This document shows, piece after piece, positions 1 to 64,000 of a DNA stretch of 64,000 bases. The notes beneath the pieces were generated by a model. The model was not told where the DNA came from, searched no databases, and was given only the letters and a program-made list of their open reading frames with translations. Within the stretch, counting starts at the first letter, position 1; each line of letters starts with the position of its first letter. The position numbers were made by a program, and so were the translations under genes. This DNA comes from Candidatus Polarisedimenticolaceae bacterium (lineage in GTDB: Bacteria; Pseudomonadota; Gammaproteobacteria; Chromatiales; Chromatiaceae), in NCBI GenBank assembly GCA_021647945.1, contig JAKITT010000003.1, positions 1 through 64,000 on the forward strand, read 5' to 3'.

Positions 1-289
1 CCTCATAAAGGCCGTAAGGTTTGTCCTCATTAATACGAGACAGATTAGAGCGTGAGAGTTTAGCGCTGCCGAGGTGATAAAGGCGATGCATCTGTGCAGA
101 GATATTCTCAACAATATCACGCAAGCTATTTCGGCCTGATAATTGTGCCATAGAGAGGCTCACGAACTGCGACCAACGGGATGCCGTTCGGAAAGAGCGG
201 CCTGAATGATGCTGTTTTGCAAGGGTCTCAAATTCATGTCTCGGCACAAGTTTTAGTATTTGTGAGAAGATCGTATTACAATGAGCCAT
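1..289 (-). mobile_element. IS4-family (DUF4372-type) transposase, N-terminal part, cut by window edge
   Basis: Reading the minus strand from the ATG at 289-287 gives an uninterrupted frame of 96 codons to the window edge, starting MAHCNTIFSQILKLVPRHEF and containing FRTASRWSQFVSLSMAQLSG and SLRDIV. This is the characteristic N-terminal DUF4372 region of IS4-group transposases, a DNA-binding segment that precedes the DDE catalytic domain. The catalytic part lies outside the window, so it cannot be said whether the copy is intact. The 100 bases upstream (290-400) should hold one end of the element, but I could not define a terminal inverted repeat with only one end visible. Confidence 0.85.
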
Positions 290-411
290 GGTCTGGTTTT
301 CCTTGTTGGTTCAGCAAGTTATAAGCAAACTCATTGTACCAAAATCAGGGGGGATCAGGCCTCTTTACTTACTAGTTAACGGGACAGCAGTGAAATAATA
401 TCTAATGTTAG

Positions 412-627
412 TCACAGATATTTAAAATCTGCAAAATAGTAAGCGCCGAAATATGGAATTATTATTACAAATGATCTTGAACTTGTTTTGATTAGCCGCT
501 TTTCTATCGGCAGTGAATCAAGCATTGCTTTTCTTTTGCTTCTTACCTCCTCACTTTTCCCAATGAGATAGTAAAACAATCCCTTACTAGTGGGATAGAG
601 GAACATTGCAAAGAAAAGATAATCCAA
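412..627 (-). CDS. hypothetical small protein, doubtful
   Basis: A 71-codon frame begins with TTG two bases after the stop of the upstream patatin gene and has hydrophobic stretches near both ends (FFAMFLYPTSKGLFYYL and FVIIIPYFGAYYFA). No clear ribosome binding site is visible and I do not recognise the product. The tight spacing to the patatin gene is the only contextual support. It may equally be chance coding in AT-rich DNA between the transposase and the lipid cluster. If it is not a gene, the interval 290-629 holds nothing else I can identify. Confidence 0.2.
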   Translation of the reverse strand: MDYLFFAMFLYPTSKGLFYYLIGKSEEVRSKRKAMLDSLPIEKRLIKTSSRSFVIIIPYFGAYYFADFKYL

Positions 628-629
628 TT

Positions 630-2105
630 TTATGTACTTTCTTCTCGCCTAACCAACGTTATCTGCTTTTGCCGTGTCAGCAGGCGCTGAGCTAACTTCC
701 ACTTTAGAGCCAGCATTTGCCATATATTGGCCGCCTCTTTGACTTGAATCGATTTGAAGAGCGTCAATAATCCCCACAATGAAACAGTAATGGCCGCCTC
801 ATCATAGTGCGCTTCATGGCCCTCTTTATAGAGCTGTATGTCGATTTTGCTGTGGCAACCCAACAGCATCTGCCAAAAGGGTACAGGGCGTATCTTGCCC
901 ACCAAACGGAGATCAAGCCTATCCACTTCTGTAGAGAGTTCAAATACCGGACCTTCCGCCTCATTGGTTGAGAGAGTGATCTTGCCCGTGGCAGCAGATT
1001 GCTTCTGACAAACCCCATCTAGCGTTATATTGGCAAATAGGGTCAATGGCAGATTGTAGTGCGTAAATGTCGCGGCATTAACACCATACGCCTCTGCTCT
1101 GAGATGAAATTCAAGCGTTGTTTGGTTTTTTGTGATCGCAGTGAAACTTTTGCGCATCACCAATGTGGTGGCCGGCTCCTTCATCATGGTCGCTTGCCAA
1201 TCTAGCTTTACACCCGCTTCATCGCGGTTATGCAAATACTCTTTTGCCTGCTGATAGCCCATATCCACCAGCTCTTGAGCAGTGATCGCCCCACAGTAGA
1301 GATCAGGGTCAAGAGGAATGGGATATGGCGGTTTGATCACATGTAGCTTGATAGGTTTTTTCTGTCCATAGGGCGAATCACCACGCGCTATTCGCTCATT
1401 CAACGCCAAAATTCGATCATACTCCTCTAGTAGTGCTCCATTGGCACTGAGTTCAATCATATGTACATATTGAAGAAACGAGTTCTCTTTAAAGTCATGG
1501 CTGTTGCCGATACACCAGACTAGCCACAGCTCTTCAGCTCCCCGTTTAACCGCCTCCATTAGATTGGCGTCTTTAATCCAGACGCTATCTGTGTACATGT
1601 CGCCATCAATCTCAATCGCGGGCATAAAGATGGGCAGTGAGATACCCGCAATCAGATGAGGCAGGGTGACGTCGGTATGGGCAATGGCCAAATTTTGCTT
1701 AGTAGAGTGGTTACAGACATTGAAGGTCGCTTCACAGCCATGCGCTCGATTTATTTTACTAACATCAATGCCAAGGTGCGGAAACACCTTATCAATAATG
1801 CCATCTGCATCGCCCATCGCTTTTAGCTTGTGCGGTTTGAAATAGTTGACCAACGGCAAAAATGAGACGAAATCACCCATATTGAGGGTACTCCAACGTC
1901 GGCACATCTCAGTCGGTGTCACTCCAGAAAAGAGCATGGCGGTATTCATGGTGCCGCCAGAGGTGCCATCAACATGGCTGTAACTCAGCCCCTCCTCTTC
2001 AAGGGCACGCAGAACTCCCGCTTGGTAGGCGACACGCATGCCGCCTCCCGCCAGAATCAGCGCGCGTTTCGACGTCGAATCATTGGACTGTTGGTTGAGT
2101 AACAT
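630..2105 (-). CDS. patatin-like phospholipase
   Basis: This 491-residue protein has the patatin fold signature at its N-terminus: the glycine-rich oxyanion loop AGGGMRVAYQAG (residues 19-30), the nucleophile elbow GTSGG with Ser49, and a downstream IDGDMYTDS segment whose Asp167-Gly168 fits the catalytic DG motif. Ser-Asp dyad enzymes of this type hydrolyse acyl ester bonds of phospholipids. No signal peptide is visible, so action at the cytoplasmic membrane face is expected. The C-terminal half (about 310-490) is not the catalytic domain and is not recognised. It overlaps the 3' end of the upstream membrane-protein gene by 26 bases and closes the lipid cluster that runs from 9350 down to here. 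Confidence 0.85.
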   Translation of the reverse strand: MLLNQQSNDSTSKRALILAGGGMRVAYQAGVLRALEEEGLSYSHVDGTSGGTMNTAMLFSGVTPTEMCRRWSTLNMGDFVSFLPLVNYFKPHKLKAMGDADGIIDKVFPHLGIDVSKINRAHGCEATFNVCNHSTKQNLAIAHTDVTLPHLIAGISLPIFMPAIEIDGDMYTDSVWIKDANLMEAVKRGAEELWLVWCIGNSHDFKENSFLQYVHMIELSANGALLEEYDRILALNERIARGDSPYGQKKPIKLHVIKPPYPIPLDPDLYCGAITAQELVDMGYQQAKEYLHNRDEAGVKLDWQATMMKEPATTLVMRKSFTAITKNQTTLEFHLRAEAYGVNAATFTHYNLPLTLFANITLDGVCQKQSAATGKITLSTNEAEGPVFELSTEVDRLDLRLVGKIRPVPFWQMLLGCHSKIDIQLYKEGHEAHYDEAAITVSLWGLLTLFKSIQVKEAANIWQMLALKWKLAQRLLTRQKQITLVRREEST

Positions 2106-2529
2106 GGTGATAGACCGATAGGTGGTTATTTTTGATCGTTAACCAGAAGGCAAACATTACGAAAAATGAGAGCAGATCAAAACCGGCCACAGCCAATGCA
2201 AGCGAGCTGAAGAGGCCATTGCTGACGCCGATTGCAACAGCAAATGCCGCGCCTAATTTCTGAAATGTGCACCACAGGATAGCGGTAGGCGACTGCGACT
2301 CGGTACTCAGTGCATGTACCACCAAGCCACCAAATAACACCATAAACATACCGATAATGGCAAATGAGTGATTACCACCAGCGCTCTGTTCACTGTCACT
2401 GATAATGCTTAATACTAGGTCAGGTTTTATCATCTGGCCAAGACCACTAAAAATAGTGATGACACCAATAAAAAAAACCATTTTTAGTAGGAGTTGATTG
2501 CTGTTCATAGTCATTTTTTTATCGTCCAT
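2080..2529 (-). CDS. four-helix membrane protein of unknown function
   Basis: The 149-residue product has about four hydrophobic helices (residues about 13-32, 55-75, 90-110 and 112-130) and no catalytic motif that I recognise. Its start codon is immediately adjacent to the stop of the preceding membrane-protein gene (2530), and its 3' end overlaps the patatin gene, so it is almost certainly co-translated with both. Together with its upstream neighbour it may form a small integral membrane module serving the lipid or sterol-related enzymes of this cluster. That role is inferred from gene order only. Confidence 0.65.
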   Translation of the reverse strand: MDDKKMTMNSNQLLLKMVFFIGVITIFSGLGQMIKPDLVLSIISDSEQSAGGNHSFAIIGMFMVLFGGLVVHALSTESQSPTAILWCTFQKLGAAFAVAIGVSNGLFSSLALAVAGFDLLSFFVMFAFWLTIKNNHLSVYHHVTQPTVQ

Positions 2530-3027
2530 TTAATCAGATAATTTCTCAAGCAAGTCACCTTTACTGAAAAAATAATAGAGAATTATCAACCACATAGCAG
2601 TCATAATGAGCGCTCTCAAGTCATTGTAAAACATCCAACTTTCAAGCTGACTCTTTAAAGCGGCGGCTTGCAGCGTGGAGGTTTCAATATTGGCCATAAT
2701 GCTCTCATTAATAGGGCGTATTAAAAAATAGCCCACCATCATCATCAGCAGCAAACTGGCGTAGGCAAGAATGGCAGGCCAGCGCTGTTTTGTTTGCCAC
2801 TCCATGTAGACCATCACCAACCCCGCAATTAACATCAACGGCACCACGATGGTAAAAAAATCGGTCGCTGCATTGACCGGCACCATAAAATGGCCCTGCA
2901 CTGACGCTGGGGTGATGCTTGCCCAACTGGGGTAGAAGATAAAATGGAGTGACCAGAGCAGGCCAACATAGATGGATGTCCCCCAAAAATAGTAGCCGTG
3001 GTTCACTGCCAGTAATCTGTTTTTCAT
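2530..3027 (-). CDS. DUF1772-like four-helix membrane protein
   Basis: The 165-residue product has four predicted helices: YYFWGTSIYVGLLWSLHFIF near the N-terminus, then about 54-73, 85-103 and 138-155. A HFIFYPSW stretch and a loop with a small acidic and polar patch resemble DUF1772-type membrane proteins, whose function is unknown. The start ATG is preceded by AGGGGAAGG, a strong ribosome binding site. A MITE-like repeat (3058-3180) separates it from the upstream GMC oxidoreductase gene, so transcription from that gene may or may not read through. Confidence 0.65.
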   Translation of the reverse strand: MKNRLLAVNHGYYFWGTSIYVGLLWSLHFIFYPSWASITPASVQGHFMVPVNAATDFFTIVVPLMLIAGLVMVYMEWQTKQRWPAILAYASLLLMMMVGYFLIRPINESIMANIETSTLQAAALKSQLESWMFYNDLRALIMTAMWLIILYYFFSKGDLLEKLSD

Positions 3028-3057
3028 ACCTTCCCCTGTTGCTCTCTTTAATCTTTA

Positions 3058-3180
3058 ATAAGGGGTATCCACTCCATTGGCCTAATATGGCCGTAGATGC
3101 ACATTCATCTGCACGTTCGGCTGGTCGCATAAATGCGACCCTACACGAGCATAAAGTGCCTGGAGTGGATACCCCCTTAT
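3058..3180. repeat. short element with 19-20 bp terminal inverted repeats
   Basis: The ends ATAAGGGGTATCCACTCCA (3058-3076) and TGGAGTGGATACCCCCTTAT (3161-3180) are inverted copies that differ by one inserted base. Between them lie two smaller palindromes, one around 3092-3115 and GGTCGCATAAATGCGACC at about 3123-3140. The first 25 or so bases and the central GTGCACATTCAT-type hairpin recur at 10686-10744. It has no coding capacity and behaves like a MITE or composite REP element inserted between two lipid-cluster genes. Confidence 0.7.
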
Positions 3181-3185
3181 CTTTA

Positions 3186-4853
3186 TTAGGCTAATTCAGC
3201 TTTGCTAGCTGCTTCTATCTCACTAGCTTTTTTATCTGTCTGCTCCGCTGTTTTAGCGGATTGTGCAATGATAATTTGGGTGGCACGTTCAGATATTGCA
3301 GTAATCGTCCGCGATGGGTTTAAACCGAGCGCTCTAGGTATCACCGAGCCATCCATCACATATAAACCGGGGTAGTGAAACACTTCACACTTATGATCAA
3401 CCACGCCATCATTCTCATTGGTGCCCATATTGCAGCCACCCAGCGGGTGCGGGGTAATAATGTTCTTAAACAAGGTCCAGGTGGGTGGAACCAGTGGAAT
3501 AGCGTTGGTCACCTCAGAGAGTTTGCGATGCAAGCTCGCCATTGCTGCATAGACTCCTTCTGAACGGCGATAATCCCAATCCATCTTCAAGCAACGTTTC
3601 CATGGCGCATACCAATATCGCCCCAGATACATACGCCCATCAGGAACATCCTGTGCTTGACCAAACCAAACCATAACGGGTTTGAATGGATCTCTATTAC
3701 GAATATTCTTTGCAAAGGCCTGTATTAGTGGATATTTGCGGGTAGCAAAGAATTTAAACAGCGGGTTTTTTAACTTCTCTTCGAGATAGTTACCCAGCAC
3801 ATCTGGTATGCCACCATCCTCTACAAAGAGCCTTCTACCCTCAAATTTTCCATCCAATAGATCAATTGAGCTGGAGATGGTTGGGCCTTGGGTCGGTGAT
3901 ACATCTCGTCCATCCTGATGTATCGCAGGTGTTACAAAATCACCATTAGCACTCCAGCCTAAGCCAAGCCTGCGACTGATATGGGGCAGTGTTTGATGCT
4001 CATCTCGACTTCTGAGTAACAACTCTGTTGAGCCTAATGAACCCGCAGCAAGAATCACTTTTTGGGCGGTAAAGCTGCCGGGAGTCTTCTCACCATCAAC
4101 CAGTTGATCATAAAAAACCCGGTAACCCGCTGAGGTGGGTTCAATATGAGAGACAACGTGTAGTGGTTTAATCTCTGCACCATGGCTCTCGGCGACGGCG
4201 AGATAGTTAAGATCTAACGTATTTTTAGCTTTAACTTGGCAGCCAATGTCGCAATTTGCACAGTGGACACAGGTGCCCTGCTCTTGCCCTTGATCATTGA
4301 CCCACTTGACCGATTTATTGTCGTTGAATGGATCATTTTGGTCGTAACTCCACTCAGCATTGAAGGTGACCGCCAGATCAACTTTCTCATGCCGATCGGC
4401 ATAACCAAGGCGCTCTGCCGCATCACGCATCACTCGAAAACGTTCTGGCAGCTGATTATCTGGAATCGTCTGCACATTGAGCATCTTGCCGACAATATCG
4501 TAGTAGGGTTTTAGTTCATCATAGGTGATCTCCACTGGCCACCCATGCTCAAAAACCTTCGGTTTGGCTTCAATGGAGACGCTGGCATAGATTAATGAGC
4601 CGCCCCCCACACCCGCACACTGAGCAACCGTCATATCACCGAAAAAGCGGACATCTATCCAGCCGTTTTGGTTCTCTGGTTCATCAACATCCCATGTCCA
4701 GGCATCACCGATCTCACGCGGGTAATCCTCTGGCAGCCAACGGCGTCCACGCTCCAACACCAGCACCTTTTTGCCCGCCTCACTCAATCGACAAGCACTG
4801 GCAGCACCGCCAAAGCCACTGCCAATAACAATGACGTCATATTGATTTTCCAT
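3186..4853 (-). CDS. GMC-family FAD oxidoreductase, cholesterol-oxidase-like
   Basis: The 555-residue enzyme has the N-terminal dinucleotide-binding motif VIVIGSGFGGAASA (7-20) with LVLERG at the second strand end, and the C-terminal GMC signature PHPLGGCNMG followed by GLYVMDGSVIPRALGLNPS. These contain the His and Asn expected at the active site for oxidising an alcohol substrate. It has no TAT or Sec signal, so it is cytoplasmic or membrane-peripheral. A four-cysteine motif (Cys195, 198, 201, 205; C-x2-C-x2-C-x3-C) interrupts the substrate domain and could bind a metal or Fe-S cluster. The neighbours (alpha/beta hydrolase, acetoacetate-decarboxylase-like protein, patatin) suggest a lipid or sterol-like substrate; the actual substrate is unknown. 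Confidence 0.85.
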   Translation of the reverse strand: MENQYDVIVIGSGFGGAASACRLSEAGKKVLVLERGRRWLPEDYPREIGDAWTWDVDEPENQNGWIDVRFFGDMTVAQCAGVGGGSLIYASVSIEAKPKVFEHGWPVEITYDELKPYYDIVGKMLNVQTIPDNQLPERFRVMRDAAERLGYADRHEKVDLAVTFNAEWSYDQNDPFNDNKSVKWVNDQGQEQGTCVHCANCDIGCQVKAKNTLDLNYLAVAESHGAEIKPLHVVSHIEPTSAGYRVFYDQLVDGEKTPGSFTAQKVILAAGSLGSTELLLRSRDEHQTLPHISRRLGLGWSANGDFVTPAIHQDGRDVSPTQGPTISSSIDLLDGKFEGRRLFVEDGGIPDVLGNYLEEKLKNPLFKFFATRKYPLIQAFAKNIRNRDPFKPVMVWFGQAQDVPDGRMYLGRYWYAPWKRCLKMDWDYRRSEGVYAAMASLHRKLSEVTNAIPLVPPTWTLFKNIITPHPLGGCNMGTNENDGVVDHKCEVFHYPGLYVMDGSVIPRALGLNPSRTITAISERATQIIIAQSAKTAEQTDKKASEIEAASKAELA

Positions 4854-4857
4854 ACGC

Positions 4858-6687
4858 TTATCCAGTTGATTTCGTGTTAATGGTGATAGGTGTCTCTATG
4901 AGATGGGCATACTCTTGAACGGTTCTGGCAGATGTTGATACAAACCATGTTTCACCATCCTTCGCCCCCTCATTTAGCTTCCACTTTTCATCAACCGTTT
5001 TAATACCCATGGGGTAGAGCGTAAGTTGCCCGTCACTGTTGATATGGAAGCGGATAAAGTTTTTATAGTCTGCAATAGCATTGCTGGAAAAGGCCGCCTC
5101 TGCATGATAGTTAAATAGATAGTTGGTGAGGTATAGATAGACCCCCATCAACATGCCTGCAAAAATGCCTGTAAATAGCGTGATCTCAATGGCAAGCAGC
5201 AACGGATGCCAGGGTGAGGTCAATGCCACACCTAAGCCGATATTCACTTTTGTATAGAACACCAGAAGAGTAAGCATCAAACCAAATTGAAGCAGGCCAT
5301 GTGTAGTGCCTACAATCAGCTGGCCCGCTAGCATTTTGTTTTTATTTTTATCAGGAAATGGTTGACAAAAAGCAGTCAAACTACCGATGTAGACCATAAG
5401 ACAGAGTGCACTCAATGGGCTATCCAACATCTGGCAAAGGTAGCTGCCAAATGCAGTAAAAGGCATCAACAAACCAATATCAATTTGACTTAACTCGGCT
5501 AAAAAATCATAGCCTAAACTAAGACTCTCACTCTGAATCACCCAGCATGAAACAGCTGCAATCAGGCCAAACATTAGGCTCATCTTGTAGTTTTTGTAGA
5601 AAAACAGAAAGTTGCCTAGTAACAACGATTTTGAAGTTGCCTTATCTGGAAAAACTGCACCATCACTCATTGAATAGGTCGATGTGCTCTCTTCTTCCTT
5701 AACATCAATTTCATCAGGCAACGCATGTGTGCCATGAAGAAAAGCCCCCCCTCCACCTGCGGTCACATATTGCCTGCTATCATCCGCATTGGAGTATCGG
5801 GCGTAGTGATGCAGATCGCCCGCAATGTTGACGTAGATGGTGGCCCCTTTGCAACGGATGCGCTTCTCTATGAAGGTGATATTTTCGCTCTCAGACTTTC
5901 CCGTCAAACTATCCATCAGCCAAGAGGGTGTTGCAGAGGCGAAAATAACCCTATCACCCGACTCAAAATTGGCAATAATTTCATCAAAATAGTCGACTTG
6001 CGGCTTATCTAAATCTGAACCTAACTGAATATCAACGGCGAAGAGCCACCAACGATGAGGAAGTTGAAGCGCAAAATAGCTTCTGGACTGTTCTGTTTTC
6101 CAGCCGCCAATCCAACGCTCTTGACAGAAGAGACGAGTAAAACTGGTTAAACCATCATACCAATCATGGTTACCGGGCAACGCAAACAGACGGGGTGCCT
6201 TCTTTTCATGCTCAACCCAGGGCAGCGCTGAACGATAGGGACCTTCGGTACGATCACGATAGGCATCTCTGCTCGCAACTGGATAGACCTCATCACCGCC
6301 CATGACCAATAGGCTGCCACGCTTAGTATCGTAGCTCTTTTTGTCTCCATCCGTGACGGTGAGGGTTGGCTCAGCAAGCAGCTTGGCGACGGTGTAGGTT
6401 GAATCCCAACCATCACCCAAGTCCGCCACATAATCGAACCAGATCTCCTCTCCGCCAGAGTAGTCGAACTGCTTTGGCTTTTTTAGTGCGGCTTGCAGTT
6501 CACGTTTGTCGGCATACTGACCAAACAGAAAAGAGATGACTACTCGCGCAGCGATCATGATTAAATTGCTCGGTATAAACCAACTTACCATTAGCATTTT
6601 ATAGTTAAAGCCTAACGCCTCATGCGATTCATCTTTGGGTATTGATGGTGCCTGAGAGGTCGTTTGACACTGTTTATCTTGATCCAC
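4858..6687 (-). CDS. membrane-bound calcineurin-like metallophosphoesterase
   Basis: The 609-residue protein has one N-terminal membrane helix (about 31-56), a metallophosphoesterase domain and a C-terminal bundle of four or more helices (about 370-530). Visible metal-binding motifs are DLGD, MGGDEVYP, ALPGNHDWYDGL and AGDLHHYARY, in the order expected for the family (motif I is DxGD rather than the commoner DxH). It probably hydrolyses a phosphoester close to the membrane surface. It ends five bases before the start of the GMC oxidoreductase gene, so the two are probably co-transcribed. Substrate not determinable from sequence. Confidence 0.8.
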   Translation of the reverse strand: MDQDKQCQTTSQAPSIPKDESHEALGFNYKMLMVSWFIPSNLIMIAARVVISFLFGQYADKRELQAALKKPKQFDYSGGEEIWFDYVADLGDGWDSTYTVAKLLAEPTLTVTDGDKKSYDTKRGSLLVMGGDEVYPVASRDAYRDRTEGPYRSALPWVEHEKKAPRLFALPGNHDWYDGLTSFTRLFCQERWIGGWKTEQSRSYFALQLPHRWWLFAVDIQLGSDLDKPQVDYFDEIIANFESGDRVIFASATPSWLMDSLTGKSESENITFIEKRIRCKGATIYVNIAGDLHHYARYSNADDSRQYVTAGGGGAFLHGTHALPDEIDVKEEESTSTYSMSDGAVFPDKATSKSLLLGNFLFFYKNYKMSLMFGLIAAVSCWVIQSESLSLGYDFLAELSQIDIGLLMPFTAFGSYLCQMLDSPLSALCLMVYIGSLTAFCQPFPDKNKNKMLAGQLIVGTTHGLLQFGLMLTLLVFYTKVNIGLGVALTSPWHPLLLAIEITLFTGIFAGMLMGVYLYLTNYLFNYHAEAAFSSNAIADYKNFIRFHINSDGQLTLYPMGIKTVDEKWKLNEGAKDGETWFVSTSARTVQEYAHLIETPITINTKSTG

Positions 6688-6759
6688 AGTTTTTCCTTAA
6701 CTCAATGGTGTAGTAGCGCTCTATCTAATCGACAGATTGAACCTCAATTTCATTTATGG

Positions 6760-8274
6760 TCACGGCTCTTTAGGGCCATAAACATCCCATAACTCGCCCA
6801 TGAAGAAACGGCCAAACTTACTCAACGCTTTGTATGATTCCACTGTAGATTCAGCGTTGATAGTCCTAAAGGTGCCCGTCATTACTATGAGATCAGTCAC
6901 TCCGAGTGACAAGATACCAGCACCAACCTGTTTGCCTCTTGCATTAGTACCTTCATAGAGACGAGTAAATAGTGTGGTGGTATCGGACCAGAGATCAAAC
7001 CCAGGATCATCTCTTACCTCTTTACGACCGGCAAGATAGTACGCTTGGCCATTGTGGGTGAATCCAAACTCATAGACCATATATTTCATCTCTGGGCAAT
7101 CGGTGGGGCTAAATAGATTGAAGACACCGCTTGTAGACACTATACCTTTACCAAACGGGGTGAAATCGATCACTCCTGTAATAGTTCCACAATGCTCAGG
7201 ATCGCCAATAAAACGTTCCATATCCTCAATTCTTATAGTGGCGTGCATCGCTAAAATATTGCCGGTTGCTCGCCCTTTTTTTGCCCCTTCTACAGGGTCA
7301 TCTTCACCCCGTACGAAACCGCCTGCCATGGTCTCTGAAAAGGTAACACCCGCTGAGCCAGAAACTCCACTGACCTCATCCATCTCACTCTCTTCAACAA
7401 CCGGGGGTGGTGGCCAATCTTCACCATAGCCCAGTGGGTGGGTGGTCTCCAGCCCCTCCGGCGTCTCAGCTACCTTCTCTTTTGAGGTCAAAAACCAAGA
7501 CTCAAGATGGTCATCTAAATTGCCTTCAAAAGAGGGCAAAAAGGTGGTGATCATTGGGTTTTTTGCGATATCAAGATCCTTAAGCCACGCTACACGGGGG
7601 TGATCACCAATAATCAACTGCGCCTGCGCCGCATTCTTGCTGCCAAAGGTAAAACCCAATTTGGCCTTAACGTAGACATATGACTTCACCAGCATGCCGC
7701 GAAAGGCACAGTAGTTAACTGCCCCAATATTGACGGGTAGCCACGCCATTCCAGGTTTTGGGATCACCACTTTAACCGCAAGCTCACCATCGAGATCGTA
7801 CTGCGCACTCACCGTCTCTTGCTTGATAATAAAATTGAGGCTCTGTTGATGTTTAGGCATACCCCATATCCCACGGCCGCCCTTAACAGAGATCTCTGAG
7901 CTGACCGGCAGGTCAATAACACACTGCCCCATATTGAATGTTTTCATGAATATGGCCGGCAGCAGACGAGGTGCCGGTTTTGGTCCATGGGTACAAGCGA
8001 TTGAGATGCTGTACTCAATATATTTGCCTATATCGGTGTTGCGATAGTCGATAACGGCCAGCACCAACACAGCACGGCCATTGAGTAGACGCAGCGGATG
8101 CAGCTCATCGCTCACCATGTATCTGTTGGCCTTGTCGGCATCAATCGAGTAGAGGGAGATAAAGGCGGGTGAGTCTGTACTATTAACTGGCAACACATAT
8201 GAAATGCCATCAACCTGCGCATGACGCCCGGCCAATCGCTTGATTCGTTTTTTTGCACTGTCAAAAAATAGCAT
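6760..8274 (-). CDS. acetoacetate-decarboxylase-fold protein with C-terminal extension
   Basis: Residues about 1-260 resemble the acetoacetate decarboxylase (ADC) superfamily. The segment KGGRGIWGMPKH at about 131-142 corresponds to the ADC lysine motif, with Lys141 in the position of the Schiff-base lysine, but the usual second lysine is replaced by His. A second domain (about 320-504) with repeated Gly-rich beta-type segments such as GTITGVIDFTPFGKG is unlike ADC and resembles the regions that accompany GMC oxidases in multi-domain sterol-oxidase-like proteins. At 504 residues it is about twice the usual ADC length. Between the alpha/beta hydrolase and phosphoesterase genes it probably acts in the same lipid pathway. 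Confidence 0.65.
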   Translation of the reverse strand: MLFFDSAKKRIKRLAGRHAQVDGISYVLPVNSTDSPAFISLYSIDADKANRYMVSDELHPLRLLNGRAVLVLAVIDYRNTDIGKYIEYSISIACTHGPKPAPRLLPAIFMKTFNMGQCVIDLPVSSEISVKGGRGIWGMPKHQQSLNFIIKQETVSAQYDLDGELAVKVVIPKPGMAWLPVNIGAVNYCAFRGMLVKSYVYVKAKLGFTFGSKNAAQAQLIIGDHPRVAWLKDLDIAKNPMITTFLPSFEGNLDDHLESWFLTSKEKVAETPEGLETTHPLGYGEDWPPPPVVEESEMDEVSGVSGSAGVTFSETMAGGFVRGEDDPVEGAKKGRATGNILAMHATIRIEDMERFIGDPEHCGTITGVIDFTPFGKGIVSTSGVFNLFSPTDCPEMKYMVYEFGFTHNGQAYYLAGRKEVRDDPGFDLWSDTTTLFTRLYEGTNARGKQVGAGILSLGVTDLIVMTGTFRTINAESTVESYKALSKFGRFFMGELWDVYGPKEP

Positions 8275-8318
8275 GGGCTATATGTCCTCTTTAGGGATGC
8301 GGTATAAAAATGGTGGCT

Positions 8319-9350
8319 TCACTTCTCAAGCTCAGCCAGCATGCGTGGAAAGACGTCATTGACGGCGTTTTTCCCCATAAACATGCAGAGATGGCCATAG
8401 TTCTCTACGATGTTGATGGTGTGAAAATTGGGTCGTAATTTATTAAAATATTCGAATGTATTTTGCTGGCTCACCGGCAAAAAGCAGACATTATCTTTGC
8501 CGGAAAAAAAAGCAAATCGCGCCTCAGTTTTTGGTGTCACTTCAGCAAAATCGGTGGGGAAATTCGGGCGATTATCGATGGCCAGTAGATGCCCTCTGTT
8601 GATGCTTCTACTCATTTGGGTAAAGAACTGCATCGGCAAAAAACCGAACTCATCACTCAGCCACTGATGGGTCTCTCGGTTAAGATTTTCATGTCGCCAC
8701 AACGTGGGGTGGCCTGAGCCATAGATAAAGCTGGTATGTTTGCACACCGTGTTGTCACACTCATGATGGGTCAGTTCAACCAATAACTTGGTTGCCCAAG
8801 CGATAAAGCTCTTGGGTTTTTTGGCCCATTGTGGGTTCATATAGGGTGTTAAAAACGCGACCAATTTTGGCAATATATTGATTTTTATTTTAGAGAAGGT
8901 GGTCACGACGGGGTGCAGAGAGACCGCATTGCTAATGATCATATCGACTTGCGGTACTAACCCCGCCACCGCAGACATCATAAAGCTGGTTGAACCTTGG
9001 CAGTGGATGATCGCTTTAATCGACGTAGCACCCGTCATCTCCACCACCTTCTCCACCGCTTTAGGGTGGTCAAAGATGGCGGCTTGATCCAGAGTCCAGG
9101 GGTTGGGTGCTACATCCATACTGGCGCGCCAATTCTCCAGCCAAACGTCATAACCATGACTCGACAAATATTCAACAATATTGGTCTCAACCGGGGCTAA
9201 AAAAATATTGGCACGTACACCCGCACCATGCACCAGCAACACCGGGCCTTTCGTCGGTTTTTTATCACTAATTGCATGAAGAAGATTGAGTTGCATGCCA
9301 TCACCGGCGGTGAACTCAACTACATCAAAGGTGATAGATCCCTCACTCAT
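8319..9350 (-). CDS. alpha/beta hydrolase with cysteine nucleophile
   Basis: The 343-residue protein has an alpha/beta hydrolase core with the oxyanion motif VHGAG (40-44) and a nucleophile elbow that reads IHCQGS (115-120). Cys117 occupies the place of the usual serine, as in PHA synthases. The other triad members are visible as Asp286 in FFSGKDNVC and His320 in ENYGHLCMF. Acyl-transferase or thioesterase chemistry is therefore as likely as simple hydrolysis. It is the first gene of the minus-strand lipid cluster, with a 250-base gap to the divergent nadE that should contain both promoters. Confidence 0.8.
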   Translation of the reverse strand: MSEGSITFDVVEFTAGDGMQLNLLHAISDKKPTKGPVLLVHGAGVRANIFLAPVETNIVEYLSSHGYDVWLENWRASMDVAPNPWTLDQAAIFDHPKAVEKVVEMTGATSIKAIIHCQGSTSFMMSAVAGLVPQVDMIISNAVSLHPVVTTFSKIKINILPKLVAFLTPYMNPQWAKKPKSFIAWATKLLVELTHHECDNTVCKHTSFIYGSGHPTLWRHENLNRETHQWLSDEFGFLPMQFFTQMSRSINRGHLLAIDNRPNFPTDFAEVTPKTEARFAFFSGKDNVCFLPVSQQNTFEYFNKLRPNFHTINIVENYGHLCMFMGKNAVNDVFPRMLAELEK

Positions 9351-9613
9351 ATTGATACTCCCTCTAGTGAAACCTCTTCACATCGCTACAAGCCAGAATT
9401 CAGAGCGCAGAAAAGCGATGTCTGCCCATGTCTCATAGGATTTAAAGTAGGACATAGTAATAGCATCTGTTTCAATAAAACAGAGTGGATTTGATCGCTA
9501 ACTCACATGAAACAGACTAAATCACAGATTTACCCTGCCTGCTTGTAGATACATTCCTAAGCGGACTAATGGTATGGTCTGGCTCTTCTTAAAATCAAAG
9601 CGTGGAGCAAACA

Positions 9614-10414
9614 ATGCAAGCGGCAAAAATCATCGATCACATCACTGGTTGGCTCGACAGTTATGTGGAGAGGTCAGGCGTTAACGGCTTCGTCATCGGT
9701 GTCTCTGGCGGTATCGACTCAGCGGTGACATCCATGCTCGGAGCACGTACCGGACGCCCGCTTCTCTGCGTTGAGATGCCCATTCACCAACACAGTAGTC
9801 AAGTGACTCGCGCTCAACGTCATATTGAATGTCTAAAGAGAGAGTTCCCTAATGTCAGTTCAGTTGAAGTGTCATTGACCAATGTTTTTGATAGTCTGGT
9901 GAGTGCCTTCTCTGCCGATGCTGAGAGAGAGTCGCACGATATGCCACTGGTCAATACACGCGCACGCCTGCGCATGACCACACTCTATTACTATGCAGCA
10001 CACCATGGTCACCTCGTTCTTGGCACGGGCAACCAAGTCGAAGATTTTGGTATCGGTTTCTATACCAAGTATGGTGATGGTGGGGTCGATCTCAGCCCCA
10101 TTGCCGATCTAAACAAAACAGAGGTATTTGCACTGGGGCGTGAACTCGGTGTGAGCGAAGAGATCCTACAAGCCGCACCCACTGATGGCCTGTGGGATGA
10201 TGATCGCACAGATGAGGATCAGATCGGTGCCAGTTATCCAGAGTTGGAGTGGGCCATGGGTTTTAATGGTGATGCTGCTGGGTTAGATGCTCGTCAGAAA
10301 GAGGTGCTGGCCATCTACCGTCGCCTCAACCGTGCTAACCAGCACAAGATGGAACCCATTCCCGTCTGCACGATCGACAAGAGCCTCAAAGCACTGCCTA
10401 ATAATAGGCCCTGA
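9614..10414 (+). CDS. nadE: NAD(+) synthase, ammonia-dependent type
   Basis: The product carries the ATP-pyrophosphatase P-loop GVSGGIDSAV and the GTGNQVEDFGIGFYTKYGDG segment typical of NadE, which converts deamido-NAD to NAD using ATP and ammonia in the cytoplasm. At about 266 residues it lacks the glutaminase domain of the long form, so it depends on free ammonia. I place the start at ATG 9614 because GGAG at 9604-9607 is six bases upstream. An in-frame GTG at 9602 would overlap that site. A small gene follows after 15 bases, probably in the same transcript. Confidence 0.93.
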   Translation: MQAAKIIDHITGWLDSYVERSGVNGFVIGVSGGIDSAVTSMLGARTGRPLLCVEMPIHQHSSQVTRAQRHIECLKREFPNVSSVEVSLTNVFDSLVSAFSADAERESHDMPLVNTRARLRMTTLYYYAAHHGHLVLGTGNQVEDFGIGFYTKYGDGGVDLSPIADLNKTEVFALGRELGVSEEILQAAPTDGLWDDDRTDEDQIGASYPELEWAMGFNGDAAGLDARQKEVLAIYRRLNRANQHKMEPIPVCTIDKSLKALPNNRP

Positions 10415-10429
10415 TTACAAGGAGCGGTT

Positions 10430-10642
10430 ATGACAGAGGTAGTAAAAGAGTTAAAAACGAAGATGGATAAAGCGGAGGCCGATGGTCACCAAGTGATCGG
10501 CATCCATTTAACCGCAGAGATGAGCAAAGCGATCCGTTGGGAGCTGCATCAGATGTACGGCACTGACTATGGTGAGCCAACACTCCTCTTCGGGGCAGAA
10601 GTGCTTTCAGTCGATGCTGATGAGTTGGAGCTGGTATTTTAA
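10430..10642 (+). CDS. small conserved-looking hypothetical protein
   Basis: This encodes 70 residues with a good ribosome binding site (AAGGAG) at the correct distance from ATG 10430, directly after nadE. The sequence is soluble, with a helical N-terminal part (VVKELKTKMDKAEADGHQ) and a C-terminal half rich in Gly, Asp and Leu. No cysteine, membrane span or catalytic motif is present. I do not recognise a family. Position and translation signals support a real gene co-expressed with nadE. Confidence 0.6.
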   Translation: MTEVVKELKTKMDKAEADGHQVIGIHLTAEMSKAIRWELHQMYGTDYGEPTLLFGAEVLSVDADELELVF

Positions 10643-10685
10643 GTTGTTCTCTCACTTCATGGCGCGCTTAGGCAGCTATTGTTCT

Positions 10686-10744
10686 AAAGGGGTATCCACT
10701 TCATTGGCCTACTATGTGTAGGTGCACATTCATGTGCACCTACA
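10686..10744. repeat. partial copy of the 3058 repeat with a 13-bp perfect hairpin
   Basis: AAAGGGGTATCCACTTCATTGGCCTA starts at 10686 and matches the left end of the element at 3058-3180 with only one or two differences. It runs into TGTAGGTGCACAT (10717-10729), TC, ATGTGCACCTACA (10732-10744), a perfect 13-bp stem. The right terminal repeat of the 3058 copy is absent here. It lies in the 266-base gap between the small gene after nadE and the convergent glycosyltransferase gene. A 20-30 codon reading frame at about 10770-10890 on the minus strand is not convincing. Confidence 0.65.
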
Positions 10745-10908
10745 GCCTATTTAAAAAATAGGATTACTGATTTTTCTCATGGTGTTTTGAGTAGTAGTAG
10801 ATGACGAGATTTTTTGCACCAAACATGATTGAGATAAATACGAGTCCAATCAAAGACTCGCTTGAATGGGCTGTTTGAAAGAGGCCTTAAGGAGCCATAT
10901 TCAGCGTG

Positions 10909-12123
10909 CTATGCAAGCAACTCTTGCTGCACCAAATCAAACACCTGCTGTGGGTGAATCACCTGTAGGCAGACATTGTCATGACAGGGGGTTTTACGGT
11001 GGTTAGCTGCACTGACACAGGGTGAACAGGCAAGACCCGCATAGATGGGCGTGCTGTTGCCAAGAGAGCCATAGAGCTGGGGTGTCTCAGGCCCAAAGAT
11101 GACGAAGGTTTTCATATCTGTGATCGATGAGAAGTGGCCTGGACCGGAGTCATTACTCACCATCAGGCTAGATTGGGTGTAGAGCGCAGGCAGTTCGGCA
11201 AAGGCGACACAACCAGCAAAGTTGGTACAACGATCACTCTTCACCTGCGCTTTTAACCCCTCCGCCTCGGCTCGTTCAGCAGGTGCGCCGGTGATCAGAA
11301 TCACCACATCCTCGTGTGCCTCCAGAATCATGCGCATCAGCTGAACATAACGATCTGGCATCCAGCGACGCTGCGGTAGGAGGTCACTGGCGTTGGGGTT
11401 GATCAATACAATGCGCGATTCAACAGGATCAAACGCCGGGTAGACAAGCTTGATCTTCTCTCGTACCGAAGCCAGCTGCATCTCACTCACATCTGCCTTG
11501 GCCAATTTGATCTCATCATCTGAGATGAGGCTCTTTGAGTAGGGCAACTCCTCTTTTTTTGCCAGTGCCGTATTGACCAGTGCGATGAAACTTTTAGCGA
11601 TATGTTGATGAGGATTGTAGGCGACGCGCCGGGTCAGCATCTCCCCTCGATAGAGTCCTTCATTATGGAAGCTATGGTAACCAATGCGTCGTTTTGCCCC
11701 ACTGAGACCGGTCAGTAGCGCGGTGTATCGTGAGAAGAGTTCGAGATCAATCACCGTATCAATGTTCTGTTTTCGGCTCCAGAGCAGGAAACGAAAGGTA
11801 TCAAGCGCAAGCGGCACTAAACCAGTGATGCTAATGGTGAAGATATTGGCTTCCGGCACAGTGTTGAGGAGCTTGAGACTGCCCACATTTGAGTCAAAGA
11901 TGAGGAAGTAGATCTCCGCACCGGAGCGCTTCATCTTACGCATGGCTGGATCGACAATAATCGCACTCCCCATCTCAGAGAGTTCAATAAAAAGCACCTT
12001 TTTTGGCTCGCCACCTTGGTCTTTTGAGATGAAGGGTGAGAGCAGGCGCAACAGCCATGTCATGAGAAAGCAGAGTGGCACACCCGCTAGATAGTCAATG
12101 CGCCGCATAGTATCGATTTTCAC
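10909..12123 (-). CDS. glycosyltransferase family 9 (heptosyltransferase-like)
   Basis: The 404-residue protein has the GT9 layout: an N-terminal KKVLFIELSEMGSAIIVDPA strand-loop and a C-terminal nucleotide-sugar-binding half with LINPNAS and FAGCVAFAELPALYTQSSLM followed by SNDSGPGHFSS and VIFGPETP. GT9 enzymes add heptose or related sugars to lipid A core or other envelope acceptors on the cytoplasmic membrane face. A hydrophobic N-terminal stretch (about 13-30) may anchor it. Its ATG abuts the end of the PAP2-flippase fusion gene, making one operon with the next three genes. Confidence 0.85.
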   Translation of the reverse strand: MKIDTMRRIDYLAGVPLCFLMTWLLRLLSPFISKDQGGEPKKVLFIELSEMGSAIIVDPAMRKMKRSGAEIYFLIFDSNVGSLKLLNTVPEANIFTISITGLVPLALDTFRFLLWSRKQNIDTVIDLELFSRYTALLTGLSGAKRRIGYHSFHNEGLYRGEMLTRRVAYNPHQHIAKSFIALVNTALAKKEELPYSKSLISDDEIKLAKADVSEMQLASVREKIKLVYPAFDPVESRIVLINPNASDLLPQRRWMPDRYVQLMRMILEAHEDVVILITGAPAERAEAEGLKAQVKSDRCTNFAGCVAFAELPALYTQSSLMVSNDSGPGHFSSITDMKTFVIFGPETPQLYGSLGNSTPIYAGLACSPCVSAANHRKTPCHDNVCLQVIHPQQVFDLVQQELLA

Positions 12124-13893
12124 TCAGCTCTCCATCTTATGGTGGGTGTTGGCGGTTAAGTAGACGTAGAGTCCAGGCAGTGAGGCGATCACCAGCACCA
12201 AACCATAGAGCAGTGACATTGAAAGCACCACTGTTTTATCGGCACCGACCAGACCAAACAGCCCAATCATTGCCCCCTCTCGCACTCCCCAGCCCGCCAA
12301 TGAAATAGGGATCAGGGTGAGCAGAACCACCGGTGGCACAATCACCAAGAAGGTGAGTAAGCCCTCCTCCATACCGACACTGTGGCCGATAAAAAATATC
12401 GCTATCATCGATAACAGGTGGATAGCCGTGGCCAATCCGCCTTGAATGAACCACTCGCCTAATCGACTGAAAATAGAGTTAAGTTCAGATGAGATCGCCA
12501 CAACAAAGGTGGTGATACGCCACCGTTTTAGGACGTTGAGGCGGTGGATGAAATTGAGCAGCACAAAACCGCTAATGCCCGCAGCAACAATCAGGTTGAT
12601 CAGCCAGAAGATCTCTTGTGGCAGTAGATCAGGGTTGAGTAGATTGGCAAACAGGTTAACCAACAACAGGCCGGTCAGGCCCAGCAGTCGGTCAATAAAG
12701 ACGCCACGAAAGGCATCACGTTTGCGCCCCCCCAATTTGGCGATATCTAACACCCGGATGGCATCGCCACCAATACTGGTCGGTAGACCTTGGTTAAAGA
12801 AGAAACCTTTAAAGTAGCTGCGCAGGTAGAAGAGGGTCTTCTCTCTTAGCCCCAGCAGATGGGAGACACGGCACCAGCGTAACCCCGCCAGCAGGGTGCT
12901 GGCCAATTGAAACAGGATGCCCAAAATCAACAGATAGATATCGAGGCCGATGATGGTCTCAGAGACCGCATCGAAGTCGACATTTCTGAATATAAGGAAG
13001 AAGATAAAACCGGTGATAATGAGACGAACCAAAGCACCAATCCAACGTTTTTCAGAGGAGGATTGCGTCGTTTCACCAAAGGCGTTGATGGTCTGTAGCG
13101 GCTGATGACCGGCCGAGCTGAAGAGGTGTCTTAACCCCGGAAAGGCGAGTGGCAAAATGGCCAGTGCCAACACCACCTCAAGTGGCCGAGCATCGGGATA
13201 GTCACCCCAATCACGAAATAGCAGTGTCAGCACCACGCCCAGGAGCACTAATGCAAATGGGCGCTGCACACTGAGGCGGAGACCCCAACTTAGCTTGTCA
13301 GCCAGGAATAGGCCTGCGATGGCTGAGAACCAACCGGTCGCCATGCCAGCCAACACATCCTGTGGCCAATGCACACCCACAGCGATACGAGAGAGCCCCA
13401 CCAATAGCGCACCAATGATAACGGCTGCTTTGACCTTTGAAGAGACCCAACACTGCATACTGATCAACCCAGCGAGGGTAAAGGCCGCCGTTGTATGGCC
13501 CGATGGGAAGGAGTACCAGCCATGCGATTCACCAATAAGAATCATCTGCCCGGCATCCAATACAGTGGGCGGACGTGGCATATTGAGAAAATCTTTAATC
13601 CCTTGGGAGAGCAGCGTGGCGATGATGGCACAGAGAATCAACTGCCAGAGCAATCGTGGGTGGCGGCCAACGAGAGGCAGCACCAATGCAAATAGCACCA
13701 ACATATCGCCGAAGGTGGTGATCCAGCTCCAAACCATCGGGCCGGTGTAGAGACTAAGGCTATTGAGCTGCAAGAAGAGCGGTTGATTGAGGCCAGTGAC
13801 AAACAGCAGCAGCAGTGCCGCCAATGTTGTTGTTGGTAGCAACCAGGTCCAAGCATGCTGCCACGGGTAGTGTCCGTTGATAGCGCTATTCAT
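12124..13893 (-). CDS. PAP2 phosphatase fused to UPF0104/lysylphosphatidylglycerol-synthase-TM domain
   Basis: The N-terminal half (about 1-200) is a PAP2 lipid phosphatase with all three signature motifs: KDFLNMPRP, YSFPSGHTTAAF and GLSRIAVGVHWPQD. The C-terminal half (about 290-585) is a polytopic UPF0104-type domain related to the flippase part of MprF and AglD, with the family stretch YFKGFFFNQGLPTSIGGDAI. The PAP2 part would dephosphorylate an isoprenoid or diacylglycerol phosphate on the periplasmic side; the C-terminal part may move or recognise lipid-linked substrates. Fusion of the two in one chain is notable. It sits between GT9 and GT39 genes, suggesting a lipid-linked sugar transfer pathway. 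Confidence 0.85.
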   Translation of the reverse strand: MNSAINGHYPWQHAWTWLLPTTTLAALLLLFVTGLNQPLFLQLNSLSLYTGPMVWSWITTFGDMLVLFALVLPLVGRHPRLLWQLILCAIIATLLSQGIKDFLNMPRPPTVLDAGQMILIGESHGWYSFPSGHTTAAFTLAGLISMQCWVSSKVKAAVIIGALLVGLSRIAVGVHWPQDVLAGMATGWFSAIAGLFLADKLSWGLRLSVQRPFALVLLGVVLTLLFRDWGDYPDARPLEVVLALAILPLAFPGLRHLFSSAGHQPLQTINAFGETTQSSSEKRWIGALVRLIITGFIFFLIFRNVDFDAVSETIIGLDIYLLILGILFQLASTLLAGLRWCRVSHLLGLREKTLFYLRSYFKGFFFNQGLPTSIGGDAIRVLDIAKLGGRKRDAFRGVFIDRLLGLTGLLLVNLFANLLNPDLLPQEIFWLINLIVAAGISGFVLLNFIHRLNVLKRWRITTFVVAISSELNSIFSRLGEWFIQGGLATAIHLLSMIAIFFIGHSVGMEEGLLTFLVIVPPVVLLTLIPISLAGWGVREGAMIGLFGLVGADKTVVLSMSLLYGLVLVIASLPGLYVYLTANTHHKMES

Positions 13894-13894
13894 A

Positions 13895-15391
13895 TCAGTT
13901 TTTCAAACCCTGACAGCGATAGTAATCAAAACGGTTAACCATGGTGCCTCGCAGCTCCTTTTCAAACGAACCAGCCGGCTCACACGACTCAAATTGTTGT
14001 TGCAAGGCCTCTGCCTTTTTTCTGGTCAAATTGGTAATGATAAGAATGCCGCTGTCGCCTGTGGCGAGTGGGCCATTCCACAAGTCAAATTGGTCATACC
14101 TTGTATCCAATACTGCAACATTGTGTGGCCGTGCATACCACATAATGCGGCTACCTTGGCTCCAATTACCGACAAAGATACGCGTTTCAACACCTCTATC
14201 ATGGGCCATCTGTAGATTCAGCTCTGCTGCCTTGGCCGCTGCTTCATCCCAGCCGTGTAGATCATAGAGCGGGTGATGGTTCTCTTCAAATGGGATCCAC
14301 GGAGAGTAGAGTTCAGCGTGCAGTGCCAGTGAGAGAAGCAGTGTGTATCCGGCAAAAATGGTGGTTAAAACACGCAGCCATTTACGTTGCCACTGCGATA
14401 GCAACCAACCAGCGGCAAGTGGTGTTAGAAACGCCCAGCCCAGTAGCGTCCAGTGCGGCAGCCCCATATCAAAGCCTGCCCCCCAACCAAACAGCAGCAG
14501 AATCGGCAGGGCAAATGCGAGCAGATATTGGTGACCAATGGTACGAATCTGGCTCAATGCCCAAAACAGCCCCACCAGACCGAATAGATAGATCGCCGGG
14601 CCATAGGTGAAGAGTTGCAGCGCCTGACTCTTTAGGAAGCGAGCCAACAACCAGGGTTCATCCTCTGGTACGCCATGATCAAGCTGGTAGAGAAAGGAGA
14701 TCCAGTCGTGCGACCAGTTCCAACCGATAATTGGCAAGATCAATATAAGCGTCAGTAAAACTGCTTGCCAGATCCCACGCCGAATCAATACCGAACAGCG
14801 CCAACGAATGAAGAGCAGCAGCACGACACTGACCACCAGTGTGATCGCTGTATATTTGGCGAGCGCAGCCAGCCCCATAAAGAGACCCAGCAGCAACCAT
14901 TTGCGACGACTCTCACCATCCTCTAGTAATGGGTGCAGCAGTAGTGCAACCATCAGGCCGGCAGGTAGCAGTAGGGTATCGGGCAGCAGTGTTAATGATA
15001 TCAACTGAAAGATAACGGCGGACTGCAACAGAATCACCGATAGCGGGGCTAATAGCGGTGAAGCCTCTGGATAGAGTCGCTTTACTAGGCGATAGAGCAG
15101 AAAACAGGAGAGCAGCGAACAGAGCATGCCCCAAAGACGTAGCGCCCAGGGATCCTCCGAGAGCCTTAAAGCGATCGCTTGTAACCAACCGATCAACGGT
15201 GGGTGGTCAAAGTAGCTCCAATCCAAATAGAGCCCATAGAGGGCATAGTGCGCCTCATCAACCCCAAGCTCAAAACGATCTATCACCAGCAGATTTAACA
15301 GCAGTATGGCCACTACAAAGGCAGAGGCAATCCACCCTAACGGGAGGCGCGGTGTTGAGCGTGCGGGAGAGGCTAAGAGAGGATCGTTCAC
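13895..15391 (-). CDS. GT39/ArnT-like membrane glycosyltransferase
   Basis: This is a 498-residue polytopic protein with an N-terminal TM followed by the periplasmic catalytic loop GVDEAHYALYGLYLDWSYF and DHPPLIGWLQAI. The Asp-Glu pair after the first helix and the YFDHPP segment are typical of GT-C enzymes of the GT39/ArnT group, which transfer sugars from polyprenyl phosphate donors. About eleven helices precede a soluble C-terminal domain (about 390-498). One base separates its stop from the start of the downstream PAP2-flippase fusion. A role in modifying lipid A or a surface glycolipid fits the neighbours. Confidence 0.82.
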   Translation of the reverse strand: MNDPLLASPARSTPRLPLGWIASAFVVAILLLNLLVIDRFELGVDEAHYALYGLYLDWSYFDHPPLIGWLQAIALRLSEDPWALRLWGMLCSLLSCFLLYRLVKRLYPEASPLLAPLSVILLQSAVIFQLISLTLLPDTLLLPAGLMVALLLHPLLEDGESRRKWLLLGLFMGLAALAKYTAITLVVSVVLLLFIRWRCSVLIRRGIWQAVLLTLILILPIIGWNWSHDWISFLYQLDHGVPEDEPWLLARFLKSQALQLFTYGPAIYLFGLVGLFWALSQIRTIGHQYLLAFALPILLLFGWGAGFDMGLPHWTLLGWAFLTPLAAGWLLSQWQRKWLRVLTTIFAGYTLLLSLALHAELYSPWIPFEENHHPLYDLHGWDEAAAKAAELNLQMAHDRGVETRIFVGNWSQGSRIMWYARPHNVAVLDTRYDQFDLWNGPLATGDSGILIITNLTRKKAEALQQQFESCEPAGSFEKELRGTMVNRFDYYRCQGLKN

Positions 15392-15464
15392 TAATTACAG
15401 CTAATCGGCATTGTTATGGGGTGCGGCATTATACCGAAACGCCTCCCTTAAGGTAGGGAGGACG

Positions 15465-16388
15465 TTAATCATTCGATAAAATTATGTTATCCAACTGGAT
15501 AGTAGATAGAGAAGGTTCATCCATAAAAAAGAAGACCACTTTGGAAATTTGTTCCATATTCATAGAACGCTTGGAGGGAGCCTGTTTGACCTGTTGTAAG
15601 TCAATGCGAAATTGATTCCACCCAGGTTTGAATTGCAATGTAGTATTGAACCGATCGTTGTGGCGCATACCATCCTCATCATGCGCCCTATCGTTAGCAC
15701 GAAAATGCAATTTCCACGCTTGATGACTGCTATTGTACATTTCAAATTGCAGAGTGGAGTAGCCACGCCAATCACTCACTCTTGGAGTGAAAGTAACTCC
15801 TGGGTATTGCCCTACTGATCGGAGGTGGACTTGCAAACGATTTGATCCGTCTTGAATAATCTCCAATGGGAATTTACTACTCCATCTTAATCGTTCAAAA
15901 GGCATTTCAAAATCAGCCACAATGGGGTGTCGTTTGTATGCAACAAGCGTATCTACTGCTATCGAAAAAAGTGGGGTGAGCGACCAGGATAAAAGCAGAA
16001 TAAGCAGCCCTCGTACCCCCCATCGGGCACCTTGGCTTAGCAACATTCTGAGCTGGCAAAAGTAGAGCGCCAACAGAGACCCCACCAGATTATTAAACAC
16101 ATCATCCATGGAGGCCTGTCGGCCCACTTTCAGTTGCACCATCTCAATCACCCCACTGAGCAATAGCGTGATTAACAGTGCAGCTATTAAGCGGATGCTT
16201 AATGACGAAACGCGCCGCTGAAGGTGCGGGAAAAGCGATGTGATCAGCAGAAAAAAGTAGCCCATATGGCCAAGATTCCAGATCTCCGTCTGATAATCAC
16301 TAAATTGCCCGGTGAAACCGGGAATAAAAAGCAGTATCGTTGCCAAGAACAGTAGAATATTCGACCAATAATGTTGCAATTTTTCCAT
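15465..16388 (-). CDS. VanZ-like membrane protein with C-terminal carbohydrate-binding-type domain
   Basis: The 307-residue product has four helices in the first 140 residues, with the VanZ-like segments PGFTGQFSDYQTEIWNLGHM and GVIEMVQLKVGRQASMDDVF-NNLVGSLLAL. The C-terminal 160 residues are periplasmic and beta-rich (DWRGYSTLQFEMYN, PGWNQFRIDLQQV), like CIA30/galactose-binding-like modules. The family role is unclear, although VanZ proteins often accompany envelope polysaccharide genes. It is the most upstream member of the envelope glycosylation group, on the same strand but with a 73-base gap before the GT39 gene. Confidence 0.75.
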   Translation of the reverse strand: MEKLQHYWSNILLFLATILLFIPGFTGQFSDYQTEIWNLGHMGYFFLLITSLFPHLQRRVSSLSIRLIAALLITLLLSGVIEMVQLKVGRQASMDDVFNNLVGSLLALYFCQLRMLLSQGARWGVRGLLILLLSWSLTPLFSIAVDTLVAYKRHPIVADFEMPFERLRWSSKFPLEIIQDGSNRLQVHLRSVGQYPGVTFTPRVSDWRGYSTLQFEMYNSSHQAWKLHFRANDRAHDEDGMRHNDRFNTTLQFKPGWNQFRIDLQQVKQAPSKRSMNMEQISKVVFFFMDEPSLSTIQLDNIILSND

Positions 16389-16456
16389 TTAGACTCAAGA
16401 TTTCGTGGTGACAGACCGACTTACTAATAGTAACGGATGATTTGGGTTCAATTAAA

Positions 16457-17314
16457 ATGCACACAAGATGGCTTATTCTGCTATTGCTACCACTCTCCGC
16501 TTGGGGTGCCGGGAATCGGGTCTATATGACCGATATCCACAATTCAGAGTGGCGTTTCAGCGGCGATAAGCTCTATTGCGAAATGAGCCATGAGATCAAA
16601 GACTACGGTGTGGCACACTTTGTACAGAAGGCAGGAGGCTATTTGAGTCTCTATGTCGATGTCAAAAGAGCGGCCATCAAAAAGAGCTCTGCTAAAATCT
16701 TGGAGACCATGCCCGCTTGGGTTCCCGGTAACCCTGATCCATTCACTGAACTGATCAAAACGGCAAAAGGGTCACAACCATTCAAGCTTGATCATCAGCA
16801 ATCTGCCTGGATGCTCAATACACTTGAAAGTGGGCGTTTTGGCAGTTTCACCTACCAAGACTGGGACACCTCAAGACACCAAGTTCGTGTCTCACTTAAT
16901 ACGGTCAACTTCCGTGAAGCCTTTGGCGAGTTTCGTACCTGTACCAACACACTGTTAAGTTACACTTTTAATGATATCCGCCAGTTAGACATCCACTTTA
17001 AAAGCGATGCCCACACGCTGACTAAGAAGTATCGTAAAAGCCTGGATCGCATCACCGAGTATCTAAAACTATCTTCAGAAACCGTTAACATCAAGATCTA
17101 TGGACATACTGACAGCATCCACAGCCGTCGCTACAACCACTTCCTCTCACAACGGCGTGCCAACTCAGTCTACAATTATCTGGTCAAAAGTGGTGTACCG
17201 AAAAGCCGGTTAAAGAAACGGGTCTATGGTGAGCGAAAACCACTCGCCAGCAATCGCACACTTGCGGGACGCGCCAAAAATCGTCGTGTCGAGTTGCTGC
17301 TCGAACTGGGTTAA
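16457..17314 (+). CDS. MotY-like OmpA-family protein
   Basis: After a Sec signal peptide (about residues 1-18 of the ATG-16457 form) comes an N-terminal domain with KLYCEMSHEIKDYGVAHFV, matching the Cys-x-Ile-Pro/Lys-x-Tyr-Gly-x-Ala-x-Phe pattern of MotY. A C-terminal OmpA-like peptidoglycan-binding domain follows (IYGHTDS, QRRANSVYNYLVKSG, AGRAKNRRVELLLEL). MotY forms the T-ring of sodium-driven polar flagellar motors in the periplasm. No other flagellar genes are in the window. I prefer ATG 16457 over TTG 16442 because it gives a standard signal peptide. Another OmpA-type role cannot be excluded. Confidence 0.75.
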   Translation: MHTRWLILLLLPLSAWGAGNRVYMTDIHNSEWRFSGDKLYCEMSHEIKDYGVAHFVQKAGGYLSLYVDVKRAAIKKSSAKILETMPAWVPGNPDPFTELIKTAKGSQPFKLDHQQSAWMLNTLESGRFGSFTYQDWDTSRHQVRVSLNTVNFREAFGEFRTCTNTLLSYTFNDIRQLDIHFKSDAHTLTKKYRKSLDRITEYLKLSSETVNIKIYGHTDSIHSRRYNHFLSQRRANSVYNYLVKSGVPKSRLKKRVYGERKPLASNRTLAGRAKNRRVELLLELG

Positions 17315-17319
17315 ATTTC

Positions 17320-17856
17320 CTAGCGCCAAGCGGTAGGAACCACCTCCACCGTTTGCTCATCACTAGCAACCCAGATAATCGCATCCTGAATGGTCACCTG
17401 GAAGCGCATCGTGCGCTCTGCCATCTGCGCCAGCTCCTCAACCACCTCATCAGAGAGGTTGATCACCGTTAGGTTACTGAATCGGGTCAATTTGTGTTCA
17501 ATCTGTTGCCACCAAACCGTCGCACTGCGCGCGCTATAGGTGTAGATAACCACATGATCCGCATGATGGCAGGCCTGCCGGATTCGTTTCTCATCAGGCT
17601 GGCCAAGATCTATCCACAACTCAACTTCACCGCTCAAACTCTTTTGCCACAGATCGGGCTCTTCACCCGCGCTCAACCCCTTGGTGAACTCAAGCCGCTC
17701 ATCGGCATACATGGCAAAAGCTAATAGACGCACCATCATGCGCCTATCGGTCTCCGATGGATGGCGAGCCAGGGTCAGATGGTAGTTGTGGTAGTGGTTA
17801 CGATCCAGGTCGGTGATCTGTAACTCAGCTTTGAATATCGTTGCTTTTATGGCCAT
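17320..17856 (-). CDS. yaeQ: YaeQ family protein
   Basis: The 178-residue product starts MAIKATIFKAELQITDLDRN and has HPSETDRRMMVRLLAFAMYA and ELWIDLGQPDEKRIRQACHH, which are diagnostic of YaeQ. This family has a PD-(D/E)XK nuclease-like fold; the biological role is unsettled, with old reports linking it to transcription elongation. The length equals the family norm and nothing suggests truncation. It is convergent with the MotY-like gene, with only five bases between the stops. Confidence 0.92.
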   Translation of the reverse strand: MAIKATIFKAELQITDLDRNHYHNYHLTLARHPSETDRRMMVRLLAFAMYADERLEFTKGLSAGEEPDLWQKSLSGEVELWIDLGQPDEKRIRQACHHADHVVIYTYSARSATVWWQQIEHKLTRFSNLTVINLSDEVVEELAQMAERTMRFQVTIQDAIIWVASDEQTVEVVPTAWR

Positions 17857-17945
17857 AAAGTAAAACTTTCTTGGTAATCATTGGTTTATATTGATCTATT
17901 TACCTGGCGCATCAACTTCAGAGCCAGCTTTTCAGTAGGAGATAT

Positions 17946-18779
17946 CTACTCAACCAATCGAATACCATCCTTCTCAATGGTGATGATCTTCTTCTTATAG
18001 AGGCCACCAATCGCCTTCTTAAAGGCCCCTTTACTCATACCAAACAGCTTGGAGATCAACTCGGGGTCAGATTTGTCATGCACGGCAGCAAAACCGTTCT
18101 GACGCTCTAAGTAGTTCAGGATGATCTTGGCATACTTATCACGCGTCTCCTGGCCACCCTGTAGGCTCAGATCGATCCGCCCATCGGGCCGGAGATATTT
18201 GATAAACCCCTTTTTGTACTGACCAAAACTGAGACGCTGGAAGACATCATCCTTGTACAACACGCCCCAATGGCTGTGGTTAATGATCGCCTTATAACCA
18301 AGATCAGTCGTATTGGCGATAATCAAATCAACCACCTGCTGTGGCTTAAAGTCATGCGGCTTCTCATCATCAAGGAACTTGTTGATCTTAGATGAGGCGA
18401 CAATTCGGTCATCAATTTTATCAATGTAGAGGTAGACCAAGTATGAATGCCCTACTTCCATAGGCAAATGTTGCTCAGCAAACGGCACCAACACATCCTT
18501 CTCCAAACCCCAATCCAAAAAGGCCCCCACCTCTGTGGTCGCCACCACCTTTAGATAGGCAAACTCCCCCACCTGGGCCTTAACTTTTTTTGTGGTGGCA
18601 ATAGGGCGATCTTCTGAATCAAGATAGAGAAAGACATCAATCGAGTCACCGATGGCCAGTTCCTGTGGCGCTTGTTTACGTGGTAACAACACCTCACCAA
18701 GCTCATCTGCATCCAAGTAAAAACCAAATTCAACCGCTTTTACTACTTCAAGCTTGTAACGCTTACCAATCTGAATCAT
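17946..18779 (-). CDS. CvfB-like S1 RNA-binding protein
   Basis: The product, starting MIQIGKRYKLEVVKAVEFGF, contains three S1-type beta-barrel repeats in succession (about residues 3-60, 67-130 and 150-210) and a C-terminal winged-helix-like segment (SKLFGMSKGAFKKAIGGLYK). This is the architecture of CvfB/YitL proteins, which bind RNA and influence expression of virulence or stress genes. The longer reading from GTG 18800 lacks a better ribosome binding site, so I use ATG 18779. It is transcribed alone, with about 90 bases to yaeQ and 230 bases of upstream DNA. Confidence 0.87.
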   Translation of the reverse strand: MIQIGKRYKLEVVKAVEFGFYLDADELGEVLLPRKQAPQELAIGDSIDVFLYLDSEDRPIATTKKVKAQVGEFAYLKVVATTEVGAFLDWGLEKDVLVPFAEQHLPMEVGHSYLVYLYIDKIDDRIVASSKINKFLDDEKPHDFKPQQVVDLIIANTTDLGYKAIINHSHWGVLYKDDVFQRLSFGQYKKGFIKYLRPDGRIDLSLQGGQETRDKYAKIILNYLERQNGFAAVHDKSDPELISKLFGMSKGAFKKAIGGLYKKKIITIEKDGIRLVE

Positions 18780-19029
18780 CACTCTAGTCTCATCACACAC
18801 GAAATATTATGGAGCGATTAGTATAGCTTTTTACAGGGGGACACTTCACTCAGAAATAAAAGAGCGCTTTCTATGCTTAAGCGTAAAGCTCTCATGAACG
18901 TCGATTTGATGTATTCATTAGTACTTGAATCCAAGAATCACATAGAGGAACCATCACCGCAAAAACAATCCAGATGGTGGCGCCAAATTTACCTTTATCA
19001 TCCCTAAATAGGAGGCGGTGCTAAAGGCA

Positions 19030-19788
19030 TTAGCCAGCCAAAACCCTCGAGCAACGGGCGAGATCATCTGCCGTATCAACACCATGCCCTGGCACCACTT
19101 TAGCTTCAGTAAGGTGGATTTTTCCACCCTGCCAAAGGATACGTAGCTGTTCCAGTGATTCTGCCATTTCGATGGGCGCGGGGGGCCATGCAACAAACTG
19201 AGCCAAAGCATCCGCCCGGTAGGCATAAAGGCCGATATGTCGAGAAAAGGCTGTATCTTCAGGCAGAGTCAGGGATTGTGATGCGAACTCGTCTCGATGC
19301 CAAGGCATGGGTGCCCGACTGAAGTAGAGGGCATAACCCGCAGCATCACACACCACTTTGACCACATGAGGGTCAAACAACATTTTACGATCATCGATTG
19401 GGGCAAACAGCGTTGTCACCATCGCCGTCTCATAGTTGGCCATATCGATCGCTACCTGATCAATCAGTTCAGCCGGCATACAAGGTTCATCGCCCTGTAG
19501 ATTAACGACAATCGTATCATCAGCCCAGCCGCTCACTCGAACCACTTCAGCGATCCGATCAGAGCCACTTAGGTGATCAGAGGAGGTGATACAGGCCACA
19601 CCACCAAACGCCTCAACAGCTCTCTTTATACGCGTATCATCCGTGGCCACTATCACCTGATCTGCCCCACTGGCCAACGCGCGCTCATAGACATGCTGAA
19701 TCATCGGCTTACCTGCCAGATCAAGCAGCGGTTTGCCCGGCAATCGCATTGAGGCGTATCGCGCAGGAATGACGACCTTAAAACTCAT
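19030..19788 (-). CDS. kdsB: 3-deoxy-manno-octulosonate cytidylyltransferase
   Basis: The protein begins MSFKVVIPARYASMRLPGKP, the nucleotide-binding signature of KdsB, and contains GKPMIQHVYERA, VVNLQGDEP and YAYRADALAQF. It activates Kdo as CMP-Kdo for attachment to lipid A, a cytoplasmic step of lipopolysaccharide synthesis. At 252 residues it is full length. It is last in an operon exbB-exbD-lpxK-Trm112-kdsB, the usual order in gammaproteobacteria. The 229 bases downstream (18801-19029) show no gene, only weak dyad symmetry around 18863-18895. Confidence 0.95.
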   Translation of the reverse strand: MSFKVVIPARYASMRLPGKPLLDLAGKPMIQHVYERALASGADQVIVATDDTRIKRAVEAFGGVACITSSDHLSGSDRIAEVVRVSGWADDTIVVNLQGDEPCMPAELIDQVAIDMANYETAMVTTLFAPIDDRKMLFDPHVVKVVCDAAGYALYFSRAPMPWHRDEFASQSLTLPEDTAFSRHIGLYAYRADALAQFVAWPPAPIEMAESLEQLRILWQGGKIHLTEAKVVPGHGVDTADDLARCSRVLAG

Positions 19789-19797
19789 GGTTTAACC

Positions 19798-19983
19798 TCA
19801 GGCAGGAATCTCTTCGGTCGAATCGAGCTTACGCGCCTCATCTTCAATCATGACGGGGATATCTTCACGAATAGGAAAGGCTAACCGGTCGGCACGACAG
19901 ATCAACTCTTTCGCCTTTTTATCATGGTAGAGCGGGCTCTTACAGAGTGGACAGGCCAGTATATCAAGTAGTTTTTTATCCAC
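19798..19983 (-). CDS. Trm112 family protein (YcaR-like)
   Basis: The 61-residue protein has [15 protein letters not shown] near the N-terminus and [16 protein letters not shown] at the C-terminus, the YcaR/Trm112 pattern. Only one CPLC pair is present, as in many bacterial members, so a full zinc finger is not evident. The family includes activators of methyltransferases, but the bacterial protein next to lpxK and kdsB has no established function. It lies between those two genes with gaps of only one and nine bases and is therefore translated from the same message. Confidence 0.9.
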
Positions 19984-19984
19984 G

Positions 19985-20974
19985 TTAATCCTTGTTTTTC
20001 AGTTTGTTAACACACATTTGCAGATGTTGTGTGAAGTCATCATTAAAGTTTGCTGCCACCACCAGATACCAACTATCTGGTGGTGGCATCGTTTTACATT
20101 TTACCGCATCTTTCTCTGTCATCAGTAGCGGATTATCAGTGGCCTCCAGATCTGCCGCTGAAAAGCGATGGTGATCTGGGAAAACACGTCTGACCACCTC
20201 AATACCTGCCTCTTTTAAGGTGGTAAAAAAGCGCGCTGGATTGCCAATTCCGGCCACTGCAGTCACCGTTTTTCCTGCAAAATAGGCAAGCGGCAGGCGC
20301 TGACTTGGATCACTCAAGCTAACCACTTCAGAGGGTGTGATTTGCATCAGATACTCCCCCTGTTTTGCCTCCCCACCATTACAGACCACGAGGTCAACAC
20401 TTTGTAATCTAGCAACCCCTTCACGTAGGGGCCCGGCTGGCAACAGAAAACCATTTCCAGATCGACGCTCTCCATCCACTACCGCAATCTCAATATCTCT
20501 CTGCAACGCATAGTGTTGCAGCCCATCATCCGAGACAATGATGTCACACCCCTGCTGTTCAAGCAGCTTAACCGAGTCTATACGTTTCGGCCCCGCAACC
20601 ACCGGGCAGTCTGTTCGTTGCGCCAGTAAAACCGCCTCATCGCCCACTAAGCGCGCATCACTCTTTGCTGTCACCTGTTGTGGCCAACCGCTGGCCTCAC
20701 CTTGGTAACCACGGTTGATGATGCCTGGATTGAAACCTTGATCACGAAGAAATTGGCAGAGCCACACCACCAATGGCGTCTTACCCGTGCCACCGACACT
20801 AATATTGCCAACAATGATAATGGGGATAGAGGAGCGATAACTCTTCAGCAGACCTAGGCGGAAGAGTGTTCGGCGCAGAGAACTGAGTAGGAAAAAGAGT
20901 GCGGAGAGGGGTAGCAGCAGCCAAACCAGAGGATGGTGACTATACCAATAGTGCTCCAACCCTTTTGACTTCAC
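19985..20974 (-). CDS. lpxK: tetraacyldisaccharide 4'-kinase
   Basis: The 329-residue protein has an N-terminal membrane-associated helix ([19 protein letters not shown]) and a Walker A loop [14 protein letters not shown], followed by [19 protein letters not shown] with the catalytic Asp region of LpxK. It phosphorylates the 4' position of the lipid A precursor at the inner face of the cytoplasmic membrane. The length is normal. Eight bases separate it from exbD upstream and one base from the Trm112 gene downstream. Confidence 0.95.
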
Positions 20975-20982
20975 AGCCGCAA

Positions 20983-21402
20983 CTACTTACCGGTCGGTTT
21001 ATGTGCAACAAAGGTCATATTGACCAGACCCAGTTGGCTCGCCGCATCCATCACCGACATGACCGCTTGATAGGGACTTTGTGCATCGGCATTGATCAAT
21101 ACGGGAATTTTACGATCATCACCCACCGCTTTGCTGATGGCAATCTTCAGTGTCGCCACTTGAGTATTGATCACCTCTTGCTGATTGACAAAGAAACGTC
21201 CCTCTCGATCAACCGTGATATCCAGCACCCGCTTATCAATGACCAGCTCTTCACCACCCGCTTCAGGCAGCTCAATGGTGATCTGGCTCTCACGCTCAAA
21301 CGTAGTTGAGACCATAAAGAAGATTAGCAGTAGAAACACCACATCGATCAGCGGTGTCAGGTTCAACTCAGGCGCGACTCTTTTATTTGGCTGTAGATTC
21401 AT
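20983..21402 (-). CDS. ExbD/TolR-family biopolymer transport protein
   Basis: This is a 139-residue protein with one N-terminal TM that contains the conserved Asp: LNLTPLIDVVFLLLIFFMVS. A periplasmic domain follows (SQITIELPEAGGEELVIDKR to the C-terminus). ExbD uses the proton motive force with ExbB to energise TonB-type outer-membrane transport or envelope functions. It is paired with the ExbB-like gene 17 bases upstream. In lpxK operons of this type the pair may serve outer-membrane maintenance; no TonB gene is in the window. Confidence 0.88.
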   Translation of the reverse strand: MNLQPNKRVAPELNLTPLIDVVFLLLIFFMVSTTFERESQITIELPEAGGEELVIDKRVLDITVDREGRFFVNQQEVINTQVATLKIAISKAVGDDRKIPVLINADAQSPYQAVMSVMDAASQLGLVNMTFVAHKPTGK

Positions 21403-21419
21403 GACAGAGACCGGGGCGG

Positions 21420-22043
21420 CTAGCCTTCCGTATCCTTCTCACGACGCCCTTGAACCACCTCAACCATCTTCAGCGCCTGCTCCTCCATACCGAGCACAAG
21501 GTTTTCCACCACACCGATAAAATAACGATGCGCCATCAGTGCTGGAATCGCCACTGAGAGGCCTGTCGCAGTGGTGATTAGCGCTTCTGAAATGCCCCCG
21601 GCCAGCACCGCAGGATCACCTACACCTGCGGTCATAATGGCGGTAAAAACCTTGATCATGCCGATAACCGTGCCCAACAGACCAAGCAACGGCGTAATGG
21701 CTGCGATAGTTCCCAGTGTATTCAGGTAGCGTTCCAAGCCCAAAACGACCTGTCGGCCCACCTCTTCGATCGACTCCTTCATCACCTCACGGGAGTGGTT
21801 TCGGTTAACGAGGCCTGCTGCCAACAGTCGACCCAGTGGTGAGTTCCCTCGCAGCTTGGCCAGAGTGGCATCATTCATCTGCCCTTCATTATGTATCTGC
21901 CACACCTGCTCAACCAGATTGTCCGGCATCACTCGCTGCCGCTTCAACGCCCAGAGCCGCTCAAAGATTATCGCCAGCGATGCAATGGAGCACGCAATGA
22001 TCGGCAGCATCAACCAGCCGCCCGCTTGTACCAGTTCTAACAC
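21420..22043 (-). CDS. ExbB/TolQ-family proton channel protein
   Basis: The 207-residue protein has three TM helices. The second and third flank the family signature GLERYLNTLGTIAAITPLLGL-LGTVIGMIKVF and ISEALITTATGLSVAIPAL. It forms the pentameric proton channel around the ExbD dimer in the inner membrane. It is the first gene of the exbB-exbD-lpxK-Trm112-kdsB operon. The promoter should lie in the 155 bases between 22044 and 22198, which also hold a hairpin at 22173-22196. Confidence 0.88.
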   Translation of the reverse strand: MLELVQAGGWLMLPIIACSIASLAIIFERLWALKRQRVMPDNLVEQVWQIHNEGQMNDATLAKLRGNSPLGRLLAAGLVNRNHSREVMKESIEEVGRQVVLGLERYLNTLGTIAAITPLLGLLGTVIGMIKVFTAIMTAGVGDPAVLAGGISEALITTATGLSVAIPALMAHRYFIGVVENLVLGMEEQALKMVEVVQGRREKDTEG

Positions 22044-22172
22044 TGTACTATCAACCTACAAGGAAAAAGTTGCGCCAATCATACTTGATCTGTTGGCACT
22101 GCAACAAGGTAGCAGTGACCTGCCAAGCCCCAGAGAGAAACACGGGTTGGCATACAACATATAGGCGCTGTT

Positions 22173-22196
22173 ACTAAGGAGGTCATTCTCCTTAGT
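22173..22196 (-). terminator. hairpin, candidate terminator after the permease gene
   Basis: ACTAAGGAG (22173-22181), six-base loop, CTCCTTAGT (22188-22196) make a perfect 9-bp stem just after the stop of the minus-strand permease gene. There is no long T tract, so termination is plausible but not proven. Confidence 0.5.
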
Positions 22197-22198
22197 AT

Positions 22199-23515
22199 CT
22201 ACAAGAAAAATTCAAAGAAGACAGCATAGAACACGCTGGCAACAATCAGACTGCTAAACATAGCGGGTAGGCCAATCCGTAGCCACATTATAGGGGTAAT
22301 TCTAGCCTCAGGAAGCCCACACTTCTCCGACTCTGCAACAACAATAAGGTTTGCAGTCGCACCAATATGAGTGCCATTACCACCCAGGCCGACACCAATG
22401 GCCAGCGCCCACCACAGTGGCGTGATATTGATCCCATGGCTTTCCAGACTGACAATAATGGGGATCATCGCCACGGTAAAAGGGATGTTATCTACTGCGG
22501 CACTCAACACTGCAGCTCCCCACATGAGTATCAGAGATGCCATTAGCAACTTCCCAGGCTGTTGCGCTACAACCGCCAACTCTTGGCCAACTAGATGCAG
22601 TAAGCCAGAGGCTTCGACCCCCCCCACAATAATAAATAGCCCAGCAAAAAAGAGCAGCACAGACCAGTTAACTTCACCAAAAAGAGCATCTATCTTCGGC
22701 TGGATCAGCACCAGGGCCAGCGCCAGACCAATAAATGCAGCAAAAGCGGGGTAGAGATGAAGATGGTGGTGAATAAAAAAGAGAGTGACAATCAGACCGA
22801 GTGACATGAGTATTTTCCATAACTCTGTTGAATCGGTGATCGCCTTGTTCTCATCAAGATCGATTGATTGCTGGGCACTTTGACCTAACTGATGTCTGAA
22901 TAGCAGCAGAAGCAAGCCGATAGTAGCGACCCAGGTCAGCAGAATAATAGGCCCCATATGTAGCAAGAAGCTGGTGAAATCAATTCCACTGACACTACCG
23001 ATCATAAGGTTGGGTGGATCACCCACCAAGGTTGAGGCCCCGCCAATATTGGAGAGGATAGCCTCCGCCATCAGGTAGGGCATGGGGTTCAGCTTCAGAA
23101 TACGGGTAATAAGGATAGTCAGTGGAGCAAAGATAATAACGGTGGTGACATTATCCAACACCATGCTGATCAGGCTTACCGCCAGTGAGATATAGATCAG
23201 TAGTAACCGGGCATCACCACGAGCAAGCTTGGCCATACGAATGGCGGTATACTCAAATGCCCCCGTCGGGCGCAGCATACCGACCATCATCATCATGCCC
23301 GCAAGTAGCAGTAACGTATTACCATCAATCGCCGTTATCGCCGCCTCTTGTGTGTAGAAGCCCATGGACATACCGATCATAATCATCACCACCGAGCCGA
23401 TAATTGCGACACTGGTTCGGTGCATCGCCTCAGTGAATATCAGTATATAAGAGACAACAAGAACGGCAGCCGCCGCCGCCATATCTGCACTCAAACTCAG
23501 TTCAACAGGTGCCAC
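22199..23515 (-). CDS. ArsB/NhaD-superfamily ion permease
   Basis: A 438-residue protein with about eleven TM helices. It has the ion-transporter superfamily repeats, visible as MVLDNVTTVIIFAPLTILIT with SNIGGASTLVGDPPNLMIGS in the first half and AAVDNIPFTVAMIPIIVSL with GVGLGGNGTHIGATANLIVV in the second. These two DN(V/I)-GD/GG motifs are typical of ArsB, NhaD and related SLC13-like permeases. The transported ion (Na+/H+, arsenite, sulfate or an organic anion) cannot be decided. Its 5' end overlaps the CBS-domain gene by 14 bases, so the CBS protein is probably a regulator or partner. Confidence 0.82.
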   Translation of the reverse strand: MAPVELSLSADMAAAAAVLVVSYILIFTEAMHRTSVAIIGSVVMIMIGMSMGFYTQEAAITAIDGNTLLLLAGMMMMVGMLRPTGAFEYTAIRMAKLARGDARLLLIYISLAVSLISMVLDNVTTVIIFAPLTILITRILKLNPMPYLMAEAILSNIGGASTLVGDPPNLMIGSVSGIDFTSFLLHMGPIILLTWVATIGLLLLLFRHQLGQSAQQSIDLDENKAITDSTELWKILMSLGLIVTLFFIHHHLHLYPAFAAFIGLALALVLIQPKIDALFGEVNWSVLLFFAGLFIIVGGVEASGLLHLVGQELAVVAQQPGKLLMASLILMWGAAVLSAAVDNIPFTVAMIPIIVSLESHGINITPLWWALAIGVGLGGNGTHIGATANLIVVAESEKCGLPEARITPIMWLRIGLPAMFSSLIVASVFYAVFFEFFL

Positions 23516-23984
23516 TAAAGAGGCTCTCCTGATGTTTAAGCATCAGCGCTGCGATACCCATTCGGGTCACCACGCCTATGTAGGTATGGCCATCCATGAG
23601 GAAAATATAGCTAGAATTGGTCTGTTCCATAATCGCCAGCGCTTTATCCACCGGTGATTCGGGTGACACACAAGCACTGTTTTTAAGGATTAAGCTCTCA
23701 ACGGGAAGATTAAGCACCGCACAAATTTCAACTGCAGGCATGGTGGCATGATGAATCTCATCACCCAGCAGATGGGCCAGTTCAATCATGTAATCCGGGA
23801 CGCAGGTGGACTTCAAAATATGGCGAATCGAAAACCGCCCCTCTATCGCCCCCTCTTTACCCATATAGGGAACACCAGGTACACCGGCTGAGACACACGC
23901 CTCAAAGGCCTGACCAATACTCATGCCATGTTTGGCAACCCCAGTAGGTACAACAATATCAAGTAGTTTCATTTGCGAGAACAT
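23502..23984 (-). CDS. CBS-domain protein coupled to the permease
   Basis: The 160-residue protein has two CBS motifs (about residues 8-65 and 95-150), with the second containing SACVSPESPVDKALAIMEQT and IFLMDGHTYIGVVTRMGIA. CBS pairs bind adenine nucleotides and gate channels or transporters in response to energy status. The 14-base overlap with the downstream permease gene points to translational coupling and a regulatory role for that transporter. The 175 bases upstream (23985-24159) are AT-rich and should carry its promoter and that of the divergent methyltransferase. Confidence 0.8.
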   Translation of the reverse strand: MFSQMKLLDIVVPTGVAKHGMSIGQAFEACVSAGVPGVPYMGKEGAIEGRFSIRHILKSTCVPDYMIELAHLLGDEIHHATMPAVEICAVLNLPVESLILKNSACVSPESPVDKALAIMEQTNSSYIFLMDGHTYIGVVTRMGIAALMLKHQESLFSGTC

Positions 23985-24159
23985 TTATCAGCTGATTTTT
24001 TTAATGATTAAATTTCATACTTCCTCAATAAAATAATAGTCTGAATAATCAATATTATCCTCTTTTATTCTGCTGGTAATGGGCTTAAGAATTAGCTAGC
24101 CAGAAAATTGAAACAGGCAGTACAATGCCATTTTAGTGGTTCTATAACAGAGTGTTAAA

Positions 24160-24633
24160 ATGAATCTAGATGATGATATAAAAGGACCGGCGGTAAAGTT
24201 TCCGCCCCCTTTGATTTTCCTTACCCTGCTGCTTGGCACCTATGGAATCGAACAGCTTTTACCACTCCATATTGGCCGTTCACTGGCCCTGGACCTCTTC
24301 AGTATGGGCATCACTCTTTTCGGTTTTGGCATCATTATCCATGTTGGCTTGATGTTCAGACGAGCAAAAACCTGCATTGAGCCTTGGAGACCAACATCAA
24401 CCATCATCACTAACGGCATCTACGCCTACTCACGAAATCCCATCTATGCTGGCTTATGTTTTGTGCAGATAGGTCTTGGGCTCTATCTTAACAGCTTCTG
24501 GGTAGTGTTCAGTTTCTTACCCTCTGCCACACTGGTCTACTACGTCGCTATCAGGAAGGAGGAGATCTACCTAGAGTGCAAATTTGGTGATAAATACCTG
24601 CACTATAAAAAAGGTGTTCGACGCTGGCTGTAG
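24160..24633 (+). CDS. isoprenylcysteine carboxyl methyltransferase-family protein
   Basis: A 157-residue membrane protein with four helices. The C-terminal family signature reads IYAYSRNPIYAGLCFVQIG, then YYVAIRKEEIYLECKFG and KYLHYKKGVRRWL. Bacterial ICMT/PEMT-like proteins methylate lipids or small hydrophobic molecules with S-adenosylmethionine at the membrane. The RNP-Y-G segment and the E-E-x-Y-L-x-x-K-F-G segment form the cofactor site. It is monocistronic and convergent with the cytochrome gene ending at 24700; substrate unknown. Confidence 0.85.
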   Translation: MNLDDDIKGPAVKFPPPLIFLTLLLGTYGIEQLLPLHIGRSLALDLFSMGITLFGFGIIIHVGLMFRRAKTCIEPWRPTSTIITNGIYAYSRNPIYAGLCFVQIGLGLYLNSFWVVFSFLPSATLVYYVAIRKEEIYLECKFGDKYLHYKKGVRRWL

Positions 24634-24699
24634 CGGTATTTCCCTAAGGTGGGAGTCACCTGCACCTATCCATAACGTAGGCGCAGGCTACTTAGTGCA

Positions 24700-26247
24700 C
24701 TATCGCGGGGCGTAGGTTCTTGAGACATCAAAAAACCACAGCATACTCTGCAGGTTGTTAAACAGCTCAGAGCCGGGTTGATCAAGATAGAGCAGATGCC
24801 AGGTAGACAACCCCATCACCATACCATGCTCTCCATTTGAACCATCCCACGCATTAAAAGCGATCGGGATAATGCTGCCCGGAGAAAATTTCACATCGTG
24901 GCGGCCATCGGTGGCTAGCGGTCGAATCATCACCATCCGCCAGCGACCCTCTGACCAGCGCGCCCTGCTTCGCACCTGCTGGTCTGCATCCTGTCGCCGC
25001 TGAATAGGTCGCTGAATACCTTGTAAAACAGCCTCTTCTACACGATCTGCTCGGTCTGATTGCCACAGCCACTGCATCACTGGCCTGTTCGGACTCCCTA
25101 AAAAAGGAGGCATAACACGCCCCATCTTGGCGTTGAGCGGAAATTGCAGTGCGATCGCATCACGGAAGATGCCCGGCTCTCGGGGGATCTCACCAAACAC
25201 CTTTACATATTGATCCTGAAACTGCTTTACCTCTCGGTTAGGGTGATGCACCCTATCTTCAGCGGGGTCATCCCATTCAATCAAAAAACCGATCTCATTG
25301 TCATTGTAGAGGGCACGCACCTCTAGCATGGTGACGGCATTGTTGACCCAGGCGGGCTGCAATATTGTCTGCCCTTGTAGGAAGATCGGGGTCGCGGCTA
25401 CCGTACGCCATATCTCCGCATCAAGATCGAGTGGAATAGGTGCAGTCGTTGGCTCCACTTTGAAGATCATATCCTGCTTAAAGCCATCCTCTGCCTGCGA
25501 AACCAGATAGTTGGCCAGATGCCAACGATCATCGCCTGTGATGCTATCTTCATACGATGGCATCGCTGTGCCATTAAGCCCAGCGATGAAACGATAGATG
25601 ATATTTTCTGCATTTGAGCCACCTTTGAAATTCCAGCGGTAGCGTAGATTGGGCACACGAGTGGGGTGGCCCCAATCATTTTTTAGATTGGTACGGCCAT
25701 CACCACGCAGCTGATTGCCGTGACACTCCCAACATTTATTTCTCTGGAATAGCTGCTCTCCCTTAGCGATGCTCTCAGGTGAACTTGCCACTTTTGCAGT
25801 AAGAATGATGACCGATTTTTCTGCTGCCAACTCCGGGTCAGAAAAATCCTCTGCAAAGGTTTTGATGTAGTAGATCAGCGCCCAACGCAGCTCCTCTGGC
25901 AGCCCTTGCCAACTGGGCATGGCAGTGCCAGGGATACCACGGGTAATGGTACGAAAGAGATCATCATCCGTCGGCAGCGCACCGGTAGCGGTGGTGCGGA
26001 ACTTAAACATCCCCATGGTGAAATCACGTGGACGTGGATCAAGAAACTTAGCCACTGAACCATGACCATCCCCCTTTTCACCATGACAACGAGCACAACG
26101 CATCCGGTACTGGTGTTCGCCTTCGGCAATGACACGTTGGGTAACTGGGGGCTTTCCATCAATAGCGGAGTATTCAGCCAATAGAGCGGTAGAAAAGAGT
26201 GGTAGAAACATCAACAATAGCGCCATTTTTCGGGGATTATTGATCAT
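24700..26247 (-). CDS. diheme cytochrome c with ethylbenzene-dehydrogenase-type heme-binding domain
   Basis: Using ATG 26247, one base after the upstream cytochrome's stop, gives a 515-residue protein with a Sec signal (1-24), CARCH (51-55) and CWECH (172-176) in two cytochrome c domains, and a C-terminal domain of about 240 residues. That domain contains VRALYNDNEIGFLIEWDD and NAWDGSNGEHG, as in the gamma-subunit heme-binding domain of ethylbenzene dehydrogenase and DMSO-reductase relatives. It is periplasmic. It is clearly paralogous to the second half of the 44232-46631 cytochrome (shared PRDF, GxPGTxMP, DDRWHxAN and WDGSNGE blocks). Downstream of nos genes, it may carry electrons to or from nitrous oxide reductase; this is inference. 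Confidence 0.8.
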   Translation of the reverse strand: MINNPRKMALLLMFLPLFSTALLAEYSAIDGKPPVTQRVIAEGEHQYRMRCARCHGEKGDGHGSVAKFLDPRPRDFTMGMFKFRTTATGALPTDDDLFRTITRGIPGTAMPSWQGLPEELRWALIYYIKTFAEDFSDPELAAEKSVIILTAKVASSPESIAKGEQLFQRNKCWECHGNQLRGDGRTNLKNDWGHPTRVPNLRYRWNFKGGSNAENIIYRFIAGLNGTAMPSYEDSITGDDRWHLANYLVSQAEDGFKQDMIFKVEPTTAPIPLDLDAEIWRTVAATPIFLQGQTILQPAWVNNAVTMLEVRALYNDNEIGFLIEWDDPAEDRVHHPNREVKQFQDQYVKVFGEIPREPGIFRDAIALQFPLNAKMGRVMPPFLGSPNRPVMQWLWQSDRADRVEEAVLQGIQRPIQRRQDADQQVRSRARWSEGRWRMVMIRPLATDGRHDVKFSPGSIIPIAFNAWDGSNGEHGMVMGLSTWHLLYLDQPGSELFNNLQSMLWFFDVSRTYAPR

Positions 26248-26248
26248 T

Positions 26249-26689
26249 TCAATATCCGATCTCCTGCTCTTGATCACGCCAGCTGGTATAGATCTCGACC
26301 GGCCACAGTGATTGCAGCCAAGCGATGGCCGCATCAATCTCCTCAGCAGTGAGCTTCCCTTCAAAAGGGGGCATTGTGCCACCGAGCGGCGCACCACCTT
26401 CGCGTACCATTTTTCGTAGCAGAGATAGTGAGTGGTGCCATGTGTGACCACTCCCATCCAACGGAGGAGGAGGATAGTGACCCTCCGCATCAGCTGTCTG
26501 CCATGTAAACATTCCACCCGCACTTTCGCCATGACAGTCACGGCAGTATTGACTGTAAATTTCCTTGCCTTGAGAGACCTGTTCCATGCTGTACCAGCGC
26601 TCTTGAGCAGGAGACATCTCACCAATGGCAAACCAAGTAACAACCACTAGCAATGCAGCAATAACAATGGGTAATAGGATTTTTTTCAT
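26249..26689 (-). CDS. membrane-anchored monoheme cytochrome c
   Basis: From ATG 26689 the product has 146 residues: a signal anchor KKILLPIVIAALLVVVTWFA, one heme motif CRDCH, and a distal Met candidate in GGTMPPFEGKLTAEEIDAAI. The longer reading frame starting 15 codons upstream lacks a signal at its end and enters the MITE-like element, so it is not used. Its stop is one base before the start of the diheme cytochrome gene, so the two form a translationally coupled pair. It probably shuttles electrons in the periplasm. Confidence 0.82.
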   Translation of the reverse strand: MKKILLPIVIAALLVVVTWFAIGEMSPAQERWYSMEQVSQGKEIYSQYCRDCHGESAGGMFTWQTADAEGHYPPPPLDGSGHTWHHSLSLLRKMVREGGAPLGGTMPPFEGKLTAEEIDAAIAWLQSLWPVEIYTSWRDQEQEIGY

Positions 26690-26707
26690 ATTTGACTTCT
26701 TAGTTAG

Positions 26708-26865
26708 AGAACCTCTGATTAAGTCTGGTTGCATTTAGGCTGAAATAAAACTGTCCCGATTTGTTTCGAAGTGAGCGGTAATAGCTGTTCTATTACAGCG
26801 ATTTTCGAAGCGAGTCTGGGTAGTTTCAGCCAGTCTAAAATAATCATGACTTATTCAGAGTTTCT
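26708..26865. mobile_element. MITE-like long imperfect palindrome
   Basis: The outer arms AGAACCTCTGATTAAGTC (26708-26725) and GACTTATTCAGAGTTTCT (26848-26865) are inverted repeats matching at 16 of 18 positions. Inner arms around GGCTGAAA / TTTCAGCC and GGTAATAG / CTATTACA continue the symmetry almost to the centre near 26785-26790, so the whole 158 bases can fold as one long hairpin. No coding sequence is present. The same terminal sequence recurs alone at 56771-56788. It lies upstream of the 26689 cytochrome gene and abuts the cytochrome pseudogene. Confidence 0.65.
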
Positions 26866-27133
26866 TTGGTTAATACCGACATGCCGCTGTTGTCGGCGGA
26901 TGTAGGCGGATGTAGGCGATAATGTATCTCATCTCTTCAGGTGAAACATCAGGTTGTGGTGGCATATCACCAAATTTCCAATGGTGCCATTTCACATCAC
27001 CGCTCGCAGCCAAAATGAAATGAGAGATCGGTATGATGGCTAGGACGGTAGGTCTTATCGATCAATACTGCCCTGCCCCTGCGCCCCATAACAGAGGCTA
27101 CAGCTATGTTGAAACAGTGTGCTCCCGGTTCTA
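26851..27133 (-). pseudogene. decayed tandem copy of the 27134 cytochrome c gene
   Basis: Minus-strand translation in shifting frames gives segments parallel to the downstream half of the neighbouring cytochrome: CSLCYGAQGQGS (heme motif CxxCH altered to CxxCY), YRPSHHTDLSFHFGC (matching YVPSHHSDAAFYNAV) and VKWHHWKFGDMPPQPDVSPE (matching VKQHHWTFGDMPPVAGTTSR). A 10-base tandem duplication (GCGGATGTAG at 26896-26905 and 26906-26915) breaks the frame; removing it restores IIAYIRRQQRHVGI, matching IIAFVRWLQRENGI. At least two frameshifts and the lost heme ligand show it is non-functional. Confidence 0.8.
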
Positions 27134-27607
27134 TCAACGAATACCATTTTCACGTTGTAACCAACGTACAAAAGCGATGATTTTCTCTACATCTCGCGAT
27201 GTCGTCCCTGCAACGGGAGGCATATCACCAAACGTCCAGTGGTGCTGTTTCACCCCCTTTAGTACAGCATTATAAAAAGCTGCATCACTGTGATGTGAAG
27301 GTACATAAAATAGATGCATCAGGGGTGGCCCCTGCTCACTGCCACCCCCCCACTGGCCGTGACAACTGGCACACATCTTCTGAAACTTCTTGTTACCAGC
27401 CTCATATTTAAACGGAACCTTTGGGGTTTTGACGGCCGAAATCATGTTGCTATCGCCCATTTTATGTCCTGGCATCATGGTTGAAGCAGGTGCAGTTACT
27501 TGGCGGCTCTCCCCCTCTTGGCTACTGCATGCCGCAAGCAGTAGTATCAGCACTACAACTACAACTGTTCTAAATATTGGGTCTTTTTTTCTCTGATTAC
27601 TGATCAT
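27134..27607 (-). CDS. cytochrome c lipoprotein
   Basis: Starting at ATG 27607, which follows AGGTGAGAG at a good distance, the 157-residue product has a lipobox LLLAACSS, a Ser/Thr and Met-rich linker, one heme motif CASCH, and a distal ligand candidate in FGDMPP near the C-terminus. It should be tethered to a periplasmic membrane face. It sits after the nos accessory genes and before a decayed copy of itself, and is a plausible electron carrier for nitrous oxide reduction. Confidence 0.82.
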   Translation of the reverse strand: MISNQRKKDPIFRTVVVVVLILLLAACSSQEGESRQVTAPASTMMPGHKMGDSNMISAVKTPKVPFKYEAGNKKFQKMCASCHGQWGGGSEQGPPLMHLFYVPSHHSDAAFYNAVLKGVKQHHWTFGDMPPVAGTTSRDVEKIIAFVRWLQRENGIR

Positions 27608-27877
27608 ATAAACTCTCACCTGTGTATATTTTTATTGAGGTTAATATCTCCATCATCATGGAGGGGGCTTTTGTTCGCAGAGTAGCTCACATCTTGTACT
27701 GAGTAAATATGGTTACGGACTGCAAAAGAGCAGTACTTTTTCCAGATGACAAGAGAGAACTAAAGCAAGCAATAATAGATGGACGGGGTAATATTCCAAT
27801 CAAAACCAAACACTCCATAATAAACATTTCAACATGCGGATAAAGCCATGTCATAGACGCATTAGCGCTTAAAAATG

Positions 27878-28270
27878 TTAACTATAGTGTTGTTTGGGCG
27901 GTCTTGGTGGAGGGGTGTAGCGCAGAGAGATAAGTTTGCGAGGAGGGTAATCAGAGAAACCCTCTCTTACAGCAACCGTTGGTTGTTGGTAAGAAAAAAT
28001 AAGAAAAGATAGTTGCATACATGTTGAGCAATTAATCATGCAGCTACTGCTCTCTTGGCATGCATCACAATCGGCCACCTGCAGGCCAACAACATCTGGT
28101 ACCACCAGAGAACAGACCGAACTATCTTGACTCATTGAGGTGCTATGAGCCGGTGGACTATCAATTTGAGAGGCCGCAATAACCGGACTACCCGATGCAA
28201 TAAGCATCAGGTGAAATAGAGCAACTATCAGTAGCCATGAGAGGGCTTTTCTATTTCTGTGACAGATCAT
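27878..28270 (-). CDS. secreted Cys-rich small protein, CopL/DUF2946-like
   Basis: The 130-residue protein has a Sec signal (about 10-33) and a mature region with a run of cysteines: DCDACQESSSCMINCSTCM. It ends with a basic Pro-rich tail (TPPPRPPKQHY). This layout, a signal peptide, a Cys or His cluster and a terminal PP(R/K) motif, is seen in small DUF2946/CopL-type copper-related proteins. Copper handling fits its place after two NosL-type genes, but no assay-level function is established. The 258-base gap downstream (27620-27877) is AT-rich and holds nothing I recognise. Confidence 0.6.
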   Translation of the reverse strand: MICHRNRKALSWLLIVALFHLMLIASGSPVIAASQIDSPPAHSTSMSQDSSVCSLVVPDVVGLQVADCDACQESSSCMINCSTCMQLSFLIFSYQQPTVAVREGFSDYPPRKLISLRYTPPPRPPKQHYS

Positions 28271-28380
28271 TCTCTGTTCGAGAGGATGGCAGTGAAAAAG
28301 TTCAGTGTTAAATGGCTGGGATAGCTACATGGAAGAAAGACGTCTTAGCGTTTTTATATCAACCGAGCAGATGACAATTG

Positions 28381-28842
28381 CTAACGTGCACCATGCTGAT
28401 TAAAGTAGTTCTCTACTTTAAAGATCTGTTCACGAGCGGCTTGGAAATTGATACTTCCCTCAACGGCCTCTAAATGTGCACCTAATCCATATTGCATCGG
28501 TGTCTGCTGACCCAATACATACGATGCTTTACGTGCATCAATCCAGCTACCGGTTTTATAATCATTGACCCAGATTTCTGTGGAGAGGGCATCTTTCCAC
28601 GCCTGCCCCTCTAACCAAATCACTGCACAGCCGATATCATCAAACATATGAACTTCTGAAGGGGCATTGGCAGGTTTATACCGTACTTGTGCCGCATGAA
28701 ATTTATCACTCAAGATCATATTGCAGCGTTTGCAGTGATCATGCTCCCACTCTACATTTATTGGCCCTGTTCCTGGATCACCTGAGCAAGCCACAAGAAG
28801 CAACAACACCAAGGGCCATATTAAACATAGGGAGTTTTTCAT
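28381..28842 (-). CDS. second NosL-like copper lipoprotein
   Basis: The 153-residue protein has a lipobox (LLLLVACSGD) and the NosL-type pattern of a Cys pair and Met near the N-terminus: HDHCKRCNMILSDKFHAAQV. The family-like segments VHMFDDIGCAVIWL and WIDARKASYVLGQQTPMQYG follow. NosL binds Cu(I) and helps assemble the copper sites of NosZ in the periplasm. It differs from the nosL just upstream, so the cluster has two divergent NosL paralogs. They may deliver copper to different sites or one may serve another cuproenzyme. Confidence 0.78.
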   Translation of the reverse strand: MKNSLCLIWPLVLLLLVACSGDPGTGPINVEWEHDHCKRCNMILSDKFHAAQVRYKPANAPSEVHMFDDIGCAVIWLEGQAWKDALSTEIWVNDYKTGSWIDARKASYVLGQQTPMQYGLGAHLEAVEGSINFQAAREQIFKVENYFNQHGAR

Positions 28843-28899
28843 CTGTATGCCTGCATTTATCCGTCAGAAACATGGACTAGCTATCCAGTCTCGCCTCTT

Positions 28900-29463
28900 T
28901 TAATGATTATGCTGTGAGACCCCAGTACCAACAGCATCTCTAAGTTGCTGTCTAATACGCGCCTGATAGGCTTCAAATAGCTCTTCTGTGATCTCTGAAA
29001 AAGCAACCACTGTGCCACCAAACTCTTTTGCAAAGGCGTCAGCATCCGTCCGCTTGCTATAGCTGACCAATGTGGGCCCCATTGCGCCAAATTTTTTGCT
29101 ATCCATCACGTAAAAAGCACTCTCTACATCAACCCAACGATCATCGTAGCTACCCCATTCACGTTGACCAAAATCTTGAACAAAGGCCTGTTTGATCTTC
29201 ATTTTGTAATTTGGATCATATAGTGTGGAAAAGAGGCCTTTGATGTCACAAAAAAAGTGGTGCTGGCCATCCTTGAAAATAGCTTGTCCCTTAGGGCCTG
29301 GGTGGTCGGCTAGGATCATTCCATCAATCAGGCAGACGGCACTTCTAGTCAAATCTTCAGGTAACCCAGCACTCTCTTCTGTGTCGTTATCGCTACAGCC
29401 ACTTATAAATATAAGTAGTAGCAGCAGCACCGATAGCGTTTTTAATAAAGAGTTTGGCATCAT
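28900..29463 (-). CDS. nosL: NosL, nitrous oxide reductase copper chaperone
   Basis: This 187-residue lipoprotein (lipobox IFISGCSD) has the NosL core CLIDGMILADHPGPKGQAIF, then HHFFCDIKGLFS and DVESAFYVMDSKKFGAMGP. NosL binds Cu(I) and supplies NosZ. A basic C-terminal extension ends in SQHNH, a possible extra metal site. It starts six bases after the nosY stop, so it is part of the nosDFYL unit. Confidence 0.9.
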   Translation of the reverse strand: MMPNSLLKTLSVLLLLLIFISGCSDNDTEESAGLPEDLTRSAVCLIDGMILADHPGPKGQAIFKDGQHHFFCDIKGLFSTLYDPNYKMKIKQAFVQDFGQREWGSYDDRWVDVESAFYVMDSKKFGAMGPTLVSYSKRTDADAFAKEFGGTVVAFSEITEELFEAYQARIRQQLRDAVGTGVSQHNH

Positions 29464-29469
29464 TTAGTC

Positions 29470-30288
29470 CTATTTTCCAAGGCGACGAAGACGCCAGCCA
29501 GCGATCATTACTGGCACCACCGTCCAAGCAAAAAAAGCACCGATAAGTGCTGCTGTAGGAGGTATCTGCCCCATCAGGCCCAATTGCTGAATCATCGTTT
29601 GATCCATAATCAGATCAATAGAGAGCAGACGATAGAGTGCTGTGGGGTTGAGATAGAAGAGCAGATTGACCATATCCATCGGCACATTGCCCTCAGTAGA
29701 GACCAGCAGACCAATAACACCCAGATCAAACAGAACAACAAAAAGCAGCCAGATACCGATGGCGATGGCGATCAACCGACTACGTTCCAAAATCAGCACA
29801 GAGAACATCAATGCGATTGAGTTGAAGACGATGCCAATCCAAACGGAGGTGACAAGAAGAACTGTCCAAGCTTGTAGGGTATGACCACTGGCAATTGAGA
29901 TAATCGCAGGGGCTGTTAATCCAACAATCAATGTACTGGCAAGAACCATAAATAGCCCTAGCCACTTGCCATAAAGAAGCAATAGGGAGTTGAATGGGTA
30001 GCTCCGCAACAGGTCAAGGGTGCCTCTCTCGTACTCACCTGCAATGCCATCATAACTAAGCAGCAGGCCAAGCAAAGGCACAAGGTAGATGACCAAATTG
30101 ATCAAGCTAAAGAGTGTGCTCTGCTCCTGACCAACGCCAACCGAGCCAGTGAAACCAAAACCAACAAAGGTGATAAGCAGTGAGAAGATAGCAAAGGCGA
30201 GCCCAACGGCAACGATCCAACCATTTCGTAAATGGTCGACAAACTCTTTCCGAGCAATGGCAAACAGGATGGTAAATGTAGACATCAT
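29470..30288 (-). CDS. nosY: NosY, ABC transporter permease for nitrous oxide reductase maturation
   Basis: A 272-residue protein with six TM helices that begins with a cytoplasmic ILFAIARKEFVDHLRNGWIV segment typical of NosY and contains YDGIAGEYERGTLDLLRSYP, the ABC-2 permease motif. With NosF it forms an ATP-driven exporter that works with NosD to supply sulfur for the CuZ site of NosZ. Gaps to nosF and nosL are nine and six bases, so it is co-translated with both. Confidence 0.92.
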   Translation of the reverse strand: MMSTFTILFAIARKEFVDHLRNGWIVAVGLAFAIFSLLITFVGFGFTGSVGVGQEQSTLFSLINLVIYLVPLLGLLLSYDGIAGEYERGTLDLLRSYPFNSLLLLYGKWLGLFMVLASTLIVGLTAPAIISIASGHTLQAWTVLLVTSVWIGIVFNSIALMFSVLILERSRLIAIAIGIWLLFVVLFDLGVIGLLVSTEGNVPMDMVNLLFYLNPTALYRLLSIDLIMDQTMIQQLGLMGQIPPTAALIGAFFAWTVVPVMIAGWRLRRLGK

Positions 30289-30297
30289 AATAGGCTA

Positions 30298-31281
30298 TTA
30301 GGTAATCTCTAGGCCGCTATTCAGCTGTAGAAACAGCTCTTCTAGGCCAGGGTCGTTTACAATTAGGTTGCTAATCAATGCATCAGCAGAGAGCAATGAT
30401 AACAGCAGTGCTTGTTTATGCGATGGATGACAAGTCAGAACAAATGAGTCGGTATGCTCACTGTAGATTTTTTCGGTTGTATGCAGCTGAAGCAGCTCAT
30501 CAAGACGAACCACGTCAAAGTTCGCCCCTTTATGGAACTTGATGATGCTGGATAGCTCGGCATCACGTATCAACGTTTCAACCGTTCCATTGGCACTGAT
30601 CACACCATCTTTTAGCAGTGCCAGCGCATCTGATCGTGACTCTATCTCAGCTAAGAGGTGGCTCGACATCAAGATTGCCACACCCTCGTTTTTGAGTCGT
30701 CCTAATATCTGATAAAACTCATGGATGCCCGATGGATCAAGCCCGTTAGTCGGCTCATCAAGCAGCAGAAGTTTAGGTTTTCCAAGAAGCGCTTGAGCAA
30801 GGCCAAGTCGCTGTTTCATCCCTTTGGAGTAGGTTTTAACTCGATACTGAGCCGCCTGTGCCAAACCAACAATCTTCAGTACCTCTAGCACTTTTGAGCG
30901 GCCCTCCTGCTTTAGAACAGCAAAGTAGTGCAAGGTCTCTAACCCGGTTAAATTGGGGTAAAAAGCGGTCGTCTCAGGCAGATAGCCAAAGATCGATTTT
31001 TGGGCAATAGAGCGGTTTGACGTCGCACTCTCACCATTGATCAAGACCTCACCGCTATCGGGAATTAAGAGGCCAAGGATCACTTTCATCAAAGTTGTTT
31101 TACCTTGGCCATTATTACCAACCAGTGCCACCAATTCGCCGGGTGCAATTTGCAGATCAATCGACTTCAGGACTTTTTTTCCTGGAAAATTCTTACTAAC
31201 ATTTGAGAGAGAGAGCACAGGCGTGGTGCCTTCAGTCTCTTTACTCAGGTCAGCGTTTGATGCAGCTTGTGATAATGACAT
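30298..31281 (-). CDS. nosF: NosF, ABC transporter ATPase
   Basis: The ATPase has Walker A GNNGQGKTT, signature YSKGMKQRLGLAQALLG and Walker B KLLLLDEPTNGLDPSG. The C-terminal 80 residues (after MSSHLLAEIESRSD) form the usual NosF extension. It pairs with NosY in the inner membrane. I choose ATG 31281, two bases after the nosD stop; a GTG at 31293 overlaps the nosD 3' end and would add four residues. Confidence 0.92.
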   Translation of the reverse strand: MSLSQAASNADLSKETEGTTPVLSLSNVSKNFPGKKVLKSIDLQIAPGELVALVGNNGQGKTTLMKVILGLLIPDSGEVLINGESATSNRSIAQKSIFGYLPETTAFYPNLTGLETLHYFAVLKQEGRSKVLEVLKIVGLAQAAQYRVKTYSKGMKQRLGLAQALLGKPKLLLLDEPTNGLDPSGIHEFYQILGRLKNEGVAILMSSHLLAEIESRSDALALLKDGVISANGTVETLIRDAELSSIIKFHKGANFDVVRLDELLQLHTTEKIYSEHTDSFVLTCHPSHKQALLLSLLSADALISNLIVNDPGLEELFLQLNSGLEIT

Positions 31282-31283
31282 CT

Positions 31284-32570
31284 TTACAGGCACGCCTTTT
31301 CTGGTGCAATGATTTGTGAGGGCGTTGCAGTAGTTGGATGCATCGCTGGTTTTTTATCGATAACGCTGGCAGTACGCAACACAGGAAAACGGGTTTCAAG
31401 TGCCTGGAGCAGCTGTATAACGGGGCTGAGAGCAAGAAGACGCATCTTTGGGTGGCGATGCATTAATCCATCAATCTGGTTTGAGGCGTAGTAAATCTTG
31501 TCACCAACATTGTCTTCATCGTAGTCCCAACCGAGATAATCGCTCCAATAATTCCCCCTCTCCTCATCGTTCCAATAGAGCGAAAAGCGCCAGGTAAAAA
31601 GCACCTGCACAGCATTCGAAATGAAATTATTACCCAATACGGTGGTGTCTTCAGCCCCTGCCATGACGGCTATGCCAACATTGTTATTCTCAATCCAATT
31701 GTTACGGATATCATTAAAGTCGGAGTCGTTGACGTAGATCCCTTTATTGTTGCCGTAAGCGATATTATCGCTTATTTTTGAGTCGAAAATCGCACGGAGC
31801 ATCATGCCGTGATCACGGTTGTTGATGACAGCGTTATTACTGATAACCAGCTTCTTTGAGTACATCATCGCCTGGCCCACATTAGAGTTACAGACGACAT
31901 TGCCGGTAATGGTATTCATATGGTTATACATATAGTGAATGCCAAAACGCGTTGAATCCATCACATTATCTTGAATGGTTGATTCGTTGGTATTTGAGAG
32001 ATATATGCCGTCACGCCCACCAAAGACGCGGTTACCTTTAATCAGGCCGCCAACAACATTCCAGATATGGATACCGTTACCACGATCAGAAACAAGCGTC
32101 TTCATATAACCTGAAACGCTATTATTAATCACCTGCGGACGAGCGCTACCATTGACCCAAATACCAAAAGAGCACTGCTCTAACCGGTTACCCTCAATTT
32201 TCACATCAGCAGAGAGGGTGGTGACGTAGATGCATGCATCTGGATTTTCAATCACATCACCACTGTGGCGCACCTCTAAGCCCGACACCATCACATCAGG
32301 ACTATCCACCCTGATAACCGTGCCCTCACCAGAACCATCAATGACTGACCCTTTATCTGGGCTGCCAATAAGAGTGAGCGGTTTATTTAGAGTGATATTC
32401 TCCTTATATAAACCTGGCGCAAGGTAGATCACATCGCCCGCTGTAGAACCCTCAATTGCCTCACCAATAGTTGGGTAAGCCTCACTTGGTACTTGCAAAT
32501 CAGCTGCCGATAGAGATAGCGAAACGAGAGACAACACCGCAGCGCCAATCCAGCGCCGCGGGTAGGTCAT
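31284..32570 (-). CDS. nosD: NosD, periplasmic right-handed beta-helix maturation protein
   Basis: From ATG 32570 the product has a Sec signal (about 1-22) and about ten parallel beta-helix coils, seen as repeats of the type N-x-I-x-G-N-x-V/I (GNRLEQCSFGIWVNG, NNSVSG, GNRVFGGRDGIYLSNTNEST, NNWIENNNVGIAVMAG). It closes with the conserved NosD ending WSDYLGWDYDEDNVGDKIYY. NosD works with NosFY to assemble the NosZ Cu-S cluster. The upstream codons from 32630 read through the nosR stop region and lack a signal, so the shorter start is preferred. Confidence 0.92.
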   Translation of the reverse strand: MTYPRRWIGAAVLSLVSLSLSAADLQVPSEAYPTIGEAIEGSTAGDVIYLAPGLYKENITLNKPLTLIGSPDKGSVIDGSGEGTVIRVDSPDVMVSGLEVRHSGDVIENPDACIYVTTLSADVKIEGNRLEQCSFGIWVNGSARPQVINNSVSGYMKTLVSDRGNGIHIWNVVGGLIKGNRVFGGRDGIYLSNTNESTIQDNVMDSTRFGIHYMYNHMNTITGNVVCNSNVGQAMMYSKKLVISNNAVINNRDHGMMLRAIFDSKISDNIAYGNNKGIYVNDSDFNDIRNNWIENNNVGIAVMAGAEDTTVLGNNFISNAVQVLFTWRFSLYWNDEERGNYWSDYLGWDYDEDNVGDKIYYASNQIDGLMHRHPKMRLLALSPVIQLLQALETRFPVLRTASVIDKKPAMHPTTATPSQIIAPEKACL

Positions 32571-32626
32571 TTTCAGTGGGATTATCTCAGCTTTTTCAGT
32601 TAGGCATGATATTGGAAGTGGGAGGA

Positions 32627-34813
32627 TCAACTACTACTCTCTCCACTGCCGCCCGTTTTAGATGGGCATTTGTGTGCTTGGATCACTTTAAGGTCGCTCT
32701 CGCTTATCCTATTCAGCTTACCTTTATTAAGATAAACAAGGGGGGGGCAGACCTTTTCATCATAATAGGACTGCTCACATTCGAAGCAAGAGTAGCACTC
32801 ATAGCGATCAACTTCACCATCGCGATTGATCGATAGTGAATCACACTTCACCTCACAGACGTTACAACTACCACAAAAATCATAGCGTTTGATGCGATCA
32901 ATCTGGAAGTAACTCCCTATAGAGAGGAGTGCGCCAAGTGGGCAGATGTATCGGCAGAAAAAACGGAAGATAAATATGCTGATGCCGAATAGTGCGAACC
33001 AATAGACGATGAAAAACCACTCGCGAGAGAAGATGCCTACCAACCATGTCGTCTTAAATGGCTCCACCTCAGCCAACAGCTCAGCGGTCTCTGTTGAGAA
33101 GAACGCAATCCCGATCAAAACAAAAAGGATGATATAACGCACCTTCTTCAGCACATTGTGAACATTTGGTGGGAAATCGTAGCTATATTTCTTTGGTAGC
33201 ACCGCTCTAGAAATACGGTTTGTCAGCTCAAGAACAGCACCATAAGGGCAGATCCAGCCGCAAAACCAGCCACGCCCAAACCAAATAAGGCTAATCGCAA
33301 TGGCACACCAGAAGATAAACTGGATAGGGTCTGAGAGGTATAAGTCGAGCTGAAATCCATCCTCAAAACTATGCAGGAGTGGAAAAACATGAGTCAGCGA
33401 TGGTGGCGATTTTAGTATAAAACCAATAATCACGATGGAGAGCACAAGAATCGTAATGTGCACGGCATCCAAGCGTTTAGCTGAAGTCAGAAAGAGTCTG
33501 CGTTTTGCGAACAACAGTGCAGTAAAGGCCAAAAAGAGAGATAGAAGAATCACTTCGCCTATTTTCATTCTCCAGATCTTTTCAATCATGCTTGGTCCAC
33601 GATCTTTTTTGATAACCTTCAGGTCAAAATAGCGCTCGGGAAATTGATACTTTTCGCTGTAAGTTTTAAATATCTTCGATGTCGCCGTCTCACCCGTCAA
33701 ATGGCTCGCAATGAAGGTAAAGTTCCACTCTTGCGATGAATCAAAGGCATCATCTCTTAAAAAGAAGAGGCCACTCTCTTTAAAGTCAGGTGCTCCTTCA
33801 ATTTTAATGCCGTAGAGATGCTCATAGACAAGGTCGCGGAAAACATATTTATTAAAACCCTGTTCAAAATAGAATCGCTCAAATATACCACCACGAACAA
33901 AACCGGAGCCTTTATAGCTATCCTTGCCATTGGCGACAACAATGAAAATTTTGCCATTTTCACCGGCACTCTTCTTCGCCCACTTATAGTTTCGCTCACC
34001 CAACATGTTAATACCGATGACAGGCTGAGTAATATCGGCATAATAGATGTCAAGCCACGCTTCATCTTTGTCTGCACCAGGAACAAGATCAGCCGTTGGT
34101 ATGTAAAGGTGTCCGATGCTCCCTTCTGCAACCAGCTCATCCCAGGTTTTAGGCTGGTATTCTGCATGCCAAGTGACAATCCGTGTGTCATCAGGAGGCA
34201 AAATACCAAGCGCCTGCGCCACCATTCGACTGGTGGCAATCAGCGTTTGATCCATCACCTGAGCCGTCACGGTTGCTCCTGTAATCATATCGATTGGAAC
34301 ATTTCCATCAGCAGTTAAAACTGTTTTTTGGGTTGAGTCAGCTCCTACGTGCGCAGCACCCTGACTTAGCGCGCCACCAGAGGTGATCTCAAAGGTATCT
34401 GATATGTGTTTACCTATGTACTGTGCCAAAAAAACTTCAAGCACAGATTCTGGAATACCAACCAGCAAAATAGGTTCACTGTGATGAACAATCTCAGCAC
34501 TCAGAATATAACCTTTGGTATCAATGGCAGCGAGCGTCACCATTGGTTTGCCTGAGTAGGCTGGGATATCAACTAAATCTGTTGAGAGAAAAAGGTAAGC
34601 AAAGACTTTGCCTCCTTTCAACGCCTCAATAACGGGTAGAGAGATGCTCTTCGCTTGCTGGAAACTATCAGCTTCTGGCAGAACATGGCTACACGCATAA
34701 ATATCGCAAAAGGGTTTCCCCTCTTTAAGAGTCAGGCCGTTGTTTGCTCCACTCAGCGTGCTGAATAGCAGAATAAAAGTGAACAGCAGATTTAGCAGTA
34801 TTTGTTTTGACAT
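32627..34813 (-). CDS. nosR: NosR, membrane flavoprotein for nitrous oxide respiration
   Basis: The 728-residue protein has a Sec signal, a periplasmic FMN-binding domain with the covalent flavin motif DMITGATVT, six TM helices, cytoplasmic polyferredoxin motifs GWICPYGAVLEL and RYICPLGALLSI, and a C-terminal pair of [4Fe-4S] motifs (CGSCNVCEVKC and CYSCFECEQ). NosR is required for NosZ activity in vivo, probably by passing electrons from the quinol pool. Covalent flavin attachment needs an ApbE, which is not in the window. Here nosR follows nosZ, the reverse of the common nosRZ order. Confidence 0.95.
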   Translation of the reverse strand: MSKQILLNLLFTFILLFSTLSGANNGLTLKEGKPFCDIYACSHVLPEADSFQQAKSISLPVIEALKGGKVFAYLFLSTDLVDIPAYSGKPMVTLAAIDTKGYILSAEIVHHSEPILLVGIPESVLEVFLAQYIGKHISDTFEITSGGALSQGAAHVGADSTQKTVLTADGNVPIDMITGATVTAQVMDQTLIATSRMVAQALGILPPDDTRIVTWHAEYQPKTWDELVAEGSIGHLYIPTADLVPGADKDEAWLDIYYADITQPVIGINMLGERNYKWAKKSAGENGKIFIVVANGKDSYKGSGFVRGGIFERFYFEQGFNKYVFRDLVYEHLYGIKIEGAPDFKESGLFFLRDDAFDSSQEWNFTFIASHLTGETATSKIFKTYSEKYQFPERYFDLKVIKKDRGPSMIEKIWRMKIGEVILLSLFLAFTALLFAKRRLFLTSAKRLDAVHITILVLSIVIIGFILKSPPSLTHVFPLLHSFEDGFQLDLYLSDPIQFIFWCAIAISLIWFGRGWFCGWICPYGAVLELTNRISRAVLPKKYSYDFPPNVHNVLKKVRYIILFVLIGIAFFSTETAELLAEVEPFKTTWLVGIFSREWFFIVYWFALFGISIFIFRFFCRYICPLGALLSIGSYFQIDRIKRYDFCGSCNVCEVKCDSLSINRDGEVDRYECYSCFECEQSYYDEKVCPPLVYLNKGKLNRISESDLKVIQAHKCPSKTGGSGESSS

Positions 34814-34944
34814 ATGTGCGGGATCAATTGTAGTAACAAAAAGACTATATTAGTTATGTCTGATATAGCAAGCCAAACTAATACAAAGAGATATTATATC
34901 TCACATCTTTGGGCGTCAGGCCCATTCAGTAACGCAGAGTATAG

Positions 34945-34988
34945 CAGTATAAGCCCTCATCTTCGGATGAAGATGAGGGCTTATACTG
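34945..34988 (-). terminator. 20-bp perfect hairpin between nosZ and nosR
   Basis: CAGTATAAGCCCTCATCTTC (34945-34964) and its exact complement (34969-34988) are separated by GGAT. A second inverted repeat (CCGGCCAAT 35004-35012 / ATCGGCCGG 35035-35043) lies closer to the nosZ stop. No U tract follows on the minus strand, so this may limit read-through into nosR or protect the nosZ mRNA 3' end. Confidence 0.7.
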
Positions 34989-35056
34989 TTCGCGATTAGA
35001 GGGCCGGCCAATTCAGTGGGGTAAACCTCAAAAAATCGGCCGGTATCTAAGTAACC

Positions 35057-36928
35057 TTAAGAGACGATCATTCTACCGCGCATTTCTAGATGAAGTGCAT
35101 GACAGAACCATGGGCAGTAGTACCAGAAAACACCTTTCTTATCAGCTTTGAAAGTGAAAGAGACGATTTCCTGTGGAGAAACACCAACATTAATATCATG
35201 CTGAGTGATACAGATACCATGACAGAGATCTTCAACCGCATCCATATTGGCCAACACAATAGTGACGGTGTTGCCGTGCTTGATGTTAATTTTGCTCAAA
35301 GAGAACTGAGGAGCAACACTGGTCATGAAGACGTAGGTGTGGTCTCCTTTTTCGATCACTTTAGACTCAGAGCCAATTTTTACGCCCAGTTTCTTAGCCA
35401 GTGCATGCTCGTCATCAAAACGTGGATCATTCATGTCCCAAACTTTCTTAGGACGGATCAGATCACGTGAAACGATCAGCGCATCATGAGGCTCAGGAGA
35501 AGCACTGCCTTCATGAACCATTCTCATTTTGTCGCCAGAGATGTTGAACAGCTGCTCATTCTCAGGGCGGAAAGGACCAACAGGCAGGAAGCGATCTTTA
35601 GAGAACTTACAAAGAGCAATCATCCAGTTACCATCAGCATCTTTGGTCTCACTCATAGAGGCATTGATGTGACCGATCTGGTAGTGGACGTCAACTTTCT
35701 GGATTACAGGGTTTTTGCCAGCAATCGCTTTAGCAAGATTCCACTTAGTAACCTGTGAATCAAGGAAGATTGAGGTGTAAGCATTGCCTTTGTTATCAAA
35801 AGCAGTGTGCAATGGACCCAGGCCAACTTCAGGTTCTGCAATTACGCAATCACGTGGTTTGATTTTACCAGCGAATGCTGCATCAACTTTAGCCAGTTCG
35901 ATAACTGAAACAGTTGGTGACAACTTGCCAGAACAAACAGCATATTTACCAGTTGGATCGACATTAACGCCATGCGGACTCTTAGGAACTGGAATGTAGA
36001 GAGTGTACTCTGAGTTACCACGACCATCTAGAACAGGAACCTTTGAATCACCAAGGTTGATGCCTTTGCCAGCTTTGATTGCAGCTTCAATGCGCTCTAG
36101 GTTAAAAACAACCAACCAATCACGATCGTTGCCCATCATCTCTGGAAGCGTTACACCCTCTTCAGAGTTGTAACAACAAGCCATTGAGTATTTGCCTTCA
36201 TAATCAGTCGCACAGAGATCAAGGTTGCCATCAACCTGGATCTGCCAACGAACTTCCATTTTCTCGGCATCAACACAGGTGTGCAGACAGCCATACTTAG
36301 AAGGATCTTCTACGTCACGACCATCATTGATTAGCGGGATACGGAATTCAGAGTTAAGGTAAACCGCATTGATTTTGTTACGTGATGGGAAGATACCATG
36401 AGTACCCTGAGCATTAGGGATATCAATGATGCTATCAGTCACCATCATATCCAAACGGACACGAGCAAGACGCGCTTGAGCTTTGTCATTTACAAAGCCA
36501 TATTTGCCGTCGTAGGTGCCATCGGTGTATGAAAGATGGAAGTGATGGGTGTCACCTGAAAGTTTACCTTTCAGCATCTTTTTACTGACGTTGGTAGTGC
36601 CCCAACCGTAAGCAGCATCAAAGTTAAAAACAGGGATACGCTTCAGTTCACGACCAGAAGGAATACCTATAACCCGAACCTCACCAGACTGACCGCCTGA
36701 CCAGAAACCGTAGTACTCATCTAGTTCACCAGGAGCAACATGCTCTTTAGGCCCTTTACCTGAAGAAGCCTGCGCCACAGATGATGTTCCAAACGGCAGC
36801 ATTCCCATTGAAACCGCACCAGCACCAGCCAGTCCTGTTGCAGCAGTTTTAAAAAAACCGCGGCGTGATGGCTCTACTACTTCGCCAGTTATTACTTCTT
36901 CATTATGGTCGATTTTCTTATCGCTCAT
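35057..36928 (-). CDS. nosZ: nitrous oxide reductase, clade I type
   Basis: The 623-residue enzyme has a twin-arginine signal (SRRGFFKTAATGLAGAGAVS) and a seven-bladed propeller region that supplies the CuZ histidines (for example DTHHFHLSYTDG and PLHTAFDNKGNAYTS). A C-terminal cupredoxin domain has the CuA motif YCPWFCHALHLEM. TAT export and this CuA form are features of clade I NosZ. It reduces N2O to N2 in the periplasm. ATG 36928 follows GAGG. It is transcribed alone or with nosR onwards, from the FNR-type promoter at 37084-37125. Confidence 0.97.
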   Translation of the reverse strand: MSDKKIDHNEEVITGEVVEPSRRGFFKTAATGLAGAGAVSMGMLPFGTSSVAQASSGKGPKEHVAPGELDEYYGFWSGGQSGEVRVIGIPSGRELKRIPVFNFDAAYGWGTTNVSKKMLKGKLSGDTHHFHLSYTDGTYDGKYGFVNDKAQARLARVRLDMMVTDSIIDIPNAQGTHGIFPSRNKINAVYLNSEFRIPLINDGRDVEDPSKYGCLHTCVDAEKMEVRWQIQVDGNLDLCATDYEGKYSMACCYNSEEGVTLPEMMGNDRDWLVVFNLERIEAAIKAGKGINLGDSKVPVLDGRGNSEYTLYIPVPKSPHGVNVDPTGKYAVCSGKLSPTVSVIELAKVDAAFAGKIKPRDCVIAEPEVGLGPLHTAFDNKGNAYTSIFLDSQVTKWNLAKAIAGKNPVIQKVDVHYQIGHINASMSETKDADGNWMIALCKFSKDRFLPVGPFRPENEQLFNISGDKMRMVHEGSASPEPHDALIVSRDLIRPKKVWDMNDPRFDDEHALAKKLGVKIGSESKVIEKGDHTYVFMTSVAPQFSLSKINIKHGNTVTIVLANMDAVEDLCHGICITQHDINVGVSPQEIVSFTFKADKKGVFWYYCPWFCHALHLEMRGRMIVS

Positions 36929-37083
36929 TGTAACCTCTATATATTTTAGTAACGGGGTGTCTTTAAATTCTAAAAACTGTATCGCCTACTCATTACGTTC
37001 AAACTCAAGCAGCTCCATATATGGGGGCTTTTTAGGAACTGCGACAATTCGTCACATTCTCAACCCAGCTAAGAACACATAGA

Positions 37084-37125
37084 ATGTTACTACACCTGAC
37101 TATGGCCAAACTTGATCTAAATCAA
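37084..37125 (-). promoter_or_regulatory. FNR-activated promoter of nosZ
   Basis: TTGATCTAAATCAA at 37112-37125 is a perfect FNR-type site (TTGAT-N4-ATCAA). On the minus strand a TAACAT hexamer (37089-37084) lies about 32 bases from the box centre, as expected for a -10 element of a class II FNR promoter with the box at -41.5. The predicted start is near 37077, leaving a 149-base leader before nosZ. Nitrogen-oxide-responsive Dnr-type regulators use the same sequence. Confidence 0.8.
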
Positions 37126-37848
37126 TATAAAATTAGACAGCATTCCTCTACAAAAAAAGAGGTCACAGAGGTGTGCCATCAACCTCATTTAAGAAGCCAA
37201 AAGCACAACGTCAAGCGAGATCTTTGATCTCAATCATACAAAACGGGACACCCCAGTCACCCTTTTGCAATCGATCTTCGACAGCCTATTATGCCCCGGA
37301 CGTCGTGACGCCGCGTTCGAATGCCTACTATCGTATCTCCTCTGGCACTCGCGCACGACGGGTTACGGTGCACCCTCACAGCTACCGGGGCTAACCGCCC
37401 TCGTTTTACACGCCATGGCGGTCAACGATAGTTGATTACATTCAACCATGTGTATGAAATGCAAACTTAACTAACGCTAACGCTGATTTGCATTCCAACT
37501 CCATCCAAATGGTTACAGCCATCTCCACACTTGCCTTAGCACTTCACACAGTTAGCCTTATAAAGGCAGCACACATCAAGAAGCTTCAATAACTCAAATG
37601 TCAGCCAGTCACATAATCAACACATGACTTGCCGCGCAGCACTAAGACAAAGCAGAATCAATCAAACCCCATGTATGAAATAGAGTCGTTATGTATGATT
37701 GATTTAGCCATTGGGCCAACTTCCGCACCCGGAGAACACGGCTCACTGAGCCCAATAAACGCCTATTTTAGCATATCAATTTGAAGCAACAGCAAAAGAC
37801 TGAGATCATTGCTGGCAAACATGCCACCAATTAAGTTGTACTAAAAAG
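37126..37848. other. 723-base gene-free interval with an unexplained GC-rich block
   Basis: No convincing gene is present. Bases about 37225-37420 are distinctly richer in G and C than the flanks (for example CCCCGGACGTCGTGACGCCG and CTACCGGGGCTAACCG), and the reading frames there are short and lack start signals. Two partial repeats, CCATGTGTATGAAAT near 37446 and CCATGTATGAAAT near 37669, flank AT-rich sequence. The interval should also contain the promoter of the CcsA-like gene at 37849. Confidence 0.5.
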
Positions 37849-38619
37849 ATGACGACAGAACTTGAGACACTTATTTCATCTACCCGGGTTGCAGCCATAG
37901 TCATCATTGGATTTGCTATCTTATTCTCTATGTTTGGTCACAGGCGGAGTACGACCTACTCATTACTGAGCTTCTTACTCCTCATTACTATATTTTTTGC
38001 TACTCGCGCCTATTTAAAAGAGTTTTTCCCATTCACCGACAAAATTGAGTCATTTGCCACCCTATCGGTATTGATTGTGGTCTGCGCCATGATCTATCGA
38101 GAGAAAATTGCTAACAAAGAGTTCACCACCTTATTGGTACTGGCCTTCTCCTCTCTGGCTGCAACACTCATTTTTGAAGATAAGCTGCATTATCCAACGG
38201 CCTATCTTAGAACCATCTGGTACCCATTACATGTGCCTCTTTCATTCGCTGCCTATGCGCTCTGGTTCTTAGCGGGCATTGATGCGCTCTATTCAACCAG
38301 GAAATTAAAGTCAATCGACCCAGCATTGGCCGACAGACCTCTGATTACCGAACTCAACCGCAACGGTTTTATTCTATTCAGCTTTGCCATGCTCTTTGGT
38401 GGCATTTGGGGATATCTGGCTTGGGGCGCTTACTTTATGTGGGATTCAAAACTACTCTGGTCCGTTATTCTCTGGCTCTACTACGGCAACCTGCTGCATA
38501 TCGATGCACTACCTCGGTTTCGGCATTGGAAAGTACCGCTCTATACCATCGGTATGGCCTTAATTTTGATCACCTTTATTGGCACCGGTTTCTTCACACG
38601 CTCAATCCATAAATTCTGA
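37849..38619 (+). CDS. CcsA/CcmC-family cytochrome c assembly protein
   Basis: A 256-residue protein with eight TM helices. The heme-handling tryptophan-rich motif reads WGYLAWGAYFMWDSKLLWS (about 203-221), a variant of WGxxWxWD. His residues in PLHVPLSFAAYALWFL and KLHYPTAYL are candidate heme ligands. CcsA with ResB/Ccs1 delivers and attaches heme in System II cytochrome c maturation. The ResB-like gene follows two bases after the stop. Next to a region with several cytochromes c, the pair may mature a specific subset. Confidence 0.8.
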   Translation: MTTELETLISSTRVAAIVIIGFAILFSMFGHRRSTTYSLLSFLLLITIFFATRAYLKEFFPFTDKIESFATLSVLIVVCAMIYREKIANKEFTTLLVLAFSSLAATLIFEDKLHYPTAYLRTIWYPLHVPLSFAAYALWFLAGIDALYSTRKLKSIDPALADRPLITELNRNGFILFSFAMLFGGIWGYLAWGAYFMWDSKLLWSVILWLYYGNLLHIDALPRFRHWKVPLYTIGMALILITFIGTGFFTRSIHKF

Positions 38620-38621
38620 AC

Positions 38622-39602
38622 ATGCTCTATTCACTGATTAAGTTAGTCGGCCACCGAGATCTTGGATTCATCCTTGGTCTTGTTGTGGTATTCAACCTCG
38701 CCATCGGTAGTTTGGTGATGAATATCTACACCGACCTCTACCCCCCCTTCTTCCCTTTTGATCTGAACTACTTCTTCGATCCAGTCAGAATTGAACACAG
38801 CTGGCTCTATGCACTCATCATCACCTTTACACTCTATGGCATAAATCTCAGCGCCTGCCTGATCGAATCTGCCGTTGAACTCATTCAATCCAAAAGCCAG
38901 CGACTTCACAGAACAGCAGCGCTACTTATTCATCTCGCTCTACTGCTCACCATGGGCGCTCATCTAGTTGATGGCTTTTACGGCCAAACCCAGCATGGGG
39001 TTATCTCACAGGAGGGGGTACTTATCCCTGGCATAGGATTGGTGAGAACGGAGTACATTGAAAACATCCAACACCCCGATGGGAGTCTGAAAGATACTAA
39101 GGTGGGTCTCAAGATCGAACGCGCTAATGGCGAGAAAATCAACCAAACGATCGCCTACAATGAACCCGCCATCTTCGACAATGGCGAGTGGGAGATTATT
39201 ATTCAAAGTGGCGAAAATAAGGTACGTGGATTTATCATCAAAAGTGACAACAGCGGCCAGGAGATCTCCCTCACCACCGAAATAGCTAAACAAGTAGGCT
39301 CTGGCAGCGTCACCTTACAAGGTATGATCAACACACAGATGGGGCCTTTTGCCCAACTCACATGGCAAGCAGAAGATGGTACAACAGAGACAAAAATCAT
39401 CGCATTAACAACCACTGCTGGTCGCCACAGCTCACTGACATTGGGCCAAGAGGTGTTTCAATTTAAGGAACTCACCTACCGCCCCATGGCCGCAGTAATG
39501 GTGCGCTATAACCCTGCCATTCTGCTTATTGCCTTAGCACTGTTTATCTCCACAATCGGTTTGATTATGCTAAAACCCGTCTGGTGGAGAAGGGAACATT
39601 AA
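38622..39602 (+). CDS. ResB/Ccs1-like cytochrome c maturation protein, short
   Basis: The 326-residue protein has three N-terminal TM helices (about 14-36, 60-83 and 95-117), a periplasmic domain (about 120-295) with beta-type segments, and one C-terminal helix before a basic tail (KPVWWRREH). The layout of three helices, a large periplasmic loop and a last helix is that of ResB/Ccs1. It is shorter than typical members (about 450-550 residues) and divergent, so the call rests partly on its pairing with the CcsA-like gene. It ends 45 bases before the kinase gene. Confidence 0.65.
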   Translation: MLYSLIKLVGHRDLGFILGLVVVFNLAIGSLVMNIYTDLYPPFFPFDLNYFFDPVRIEHSWLYALIITFTLYGINLSACLIESAVELIQSKSQRLHRTAALLIHLALLLTMGAHLVDGFYGQTQHGVISQEGVLIPGIGLVRTEYIENIQHPDGSLKDTKVGLKIERANGEKINQTIAYNEPAIFDNGEWEIIIQSGENKVRGFIIKSDNSGQEISLTTEIAKQVGSGSVTLQGMINTQMGPFAQLTWQAEDGTTETKIIALTTTAGRHSSLTLGQEVFQFKELTYRPMAAVMVRYNPAILLIALALFISTIGLIMLKPVWWRREH

Positions 39603-39647
39603 TGATCTACAGATATCTTTCCCCTTTAATAATAGTGAAGCACTCCA

Positions 39648-40940
39648 TTGTCTAACATCCTAAAAGATGAGCTGCTGCTAACCGCTCCGCCCCTCCTTAT
39701 TGGCGCTCTCGTTGGTTGGTTGGCGAATGACATTGCTCTAGGCATTGCGGCCACACTGCTAACTTTTTCAGCACGGCATTTCCATCAGCTTATTTTGCTA
39801 AATAAATTGATTAGCAACGGCAAAGAGGTGCAAAAGCCCTACCCAACCGGCCTATGGGGGAAGATATATCGGGAAAAAAGCCTTCAACAGAAACAAAACA
39901 ACAAGCTCAAACAGAATTTAAAGCAGTTTGTCACTAACTTCCAAGAGGCCAGCACGGCTATATCGGACGCCCTGATCACGCTTGACCAGGAAAATAGAAT
40001 CAGTTGGGCCAACCCCGCAGCAGAAACTCTGCTCAACATTCACTGGCCTAGTGACAGCGGTCAATTACTGACCGATAAGGTCGATTACCTATTCCTTGAG
40101 ACCTACCTGCAACAGTCCGATTTCAGTCGACCATTAGAGTTCTCACTGCCAAATAACCAAAATGCCATCATCTCTCTACAGGTGACCTCTTTTGGTAAAA
40201 TGGAACGACAGCACCTAGTGGTTGTGCGTGAGATCACTCAACTATTCCACCTCAACCAAGCCCGGCGAAATTTCGTCTCTAGCGTCTCCCATGAACTAAA
40301 GACCCCACTCACCGTCCTCGTCGGTTTTCTCGAAGCGCTGAATGATGCAGAAACCCTAGCGCACCAAGATCGCCCACTTGAACTAATGCAGCAACAAGCG
40401 GCGAGAATGCAGCTATTGGTGGATGATCTACTGATACTTTCAAGATTAGAGATCGAGAGCAAAACCATTGATGAGGAGCCACTCGCTATCGGTACGCTGA
40501 TTACTGAGGTGATCGAAGAGGCAAAACTTCTTAGCGATGCACAGAGACACCAATTTAAACTAAAGATCGACGAGTCGCTCTCACTACATGGTAATCGACA
40601 AGAGATTCGCAGTAGCTTCTCCAACCTGCTAACCAATGCAGTAAAATACTCATCACCCAACAGCACCATATCGATCATTTGGGCGAAGAACAGCGTCGGC
40701 CCATATTTTTCTGTGTCAGACCAGGGCGACGGCATTGCAGAGCGTCACCTCTCCCGCCTAACAGAGCGTTTTTATCGAGTCGACACGGGGCGATCTCGCG
40801 AATCAGGAGGTACCGGGCTTGGGCTGGCTATCGTTAAACATGCACTCTATCGTCACGATGCCGAACTAAAAATAAGCAGTAAAATCGGCGTAGGCAGCAC
40901 TTTCTGCTGTCAATTTCACCATTCTCGAGCCATCTATTGA
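39648..40940 (+). CDS. PhoR-like sensor histidine kinase
   Basis: The 430-residue protein has two N-terminal TM helices with almost no periplasmic loop, a PAS domain (about 100-195), a HisKA domain with the phospho-accepting His in SVSHELKTPLTVL (about 213-225), and an HATPase domain with N box NLLTNAVKYSS, G1 DQGDGI, F box FYRVD and G2 GGTGLGLAI. This layout is that of PhoR, the phosphate-limitation sensor. Start is TTG 39648, as no ATG is in frame nearby. No response regulator gene (phoB) is adjacent, so the partner is elsewhere or the kinase senses another signal. Confidence 0.82.
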   Translation: MSNILKDELLLTAPPLLIGALVGWLANDIALGIAATLLTFSARHFHQLILLNKLISNGKEVQKPYPTGLWGKIYREKSLQQKQNNKLKQNLKQFVTNFQEASTAISDALITLDQENRISWANPAAETLLNIHWPSDSGQLLTDKVDYLFLETYLQQSDFSRPLEFSLPNNQNAIISLQVTSFGKMERQHLVVVREITQLFHLNQARRNFVSSVSHELKTPLTVLVGFLEALNDAETLAHQDRPLELMQQQAARMQLLVDDLLILSRLEIESKTIDEEPLAIGTLITEVIEEAKLLSDAQRHQFKLKIDESLSLHGNRQEIRSSFSNLLTNAVKYSSPNSTISIIWAKNSVGPYFSVSDQGDGIAERHLSRLTERFYRVDTGRSRESGGTGLGLAIVKHALYRHDAELKISSKIGVGSTFCCQFHHSRAIY

Positions 40941-41130
40941 ACGGTAGATCTGAATAGTTAGTAGCTCTGTAAAACAGAGTGTTGCTTAGCCTAAGATAAG
41001 AGAGGAGATTAATTAGCGAGCGTAAAAAAAGTAGAGAGCGAACGCCTCTACGCACCTGGCATAAGAAAGGTGCGAATAGCACAGCAGAAAAGATAAGGGT
41101 TAACCTTACCTTAAGCAGCACAGCAAACGA

Positions 41131-41439
41131 TCAATCCTCGCAGATATCGCAACGCGTGCGGGAGGCATCGACCCGTTCACGCAGCTCTTTACCCGGTTTG
41201 AAGTGCGGTACATGTTTGCCTGCAAGGGCCACCGAATCTCCCGTTTTTGGGTTTCTTCCAAAACGAGGTGGACGATAGTGAAGGGAAAAACTCCCAAAAC
41301 CACGAATTTCGATGCGTTCGCCAGAGGCCAGTGACTGCCCCATCTGCTCAATCATGCACTTTACAGCCAACTCAACATCACGATGTGCGAGATGACTTTG
41401 TCGTTTTGCAATAATTTCAATCAGCTCAGACTTTGTCAT
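41131..41439 (-). CDS. ihfB: integration host factor beta subunit
   Basis: The 102-residue protein begins [20 protein letters not shown] and contains [20 protein letters not shown] and GRNPKTGD, the beta-ribbon arm that inserts into the minor groove. It bends DNA as a heterodimer with IhfA in recombination and transcription. Gene order cmk-rpsA-ihfB is conserved in gammaproteobacteria. The C-terminal tail [10 protein letters not shown] with two Cys is a small oddity compared with the usual basic ending. Confidence 0.95.
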
Positions 41440-41491
41440 TCTTAAATATATTCCCGAACCTAGAACAATAAAACAAACTAGTTTGAGCTGT

Positions 41492-41521
41492 CAGGGCTGA
41501 TCTAAAAGGAGATCAGCCCTG
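41492..41521 (-). terminator. 12-bp hairpin after rpsA
   Basis: CAGGGCTGATCT (41492-41503), loop AAAAGG, AGATCAGCCCTG (41510-41521): a perfect 12-bp stem 23 bases after the rpsA stop. No long U tract follows on the minus strand, so it may act as an attenuator that lowers ihfB relative to rpsA. Confidence 0.65.
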
Positions 41522-41543
41522 AACAACTTAAACCATTAAGAGC

Positions 41544-43220
41544 TTACTCGCCCTTTCCTTCCATCTGCTGCTTCAACAGGTCACCCAAAGTAGGCTTGCT
41601 GCTGGCTGCATCACGGGCGTAACCCTTCATTGCAGCGCTCTCTTCATCAACATCTTTCGCTTTGATAGAGAGTGAAATGCTACGGTTCTTACGATCAACA
41701 CCCAAGAACTTAGCCTCTAACTTCTGACCCTCTTTCAAAATGGTACGTGCATCCTCTACACGATCACGAGAGAGTTCAGAAGCACGTAGATAACCATCAA
41801 TACCGTCAGCCAGATTAACGACGGCACCCTTAGCATCAACCTCAGTAACAACACCATTTACGATGCTGCCTTTACCATGACTAGCGACATACATTGAGAA
41901 TGGATCTTTCGCCAGCTGTTTAACACCGAGAGAGATACGCTCACGCTCAGGATCGACAGAGAGAACCACCGTCTCAACTTCATCACCCTTCTTGAAATCA
42001 CGGATGGCATCTTCGCCACCTTCGTCCCAAGTGATATCTGACATATGAACCAGACCATCAATGCCACCGTCTAGACCGATAAAGATACCGAAATCGGTGA
42101 TTGATTTGATCTTACCAGAGACATGATCACCTTTGTTATGGGTCTCACCAAACTCTTCCCAAGGGTTAGGACGAACCTGTTTCATACCGAGAGAGACGCG
42201 ACGACGTTCTTCATCGATATCAAGAACCATTACTTCAACTTCATCACCCAACTGAACCAGCTTGTTAGGGTGAATATTCTTGTTGGTCCAATCCATCTCA
42301 GAGACATGAACCAGACCCTCTACACCCTCTTCGATCTCAACAAAGCAACCGTAGTCAGCGATGTTGGTGATCTTACCAAACAGACGTGTGTGCTCTGGGT
42401 AACGACGAGCCAGGTTGCTCCATGGATCATCGCCCATCTGTTTCAGGCCGAGTGATACACGGCTGCGCTCTTTATCAAACTTGAGGACGCGTACGCTAAC
42501 TTCGTCACCGATCTCAACCACTTCTGAAGGGTGTTTAACACGCTTCCAGGCCATGTCGGTGATGTGCAGCAGGCCATCGATACCACCCAAGTCGACGAAT
42601 GCGCCGTAATCGGTGAGGTTTTTGACGATGCCTTTGATCTCCATCCCTTCCTGGAGAGACTCCAGCAGCGCTTCGCGCTCTGCGCTGTACTCAGACTCGA
42701 CAACAGCACGACGTGAAACAACCACGTTGTTGCGACGACGATCCAGCTTAATAACTTTGAATTCGAGATCCTTGCCTTCCAGGTACGCGGTATCGCGAAC
42801 TGGACGAACGTCAACCAGTGAACCCGGCAGGAATGCACGGATATCGCCCAGCTCAACAGTGAAACCACCTTTGACCTTGCCATTGATACGACCAACAACG
42901 GTCTCTTCAGCTTCAAATGCTTTCTCAAGCACTTGCCATGCTTGGTTACGTTTCGCCTTCTCACGTGAGAGACGGGTCGCACCGAAACCATCTTCTACGG
43001 CATCTAGAGCAACTTCTACTTGGTCACCCAGTTCAACCTCCAGCTCACCAGCCAGATTAAGGAACTGCTCTCTAGGGATGATGCCTTCTGATTTTAAACC
43101 AGCATTAACGATCACGGTATCGCTCGTAATCTCGATCACAGTGCCAATAACAATTGCGCCCGTATTGAGCTGCATGTTGGCCATGCTCTCTTCAAATAAT
43201 TCTGCAAAACTCTCGGTCAT
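41544..43220 (-). CDS. rpsA: 30S ribosomal protein S1
   Basis: The 558-residue protein carries six S1 domains. The last four have the conserved pattern of [60 protein letters not shown] and [20 protein letters not shown]. It unwinds mRNA and docks leader sequences on the 30S subunit. Full length for gammaproteobacteria. A 146-base gap separates it from cmk upstream; in many relatives rpsA has its own promoters there. Confidence 0.98.
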
Positions 43221-43366
43221 GGGATTGGATTTCCTGAAGCCAGGGCTTCTACAAGACGATATGGGATGTCGTCAGGTTAAATAGTTAAATTTAGTCGTGA
43301 ACACCTGTTCATCGACCCTCTTGTTTCACCTGCTGTTGAAATAATAGTCAACCGCAGAGCGTTTCT

Positions 43367-44020
43367 CTAGAGCCTTTTTCCAGCCTCTTGTAAGACTAAA
43401 TTCAGCACCTCTTCAATAGAAAGTGATGTTGAGTCAAGCACTAGCGCCCCCTCGGCTGCCACCAGGGGAGCAACACTGCGGTTCATGTCGCGCTGATCGC
43501 GCTCCTTAATCTCCACAGTGAGCTCGCGGACATTAACATCTAACCCCTTCTCTTTCAACTGCTTATAGCGTCTTTTCGCCCGTTCTTCAGCACTTGCCGT
43601 GAGAAAAACCTTCAGCATCGCATCAGGAAAGACAACACTCCCCATATCACGGCCATCTGCCACTAAACCTGGAGGCTTGGCATAATCGTGCTGCCAAGCA
43701 AGCAGTGCGGCTCTAACCTGTGGAATTGCCGCTACTTTTGAGGCGTTATTGCCTGCCGTCTCAGTGCGGATAGTATCGGTGACATCATCCCCCTCAAGCA
43801 GCACACGCTCACCGACAAACTCAACCGACATCGTCTCGGCAATCTCTACAACCCGTGCCACCTCATCATATCCAATCCCTTGGCGGTTTACGGCTAGACC
43901 TAACAAGCGGTATAAGGCACCGCTATCTAGGAAGTGCCAACCAAAATGGTTGGCCAGCCGTTGGCTGATGGTGCCTTTACCCGACCCACTTGGGCCATCA
44001 ATAGTGATTATTTTTGTCAT
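43367..44020 (-). CDS. cmk: cytidylate kinase
   Basis: The 217-residue enzyme begins with the P-loop ITIDGPSGSGKGTISQRLA and contains LDSGALYRLLG, VADGRDMGSVVFPDA and RYKQLKEKG with DQRDMNRSVAPL, all typical of Cmk, which phosphorylates CMP and dCMP. It is first in the cmk-rpsA-ihfB block. Upstream, 44021-44231 contains no gene; an inverted repeat around CTCCTCCACGCGCCATGAGGGAG near 44208-44230 could terminate the opposite unit. Confidence 0.96.
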   Translation of the reverse strand: MTKIITIDGPSGSGKGTISQRLANHFGWHFLDSGALYRLLGLAVNRQGIGYDEVARVVEIAETMSVEFVGERVLLEGDDVTDTIRTETAGNNASKVAAIPQVRAALLAWQHDYAKPPGLVADGRDMGSVVFPDAMLKVFLTASAEERAKRRYKQLKEKGLDVNVRELTVEIKERDQRDMNRSVAPLVAAEGALVLDSTSLSIEEVLNLVLQEAGKRL

Positions 44021-44231
44021 CTAAATATATACCGCATATAGAAATGTCCAACTCAGCAAGCCGTATGCCGCCGTTGAAATCTGGGCGATATACTAGCCTC
44101 TTCTTATAGTGAGCGCTTATCAAATTTATCGACTTGCAAGAAAACCGTAAATGCCTTGCCTCTGGTTGTTACTATTATTTATGAGCAGAGCCACCTAGCA
44201 GGCGACTCCTCCACGCGCCATGAGGGAGGCG

Positions 44232-46631
44232 CTAAACTCTCTTACGCTGTGAATTGACGATCAGCAAGCCGATCAGAAAGAAGAACAGGGCGAAACCTGC
44301 TGGCATGCCATAGACTTTGCCAGCATCCAACTCTGGAGGCAGCATCAACCAGTACCATGTGCTTAGAGTGTGGCGCGCACGGACTTCACCGTTACTGCCA
44401 TCCCAGTTGGCAAATGAGACGGGGATGAACTGACCTTCATCGAAATTGACATCACCACTAGCACCACCTTTACGTGAGCGGGTCATCAGCACTTGCCATT
44501 GGCCCTCTTTCCAGCCTGCGGTGCTCTTCAGGCTTCGATCCTTCAAACGTGGCTCAAGTTTATTGTTAGGGCCGGTGGCATCCAACAAAGTCGTTGACTC
44601 ACGTTTTTCAGGCTCGATGCTTCCGGCGTTCCAATACCAGATGGTGGTGTTACGCTTGGCATCGCCGTGTCTGAAGAGTGGCTTCTCAACGGGCCGCACC
44701 TCATAGGCGTTCTCTTTTGGGAACTGAATCGCCATCGCATCAGCATGCATATCGAGGTTTTCATCTTGCAGCTCGGTGAAGTAGTCGATACCCGGGCGAC
44801 TCTCGGTACGATCACCGTATGAGAGTAAGAAGGCGATATCCTTGTCGTTATAGAGCACACGCACGGTGATGGCATCATTGAGCGGTGTGAAGAGACGATC
44901 CTCTTTGATGATGTTGGGCACCATCGGCAGGGTAACCGCTGGCGCTTGCGCCCAACGCTCATCTTCCAGCGATGTTGGCAAACTACCCGTCAACTTCATG
45001 CCGGTAACAACGGGGCCATCGACAGGTTGTACGGTGGTGTCACGCAGGCTGTAGACAAAGTTGGCGATATGCCAGCGATCATCCAAACTCACTGGGTCGG
45101 TATTGCCCTCTTCTACCGCACGATGTGCTGGCATTGGGGTGCCTGGGATACCAATTGAGAGACGAGAATAGATGCTCTTGATCGTCTCATCACGCTCGCC
45201 TTCACCCTTGGCTGTCGATTGAGTCGCTCGCCACGTCCAAGGTTTAGTCAAATCTCGTGGCCAGATGCGGAAGCCCCAATCATTTTCCAGCTTTTTGCCA
45301 GAGAGAATGTTGCCGCGGCCCTCTCGGCCATGACACTCTTTACAGGATTTGAGGAAGGCTTCACGCCCCTTCTCAACCGACTCATCGGAGTAGGCGATCT
45401 GCCCCGTTAGCGGTTCATTATCAGAGACGACATTGAAGTCAGTTTTGGTGTAACGCCCCTCATCATCAAACAGATCATCATCGGCATCTTCTGGTGCCCA
45501 AGCCCAAGTGAGATCAAAGCTTTTCAGAATAGGTAGCAGACTATTGATCTGCTCATCACTCATCGCCGATTCCCAACCTGGCATGCCGGTTCCTGGCAGA
45601 CCAAACTTGATGGTGTTGAAGAGATCCTTATCCAATGGAAGCTGAGTGCCAGGTGAGGTTTTATACTTAAAGAGCGCAAGGCTAAAGTCACGCGGTTTAG
45701 GATACATGCGCTCGGCAGCAATACCATCACCCATACCAAATTCACCATGACACACTTCACAACGGAACTTATAGAGCGCCAAGCCTTTAATATTTTTACG
45801 TTTGGCTAGCACCTCATCCTTCATTCCGGTGACTATTTTTGAGACTTCAGGGTCCCAAATACGGGGCACCTGACCGTTATAGTCAAAGATAAAGGTGATC
45901 ACATTCCAGACATCATTCTCACTCAACATCTCATGCCAAACCGGCATCGCTGAGTTCCAAGGTGTGCCCTCTTTCGGTAGACCAGGGCCACCCGTGGTGA
46001 TACGCCAGAAGAGGAATGACTCCTGCAACTGCGGGATGATGGTGGGATCAAGAAAGTTGATCGGCTGTGGATTAAAACCCTCCGCGTAGTGCCCCTTGCC
46101 ATTCAGCAGATCACCGTGACAGTAGAAGCAGTTTTCATAGTAGACATCACGGCCCGCTAGTACGGCTGAATCATACTTCTGCCAAGCCGACTCTTTGTCC
46201 GTTGCCATGGTCGCTAGAATATCATCACGTATCGGGTTCTCTAGTGAACCAAGATCAAACTTTTTGTTGTAGACCTTAAGTGTTGATGGCGGTGCAGGAT
46301 GCACCTGACGCAGCTCAACTGGCGCTTCATTACTCGGCTTAACCAGACCATAAACTGTGTAACTGATGATGGCGGGGATCAGGATTAAGAAACCCCAACG
46401 AGCTACCGTTTTATCATCATCACGCAGCACGGCAAAAATGGGCTGTTTAAACTCCGCCCAACGCTCATCTTCAAACGAGTAGTAGAGCAGCACACCGATC
46501 ACGACGATGATCATGTACTGCACCAACAAGGTCAAAGGGAGCAGCGGTGGAAAGGCGTTATCAAGCACTACATAGGAGATAATAACGACCAGTATCGCCT
46601 GCCAAAACACAGGTATTTTTAAATTTTTCAC
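44232..46631 (-). CDS. membrane triheme cytochrome c with ethylbenzene-dehydrogenase-type heme domain
   Basis: The 799-residue protein has three N-terminal helices (about 8-26, 33-53 and 80-97), three cytochrome c domains with CFYCH (168-172), CEVCH (291-295) and CKECH (430-434), an ethylbenzene-dehydrogenase-gamma-like domain (about 565-760; VRVLYNDKDIAFLLSYGD, NWDGSNGEV), and a C-terminal helix (about 773-793). The GTG start overlaps the preceding stop by one base (TAGTG). It is the last gene of the operon with a bd-like subunit and a diheme cytochrome. From residue 290 on it is paralogous to the 24700-26247 protein. It probably accepts or donates electrons on the periplasmic side of a membrane complex. 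Confidence 0.85.
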   Translation of the reverse strand: MKNLKIPVFWQAILVVIISYVVLDNAFPPLLPLTLLVQYMIIVVIGVLLYYSFEDERWAEFKQPIFAVLRDDDKTVARWGFLILIPAIISYTVYGLVKPSNEAPVELRQVHPAPPSTLKVYNKKFDLGSLENPIRDDILATMATDKESAWQKYDSAVLAGRDVYYENCFYCHGDLLNGKGHYAEGFNPQPINFLDPTIIPQLQESFLFWRITTGGPGLPKEGTPWNSAMPVWHEMLSENDVWNVITFIFDYNGQVPRIWDPEVSKIVTGMKDEVLAKRKNIKGLALYKFRCEVCHGEFGMGDGIAAERMYPKPRDFSLALFKYKTSPGTQLPLDKDLFNTIKFGLPGTGMPGWESAMSDEQINSLLPILKSFDLTWAWAPEDADDDLFDDEGRYTKTDFNVVSDNEPLTGQIAYSDESVEKGREAFLKSCKECHGREGRGNILSGKKLENDWGFRIWPRDLTKPWTWRATQSTAKGEGERDETIKSIYSRLSIGIPGTPMPAHRAVEEGNTDPVSLDDRWHIANFVYSLRDTTVQPVDGPVVTGMKLTGSLPTSLEDERWAQAPAVTLPMVPNIIKEDRLFTPLNDAITVRVLYNDKDIAFLLSYGDRTESRPGIDYFTELQDENLDMHADAMAIQFPKENAYEVRPVEKPLFRHGDAKRNTTIWYWNAGSIEPEKRESTTLLDATGPNNKLEPRLKDRSLKSTAGWKEGQWQVLMTRSRKGGASGDVNFDEGQFIPVSFANWDGSNGEVRARHTLSTWYWLMLPPELDAGKVYGMPAGFALFFFLIGLLIVNSQRKRV

Positions 46632-47443
46632 TATCTCTGCTCCAGCAACAGGTCGATGATCATCTTCAACTCCTTCACGGTCATCTTCTCCGCAAAGTCA
46701 GCCGGCATAACGCCTGGAGTAAAGCCTTCAGCAATCGCTGCGGCTGGATCGGTAATGCTTAGGCTGATCTGCTCGGCGCTCTGGCGTGAGCCGATGCCAT
46801 CTAATGCAGGGCCAACAGAAGACTCGGTACCCAACATGGAGTGACACGCCTGACAGCCATACTTTTTGATCGCATCTTCTGCCGTAGCAGCCGGTGCTGG
46901 TGCACTACCTGCTGCGGGCGCAGCCTCAACAGGTGGAGCCTCTGTTGGTAGTTCAACCGTTACATCATTGCCATCCTTAAACTGTAAGAAGGCGATGATG
47001 GCATTGATCTCAATCTCAGAGAGTTCAATCGGCGCTTTGTTAACTGCGGGCATCGGTGATTCGGTATCATTGCTGCCTTTTTTACCGAAGCTGGCCACCA
47101 CGAAGGCACCCGGGTCTACCATCGACTCATGTAGGTACTCTTCGATATTGGTCGCTTTGCCTTTATAACGCTCATCCTCCAAGTGTTTTTCTGCTGCTCC
47201 ACCAACATTCATCACCAATAGATCAGGCGCACGCCCCATTGCGTTATGACAAAGAGTACAGGTTCCCTTTCCACTAAATAGCGCCTCGCCCAGAGCGATA
47301 TAACTCTCCATCGTCAATGCACCGAGATCAACCTTCTGCTCAACCGGCGCCTCACCCTCTACCTGTGGCAGCAGGTTAGCTACCAGAGTGAAGATGAGGA
47401 TCATGCCAAGGCTGAAGCCTAGTGTTTTGCCCAGTACATTCAT
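46631..47443 (-). CDS. diheme cytochrome c, membrane-anchored
   Basis: The 270-residue protein has an N-terminal anchor (about 8-26), a first heme motif CTLCH (62-66) and a second CQACH (197-201) joined by an Ala/Pro/Glu-rich linker (about 168-188). Distal Met candidates are in SPMPAVNK and GVMPADFAEKM. It overlaps the upstream bd-like gene by four bases (ATGA) and the downstream triheme gene by one, showing tight translational coupling. It is the likely redox partner of both. Confidence 0.88.
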   Translation of the reverse strand: MNVLGKTLGFSLGMILIFTLVANLLPQVEGEAPVEQKVDLGALTMESYIALGEALFSGKGTCTLCHNAMGRAPDLLVMNVGGAAEKHLEDERYKGKATNIEEYLHESMVDPGAFVVASFGKKGSNDTESPMPAVNKAPIELSEIEINAIIAFLQFKDGNDVTVELPTEAPPVEAAPAAGSAPAPAATAEDAIKKYGCQACHSMLGTESSVGPALDGIGSRQSAEQISLSITDPAAAIAEGFTPGVMPADFAEKMTVKELKMIIDLLLEQR

Positions 47444-49359
47444 GCTGCACCCCCATCAACACTGGCGACTGGTTTCGCCTGTTTGGTGGCACTTAGATTG
47501 GCAATCCAGAACATAAACAGCACCATAACCAGGAACAACACGGTAACAAGGGTGATCATATTACCGGCGTAGCCAATGGTGGGGATGAAGTTGTCAGGTG
47601 AGTTATCTTTCATCACCGTATAGACATGCCAATGGGTCTTCACTGAAGAGCGGACATAACCCATCAAACCCATCAACCAAGTGAAAGCGACCGGCAGTGC
47701 AAAGAGTGCATACTGCGCCCGATCTGGCACCTTACCCCAGTAGGAGGGCAGTGTTTTAGCCCCTTTAAATAGGAAGGCATCCAGCGTGATACCCACCACA
47801 ATCACCACCAGTGTTGAGCAGACCTGCATCACTGATGAACCCACTTTGTAGACGGTGTTGGTGAAGTAACCGTAGTAGACACCGGCAAAGATCACATTAG
47901 CCACCGCGACAACATAGATCGCCACCATTAACGCATTGCCAAAGGGTGCCCAGGAGACCGTAGCCACCTTGTCTGATCGGCGATAGAGCTGAAACGACAA
48001 GAAGGTGACAATCAGCATCAAATTCACCGCGATATTCTTCGCTGGCATGATGCCCAAAGGCCCGAGTAGGTGGTGATGACTGCCACCCAACGCCGCAATC
48101 TCAGTTGCCGATAGGATCAACGTATGCGGTGTCACCCAGACCAAGAAACAGGTCACCAAGACAAAAGCGATCACTTTGATCAGCGGTTTGTAGCGCTCCG
48201 AGCCTTCGGTACGCGACATACCTGCCCAGAGATAGTAGTTGGCTGCCAATAGAATGGTGCCGATCAGCACCGCCTGAACGATAAACAACCACGCCAAAAT
48301 ACCCCCCATCGCGGTGATACCCATCTGCTGCGAGTAGGCGTAGATCTCTGCCATCAGCCAGTAACCGGCAAACGGCAACGGAAGGAATGAGAGGATGGCG
48401 ATAAAGTTGGAGGTGTAACCCATCCAGTCATAGTGAGCCCGCTCTTCTGGGTCACGTGTACTGAGAAATTTAAAGGCGGCATAAGCCCCCACCACCGCAC
48501 CACCGAAGGCGATATTGGCGATAAAACGATGCAGATTGATCGGGTTCCAGAGCGGCCCCTTCATCACCTCCCAGATATTGCCGACCACCTGCCCCACTTC
48601 ATTAACCCCAGAGGGAGCCATCATAAAGGTGGCCCAAGAGTTAGCCATCACCATGATGGTCATACCCGCCGCATTCAGCAGCAGGCCCAGAGTAAGGTGC
48701 AACCATTTCAGGTTGCCGTAACGCATCGCATTCCAACCATAATAATAGGTATAGAGGAAAAAGCTCTCAAAGAAGAAGAGCGATGCATAGACCAACATCT
48801 GCGCGCCAAAGACGTGCGTCATATAGGCCATAAGGTCGGGGTAGAGCGTAAACAGCGCTATCGCAAGTGATCCACCAATGATCGCCGTGATCGAAAACCC
48901 GGTCAGGCTGATCTTCATGAACTCTTGCGCCATGCTGTCATAACGCTCATCCCCCGTGCTGACGCCAACCAGCTCAATAACGAGAACAAAGAGTGGGATC
49001 GCTAACACCAGCGCCCCAAAAAATAGATGTAACTGGGCTAAAACCCAGACGATTGCTCGGCTACTCACACCGACATCGGGGTAGTCACTCCGACTCGGTT
49101 TCTTCATCTGGTAAGGGACTACCTCTTCAGCTTCACTCGCCTCAGCTTCAACAGCTGGCTCGAAGCTATCATCCCCCTCAACATGGACACGCCCCATCGG
49201 ACTGATGCGCTCTTCCAGTGTATCAGACACCCCAGCATCAGCAGCGATTGAGGCACCAGGAATAACCACTCCAATGATAAGTAGCGTCAGTAAAAATGTG
49301 CCAAAAAATGCTGAGAACGAACGAATGCGGCCCAGCTTGCTCACTCTTTTAAAACTCAT
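47440..49359 (-). CDS. divergent cytochrome bd-type oxidase subunit I-like protein
   Basis: The 639-residue protein has an N-terminal helix (about 17-40), an acidic linker, and about thirteen further TM helices. Residues 101-290 resemble the start of CydA: His111 (in LAQLHLFFGAL) fits the heme d/high-spin ligand, FFFES with Glu198 fits CydA Glu107, and His277 (NPINLHRFIAN) fits the b558 ligand. The position of CydA Glu99 has no Glu, and the quinol-binding Q-loop (GRQPW) is not found. There is no CydB gene. CydA-like proteins with c-type partners are known in Nitrospira and others. Function, substrate and cofactors here are unknown. Confidence 0.72.
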   Translation of the reverse strand: MSFKRVSKLGRIRSFSAFFGTFLLTLLIIGVVIPGASIAADAGVSDTLEERISPMGRVHVEGDDSFEPAVEAEASEAEEVVPYQMKKPSRSDYPDVGVSSRAIVWVLAQLHLFFGALVLAIPLFVLVIELVGVSTGDERYDSMAQEFMKISLTGFSITAIIGGSLAIALFTLYPDLMAYMTHVFGAQMLVYASLFFFESFFLYTYYYGWNAMRYGNLKWLHLTLGLLLNAAGMTIMVMANSWATFMMAPSGVNEVGQVVGNIWEVMKGPLWNPINLHRFIANIAFGGAVVGAYAAFKFLSTRDPEERAHYDWMGYTSNFIAILSFLPLPFAGYWLMAEIYAYSQQMGITAMGGILAWLFIVQAVLIGTILLAANYYLWAGMSRTEGSERYKPLIKVIAFVLVTCFLVWVTPHTLILSATEIAALGGSHHHLLGPLGIMPAKNIAVNLMLIVTFLSFQLYRRSDKVATVSWAPFGNALMVAIYVVAVANVIFAGVYYGYFTNTVYKVGSSVMQVCSTLVVIVVGITLDAFLFKGAKTLPSYWGKVPDRAQYALFALPVAFTWLMGLMGYVRSSVKTHWHVYTVMKDNSPDNFIPTIGYAGNMITLVTVLFLVMVLFMFWIANLSATKQAKPVASVDGGAA

Positions 49360-49375
49360 TGCCGATATTCCCCAT

Positions 49376-49525
49376 TCAACCTGCCGGTGTCAGATCCCAA
49401 TTAAGTGGAAGCCCCTGGATATTCATGATGAAGTGATCCAAGCCGTAAAAAACAGCCAGTGCGATGCCAAATGCGACAAATGCGAGCACTACAGATCCAG
49501 CACCCCCCGATTTTTCATTATTCAT
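49376..49525 (-). CDS. 49-residue single-span membrane protein of the bd-like operon
   Basis: ATG 49525 to TGA 49376 encodes 49 residues: a short polar N-terminus (MNNEKSGGAGS), one TM helix VVLAFVAFGIALAVFYGL, and a periplasmic or cytoplasmic tail DHFIMNIQGLPLNWDLTPAG. GGGGGATCG lies upstream as a possible ribosome binding site. It sits 16 bases before the bd-like gene. Small single-span subunits (CydX, CcoQ types) stabilise oxidases; this one is not a recognisable homolog, and that role is inferred from position. Confidence 0.75.
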   Translation of the reverse strand: MNNEKSGGAGSVVLAFVAFGIALAVFYGLDHFIMNIQGLPLNWDLTPAG

Positions 49526-49539
49526 CTAACGATCCCCCA

Positions 49540-49695
49540 CTAACCGTGATGGACGACAACGCCGCCCGAATAGATCAACAACCAATAGAAGAAGCTCAAA
49601 ATTGCCAGCAACGCAGCCCAAAATAGCTTTGGCCCCCAAGTTGTCGACCCAGAATCAGTCGTTGTTGGTTGCTCTTCGTTGGACTCTTGGTTCAT
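49540..49695 (-). CDS. 51-residue single-span membrane protein, first gene of the bd-like operon
   Basis: ATG 49695 follows AAGAGGAGT, a strong ribosome binding site, and runs to TAG 49540, encoding 51 residues. It has an acidic, Thr/Ser-rich head (MNQESNEEQPTTTDSGSTTW) and one TM helix (LFWAALLAILSFFYWLLIY) ending in GGVVVHHG, whose paired His might bind a cofactor. Fourteen bases separate it from the next small gene. It opens the 49695-44232 operon. I do not recognise a family. Confidence 0.78.
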   Translation of the reverse strand: MNQESNEEQPTTTDSGSTTWGPKLFWAALLAILSFFYWLLIYSGGVVVHHG

Positions 49696-50073
49696 CTTTT
49701 GACTCCTCTTAAACTTTCACTCTTAAAAGCGTTATCTGAACCAGATATGCAAATATCAGGCCAGCTATCTCATCAACAATGAGTAGCCTATAAAAAATAG
49801 GCTTAATCACTTGAAAGCTATGAATTAACGACATTAGAAAAAGCAACAACATCGCCAGTAGCAGGCAATTATCATCCTACTAAGCGGGAAAAATTAATGC
49901 CTATTAATGAACAGATCTTTCACCCAAACAAAAGTTACTGATCAAAACAACTCAACATCAAACCTGATCCTGATTAGCGACTCAGGCCGCTACACGGCCA
50001 CAAATCAGAGAGTAACAAAATCAATCACTTACGATGTTGTTACACAAGAGTGCTAAACCTCAGCTGTTCGCAG
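49696..50073. other. gene-free upstream region of the bd-like operon
   Basis: These 378 AT-rich bases precede the operon and must hold its promoter. No FNR box or other recognisable operator was found; short dyads occur near 49747-49770 (TCTGAACCAGATATG) and 49790-49806 (GCCTATAAAAAATAGGC). Nothing coding is evident. Confidence 0.5.
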
Positions 50074-50226
50074 TCAACACTCAGTCCTAGGCCCTATGGT
50101 TGCTGCCACCCGTAACAAACGTAGCAAGATCGTTTTTATATCAAACCGACGATTAAAACGATACCGGTACTCGACTAAATAGCGATGTACATATTTATGG
50201 AGTTTATTGTCATGATTGCTCTCCTT
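50074..50226 (-). pseudogene. IS1595/ISXO2-type transposase C-terminal remnant
   Basis: Minus-strand translation from about 50226 to the TGA at 50074 gives ESNHDNKLHKYVHRYLVEYR, then FNRRFDIKTILLRLLRVAAT. This matches the C-terminal YLxEFxxRFNRRFD ending of IS1595-family (ISXO2) transposases. The DDE part and both element ends are missing, and upstream residues are unrelated, so this is a remnant left by deletion. It marks the left border of the metal-resistance island. Confidence 0.75.
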
Positions 50227-50318
50227 CGTTAGCTCATGGCTATATTGTGAGCCTCTGCTGAGGTTTAGCACCAACCATGATTGTCTTTGATCAATTAACT
50301 GTATAGACTCGCTTGGAT

Positions 50319-50747
50319 ATGCACTCTTTTCGCCGGATAAACAGACAGACATTGCTATTGTGGGGCTTGTTGCTCTCTTTGGCGCTGCTGTGCGCGCAGG
50401 AAGCTAAGCTGCATGTTCATGGCCTGGATCACGGACATGACAACCACCATATCCATGCCATTGATGAAGCAGGCGATCATGGTCATTTGAGCAAAGCTCA
50501 TTTCACTCACGACACATCCCACGACGATCACCATGATGGAGAGGCATCTGAAATCGATGTCAGTCCCGATGGGACTTTGAAAAACACCAATAATAATGTA
50601 TTTGCGATAGCGCTATTCGCGCTCTTTTTTACCTTGATGGTATTTATCTCTTCACGACAGCTCGTTCAGCGTTGCCGAGAGAGTAGACCTGCCATTCATA
50701 AGCACTATCTCCTTTCTCCGCCTTTACGGGCACCACCACAACACTAA
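50319..50747 (+). CDS. His-rich membrane/periplasmic protein preceding czcCBA
   Basis: From ATG 50319 the product has 142 residues: a signal-like helix (TLLLWGLLLSLALLCA), a mature region packed with histidines (KLHVHGLDHGHDNHHIHAID, then DTSHDDHHDGEASE), a second hydrophobic helix (NNVFAIALFALFFTLMVFIS) and a short basic tail. His clusters of this sort bind Zn, Ni or Co in the periplasm. A similar small His-rich gene commonly precedes czcCBA-like efflux operons, where it may buffer or sense the metal. I prefer ATG 50319 over TTG 50313. Confidence 0.78.
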   Translation: MHSFRRINRQTLLLWGLLLSLALLCAQEAKLHVHGLDHGHDNHHIHAIDEAGDHGHLSKAHFTHDTSHDDHHDGEASEIDVSPDGTLKNTNNNVFAIALFALFFTLMVFISSRQLVQRCRESRPAIHKHYLLSPPLRAPPQH

Positions 50748-50953
50748 AACCCTTCTGAGAATGTCTATCGTAGCTTAGCGCCTAGCTTTCTACGTGGGTT
50801 TGTTTTGCCGTGCTTTTATGGCTGAAACCAACCCAGTTATCTATCTCAGAAGAACCCCCTCTATCTGTTTTTTTCGATTTTGTTCCTTCATTGGGCGATG
50901 CACAGCATCGTTTGCATGAAACCGAAAACTACTAATTTCTAAAAACTAAGTTG

Positions 50954-50979
50954 GTACGCCTGCATGATGACAGGCGTAC
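50954..50979 (+). promoter_or_regulatory. hairpin immediately before the czcC ribosome binding site
   Basis: GTACGCCTG (50954-50962), eight-base loop, CAGGCGTAC (50971-50979) is a perfect 9-bp stem that ends three bases before AAGGAG (50982-50987) of czcC. It lies in the 246-base gap between the His-rich gene and czcC and could modulate translation or mark processing between the two genes. Confidence 0.45.
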
Positions 50980-50993
50980 ACAAGGAGTTTGTA

Positions 50994-52301
50994 ATGTGGG
51001 TATCTTTTTCCATGCCGCGACAAACGGCTACGCGGTCGGTTGCATTTTGTTTGGCACTGCTGAGTACAACGGCTGCTACCTATGCAGGTGCAGCCCCAGA
51101 TTCAAAGACGAACCAGCGCACGATCAGTTTGCATGAAGCGGTTATTAAAACCATCGAACACAACCCGACCCTACGGGCTTTCGATTATCAATTGAAAGCC
51201 CAGCAAGGGCGAGTGCAACAGGCGGGGTTGGCCCCCAGCCCTGAATTAAGCTTCGAGCTGGAAGATGTTTTAGGTACCGGCAATAACAAAGGGGTAGATA
51301 GCGCGCAAGCGACCCTCAGTATTGGTTGGGTGCTTGAGCGTGGAATCCGCCAGCGTTACGTTAATGCCGCACGCGCAGGGGCATCTTTAATTGAAGTTGA
51401 GGCGGATATTAAACAGTTAGATGCGGCGGCAGAAACCGCCCGCCTTTATCTTGTCAGCTTGACTTTTCAAGCACGCGAGGCAAATGCGGATAAAACCATT
51501 CAGCTTGCAGAAGAGACGATCAAGTCAGTACGCAAGCGAGTGAAAGCGGGCAAGACACCTGAAGCGGAGTTGTCCAGAGCGCAAGCAGAACTGGCGCGCA
51601 GAAAACTAGAGCGAGAAGACATTGAGCATGAGTTGCTCTCTGCCAACCGTCGCTTAGCTGCCCAATGGGGGGAAACAAGGGTGACCTTTGCGCGAGTTGA
51701 GGGTGACATCACACTGCTGCCTCAGGTGGCATCGTTTGAAACACTCAAATCACAGTTACCGCAAAACCCAGAGTTTGCCCGATTGCAGTCGGCTCAGTTG
51801 TTAAATAAAGAGAAGTTACAGCTCGCACTGGCACAAGACAAACCCAACTGGCGGGTCAATGCGGGGATTCGTCATACCAACAATGGAAATGACCAAGCTT
51901 TTGTTGCAGGCATCACTATTCCCTTTGGCAAACGCACACGTAACCCTGGCCGTATTGCTGAAGCCCGAGCGAACCTGGCAAAAATAAGCGGTGACGAACA
52001 CGCAGCACGCATTCACATCGAAACCGCACTCTATGTGAGGCATGAGAAGTTACAACACAGTCTGCATGTCATTGAGACGGTACGTGGCGAGATTATCCCA
52101 CCACTTGAGCAAGCACTCACCGAGACCCGTCGCGCCTACAACCTTGGGCGCTATAGCTATCTGGAGCTGCGTAGTGTTCAGGCGGAATTGCTGGATGCGC
52201 ATAATGCGTTGGTTGAAGCCAGCATTGATGCACATCGCAACATCATTGAAATTGAACGATTGACCGGCGTGCGCATTGCGCAACCGAAGACAACATTATG
52301 A
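50994..52301 (+). CDS. czcC: CzcC-like outer membrane factor (TolC family)
   Basis: Using ATG 50994 with AAGGAG six bases upstream, the 435-residue protein has a Sec signal (to about AGAAP) and two repeats of the outer membrane efflux domain, seen as ISLHEAVIKTIEHNPTLRAF near the N-terminus and a long coiled-coil segment (AEETIKSVRKRVKAGKTPEA). CzcC proteins form the trimeric exit duct of RND heavy-metal pumps. Its end overlaps the adaptor gene start by four bases (ATGA). Confidence 0.88.
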   Translation: MWVSFSMPRQTATRSVAFCLALLSTTAATYAGAAPDSKTNQRTISLHEAVIKTIEHNPTLRAFDYQLKAQQGRVQQAGLAPSPELSFELEDVLGTGNNKGVDSAQATLSIGWVLERGIRQRYVNAARAGASLIEVEADIKQLDAAAETARLYLVSLTFQAREANADKTIQLAEETIKSVRKRVKAGKTPEAELSRAQAELARRKLEREDIEHELLSANRRLAAQWGETRVTFARVEGDITLLPQVASFETLKSQLPQNPEFARLQSAQLLNKEKLQLALAQDKPNWRVNAGIRHTNNGNDQAFVAGITIPFGKRTRNPGRIAEARANLAKISGDEHAARIHIETALYVRHEKLQHSLHVIETVRGEIIPPLEQALTETRRAYNLGRYSYLELRSVQAELLDAHNALVEASIDAHRNIIEIERLTGVRIAQPKTTL

Positions 52302-53626
52302 GGCTCCCAATGAACAACACAATGAAATACGCTCTCGCACATCCATGTGCTTCACTGCATAAGGCCATCCGTGACCAAAATTTCTCACAGCGAATTTGGT
52401 TACCCCTACTGTTAGCCACATTACTATCCGCTTGTGGTGGTACAGACTCAGGGCAAGCCATGTCATCCAAAGACGCTCACGGTGAAGTGGCTGAAGCCGA
52501 ACCGGAAAAAGGCCCGCATAACGGTCGACTATTAATAGATGGTGATTTTACACTTGAACTGGCTATTTTTGAGACCGGTGTACCACCTGAGTTTCGTGCC
52601 TGGGCCATCAAAAATGGTCAGGCACTAACCCCAGACGAGGTGAATCTTGAGATCAATTTAACCCGCTTAGGTGGCACAATTGATGAGATTAAATTCAAAC
52701 CACAAGGCGATGCACTGCGTGGCGATATGGTTATTTATGAACCCCATTCATTTATCGTCACCATCAATGCAAGCTATGCAGGTTCGACCCATACCTGGGA
52801 ATACGACAACTTTGAAGGTCGAACCAAGATTGAAACAGCGGTCGCCGAAGCTTTGGAAATAGGTACCTCAATTGCCGAATCGGTGGTGATACAAAGAACC
52901 ATCCCCGTGTATGGCCAAATCGCCGCCAACAGTGAGCGCATGCGCAGAATCACAGCCCGTTTTGATGGCACGATTAAATCTGTCACAGTCTCTCAAGGTG
53001 AGCGCGTACGCAAAGGCCAAACACTGGCCACCGTTGAAAGTAACGAAAGCCTGCAACTGATTACCATCACCGCACCGATCAGCGGTGTGATCACCTTACG
53101 TAATGCCAATGTTGGTGAACAGACAGATGGCCGTCAACTCTTCACCATCATGGACAGTCGCTCGGTGTGGGCGGAACTGTCAGTCTTTCCGACGGATCTC
53201 GCACAAGTCAGCATCGGTGCGCCAGTCACCATCACCGATACCACCAGTGGTCATACGGTTAAAGGCAAGGTCTCGCGCATTAATCTGCTGGCCGAGACCG
53301 ACCAATCGGTCAGCGTTCGCGTGGTGCTAGACAATAAAAAAGGTCAGCTGCGCCCCGGTCGTCATATCAGTGCCCACATCACCGTGGGAGAACACACAGC
53401 AGCCTTAGCGGTAAAGCGATCCGGCCTGCAAGCCTTTAGAGACTTTACCGTGGTCTACGCGCAAATCGGTGAAGAGTACGAGGTACGGATGCTTGACCTC
53501 GGGCTACAAGCTGGTGAATGGGCCGAGGTGCTGGGCGGTTTAGAACCCGGTACGCACTATGTGAGTGAAAACAGCTACGTCATCAAAGCCGACATTGAAA
53601 AATCCGGTGCATCGCATGACCACTAA
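52298..53626 (+). CDS. czcB: CzcB-like RND efflux adaptor
   Basis: The 442-residue adaptor has a lipobox-type signal ending LLSACGG, an N-terminal domain with GPHNGRLLIDGDFTLELAIF (as in CzcB proteins with extra metal-binding domains), a barrel-sandwich hybrid domain (RFDGTIKSVTVSQGERVRKG) and beta-barrel segments ending with LDLGLQAGEWAEVLGGLEPG. A terminal SHDH may bind metal. It bridges CzcA and CzcC in the periplasm. Part of this gene (53157 to about 53450) recurs as a decayed copy at 59012-59250. Confidence 0.92.
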   Translation: MRLPMNNTMKYALAHPCASLHKAIRDQNFSQRIWLPLLLATLLSACGGTDSGQAMSSKDAHGEVAEAEPEKGPHNGRLLIDGDFTLELAIFETGVPPEFRAWAIKNGQALTPDEVNLEINLTRLGGTIDEIKFKPQGDALRGDMVIYEPHSFIVTINASYAGSTHTWEYDNFEGRTKIETAVAEALEIGTSIAESVVIQRTIPVYGQIAANSERMRRITARFDGTIKSVTVSQGERVRKGQTLATVESNESLQLITITAPISGVITLRNANVGEQTDGRQLFTIMDSRSVWAELSVFPTDLAQVSIGAPVTITDTTSGHTVKGKVSRINLLAETDQSVSVRVVLDNKKGQLRPGRHISAHITVGEHTAALAVKRSGLQAFRDFTVVYAQIGEEYEVRMLDLGLQAGEWAEVLGGLEPGTHYVSENSYVIKADIEKSGASHDH

Positions 53627-53662
53627 TTCACTCATTGGCTCGACCAAAGAAGGCGATGCATT

Positions 53663-56600
53663 ATGTTAGAAGCAATTATTAAGTTTTCCCTCGCACGCCG
53701 AGGGTTAGTGATGACACTTGTCCTGATGGTGATGGGATTAGGCGCGTGGAAATTTACCCAACTGCCGATTGACGCGGTACCTGATATTACCAATGTACAG
53801 GTTGTCATTAACACGGAAGCGCCTGGCTATACCCCATTGGAAGCCGAACAGCGGGTGAGTTTTCCGGTAGAGACCGCCATGACCGGCCTGCCAAAACTGG
53901 ATTATACCCGTTCCGTCTCACGTTATGGTTTGTCTCAAGTGACCGTGGTGTTTGAGGAAGGCACGGATATCTATTTTGCCCGCCAGTTAGTCAGCGAACG
54001 TCTGAGTACGGCCAAAGCGGATATCCCGCCGACCTTAGAGCCAACCCTTGGCCCGATTGCCACGGGACTGGGTGAGATCTTTATGTTTACCGTTGATGCG
54101 GAGCCGGGCGCACAAAACAGCGATGGTAGCTTGATCACCCCAATGGATCTGCGCTCAACCCACGACTGGATTATTCGTCCACAGTTAATGCGCGTTGCCG
54201 GTGTGGCGGAGATCAATCCGATTGGTGGTTTCAAAAAAGAGATTTTGGTAGCTCCCGAGCCTGCCAAGTTACTGGCTTACCAAATTAGCTACAACGAAGT
54301 GGTCAACGCCATAGAAAACAATAACAGCAACCGCGGCGTTGGTTTCATCGAACACAACGGCGCGCAATGGTTGATGCGTGTTCCGGGTCAAGCCAACACG
54401 CTGGATGATTTGGCTAATATCGTGATCCGCCAGCACCAGAGCATTCCCCTTCGCATCAAAGATGTGGCCACTGTTAGCCTCGGCAAAGAGTTGCGCTCAG
54501 GCGCGGCCACGCAGAATGGCCGCGAGGTGGTGATGAGCACGGTCTTCATGTTGACTGGTGAAAACAGCCGTGCCGTGGCCAACGATGTGGCGCTCAAACT
54601 GGAAGAGATTAAAAGCAGCCTACCCGACGGCATCACCGTTACGGCGGTATACAACCGAACGACGCTGGTGGATAAAACTCTAGAGACGGTACAAAAAAAC
54701 CTATTAGAAGGCGCACTGCTGGTTATTGTAGTGCTGTTTCTATTTTTGGGTAATGTGCGAGCCGCCATACTCACTGCGATGGTGATTCCCATTGCGATGT
54801 TGATGACCATCACCGGTATGGTGCAGACAAAAACCAGTGCTAATCTCATGAGTCTGGGGGCGTTGGATTTTGGTTTGATCATCGATGGCGCGGTGATCAT
54901 TGTTGAAAACTGTATTCGCCGTTTAAGTCAAAATTATCGTGAAGAAGGCTTATCACTTAACGAGCGTTTGGCGATTGTTTTCGAGGCAACCCGTGAGGTG
55001 ATTCGTCCGGCACTGTTTGGTGTCTTTATCATTACCGCTGTCTACATTCCTATCTTTGCCCTCAGTGGCGTGGAAGGAAAGATGTTTCACCCTATGGCGA
55101 TCACCGTGATCATTGCCCTGGTCAGTGCAATGATTTTATCCATCACCTTCATTCCCGCCGGTGTGGCACTGCTATTTAAAAAACCGATCAAAGAGAAACA
55201 AAGCAAGGTTGTGCAGGCGACTCTCGCTATCTACAAACCTGTTTTATCGTTTTCCCTGCGGTTTAGATGGAGCGTTGTTGTTGGCGCGCTGCTGTTGGTG
55301 GTTAGCTCAGGTTTATTGATCCCCAAGCTCGGTTCTGAATTTGTACCCAACCTGGATGAAGGGGATATTGCCATGCACGCCTTACGCATTCCTGGCACCT
55401 CGCTCAGCGAAGCGATTCACCTGCAAAAAGCCCTAGAAGCCGAAATTAAAAATCTACCGGAAGTTGAACGCGTGTTTGCCAAAATCGGTACCGCTGAAGT
55501 GGCCACCGATGCGGTGCCACCCAGTGTGGCAGATAATTTCATTATTCTTAAGCCACGTGCTGAATGGCCCGACCCCAGCAAAACCAAAGCACAATTTGTA
55601 GCGGAATTAGAAAGCCTGGTTACACCAATCCCTGGCAATCGTTATGAGTTTTTGCAACCCATTCAAATGCGTTTCAATGAGCTGATATCCGGGGTGCGTG
55701 CGGAAGTGGCCATTAAAGTCTTTGGTGATGATTTTGACCAGCTTATCGCGCTCGGTAGCCAGATAGAAAAGGTCGTTGGCAATGTGCCAGGGGCAGCCGA
55801 TGTCGCCGTCGAACAAACTACTGGTTTACCGGTGATGACGATTGAACCCAAGCGTGAAGCGATGGCACGTTATGGCTTAAGCATCGCTCAGTTACAGAAT
55901 CTGCTCTCAACCGCATTGGGGGGAACGGTTGCCAGCCAACTGTATGAAGGGGATAGGCGTTCCGATATCGTGGTGCGATTAGCCGAGCACCTACGCACCG
56001 ATGTCGATGCTTTAGCTGATCTTCCCGTCATGCTAGCGGAGGGTTTGTATGTCCCCTTAAAAGAGGTCGCTGATCTTCAGTTAGTCATAGGCTATAGCCA
56101 GGTGCATCGAGAAAATGGTAAACGCCGTGTGGTGGTTGCCGCCAACGTGCGTGGACGTGATCTTGGCTCCTTTGTACAAGATGTTCAGCGGGCGATTAAA
56201 GCGAATGTTGATGTACCAGCGGGCTATTGGGTGGAATACGGCGGCACGTATCAGAAGCTTCAGTCGGCCACGCAACGTCTCTCCATTGTCGTTCCGATCA
56301 CATTAGCCTTAGTCATTGGCCTACTCATTATGGCGTTGGGTTCATTCAAAGATGCCGCCATCATTTTCTCAGGCGTTCCATTGGCGCTCACTGGTGGCAT
56401 TGTTGCGTTGTTATTGCGAGATATCCCCTTTTCCATCTCCGCCGCTGTTGGCTTTATCGCCCTTACAGGCATTGCAGTGTTGAATGGCCTAGTGATGATC
56501 TCATTCATTCGCGATCTGCGTGTGCATGGCCAAGCACTGCATGAGGCGATTATTGAAGGGGCTTTAACGCGCTTGCGGCCTGTTTTAATGACTGCATTAG

Positions 56601-56773
56601 TTGCCGCACTGGGTTTTATTCCCATGGCGCTGAATACAGGCATCGGCTCAGAAGTGCAGCGCCCGCTAGCGACTGTTGTCATTGGTGGGATTATCTCATC
56701 TACTTTACTCACGCTTGTTGTGTTGCCGGCATTGTATCGGTTAGTGCATGGACGAGCAGTAAAAACAGTATGA
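53663..56773 (+). CDS. czcA: CzcA-like heavy-metal RND efflux pump
   Basis: The 1036-residue pump has the RND layout of twelve TM helices and two large periplasmic loops. The TM4 motif reads DFGLIIDGAVIIVEN, the HME1 pattern (Asp-Phe-Gly...Asp-Gly-Ala...Glu-Asn) associated with Co, Zn, Cd or Ni export rather than Cu/Ag. It uses the proton gradient to pump divalent metals through CzcB and CzcC out of the cell. Its stop codon lies directly at a copy of a transposon-type terminal repeat (56771-56788), so the natural C-terminus may have been altered by an insertion. Confidence 0.95.
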   Translation: MLEAIIKFSLARRGLVMTLVLMVMGLGAWKFTQLPIDAVPDITNVQVVINTEAPGYTPLEAEQRVSFPVETAMTGLPKLDYTRSVSRYGLSQVTVVFEEGTDIYFARQLVSERLSTAKADIPPTLEPTLGPIATGLGEIFMFTVDAEPGAQNSDGSLITPMDLRSTHDWIIRPQLMRVAGVAEINPIGGFKKEILVAPEPAKLLAYQISYNEVVNAIENNNSNRGVGFIEHNGAQWLMRVPGQANTLDDLANIVIRQHQSIPLRIKDVATVSLGKELRSGAATQNGREVVMSTVFMLTGENSRAVANDVALKLEEIKSSLPDGITVTAVYNRTTLVDKTLETVQKNLLEGALLVIVVLFLFLGNVRAAILTAMVIPIAMLMTITGMVQTKTSANLMSLGALDFGLIIDGAVIIVENCIRRLSQNYREEGLSLNERLAIVFEATREVIRPALFGVFIITAVYIPIFALSGVEGKMFHPMAITVIIALVSAMILSITFIPAGVALLFKKPIKEKQSKVVQATLAIYKPVLSFSLRFRWSVVVGALLLVVSSGLLIPKLGSEFVPNLDEGDIAMHALRIPGTSLSEAIHLQKALEAEIKNLPEVERVFAKIGTAEVATDAVPPSVADNFIILKPRAEWPDPSKTKAQFVAELESLVTPIPGNRYEFLQPIQMRFNELISGVRAEVAIKVFGDDFDQLIALGSQIEKVVGNVPGAADVAVEQTTGLPVMTIEPKREAMARYGLSIAQLQNLLSTALGGTVASQLYEGDRRSDIVVRLAEHLRTDVDALADLPVMLAEGLYVPLKEVADLQLVIGYSQVHRENGKRRVVVAANVRGRDLGSFVQDVQRAIKANVDVPAGYWVEYGGTYQKLQSATQRLSIVVPITLALVIGLLIMALGSFKDAAIIFSGVPLALTGGIVALLLRDIPFSISAAVGFIALTGIAVLNGLVMISFIRDLRVHGQALHEAIIEGALTRLRPVLMTALVAALGFIPMALNTGIGSEVQRPLATVVIGGIISSTLLTLVVLPALYRLVHGRAVKTV

Positions 56774-56788
56774 CTTATTCAGAGATTC
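56771..56788. repeat. solitary terminal inverted repeat matching the 26708 element
   Basis: GACTTATTCAGAGATTCC here matches the right arm of the palindromic element ending at 26865 (GACTTATTCAGAGTTTCT) at 16 of 18 bases and begins two bases into the czcA stop codon. No partner repeat is nearby. It suggests an insertion or excision event at the czcA 3' end. Confidence 0.55.
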
Positions 56789-56803
56789 CCTAGGAGACAT
56801 CCC

Positions 56804-57259
56804 ATGTTAAACAGAATACCTAAATCCATCATTACAGCGGCCAGCGTGATTTTTATCACGCTGTTGACTGGATGCACATCCAGCCTAAACATAGTAAATG
56901 TGCAACATGTGAGATTGGAAAATATTGGTTCCAGCAGTGTGCGCATTACCCGCAGTTACCTATCTTCGACAGCAGATGAAATGGTGCTACGCGGTGAACT
57001 AACACGCCGCATTCCGGCACGAGGTTCCATACCAGGGCATTTACATATCGAACTTATAGGGCCAGATAACGGGTTAATAAAAACAGCAGAAATTGATTAC
57101 AAACGAAAAAACAGAAGGTCTCGCTATTCTCATTTTAGTTTGTCGATTCCAGAAATATTAGTAGCAGGCAGCACCCTGCGCATCATTCATCATGACATGC
57201 GATCTCATATGGATGAATCACCCCGCTCACCTTGGCAAGATGTCGATGCTAGCAAATAA
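56804..57259 (+). CDS. hypothetical lipoprotein of the metal-efflux island
   Basis: The 151-residue product has a lipoprotein signal (SVIFITLLTGCTSS) and a beta-rich mature part with VRLENIGSSSVRITRSYLSS and HFSLSIPEILVAGSTLRIIH. AGGAG precedes ATG 56804. I do not recognise a domain. It lies between czcA and the HupE-like gene on the same strand, with 18 bases to the latter, so a periplasmic or outer-membrane accessory role in metal handling is possible. Confidence 0.65.
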   Translation: MLNRIPKSIITAASVIFITLLTGCTSSLNIVNVQHVRLENIGSSSVRITRSYLSSTADEMVLRGELTRRIPARGSIPGHLHIELIGPDNGLIKTAEIDYKRKNRRSRYSHFSLSIPEILVAGSTLRIIHHDMRSHMDESPRSPWQDVDASK

Positions 57260-57277
57260 CTTTAGGAGTAATAATCG

Positions 57278-58417
57278 ATGTTATTAAAATCAAAACTCAC
57301 TTTTCTGCTGACAAGCATGCTGTTACTAATTATCATGCCTCAGTTCGGCTACGCCCACGGCATGTCCGATGCTGAAAAACAGCTCATCATAGAAGGGGGG
57401 AATCTGCGCTACATCTGGATTGGCGCGACCCATATGTTGTCAGGCTATGACCATTTGCTGTTTGTCTTTGGCATTATCTTTTTTCTCACACGTTTCAAAG
57501 ATATTGTTAAATACATTACGGCATTCACGCTTGGCCACAGTGTCACGCTGATCTTTGCCACCTTTAATGCGGTTCAAGTCAATTATTTTTTAATCGATGC
57601 CATCATTGCATTAAGCGTCTGTTATATCGCTTTTTCTAATCTGGGTGGTTTTAAAAAATACCTGAACGTCAACCCACCCAACATGTTGATGATGATTACC
57701 AGTCTGGGCCTCATTCATGGTCTGGGACTATCAACACGGCTTCAGCAACTGCCGTTGAGTGAAGACCAGTTACTGATGAACATTATCTCTTTTAATGTGG
57801 GTATCGAGATAGGACAAATTAGTGCGCTGGCGTTGATGCTACTGGTTATTACCGCTTTTCGGAAAAGTCATGCTTTTGCGACCTTTAGCTTGATTGCAAA
57901 CTACTTTTTGATTGTGGCGGGTGCGTATCTTTTTCTTATTCAGATGCACGGTTATGACCATAACACTCATCCCCAAGAATTTATGGTTGCGCCCCCCATT
58001 ACCGAGCAAGTTGCAAAAAGCCAACAACACGCTCAGCGGCAAGATACGACCAGCATCGTCATACCCGCTAGAGGTGATAAGGAGTATAAATTTCACTTCG
58101 CACAAGGTGCAACGCTTGAATACACCTGGCAAACGGACGGTGCGGCACTCTTTTTTGATTTTCATGGTGAACCAGACGGCGATACAACCGGGTATTTCAA
58201 AAGCTTTGAGAAGAGTACCGAGAGCCAATCTAGTGGTTCGTTAACTACCTCCTTTACAGGCACACATGGTTGGTACTGGAAAAACAGCACTTCATCCCCC
58301 GTGACCATCACCTTAAAAACCAATGGTGAATACCAACGCTTAGATTTAAGTAAGCGTGCTGAACAGCCAACAGCTACACCTAAATTAAAAACGACAACCC
58401 ACGATACAATTGACTAA
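57278..58417 (+). CDS. HupE/UreJ-family membrane protein with C-terminal periplasmic domain
   Basis: After a signal peptide the protein has six to seven TM helices with the HupE/UreJ signature IGATHMLSGYDHLLFVFGII and FTLGHSVTLIFA, then LGLIHGLGLSTRL with His residues that could carry Ni or Co. The C-terminal 140 residues (about 240-379) are a soluble domain with beta-type segments (YTWQTDGAALFFDFHGEPDG, TGTHGWYWKNSTSSPVTITL). HupE proteins transport nickel or cobalt. Next to a Zn/Co/Ni efflux pump it may move the same metals or act as a metal-linked sensor. Confidence 0.82.
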   Translation: MLLKSKLTFLLTSMLLLIIMPQFGYAHGMSDAEKQLIIEGGNLRYIWIGATHMLSGYDHLLFVFGIIFFLTRFKDIVKYITAFTLGHSVTLIFATFNAVQVNYFLIDAIIALSVCYIAFSNLGGFKKYLNVNPPNMLMMITSLGLIHGLGLSTRLQQLPLSEDQLLMNIISFNVGIEIGQISALALMLLVITAFRKSHAFATFSLIANYFLIVAGAYLFLIQMHGYDHNTHPQEFMVAPPITEQVAKSQQHAQRQDTTSIVIPARGDKEYKFHFAQGATLEYTWQTDGAALFFDFHGEPDGDTTGYFKSFEKSTESQSSGSLTTSFTGTHGWYWKNSTSSPVTITLKTNGEYQRLDLSKRAEQPTATPKLKTTTHDTID

Positions 58418-58434
58418 ATAAAAGGAATTCACCC

Positions 58435-58552
58435 ATGCGACATCTGTTTTTTTATAATGATTTTTTCATCCGTCATGCTGCTGTCAGGCTGTTCTGACGA
58501 TCACGGACACTCACATGATAATCCACAGAACCACGATTCAATCGATAACTAA
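58435..58552 (+). pseudogene. small His-rich lipoprotein, broken by one extra T
   Basis: ATG 58435, which has AAGGA upstream, opens a frame that stops after 20 codons. If one T of the seven-T run at 58447-58453 is removed, the frame reads MRHLFFIMIFSSVMLLSGCS, then DDHGHSHDNPQNHDSIDN, a complete 38-residue lipoprotein with a lipobox and a His-rich tail like its neighbours. An internal ATG at 58457 starts the same intact 31-residue frame. Either the gene is broken, or slippage or a sequencing error explains the run. Confidence 0.65.
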
Positions 58553-58564
58553 CTGGAGCCTATT

Positions 58565-58916
58565 ATGCGCAAACTCATTAAAGCTATACTGTTTTTTTCA
58601 TTTCTGGTTATCCCTCCCGCGATGGCAGGTTCAGGGCACGACCATGGACATGGTGATTCGCACGAAACCATATCCAGTAATACGGCCATGAACAAAGCCA
58701 CAAGCAAGGTTAAGCAGATGGCCGATGCCGGAAAAATTGATGCTAGCTGGGCGACCGTAACCGCTGCTAGCATTGAGCAAGTCACCTACGCCCAAGGCCC
58801 AGAGTGGGTAATTTCATTCAAAAATGATCAACTCAGTGACACGTCAAAACAGATGCTGTATCTATTTCTTTAGTTTGAATGGCCACTATATTGCGGCTAA
58901 CTATACGGGGAATTAG
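58565..58916 (+). pseudogene. DUF6488-like periplasmic protein, C-terminus frameshifted
   Basis: The frame from ATG 58565 gives a signal peptide (MRKLIKAILFFSFLVIPPAMA), a His-rich stretch (GSGHDHGHGDSHET) and a conserved-looking core (ASWATVTAASIEQVTYAQGP, EWVISFKND). It stops at 58873 after LYLFL. One base further along, the next frame continues SLNGHYIAANYTGN to a TAG at 58916, exactly the ending expected for this family. A single extra T in CTTT at 58868-58871 would explain it. Truncation of 14 residues may or may not abolish function. Confidence 0.65.
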
Positions 58917-59011
58917 TTGCCACTCCCGCCCATTCAGAAAGCAAATGCATCGATTGATGCTTTGGGTTCAAATCGGGTTCAATTCATAGTATGAATTCAT
59001 GGCTCTCAGCT

Positions 59012-59250
59012 GTCGCTCGGTGTGGGCGGAACTGCCGGTCTTTCCGACGGACCTCACACAAGTCACCATCACCGATACCACCAGTGGCCATACGGTTAAA
59101 GGCAAGGTCTCGCAAATTAATCTGCTGACTGAGGCCGATCGGTCAGCGTTCGAGTGGTACTAGACAATAAAAGAGGTGGTTGGTAAAGCAGGGGACTTGT
59201 TGCCCGGCACCTCAGGCCTAAGGGCCTTTAGAGCGCATACGGTCTCCTAT
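59012..59250 (+). pseudogene. decayed fragment of czcB
   Basis: From GTCGCTCGGTGTGGGCGGAA on, this stretch closely follows czcB 53157-53450 (SRSVWAEL-VFPTDL-QV--TDTTSGHTVKGKVS). Compared with the source, 18 bases (AGCATCGGTGCGCCAGTC) are missing between two AGTCA repeats, and a frameshift near 59145 ends the frame at 59161. A later piece still matches GGCCT...GCCTTTAGAG. It lacks the rest of the gene and is a relic of a duplication or recombination event. Confidence 0.85.
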
Positions 59251-59290
59251 CTGTAGATTTTGGATCCCTATCTCCCATTTCAACACTCAA

Positions 59291-59375
59291 GAATCAACGA
59301 GTCTGACCCCTTGACGCTTGACGTTTTGACCCCTTGACGTTTTGACCCCTTGACGTTTTGACCCCTTGACGCTTG
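59291..59375. repeat. 16-bp tandem repeat of REP-like sequence
   Basis: Starting with GAATCAACGAGTCTGACCCC, the unit CCCCTTGACGTTTTGA is repeated about three times exactly, with further degenerate copies on both sides. The core GTCTGACCCCTTGA is found again in both orientations at 59900-60003. A reading frame across the repeat is a translation artefact. Confidence 0.8.
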
Positions 59376-59418
59376 GCCCCTTGACGCTCTCCATTGTTTA
59401 TAGATAGGCACGTTTGAA

Positions 59419-59536
59419 ACATAACGCTTAAGTTCAGCTGACCGCAAAGCGTAGTTTTTTTGTGCAATAATCGAGCGACAGCGAGCGCACAAAAAGGCGC
59501 GTAGCTTTGTGGGTCAGCTGGAGCGCCATATTAGAC
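59419..59536 (-). repeat. attC-like (59-base-element-like) palindrome after the CdiI-like gene
   Basis: On the minus strand it starts GTCTAAT (59536-59530) and ends GTTATGT (59425-59419), each one base off the integron consensus RYYYAAC / GTTRRRY. Between them, nested arms pair: CAGCTGACC (59435-59443) with GGTCAGCTG (59512-59520), CAAAGC (59445-59450) with GCTTTG (59504-59509), and TTTTTGTGC (59457-59465) with GCACAAAAA (59487-59495). It sits just 3' of the CdiI-like gene, the correct position and orientation for a cassette recombination site. No integrase is in view. Confidence 0.5.
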
Positions 59537-59548
59537 TTTCCATAGATT

Positions 59549-59869
59549 TCACTGTTTTCTAGCTTCATTTAAACAATTATAAATTTCCTCTAAGAAGGCC
59601 TTAGTTGTTTCGGCAAATTCTGTTAGTTCAATATCAGGTTCAAATATCTGAATAAAATATTCACTTAAATTCTCATTGTGTTCTTGTATGAACGATAATA
59701 TTTCGGACATTATTGATTCACATTGATTTGCAGAAGATGACGCAATGAATGCTGATATAATTTCTGGAACTGTTTCACCCTCAATATCAAAATCTTGATG
59801 AAACCAGCCTGACATTAAATCAGCTAACTCAGGATAATCATTTTTAGTGACTCTCATTTCATTTATCAC
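59549..59869 (-). CDS. CdiI-type immunity protein, orphan
   Basis: The 106-residue acidic protein has YPELADLMSGWFHQDFDIEG near its N-terminus. This matches the YPEL-x-x-xx-GGYFHQDW pattern of the CdiI_2 family of contact-dependent growth-inhibition immunity proteins, which bind and neutralise a matching CdiA toxin C-terminus in the cytoplasm. No toxin gene is nearby. It is the only gene between two blocks of REP-like repeats and is followed by an attC-like structure, so it may be a mobile immunity cassette. Confidence 0.7.
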   Translation of the reverse strand: MINEMRVTKNDYPELADLMSGWFHQDFDIEGETVPEIISAFIASSSANQCESIMSEILSFIQEHNENLSEYFIQIFEPDIELTEFAETTKAFLEEIYNCLNEARKQ

Positions 59870-59899
59870 ATTAAGGTTTTGGATATGATGTCAATATAA

Positions 59900-60003
59900 A
59901 GGGAATCAAGGAGAATCAAGGGGTCAGAATCAAGGGGTCAAGAATCAAGGGGTCAGACTCGTTGATAGTTATGCTACAGGAATCAACGAGTCCGACCCCT
60001 TGA
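59900..60003. repeat. REP-like repeats in both orientations
   Basis: Three copies of AATCAAGGGGTC (from 59900, about 59918 and about 59934) precede CAGACTCGTTGAT, and AATCAACGAGTCCGACCCCTTGA follows in inverted orientation at about 59980-60003. Together they form an imperfect dyad of the same family as 59291-59375, placed on the other side of the CdiI-like gene. Confidence 0.75.
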
Positions 60004-60054
60004 CGACCCTATTTATTCTATTTATTTTTTCGCACACGATCTATCCTTATTTCG

Positions 60055-60372
60055 TTAGGCCCTTTTTTGTAAATGATGAAAATCTTGTATTAAGTTAAGT
60101 TCATTCTCTTCAGTGGCCTGTGTCTTAAAAAGATCCCACCGTACCTGCAAGTTAAGCCAAAAGTCTGCAGACATTCCGAAGAATCTTGCCAGACGAAGTG
60201 CTGTACTTGGTGTAACGCCACGTTTTCTATTAACGAGTTCATTAACACGTTGATAAGGAACATGGATTGCATCTGCAAGCTCACGCTGGCTTATATTCAT
60301 TGGAACAAGAAATTCTTCACGTAACATCTCACCCGGATGCGTTGGTTCTCTATTTGTTGGAATTCGTACCAT
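60055..60372 (-). CDS. higA: HigA-type antitoxin (XRE family)
   Basis: The 105-residue protein has HPGEMLREEFLVPMNISQRE, ADAIHVPYQRVNELVNRKRG and ALRLARFFGMSADFWLNLQ, the HigA/VapI helix-turn-helix pattern. It binds and neutralises the HigB mRNA interferase and represses the operon. It starts nine bases after the toxin stop; toxin-first order is typical for higBA. The stop codon lies within GCCTAAC (60060-60054 on the minus strand), a sequence that is also an integron core-site consensus. Confidence 0.9.
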   Translation of the reverse strand: MVRIPTNREPTHPGEMLREEFLVPMNISQRELADAIHVPYQRVNELVNRKRGVTPSTALRLARFFGMSADFWLNLQVRWDLFKTQATEENELNLIQDFHHLQKRA

Positions 60373-60381
60373 GATATGCCT

Positions 60382-60675
60382 CTAATGATAATCTGTTATT
60401 TCCACATTGAGTGGGCCTGATTCACTCCACCTAAAACAGATACGATATTGCTCGTTTATACGAATACTAAATTCTGTTTTTCTATCTCCAGATAAACTCT
60501 CAAGTCTATTGCCTGGAGGTATTTTAAGTTCTTTGAGTGATTTAACCGAATCAAGTTGATCAAGTTTTCTTGCCGTAATTCGCCAAAGTGTTTGTGGGCA
60601 GGTCTTACGGGCTGCCTTTGAGTTGACGCCATTAAATATATCTTCAGTGGCTGAGTCTTTAAACGAAATGATCAT
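60382..60675 (-). CDS. higB: HigB-type toxin (RelE/HigB mRNA interferase)
   Basis: The 97-residue protein has ARKLDQLDSVKSLKELKIPP, GNRLESLSGDRKTEFSIRIN and EQYRICFRW with a DYH ending, the HigB/RelE layout in which basic residues, the terminal His and Tyr cut mRNA on the ribosome. It is the first gene of the higBA pair, in an AT-rich context with a probable promoter and operator around TGTTAACATGATAGC near 60675-60690. Confidence 0.9.
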   Translation of the reverse strand: MIISFKDSATEDIFNGVNSKAARKTCPQTLWRITARKLDQLDSVKSLKELKIPPGNRLESLSGDRKTEFSIRINEQYRICFRWSESGPLNVEITDYH

Positions 60676-61364
60676 GTTAACATGATAGCACGGAGTGCAT
60701 GTTATTCAATGGGTATGAGTATCGTGGCCTAACGAGGATGTAGAAAAACCCAATCTTGGCCAGAGAACTCCAGCCGTTCATTACTCAGCAGGCTTCTAGT
60801 CACTGACCGCCCGCATAGCGGGAGGCTTGAAAAAAGCCCCTAAAAGGGGCTATTTGTTACGTGCTCATGCTTAGGCAAAATAGCCTCCTAACGGGTTGGG
60901 AACAGATATAACCACAGAGAACACAGAGAAAAAAGTGTGTTGGATTCTCTGTGGTTTATTCTTGTTGGCCGTTACCATGAGGCCACATGCACGCTGGAAC
61001 GGCAGAGCCTTTTCAAGTCTCACCGGCAAAGCCGGTGGTTTACCTCAATTTAAATTAATCGACGCCATTGAACACTCTGAGCAGTCAATTTGGTTCACAT
61101 TCGACTTATTGAATGATATGTTCAAATCTACACGAACCTCATTCCATAAAAAACCGGGATATAGCTCACTAACCATCACAAGCATTCAATTGAGCTCGCT
61201 CTATTAAGCCCTCTCTAAGCGATCAAACCAGCCGTTAACCTGCTGACTAGATAAGACTAAAAGCAGATTCAGACCATGGCAGCCACTGCATAAAAGCATC
61301 ACCAGAAGCACACTTGGTATGCTTTCTGCATTAGCTTGCTCAAACCTCATTTGGAAATTTGTAT
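60676..61364. other. gene-free interval with repeats and a minus-strand terminator
   Basis: Contents: GCCTAAC at 60727-60733, a CCCGC/GCGGG hairpin at 60810-60822, the terminator hairpin at 60835-60851, a CCACAGAGAACACAGAG-type repeat (about 60911-60927) that pairs with TTCTCTGTGG at about 60946-60955, and ACCGGCAAAGCCGGT near 61020. A 103-codon frame at 60896-61207 crosses these repeats and is not credible. The last 150 bases should hold the promoter of the HEAT-repeat gene. Confidence 0.5.
60835..60851 (-). terminator. intrinsic terminator, minus strand
   Basis: AGCCCC (60835-60840), loop TAAAA, GGGGCT (60846-60851), followed on the minus strand by TTTTTTC. This is a good intrinsic terminator reading leftwards, but no minus-strand gene precedes it, so it is probably left over from a lost gene or part of a repeat. 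Confidence 0.7.
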
Positions 61365-63857
61365 ATGTCGCCATACCAACAAACCACTGAAGCTTTACGT
61401 AATCTTCTCACCACCGGTGATGAAGTTGATCGCTGTTACGCCGCCCGAGCCTTGGGCACCATGGGTGATAAGGAGGCTGTTGACCCACTCATTGAGTCTC
61501 TACGCGATGAGGACATTGATGTCTGCGTCGATGCTGTTGAGGCTCTTGGGCGCATCGGTGATATCCGTGCGGCCGCCTCAATTATTGAGTCATTAGAGAA
61601 TGACTCCAGTGCTGAGGTCTGTACTGTAGCGGCTACCACACTTGGATTACTGCATAGTGAAGAGGCCATTGATGCACTAAGACAAGTAATCATACAGCGT
61701 CCTGAGCGTATTGAATGGGATGATCAATGGGATCGCTGGTGGGATATTCAGCTTGAGGCGATCAAGACACTTGGTCAATTTGGCTACGAAAACAATGTAC
61801 AGATCCTGCTCGATATCATCGATGACGAGGGGCACCAGGATATTGAGTGTGAGCTTCTCGCCACCCTGGTACTCACCCCCGGCAAAGGGGTTGATAGTGT
61901 TATCAACAGATTGCAGGATAAGGAGTTACGGCCTCAAAAACGCTGGCGTGCCGCTCGTGCGCTCGGCAAAGCAGATTCTACCGAAGCGGTCACGGCGCTT
62001 GGTCGCGCACTTCAGATAGGCATCCCAGAGATTCGTGCCGAAGCGGCCGCCGCACTTGCAGAACAGGGAGCACAACGCTACCTCCGCGCCCTCCTCTTGC
62101 TACTACGCGATGAGAGTGAAGTGGTACGTAGAGAGGCGATCCGTGCAATCACCACATTAGCAGACAAAGCAGACGAAGAGAGTGAACTGCCTGAAGATCT
62201 ACTCTCACTGGTCACCGACCCCAGTGAGAGTGTACGCACCGCACTCTTCGAAACGCTGGCCAGCATGCTGAAGCATGGCAAAGAGCCGCTTAATGATGAA
62301 CTCTTCGAGGCCATCCTACCCAATCTCGATAGCAAAGATTTCAACACCGCCTGCGCCACCTGCACCCTGCTTGGAAAGAATGGTGATAACCGCGCAGTGG
62401 CACCACTCCTGGCACTGCTGGCGGACCATTCAATATATTTGATGACACGCCGTCAAGCAGCACTCGCACTGGGTGATATCGGAGACGATAGCAGCGAAGT
62501 CATTGAGGCATTGGCGCATGCGGTGGGTGACAAAGAGCAGACCATCCGTCTAGCCGCACTCTCTGCGCTCCGCTCACTCCATCGTGAAGATGCACAGAGC
62601 GAGACACTATCCACTGAATCAGCAGAGAGCATAGAGGCTGAGGAGGAGGCGGAAGAGAACGCGGTGCCACTGACCCCACTCGGCATCATCCTGGCCGCCA
62701 TACAGGGCAAAATAGAGATCAATAGCGAGAGAGCTGAAGCCACTGCAAGTGAAGAGGCAGAGAGCGAGACGGTCGAAGATGAAGCGGACATCGAGAGCAC
62801 TGAAGAGGAGAGCCTCGCCAACGATGATGAGAGCGCTGAAGGCAACACCTCACTCTCTGAGATAGCCGCAAAGAGTACCGACGAAGAGGCCAAACTGGTA
62901 CTACCTGAGCATAAAAATCGTGTGGTAGAACCCGGTGAATTCAACACCGCCCAATCAACCATGGATGCCATTGCACTTGATAACGTTGAAGTGACACTCG
63001 GCCTTCACGAAGCAGAAGAAGAGGAGGCACCACTCGACGAAGAGGCCGAACACTATCTCGGCGTCGCAGAAGATGGCAAAGCGCTGATGACACGTATGCG
63101 CTCCCATCGAGAAATCACCCCAAAACAGGATGTCCGCCTACTTGGCGTGCGCATACTCATCGGGTTAGATACCGAAGAGAGCAGCCAAGCACTGATTGAT
63201 GCCCTGAATGATGAAGATAACGCACTACGAAAAGAGGCCGCATTAGCCATTGCTGAGAGTATTGAACAGGGAGCCAAACACCCTCTCCTGATGGATTCAC
63301 TCGGCTCCATGGTGGCTCAACTGGCATTAGGTGAACGCGATCTGCGCCGCGCCTGCGCACGCGCTTTAGGCGTGTTAGGCAATCATGCCGCCGCCACTCC
63401 ACTATTAAATGCACTGCAAGATGAAGATATCAATGTACGCATCCAGGTGATGGAGTCACTGGCTCATCTGCTGGCACATGGAGATGACCCTGTCGCCTCC
63501 GACCACATGGTCACCGATCCGGTCTCCGCCAAAGTGGCTGCTGAAGCGATTGCTGAACAGTTAGCGCACAAAGAGATCAGCATTCGTGTGGCTGCCGCCC
63601 GCGCACTGGCCAAAATTGTTCAACTGGAAGAGGCGCAAGAGATCGCGCAGGAGATGATCGAAAAGACCATCGATTCCGCCTTTGAACAGGATGGTGAAGA
63701 GGCCCGAATACTTGGAAAAATCCTGCGTCAGGCAGAACTTGAGATGGTCACCAATAAACTACTCGCAAAGCTCAATGAGGCTGAAGATAGTGTTGTACGC
63801 AGTGTAGCAGTTGAGATGTTAGAAGAGTTATATAACCCAAAAACTGAAGCGGCCTAA
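61365..63857 (+). CDS. large HEAT-repeat protein with acidic central linker
   Basis: From ATG 61365 the product has about 830 residues. HEAT/PBS-lyase-type repeats of about 31 residues fill the first half (for example CYAARALGTMGDKEAVDPLI, DVCVDAVEALGRIGDIRAAA, RAARALGKADSTEAVTALGR, RQAALALGDIGDDSSEVIEA) and the last third (RKEAALAIAESIEQG, RRACARALGVLGNHAAATPL, RVAAARALAKIVQL). Between them (about 405-575) is a Glu/Ser-rich, probably disordered linker. No signal or membrane span is visible. HEAT solenoids are scaffolds or regulators; no partner is known. It is followed 36 bases later by a secreted protein with which it may be co-transcribed. Confidence 0.88.
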   Translation: MSPYQQTTEALRNLLTTGDEVDRCYAARALGTMGDKEAVDPLIESLRDEDIDVCVDAVEALGRIGDIRAAASIIESLENDSSAEVCTVAATTLGLLHSEEAIDALRQVIIQRPERIEWDDQWDRWWDIQLEAIKTLGQFGYENNVQILLDIIDDEGHQDIECELLATLVLTPGKGVDSVINRLQDKELRPQKRWRAARALGKADSTEAVTALGRALQIGIPEIRAEAAAALAEQGAQRYLRALLLLLRDESEVVRREAIRAITTLADKADEESELPEDLLSLVTDPSESVRTALFETLASMLKHGKEPLNDELFEAILPNLDSKDFNTACATCTLLGKNGDNRAVAPLLALLADHSIYLMTRRQAALALGDIGDDSSEVIEALAHAVGDKEQTIRLAALSALRSLHREDAQSETLSTESAESIEAEEEAEENAVPLTPLGIILAAIQGKIEINSERAEATASEEAESETVEDEADIESTEEESLANDDESAEGNTSLSEIAAKSTDEEAKLVLPEHKNRVVEPGEFNTAQSTMDAIALDNVEVTLGLHEAEEEEAPLDEEAEHYLGVAEDGKALMTRMRSHREITPKQDVRLLGVRILIGLDTEESSQALIDALNDEDNALRKEAALAIAESIEQGAKHPLLMDSLGSMVAQLALGERDLRRACARALGVLGNHAAATPLLNALQDEDINVRIQVMESLAHLLAHGDDPVASDHMVTDPVSAKVAAEAIAEQLAHKEISIRVAAARALAKIVQLEEAQEIAQEMIEKTIDSAFEQDGEEARILGKILRQAELEMVTNKLLAKLNEAEDSVVRSVAVEMLEELYNPKTEAA

Positions 63858-63892
63858 CAAGCCGTTAGATTAACCCATTAGGAGAGATCAAG

Positions 63893-64000
63893 ATGAAGAA
63901 ACTGCTCATTAGCACCACGATTGCTGGCCTCTGCGCAATGCCGCTGATTGGTCAGGCTGCGGCCTATAAAGAGGTTTCAGTCAGCAACGGCGGCAACATT
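63893..64000 (+). CDS. secreted protein, N-terminal part, cut by window edge
   Basis: AGGAGA precedes ATG 63893. The visible 36 codons begin with a Sec signal peptide (MKKLLISTTIAGLCAMPLIG, cleavage near QAAA) and continue AYKEVSVSNGGNI. The mature start, with a Ser-Asn-Gly-Gly turn, is like beta-sandwich periplasmic proteins, but too little remains to name a family. It follows the HEAT-repeat gene by 36 bases. Confidence 0.7.
   Translation, partial: MKKLLISTTIAGLCAMPLIGQAAAYKEVSVSNGGNI

Follow-up and report, generated by a model that had tools for sequence, protein, structure and literature searches.

A five-gene operon for a predicted membrane electron-transfer complex with a cytochrome bd-like subunit in a sulfur-oxidizing-type marine bacterium

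Introduction

Gene sets that combine a bd-like membrane protein with two c-type cytochromes and an EB_dh/alt-NxrC protein are known from Nitrospira moscoviensis, from Nitrospina and from anammox bacteria, and reverse electron flow or anchoring of NXR has already been proposed as their role (PMC6606698, PMC3578206, PMC6423088). In the strict anaerobe Kuenenia, the corresponding set (kustd1706-1713) sits beside NXR (PMC6423088), and the bd-like protein of Nitrospina has 14 helices, with helices replacing the quinol loop (PMC3578206). The potential of the anammox diheme protein Kustd1711 has been measured at about +350 mV (PMC11791136). Two further papers, citing Murali et al. 2021, class the OR-N proteins of the bd superfamily as O2 reductases that putatively oxidise cytochrome c (PMC10839748, PMC12342949). 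The role of the bd-like/alt-NxrC sets has been a standing question from the time when the genomes of Nitrospira, Kuenenia and Nitrospina were described. Here, we describe a five-gene operon for a predicted membrane electron-transfer complex of this kind in a sulfur-oxidizing-type marine bacterium. It lies within a stretch of 64,000 nucleotides, hereafter the window.

The five-gene operon

The operon occupies the minus strand and consists of the following genes:
49540-49695, minus strand: S1, a single-span protein of 51 residues and the first gene of the operon (open reading frame; dN/dS 0.20; kept in 19 of 19 other fetched loci)
49376-49525, minus strand: S2, a single-span protein of 49 residues (open reading frame; dN/dS 0.11; kept in 19 of 19 other fetched loci)
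47440-49359, minus strand: CydA-like membrane protein of 639 residues (PF01654, E 2.6e-23; AlphaFold2 model with pLDDT 80; CydA fold, Z 34 over residues 90-630)
46631-47443, minus strand: diheme c-type cytochrome of 270 residues (two CXXCH motifs, CTLCH and CQACH; best PDB match 7zs0, E 6.6e-16)
44232-46631, minus strand: triheme c/EB_dh (NxrC/EbdC-type) fusion of 799 residues, with a GTG start and membrane anchored (PF13442/PF00034 three times; PF09459, 1.4e-17)

Gaps of 14 and 16 bases are followed by an ATGA and then by a TAGTG overlap, exactly as in the original prediction. The two single-span proteins of about 50 residues that it had proposed are both under purifying selection, and its diheme and triheme cytochromes were borne out by counts of two and three haem motifs and by the EB_dh match. 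Measured against the same-genus ortholog in genome G122, selection is purifying on all five genes (dN/dS 0.04-0.20), S1 and S2 included. A gene-order search across genomes found the five genes syntenic and in unchanged order in all 19 other genomes with fetched loci, a degree of conservation and selection that is far beyond chance. FNR-type sites were sought upstream of the operon, and in most genomes shuffled sequence matched at least as well.

The CydA-like subunit

The Cyt_bd_oxida_I family (PF01654) matches only residues 100-354 of the CydA-like protein, its first half. Hydropathy gives 14 spans, as previously counted, and the first of these (residues 15-33) has low confidence in the AlphaFold2 model, which was built from 60 sequences, and may be a signal peptide. 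Residues 90-630 of the model align with subunit I of ten bd structures (Z 31-35, 344-360 residues, ~16% identity). The next fold matches, NrfD-like membrane subunits of alternative complex III, fall well below (Z 18-22), the shared elements being helical bundles common to both. The quinol-binding Q-loop is absent, and the TM6-TM7 region of the model consists of predicted extra helices. In CydA, His19 is a ligand of the high-spin haem and Glu107 belongs to a proton path. Both E. coli residues are kept, as H111 and E198, in a supported N-terminal alignment that also places an invariant Tyr (Y191) at the Glu99 position in 124/124. An invariant His (H277) lies four residues upstream of the His186 position; His186, Met393 and Glu445 themselves seem lost, according to a tentative alignment without HHalign support, and the equivalents of Met393 and Glu445 are tentative because the C-terminal third could not be aligned by profile to canonical CydA. 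The residue and helix pattern agrees with that of the Nitrospina bd-like protein (PMC3578206). The protein belongs to a bd-like family without proven function rather than to one with an established single-subunit role. No CydB was found in the operon or its neighbours, and the CydA-like protein is the only CydA in the genome, which is 94.6% complete. Within the predicted complex, the CydA-like subunit would be a haem-b-type membrane core, with S1 and S2 as probable stabilising subunits.

The diheme and triheme cytochromes

The best PDB match of the diheme subunit, 7zs0, is Kustd1711, as identified through the paper on that protein (PMC11791136), and marks the subunit as a relative of the anammox cytochrome. 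The triheme protein carries the motifs CFYCH, CEVCH and CKECH, with Cytochrome_CBB3 and Cytochrom_C domains found three times. Its residues 280-529 match 6h5l_B (4e-32), a diheme subunit that we take to be the partner of a Kuenenia hydroxylamine-oxidoreductase-like enzyme, and residues 559-757 match EbdC (2ivf_C, 3.5e-5), with the EbdC/NxrC haem-b fold. Met and Lys are the haem-b ligands of EbdC. Since Gln636 and His754 (His or Met) occupy these positions instead, the EB_dh domain is only a candidate for haem b binding. Together, the diheme and triheme/EB_dh proteins could act as a high-potential periplasmic wire. An EB_dh gene near nirS in Pseudomonas stutzeri (PMC5554334) was also considered and judged only a distant parallel.

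Distribution and phylogeny

Close CydA-like homologs (E <= 2e-59) occur in 33 of 195 genomes of the order, the window's own genome included, and a phylum sample of 398 genomes yielded only three more carriers. When one genome per species was scanned, more than 500 relatives appeared, the best 80 of which span several proteobacterial classes, Nitrospirota, Nitrospinota and Myxococcota; none were found on viral contigs. Many carriers belong to OMZ or microaerophilic lineages. Among Nitrospirota, bd-like proteins with 38-62% identity over most of the length (E to 1e-235) are present in 39 of 118 genomes. Nitrospira-type genomes have several copies, one of them in the order bd-like, two cytochromes, EB_dh, and the identity to Nitrospira-type copies is 46-50%. 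The fused triheme form, together with radical SAM/PPO genes, also occurs in two Nitrospirota genomes.

In a quick tree, whose root is arbitrary and in which long branches meet, the window protein falls in a clade of gammaproteobacterial sulfur oxidizers (support 100), near Thiodiazotropha and Sedimenticola, and this clade groups with a 610-aa type from alpha-, beta-, zeta- and deltaproteobacteria. The 720-aa alphaproteobacterial tandem partners form another clade, and the Nitrospira paralogs lie outside the window's group. In alphaproteobacterial loci (L055:21-20052), a run of 15 genes holds all maturation genes together with two CydA-like paralogs of 721 and 607 aa, and each paralog is accompanied by a separate diheme c, monoheme c and EB_dh gene. 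Deltaproteobacterial neighbours turned out to be hydrogenase maturation genes with no obvious link.

A divergent partner operon

A second operon, absent from the original prediction, starts at 61359 and extends beyond the right end of the window. Its genes, the later ones placed on the contig continuation, and those that separate the two operons are:
61359-63857, plus strand: HEAT-repeat protein, first gene of the partner operon (41.9% to the conserved HEAT neighbour that adjoins the CydA operon in relatives)
63893-64000, plus strand: start of a cupredoxin/CarboxypepD_reg-like gene that continues to contig position 64627
past the window, after the cupredoxin-like gene: UspA-PCP_red gene
contig 67130-69163, past the window: radical SAM-PCP_red gene
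contig 69380-70789, past the window: PPO-like gene
past the window, after the PPO-like gene: membrane protein, then histidine kinase, then NtrC-type regulator
50964-56773, between the operons: CzcC/B/A-like RND heavy-metal efflux genes
57278-58417, between the operons: HupE-like gene
about 60055-60675, between the operons: HigBA-like toxin-antitoxin pair

In relatives, the CydA operon faces a divergent operon of HEAT, cupredoxin-like, UspA-PCP_red, radical SAM-PCP_red and PPO-like genes. The two are adjacent in G122, and here ~11.5 kb of unrelated genes lie between them. Among haem-synthesis models, NirJ2 and AhbD are closest to the radical SAM protein, which does not reach the cut-off of either, and the PPO-like protein exceeds the protoporphyrinogen oxidase cut-off. 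PCP_red domains are known from the protochlorophyllide reductase BchB; beside the module they occur three times in a UspA protein and in a radical SAM enzyme (L042:11399-13678, L027:16896-18935).

Within the order, radical SAM and UspA-PCP_red genes are present in all 33 CydA-like-positive genomes and in 3 of 162 negative ones (Fisher 3e-34, a value that, like the one given below for IdrA, overstates independence because genomes of one order are related and partly share ancestry), and the PPO-like gene in 32/33 vs. 4/162. Two of the three exceptions lie at contig edges. The third (G154) is a truncated, decaying remnant, in which radical SAM, UspA and PPO genes are kept beside truncated neighbours and the CydA operon is lost. 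HemJ is absent from this genome, so that general haem synthesis may be a further task of the cluster PPO here; of the 162 order-mates without a CydA-like gene, however, 158 lack this PPO. With its AhbD/NirJ2-like radical SAM enzyme, UspA-PCP_red protein, PPO-like flavoenzyme and copper-type protein, the partner operon probably makes or inserts a special haem. This maturation operon is the strongest new fact of our analysis, and judging from gene content the complex seems to need haem chemistry of its own. A dedicated haem pathway, if real, would be new for the bd superfamily.

Iodate reductase-like and other neighbours

Downstream of the operon, many relatives carry two CCP/MauG-type dihaem proteins, a Tat-type Rieske protein and an AioA-family molybdoenzyme (TIGR02693, 392 bits; cut-off 359). 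This is the gene set by which iodate reductase is recognised, with Sedimenticola thiotaurini among the listed organisms (PMC8692401). An IdrA-like gene is present in 30 of 33 CydA-like-positive vs. 6 of 162 negative genomes (5e-26), and in 19 genomes it shares a contig with the operon and lies near it. The genome studied here has a full set in the order P-P-B-A on another contig (G000:C59:9497-15218), whose two CCP, Rieske and AioA-like proteins constitute a putative iodate reductase IdrABP1P2. Four genomes (G043, G051, G076, G109) have Idr without the module, and three (G107, G156, G178) have the module without Idr. In Mariprofundus/Gallionellales, a clade III lactonase-type N2O reductase (L-NosZ) adjoins the bd-like module and UspA-PCP_red (L045:34-1809, L065:15303-17135).

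Respiratory genes of the host include one in the window:
35057-36928, minus strand: Tat-type nitrous oxide reductase (NosZ-like)

The genome also encodes cNOR and a cbb3 oxidase, and since these accompany the NosZ-like gene, the host is probably a facultative denitrifier.

Discussion

The original prediction of a membrane complex holds insofar as the operon is conserved, selected and syntenic, joins a CydA-like protein to periplasmic haem partners and has no CydB. Its description as undescribed does not, since the same gene set is known in Nitrospira moscoviensis, Nitrospina and anammox bacteria (PMC6606698, PMC3578206, PMC6423088). What is new is the variant in which a single fused triheme-EB_dh protein occurs together with the small membrane proteins S1 and S2, the divergent partner operon that co-occurs with the CydA-like gene (33/33 vs. 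3/162), and a similar link to iodate-reductase-like IdrABP1P2 genes (30/33 vs. 6/162), often adjacent, and elsewhere to clade III N2O reductase.

We suggest that the five proteins form one membrane-bound electron-transfer complex. The reading that we tentatively prefer is an electron conduit between the quinone pool and periplasmic cytochromes, alternative complex III-like, which would serve high-potential periplasmic enzymes. It draws on the whole-chain CydA fold with alternative complex III subunits as the next fold, on the five-gene synteny, on the Kustd1711-related diheme and NxrC/EbdC-type EB_dh proteins, and on the co-occurrence of the module with the partner operon and the IdrA-like gene. 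Here, electrons would run outward, from quinol to periplasmic reductases, and of the candidate acceptors the iodate-reductase-like IdrABP1P2 is the best. The homologous complex of nitrite oxidizers and anammox bacteria would work for NXR and might run in the opposite direction. Against the conduit stand the replacement of the Q-loop by helices, which leaves no recognisable quinone site in the CydA-like protein, the location of Idr and module on different contigs in this genome together with the genomes that have only one of them, and the classification of such proteins among O2 reductases in the OR-N literature (PMC10839748, PMC12342949).

That classification points to the main alternative, a CydA-superfamily O2 reductase of OR-N type. 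This would be a high-affinity terminal oxidase that receives its electrons from periplasmic cytochromes c, and we also regard it as a genuine possibility. The CydA fold, the retention of His19 and Glu107, the 46-50% identity to Nitrospira-type copies and the many OMZ or microaerophilic carriers are consistent with an oxidase. However, two CydA-type subunits (CydAA') make up the proposed OR-N oxidase, whereas this operon lacks CydB and its genome lacks a second CydA; Glu99 is invariably Tyr, and Glu445 and His186/Met393 seem lost in the tentative alignment. Furthermore, the cluster is found in the strict anaerobe Kuenenia, this genome already has cbb3, and in the quick tree the window clade includes neither the Nitrospira paralogs nor the 720-aa partners. 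The two probabilities are close. We infer a conduit rather than a plain O2 reductase because high-potential periplasmic enzymes are the neighbours, strict anaerobes carry the module, Glu99 is invariantly lost, and the lone CydA shares its genome with a cbb3 oxidase.

A broader form of the conduit, about which we are rather doubtful, is a general-purpose module: a bd-fold quinone/cytochrome c oxidoreductase, with a special haem supplied by its own radical SAM/PPO enzymes, that plugs iodate reductase, clade III N2O reductase and NXR into the membrane.

It is improbable that the operon has no quinone chemistry of its own and only anchors one particular molybdoenzyme in the membrane and relays electrons for it, the enzyme being Idr-like here and NXR elsewhere. 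The resemblance of the EB_dh domain to the NxrC/EbdC gamma subunit, the tight Idr association and the NXR-anchor proposal for alt_NxrC_2 (PMC6606698) are in its favor, but an anchor leaves the full CydA-type membrane core and the dedicated haem-maturation genes unexplained, L-NosZ among the neighbours is not a molybdoenzyme, and this genome has no NXR-type alpha over the cut-off. A reductase or detoxifier of NO or another small molecule on the bd fold is very improbable, for although carriers are often denitrifiers (here with cNOR in the genome and NosZ in the window) and active-site residues are altered, the module showed no direct association with NO genes, and cNOR is already present.

In sulfur oxidizers, the complex occurs in the absence of NXR and is linked to haem-modifying and iodate-reductase-like genes, which sets it apart from nitrite oxidation, and cultivable hosts with concrete partners make it testable in bacteria that do not oxidize nitrite.

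Comparison with known systems

From gene order and size, we infer that the window operon matches the 'bd-like_3' cluster. It shares with the bd-like_3/alt_NxrC_2 cluster a CydA-like protein, a Kustd1711-type diheme, further c cytochromes, EB_dh, a UspA neighbour and helices in place of the quinol loop. In contrast to that cluster, one fused triheme-EB_dh protein replaces separate genes, S1 and S2 are added, a radical SAM/PPO operon accompanies the module, and NXR is missing; in this genome no type II DMSO-reductase alpha (NXR-type) exceeds the cut-off, the best being a NarG-size frame of 1254 aa with 178 bits vs. 985. The OR-N families similarly have CydA without CydB and c-type cytochromes as presumed partners, but their proposed CydAA' oxidase is a pair, whereas this genome has one CydA. 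With the canonical CydAB quinol oxidase, the subunit I fold, His19 and Glu107 are shared; the window operon has no CydB, the Q-loop is missing, Glu99 is replaced by Tyr, and the partners are c-type. Alternative complex III likewise couples a membrane helical bundle to multihaem cytochromes, and its function is alike by proposal, yet the two are not gene-by-gene homologous, the window operon having neither an iron-sulfur ActB nor a pentahaem ActA. In known iodate reducers, the gene surroundings are poorly conserved and cytochrome c551 is the donor (PMC8692401). The iodate reductase IdrABP1P2 is a separate enzyme from the complex described here, and in this order it is a frequent neighbour and co-occurring partner.
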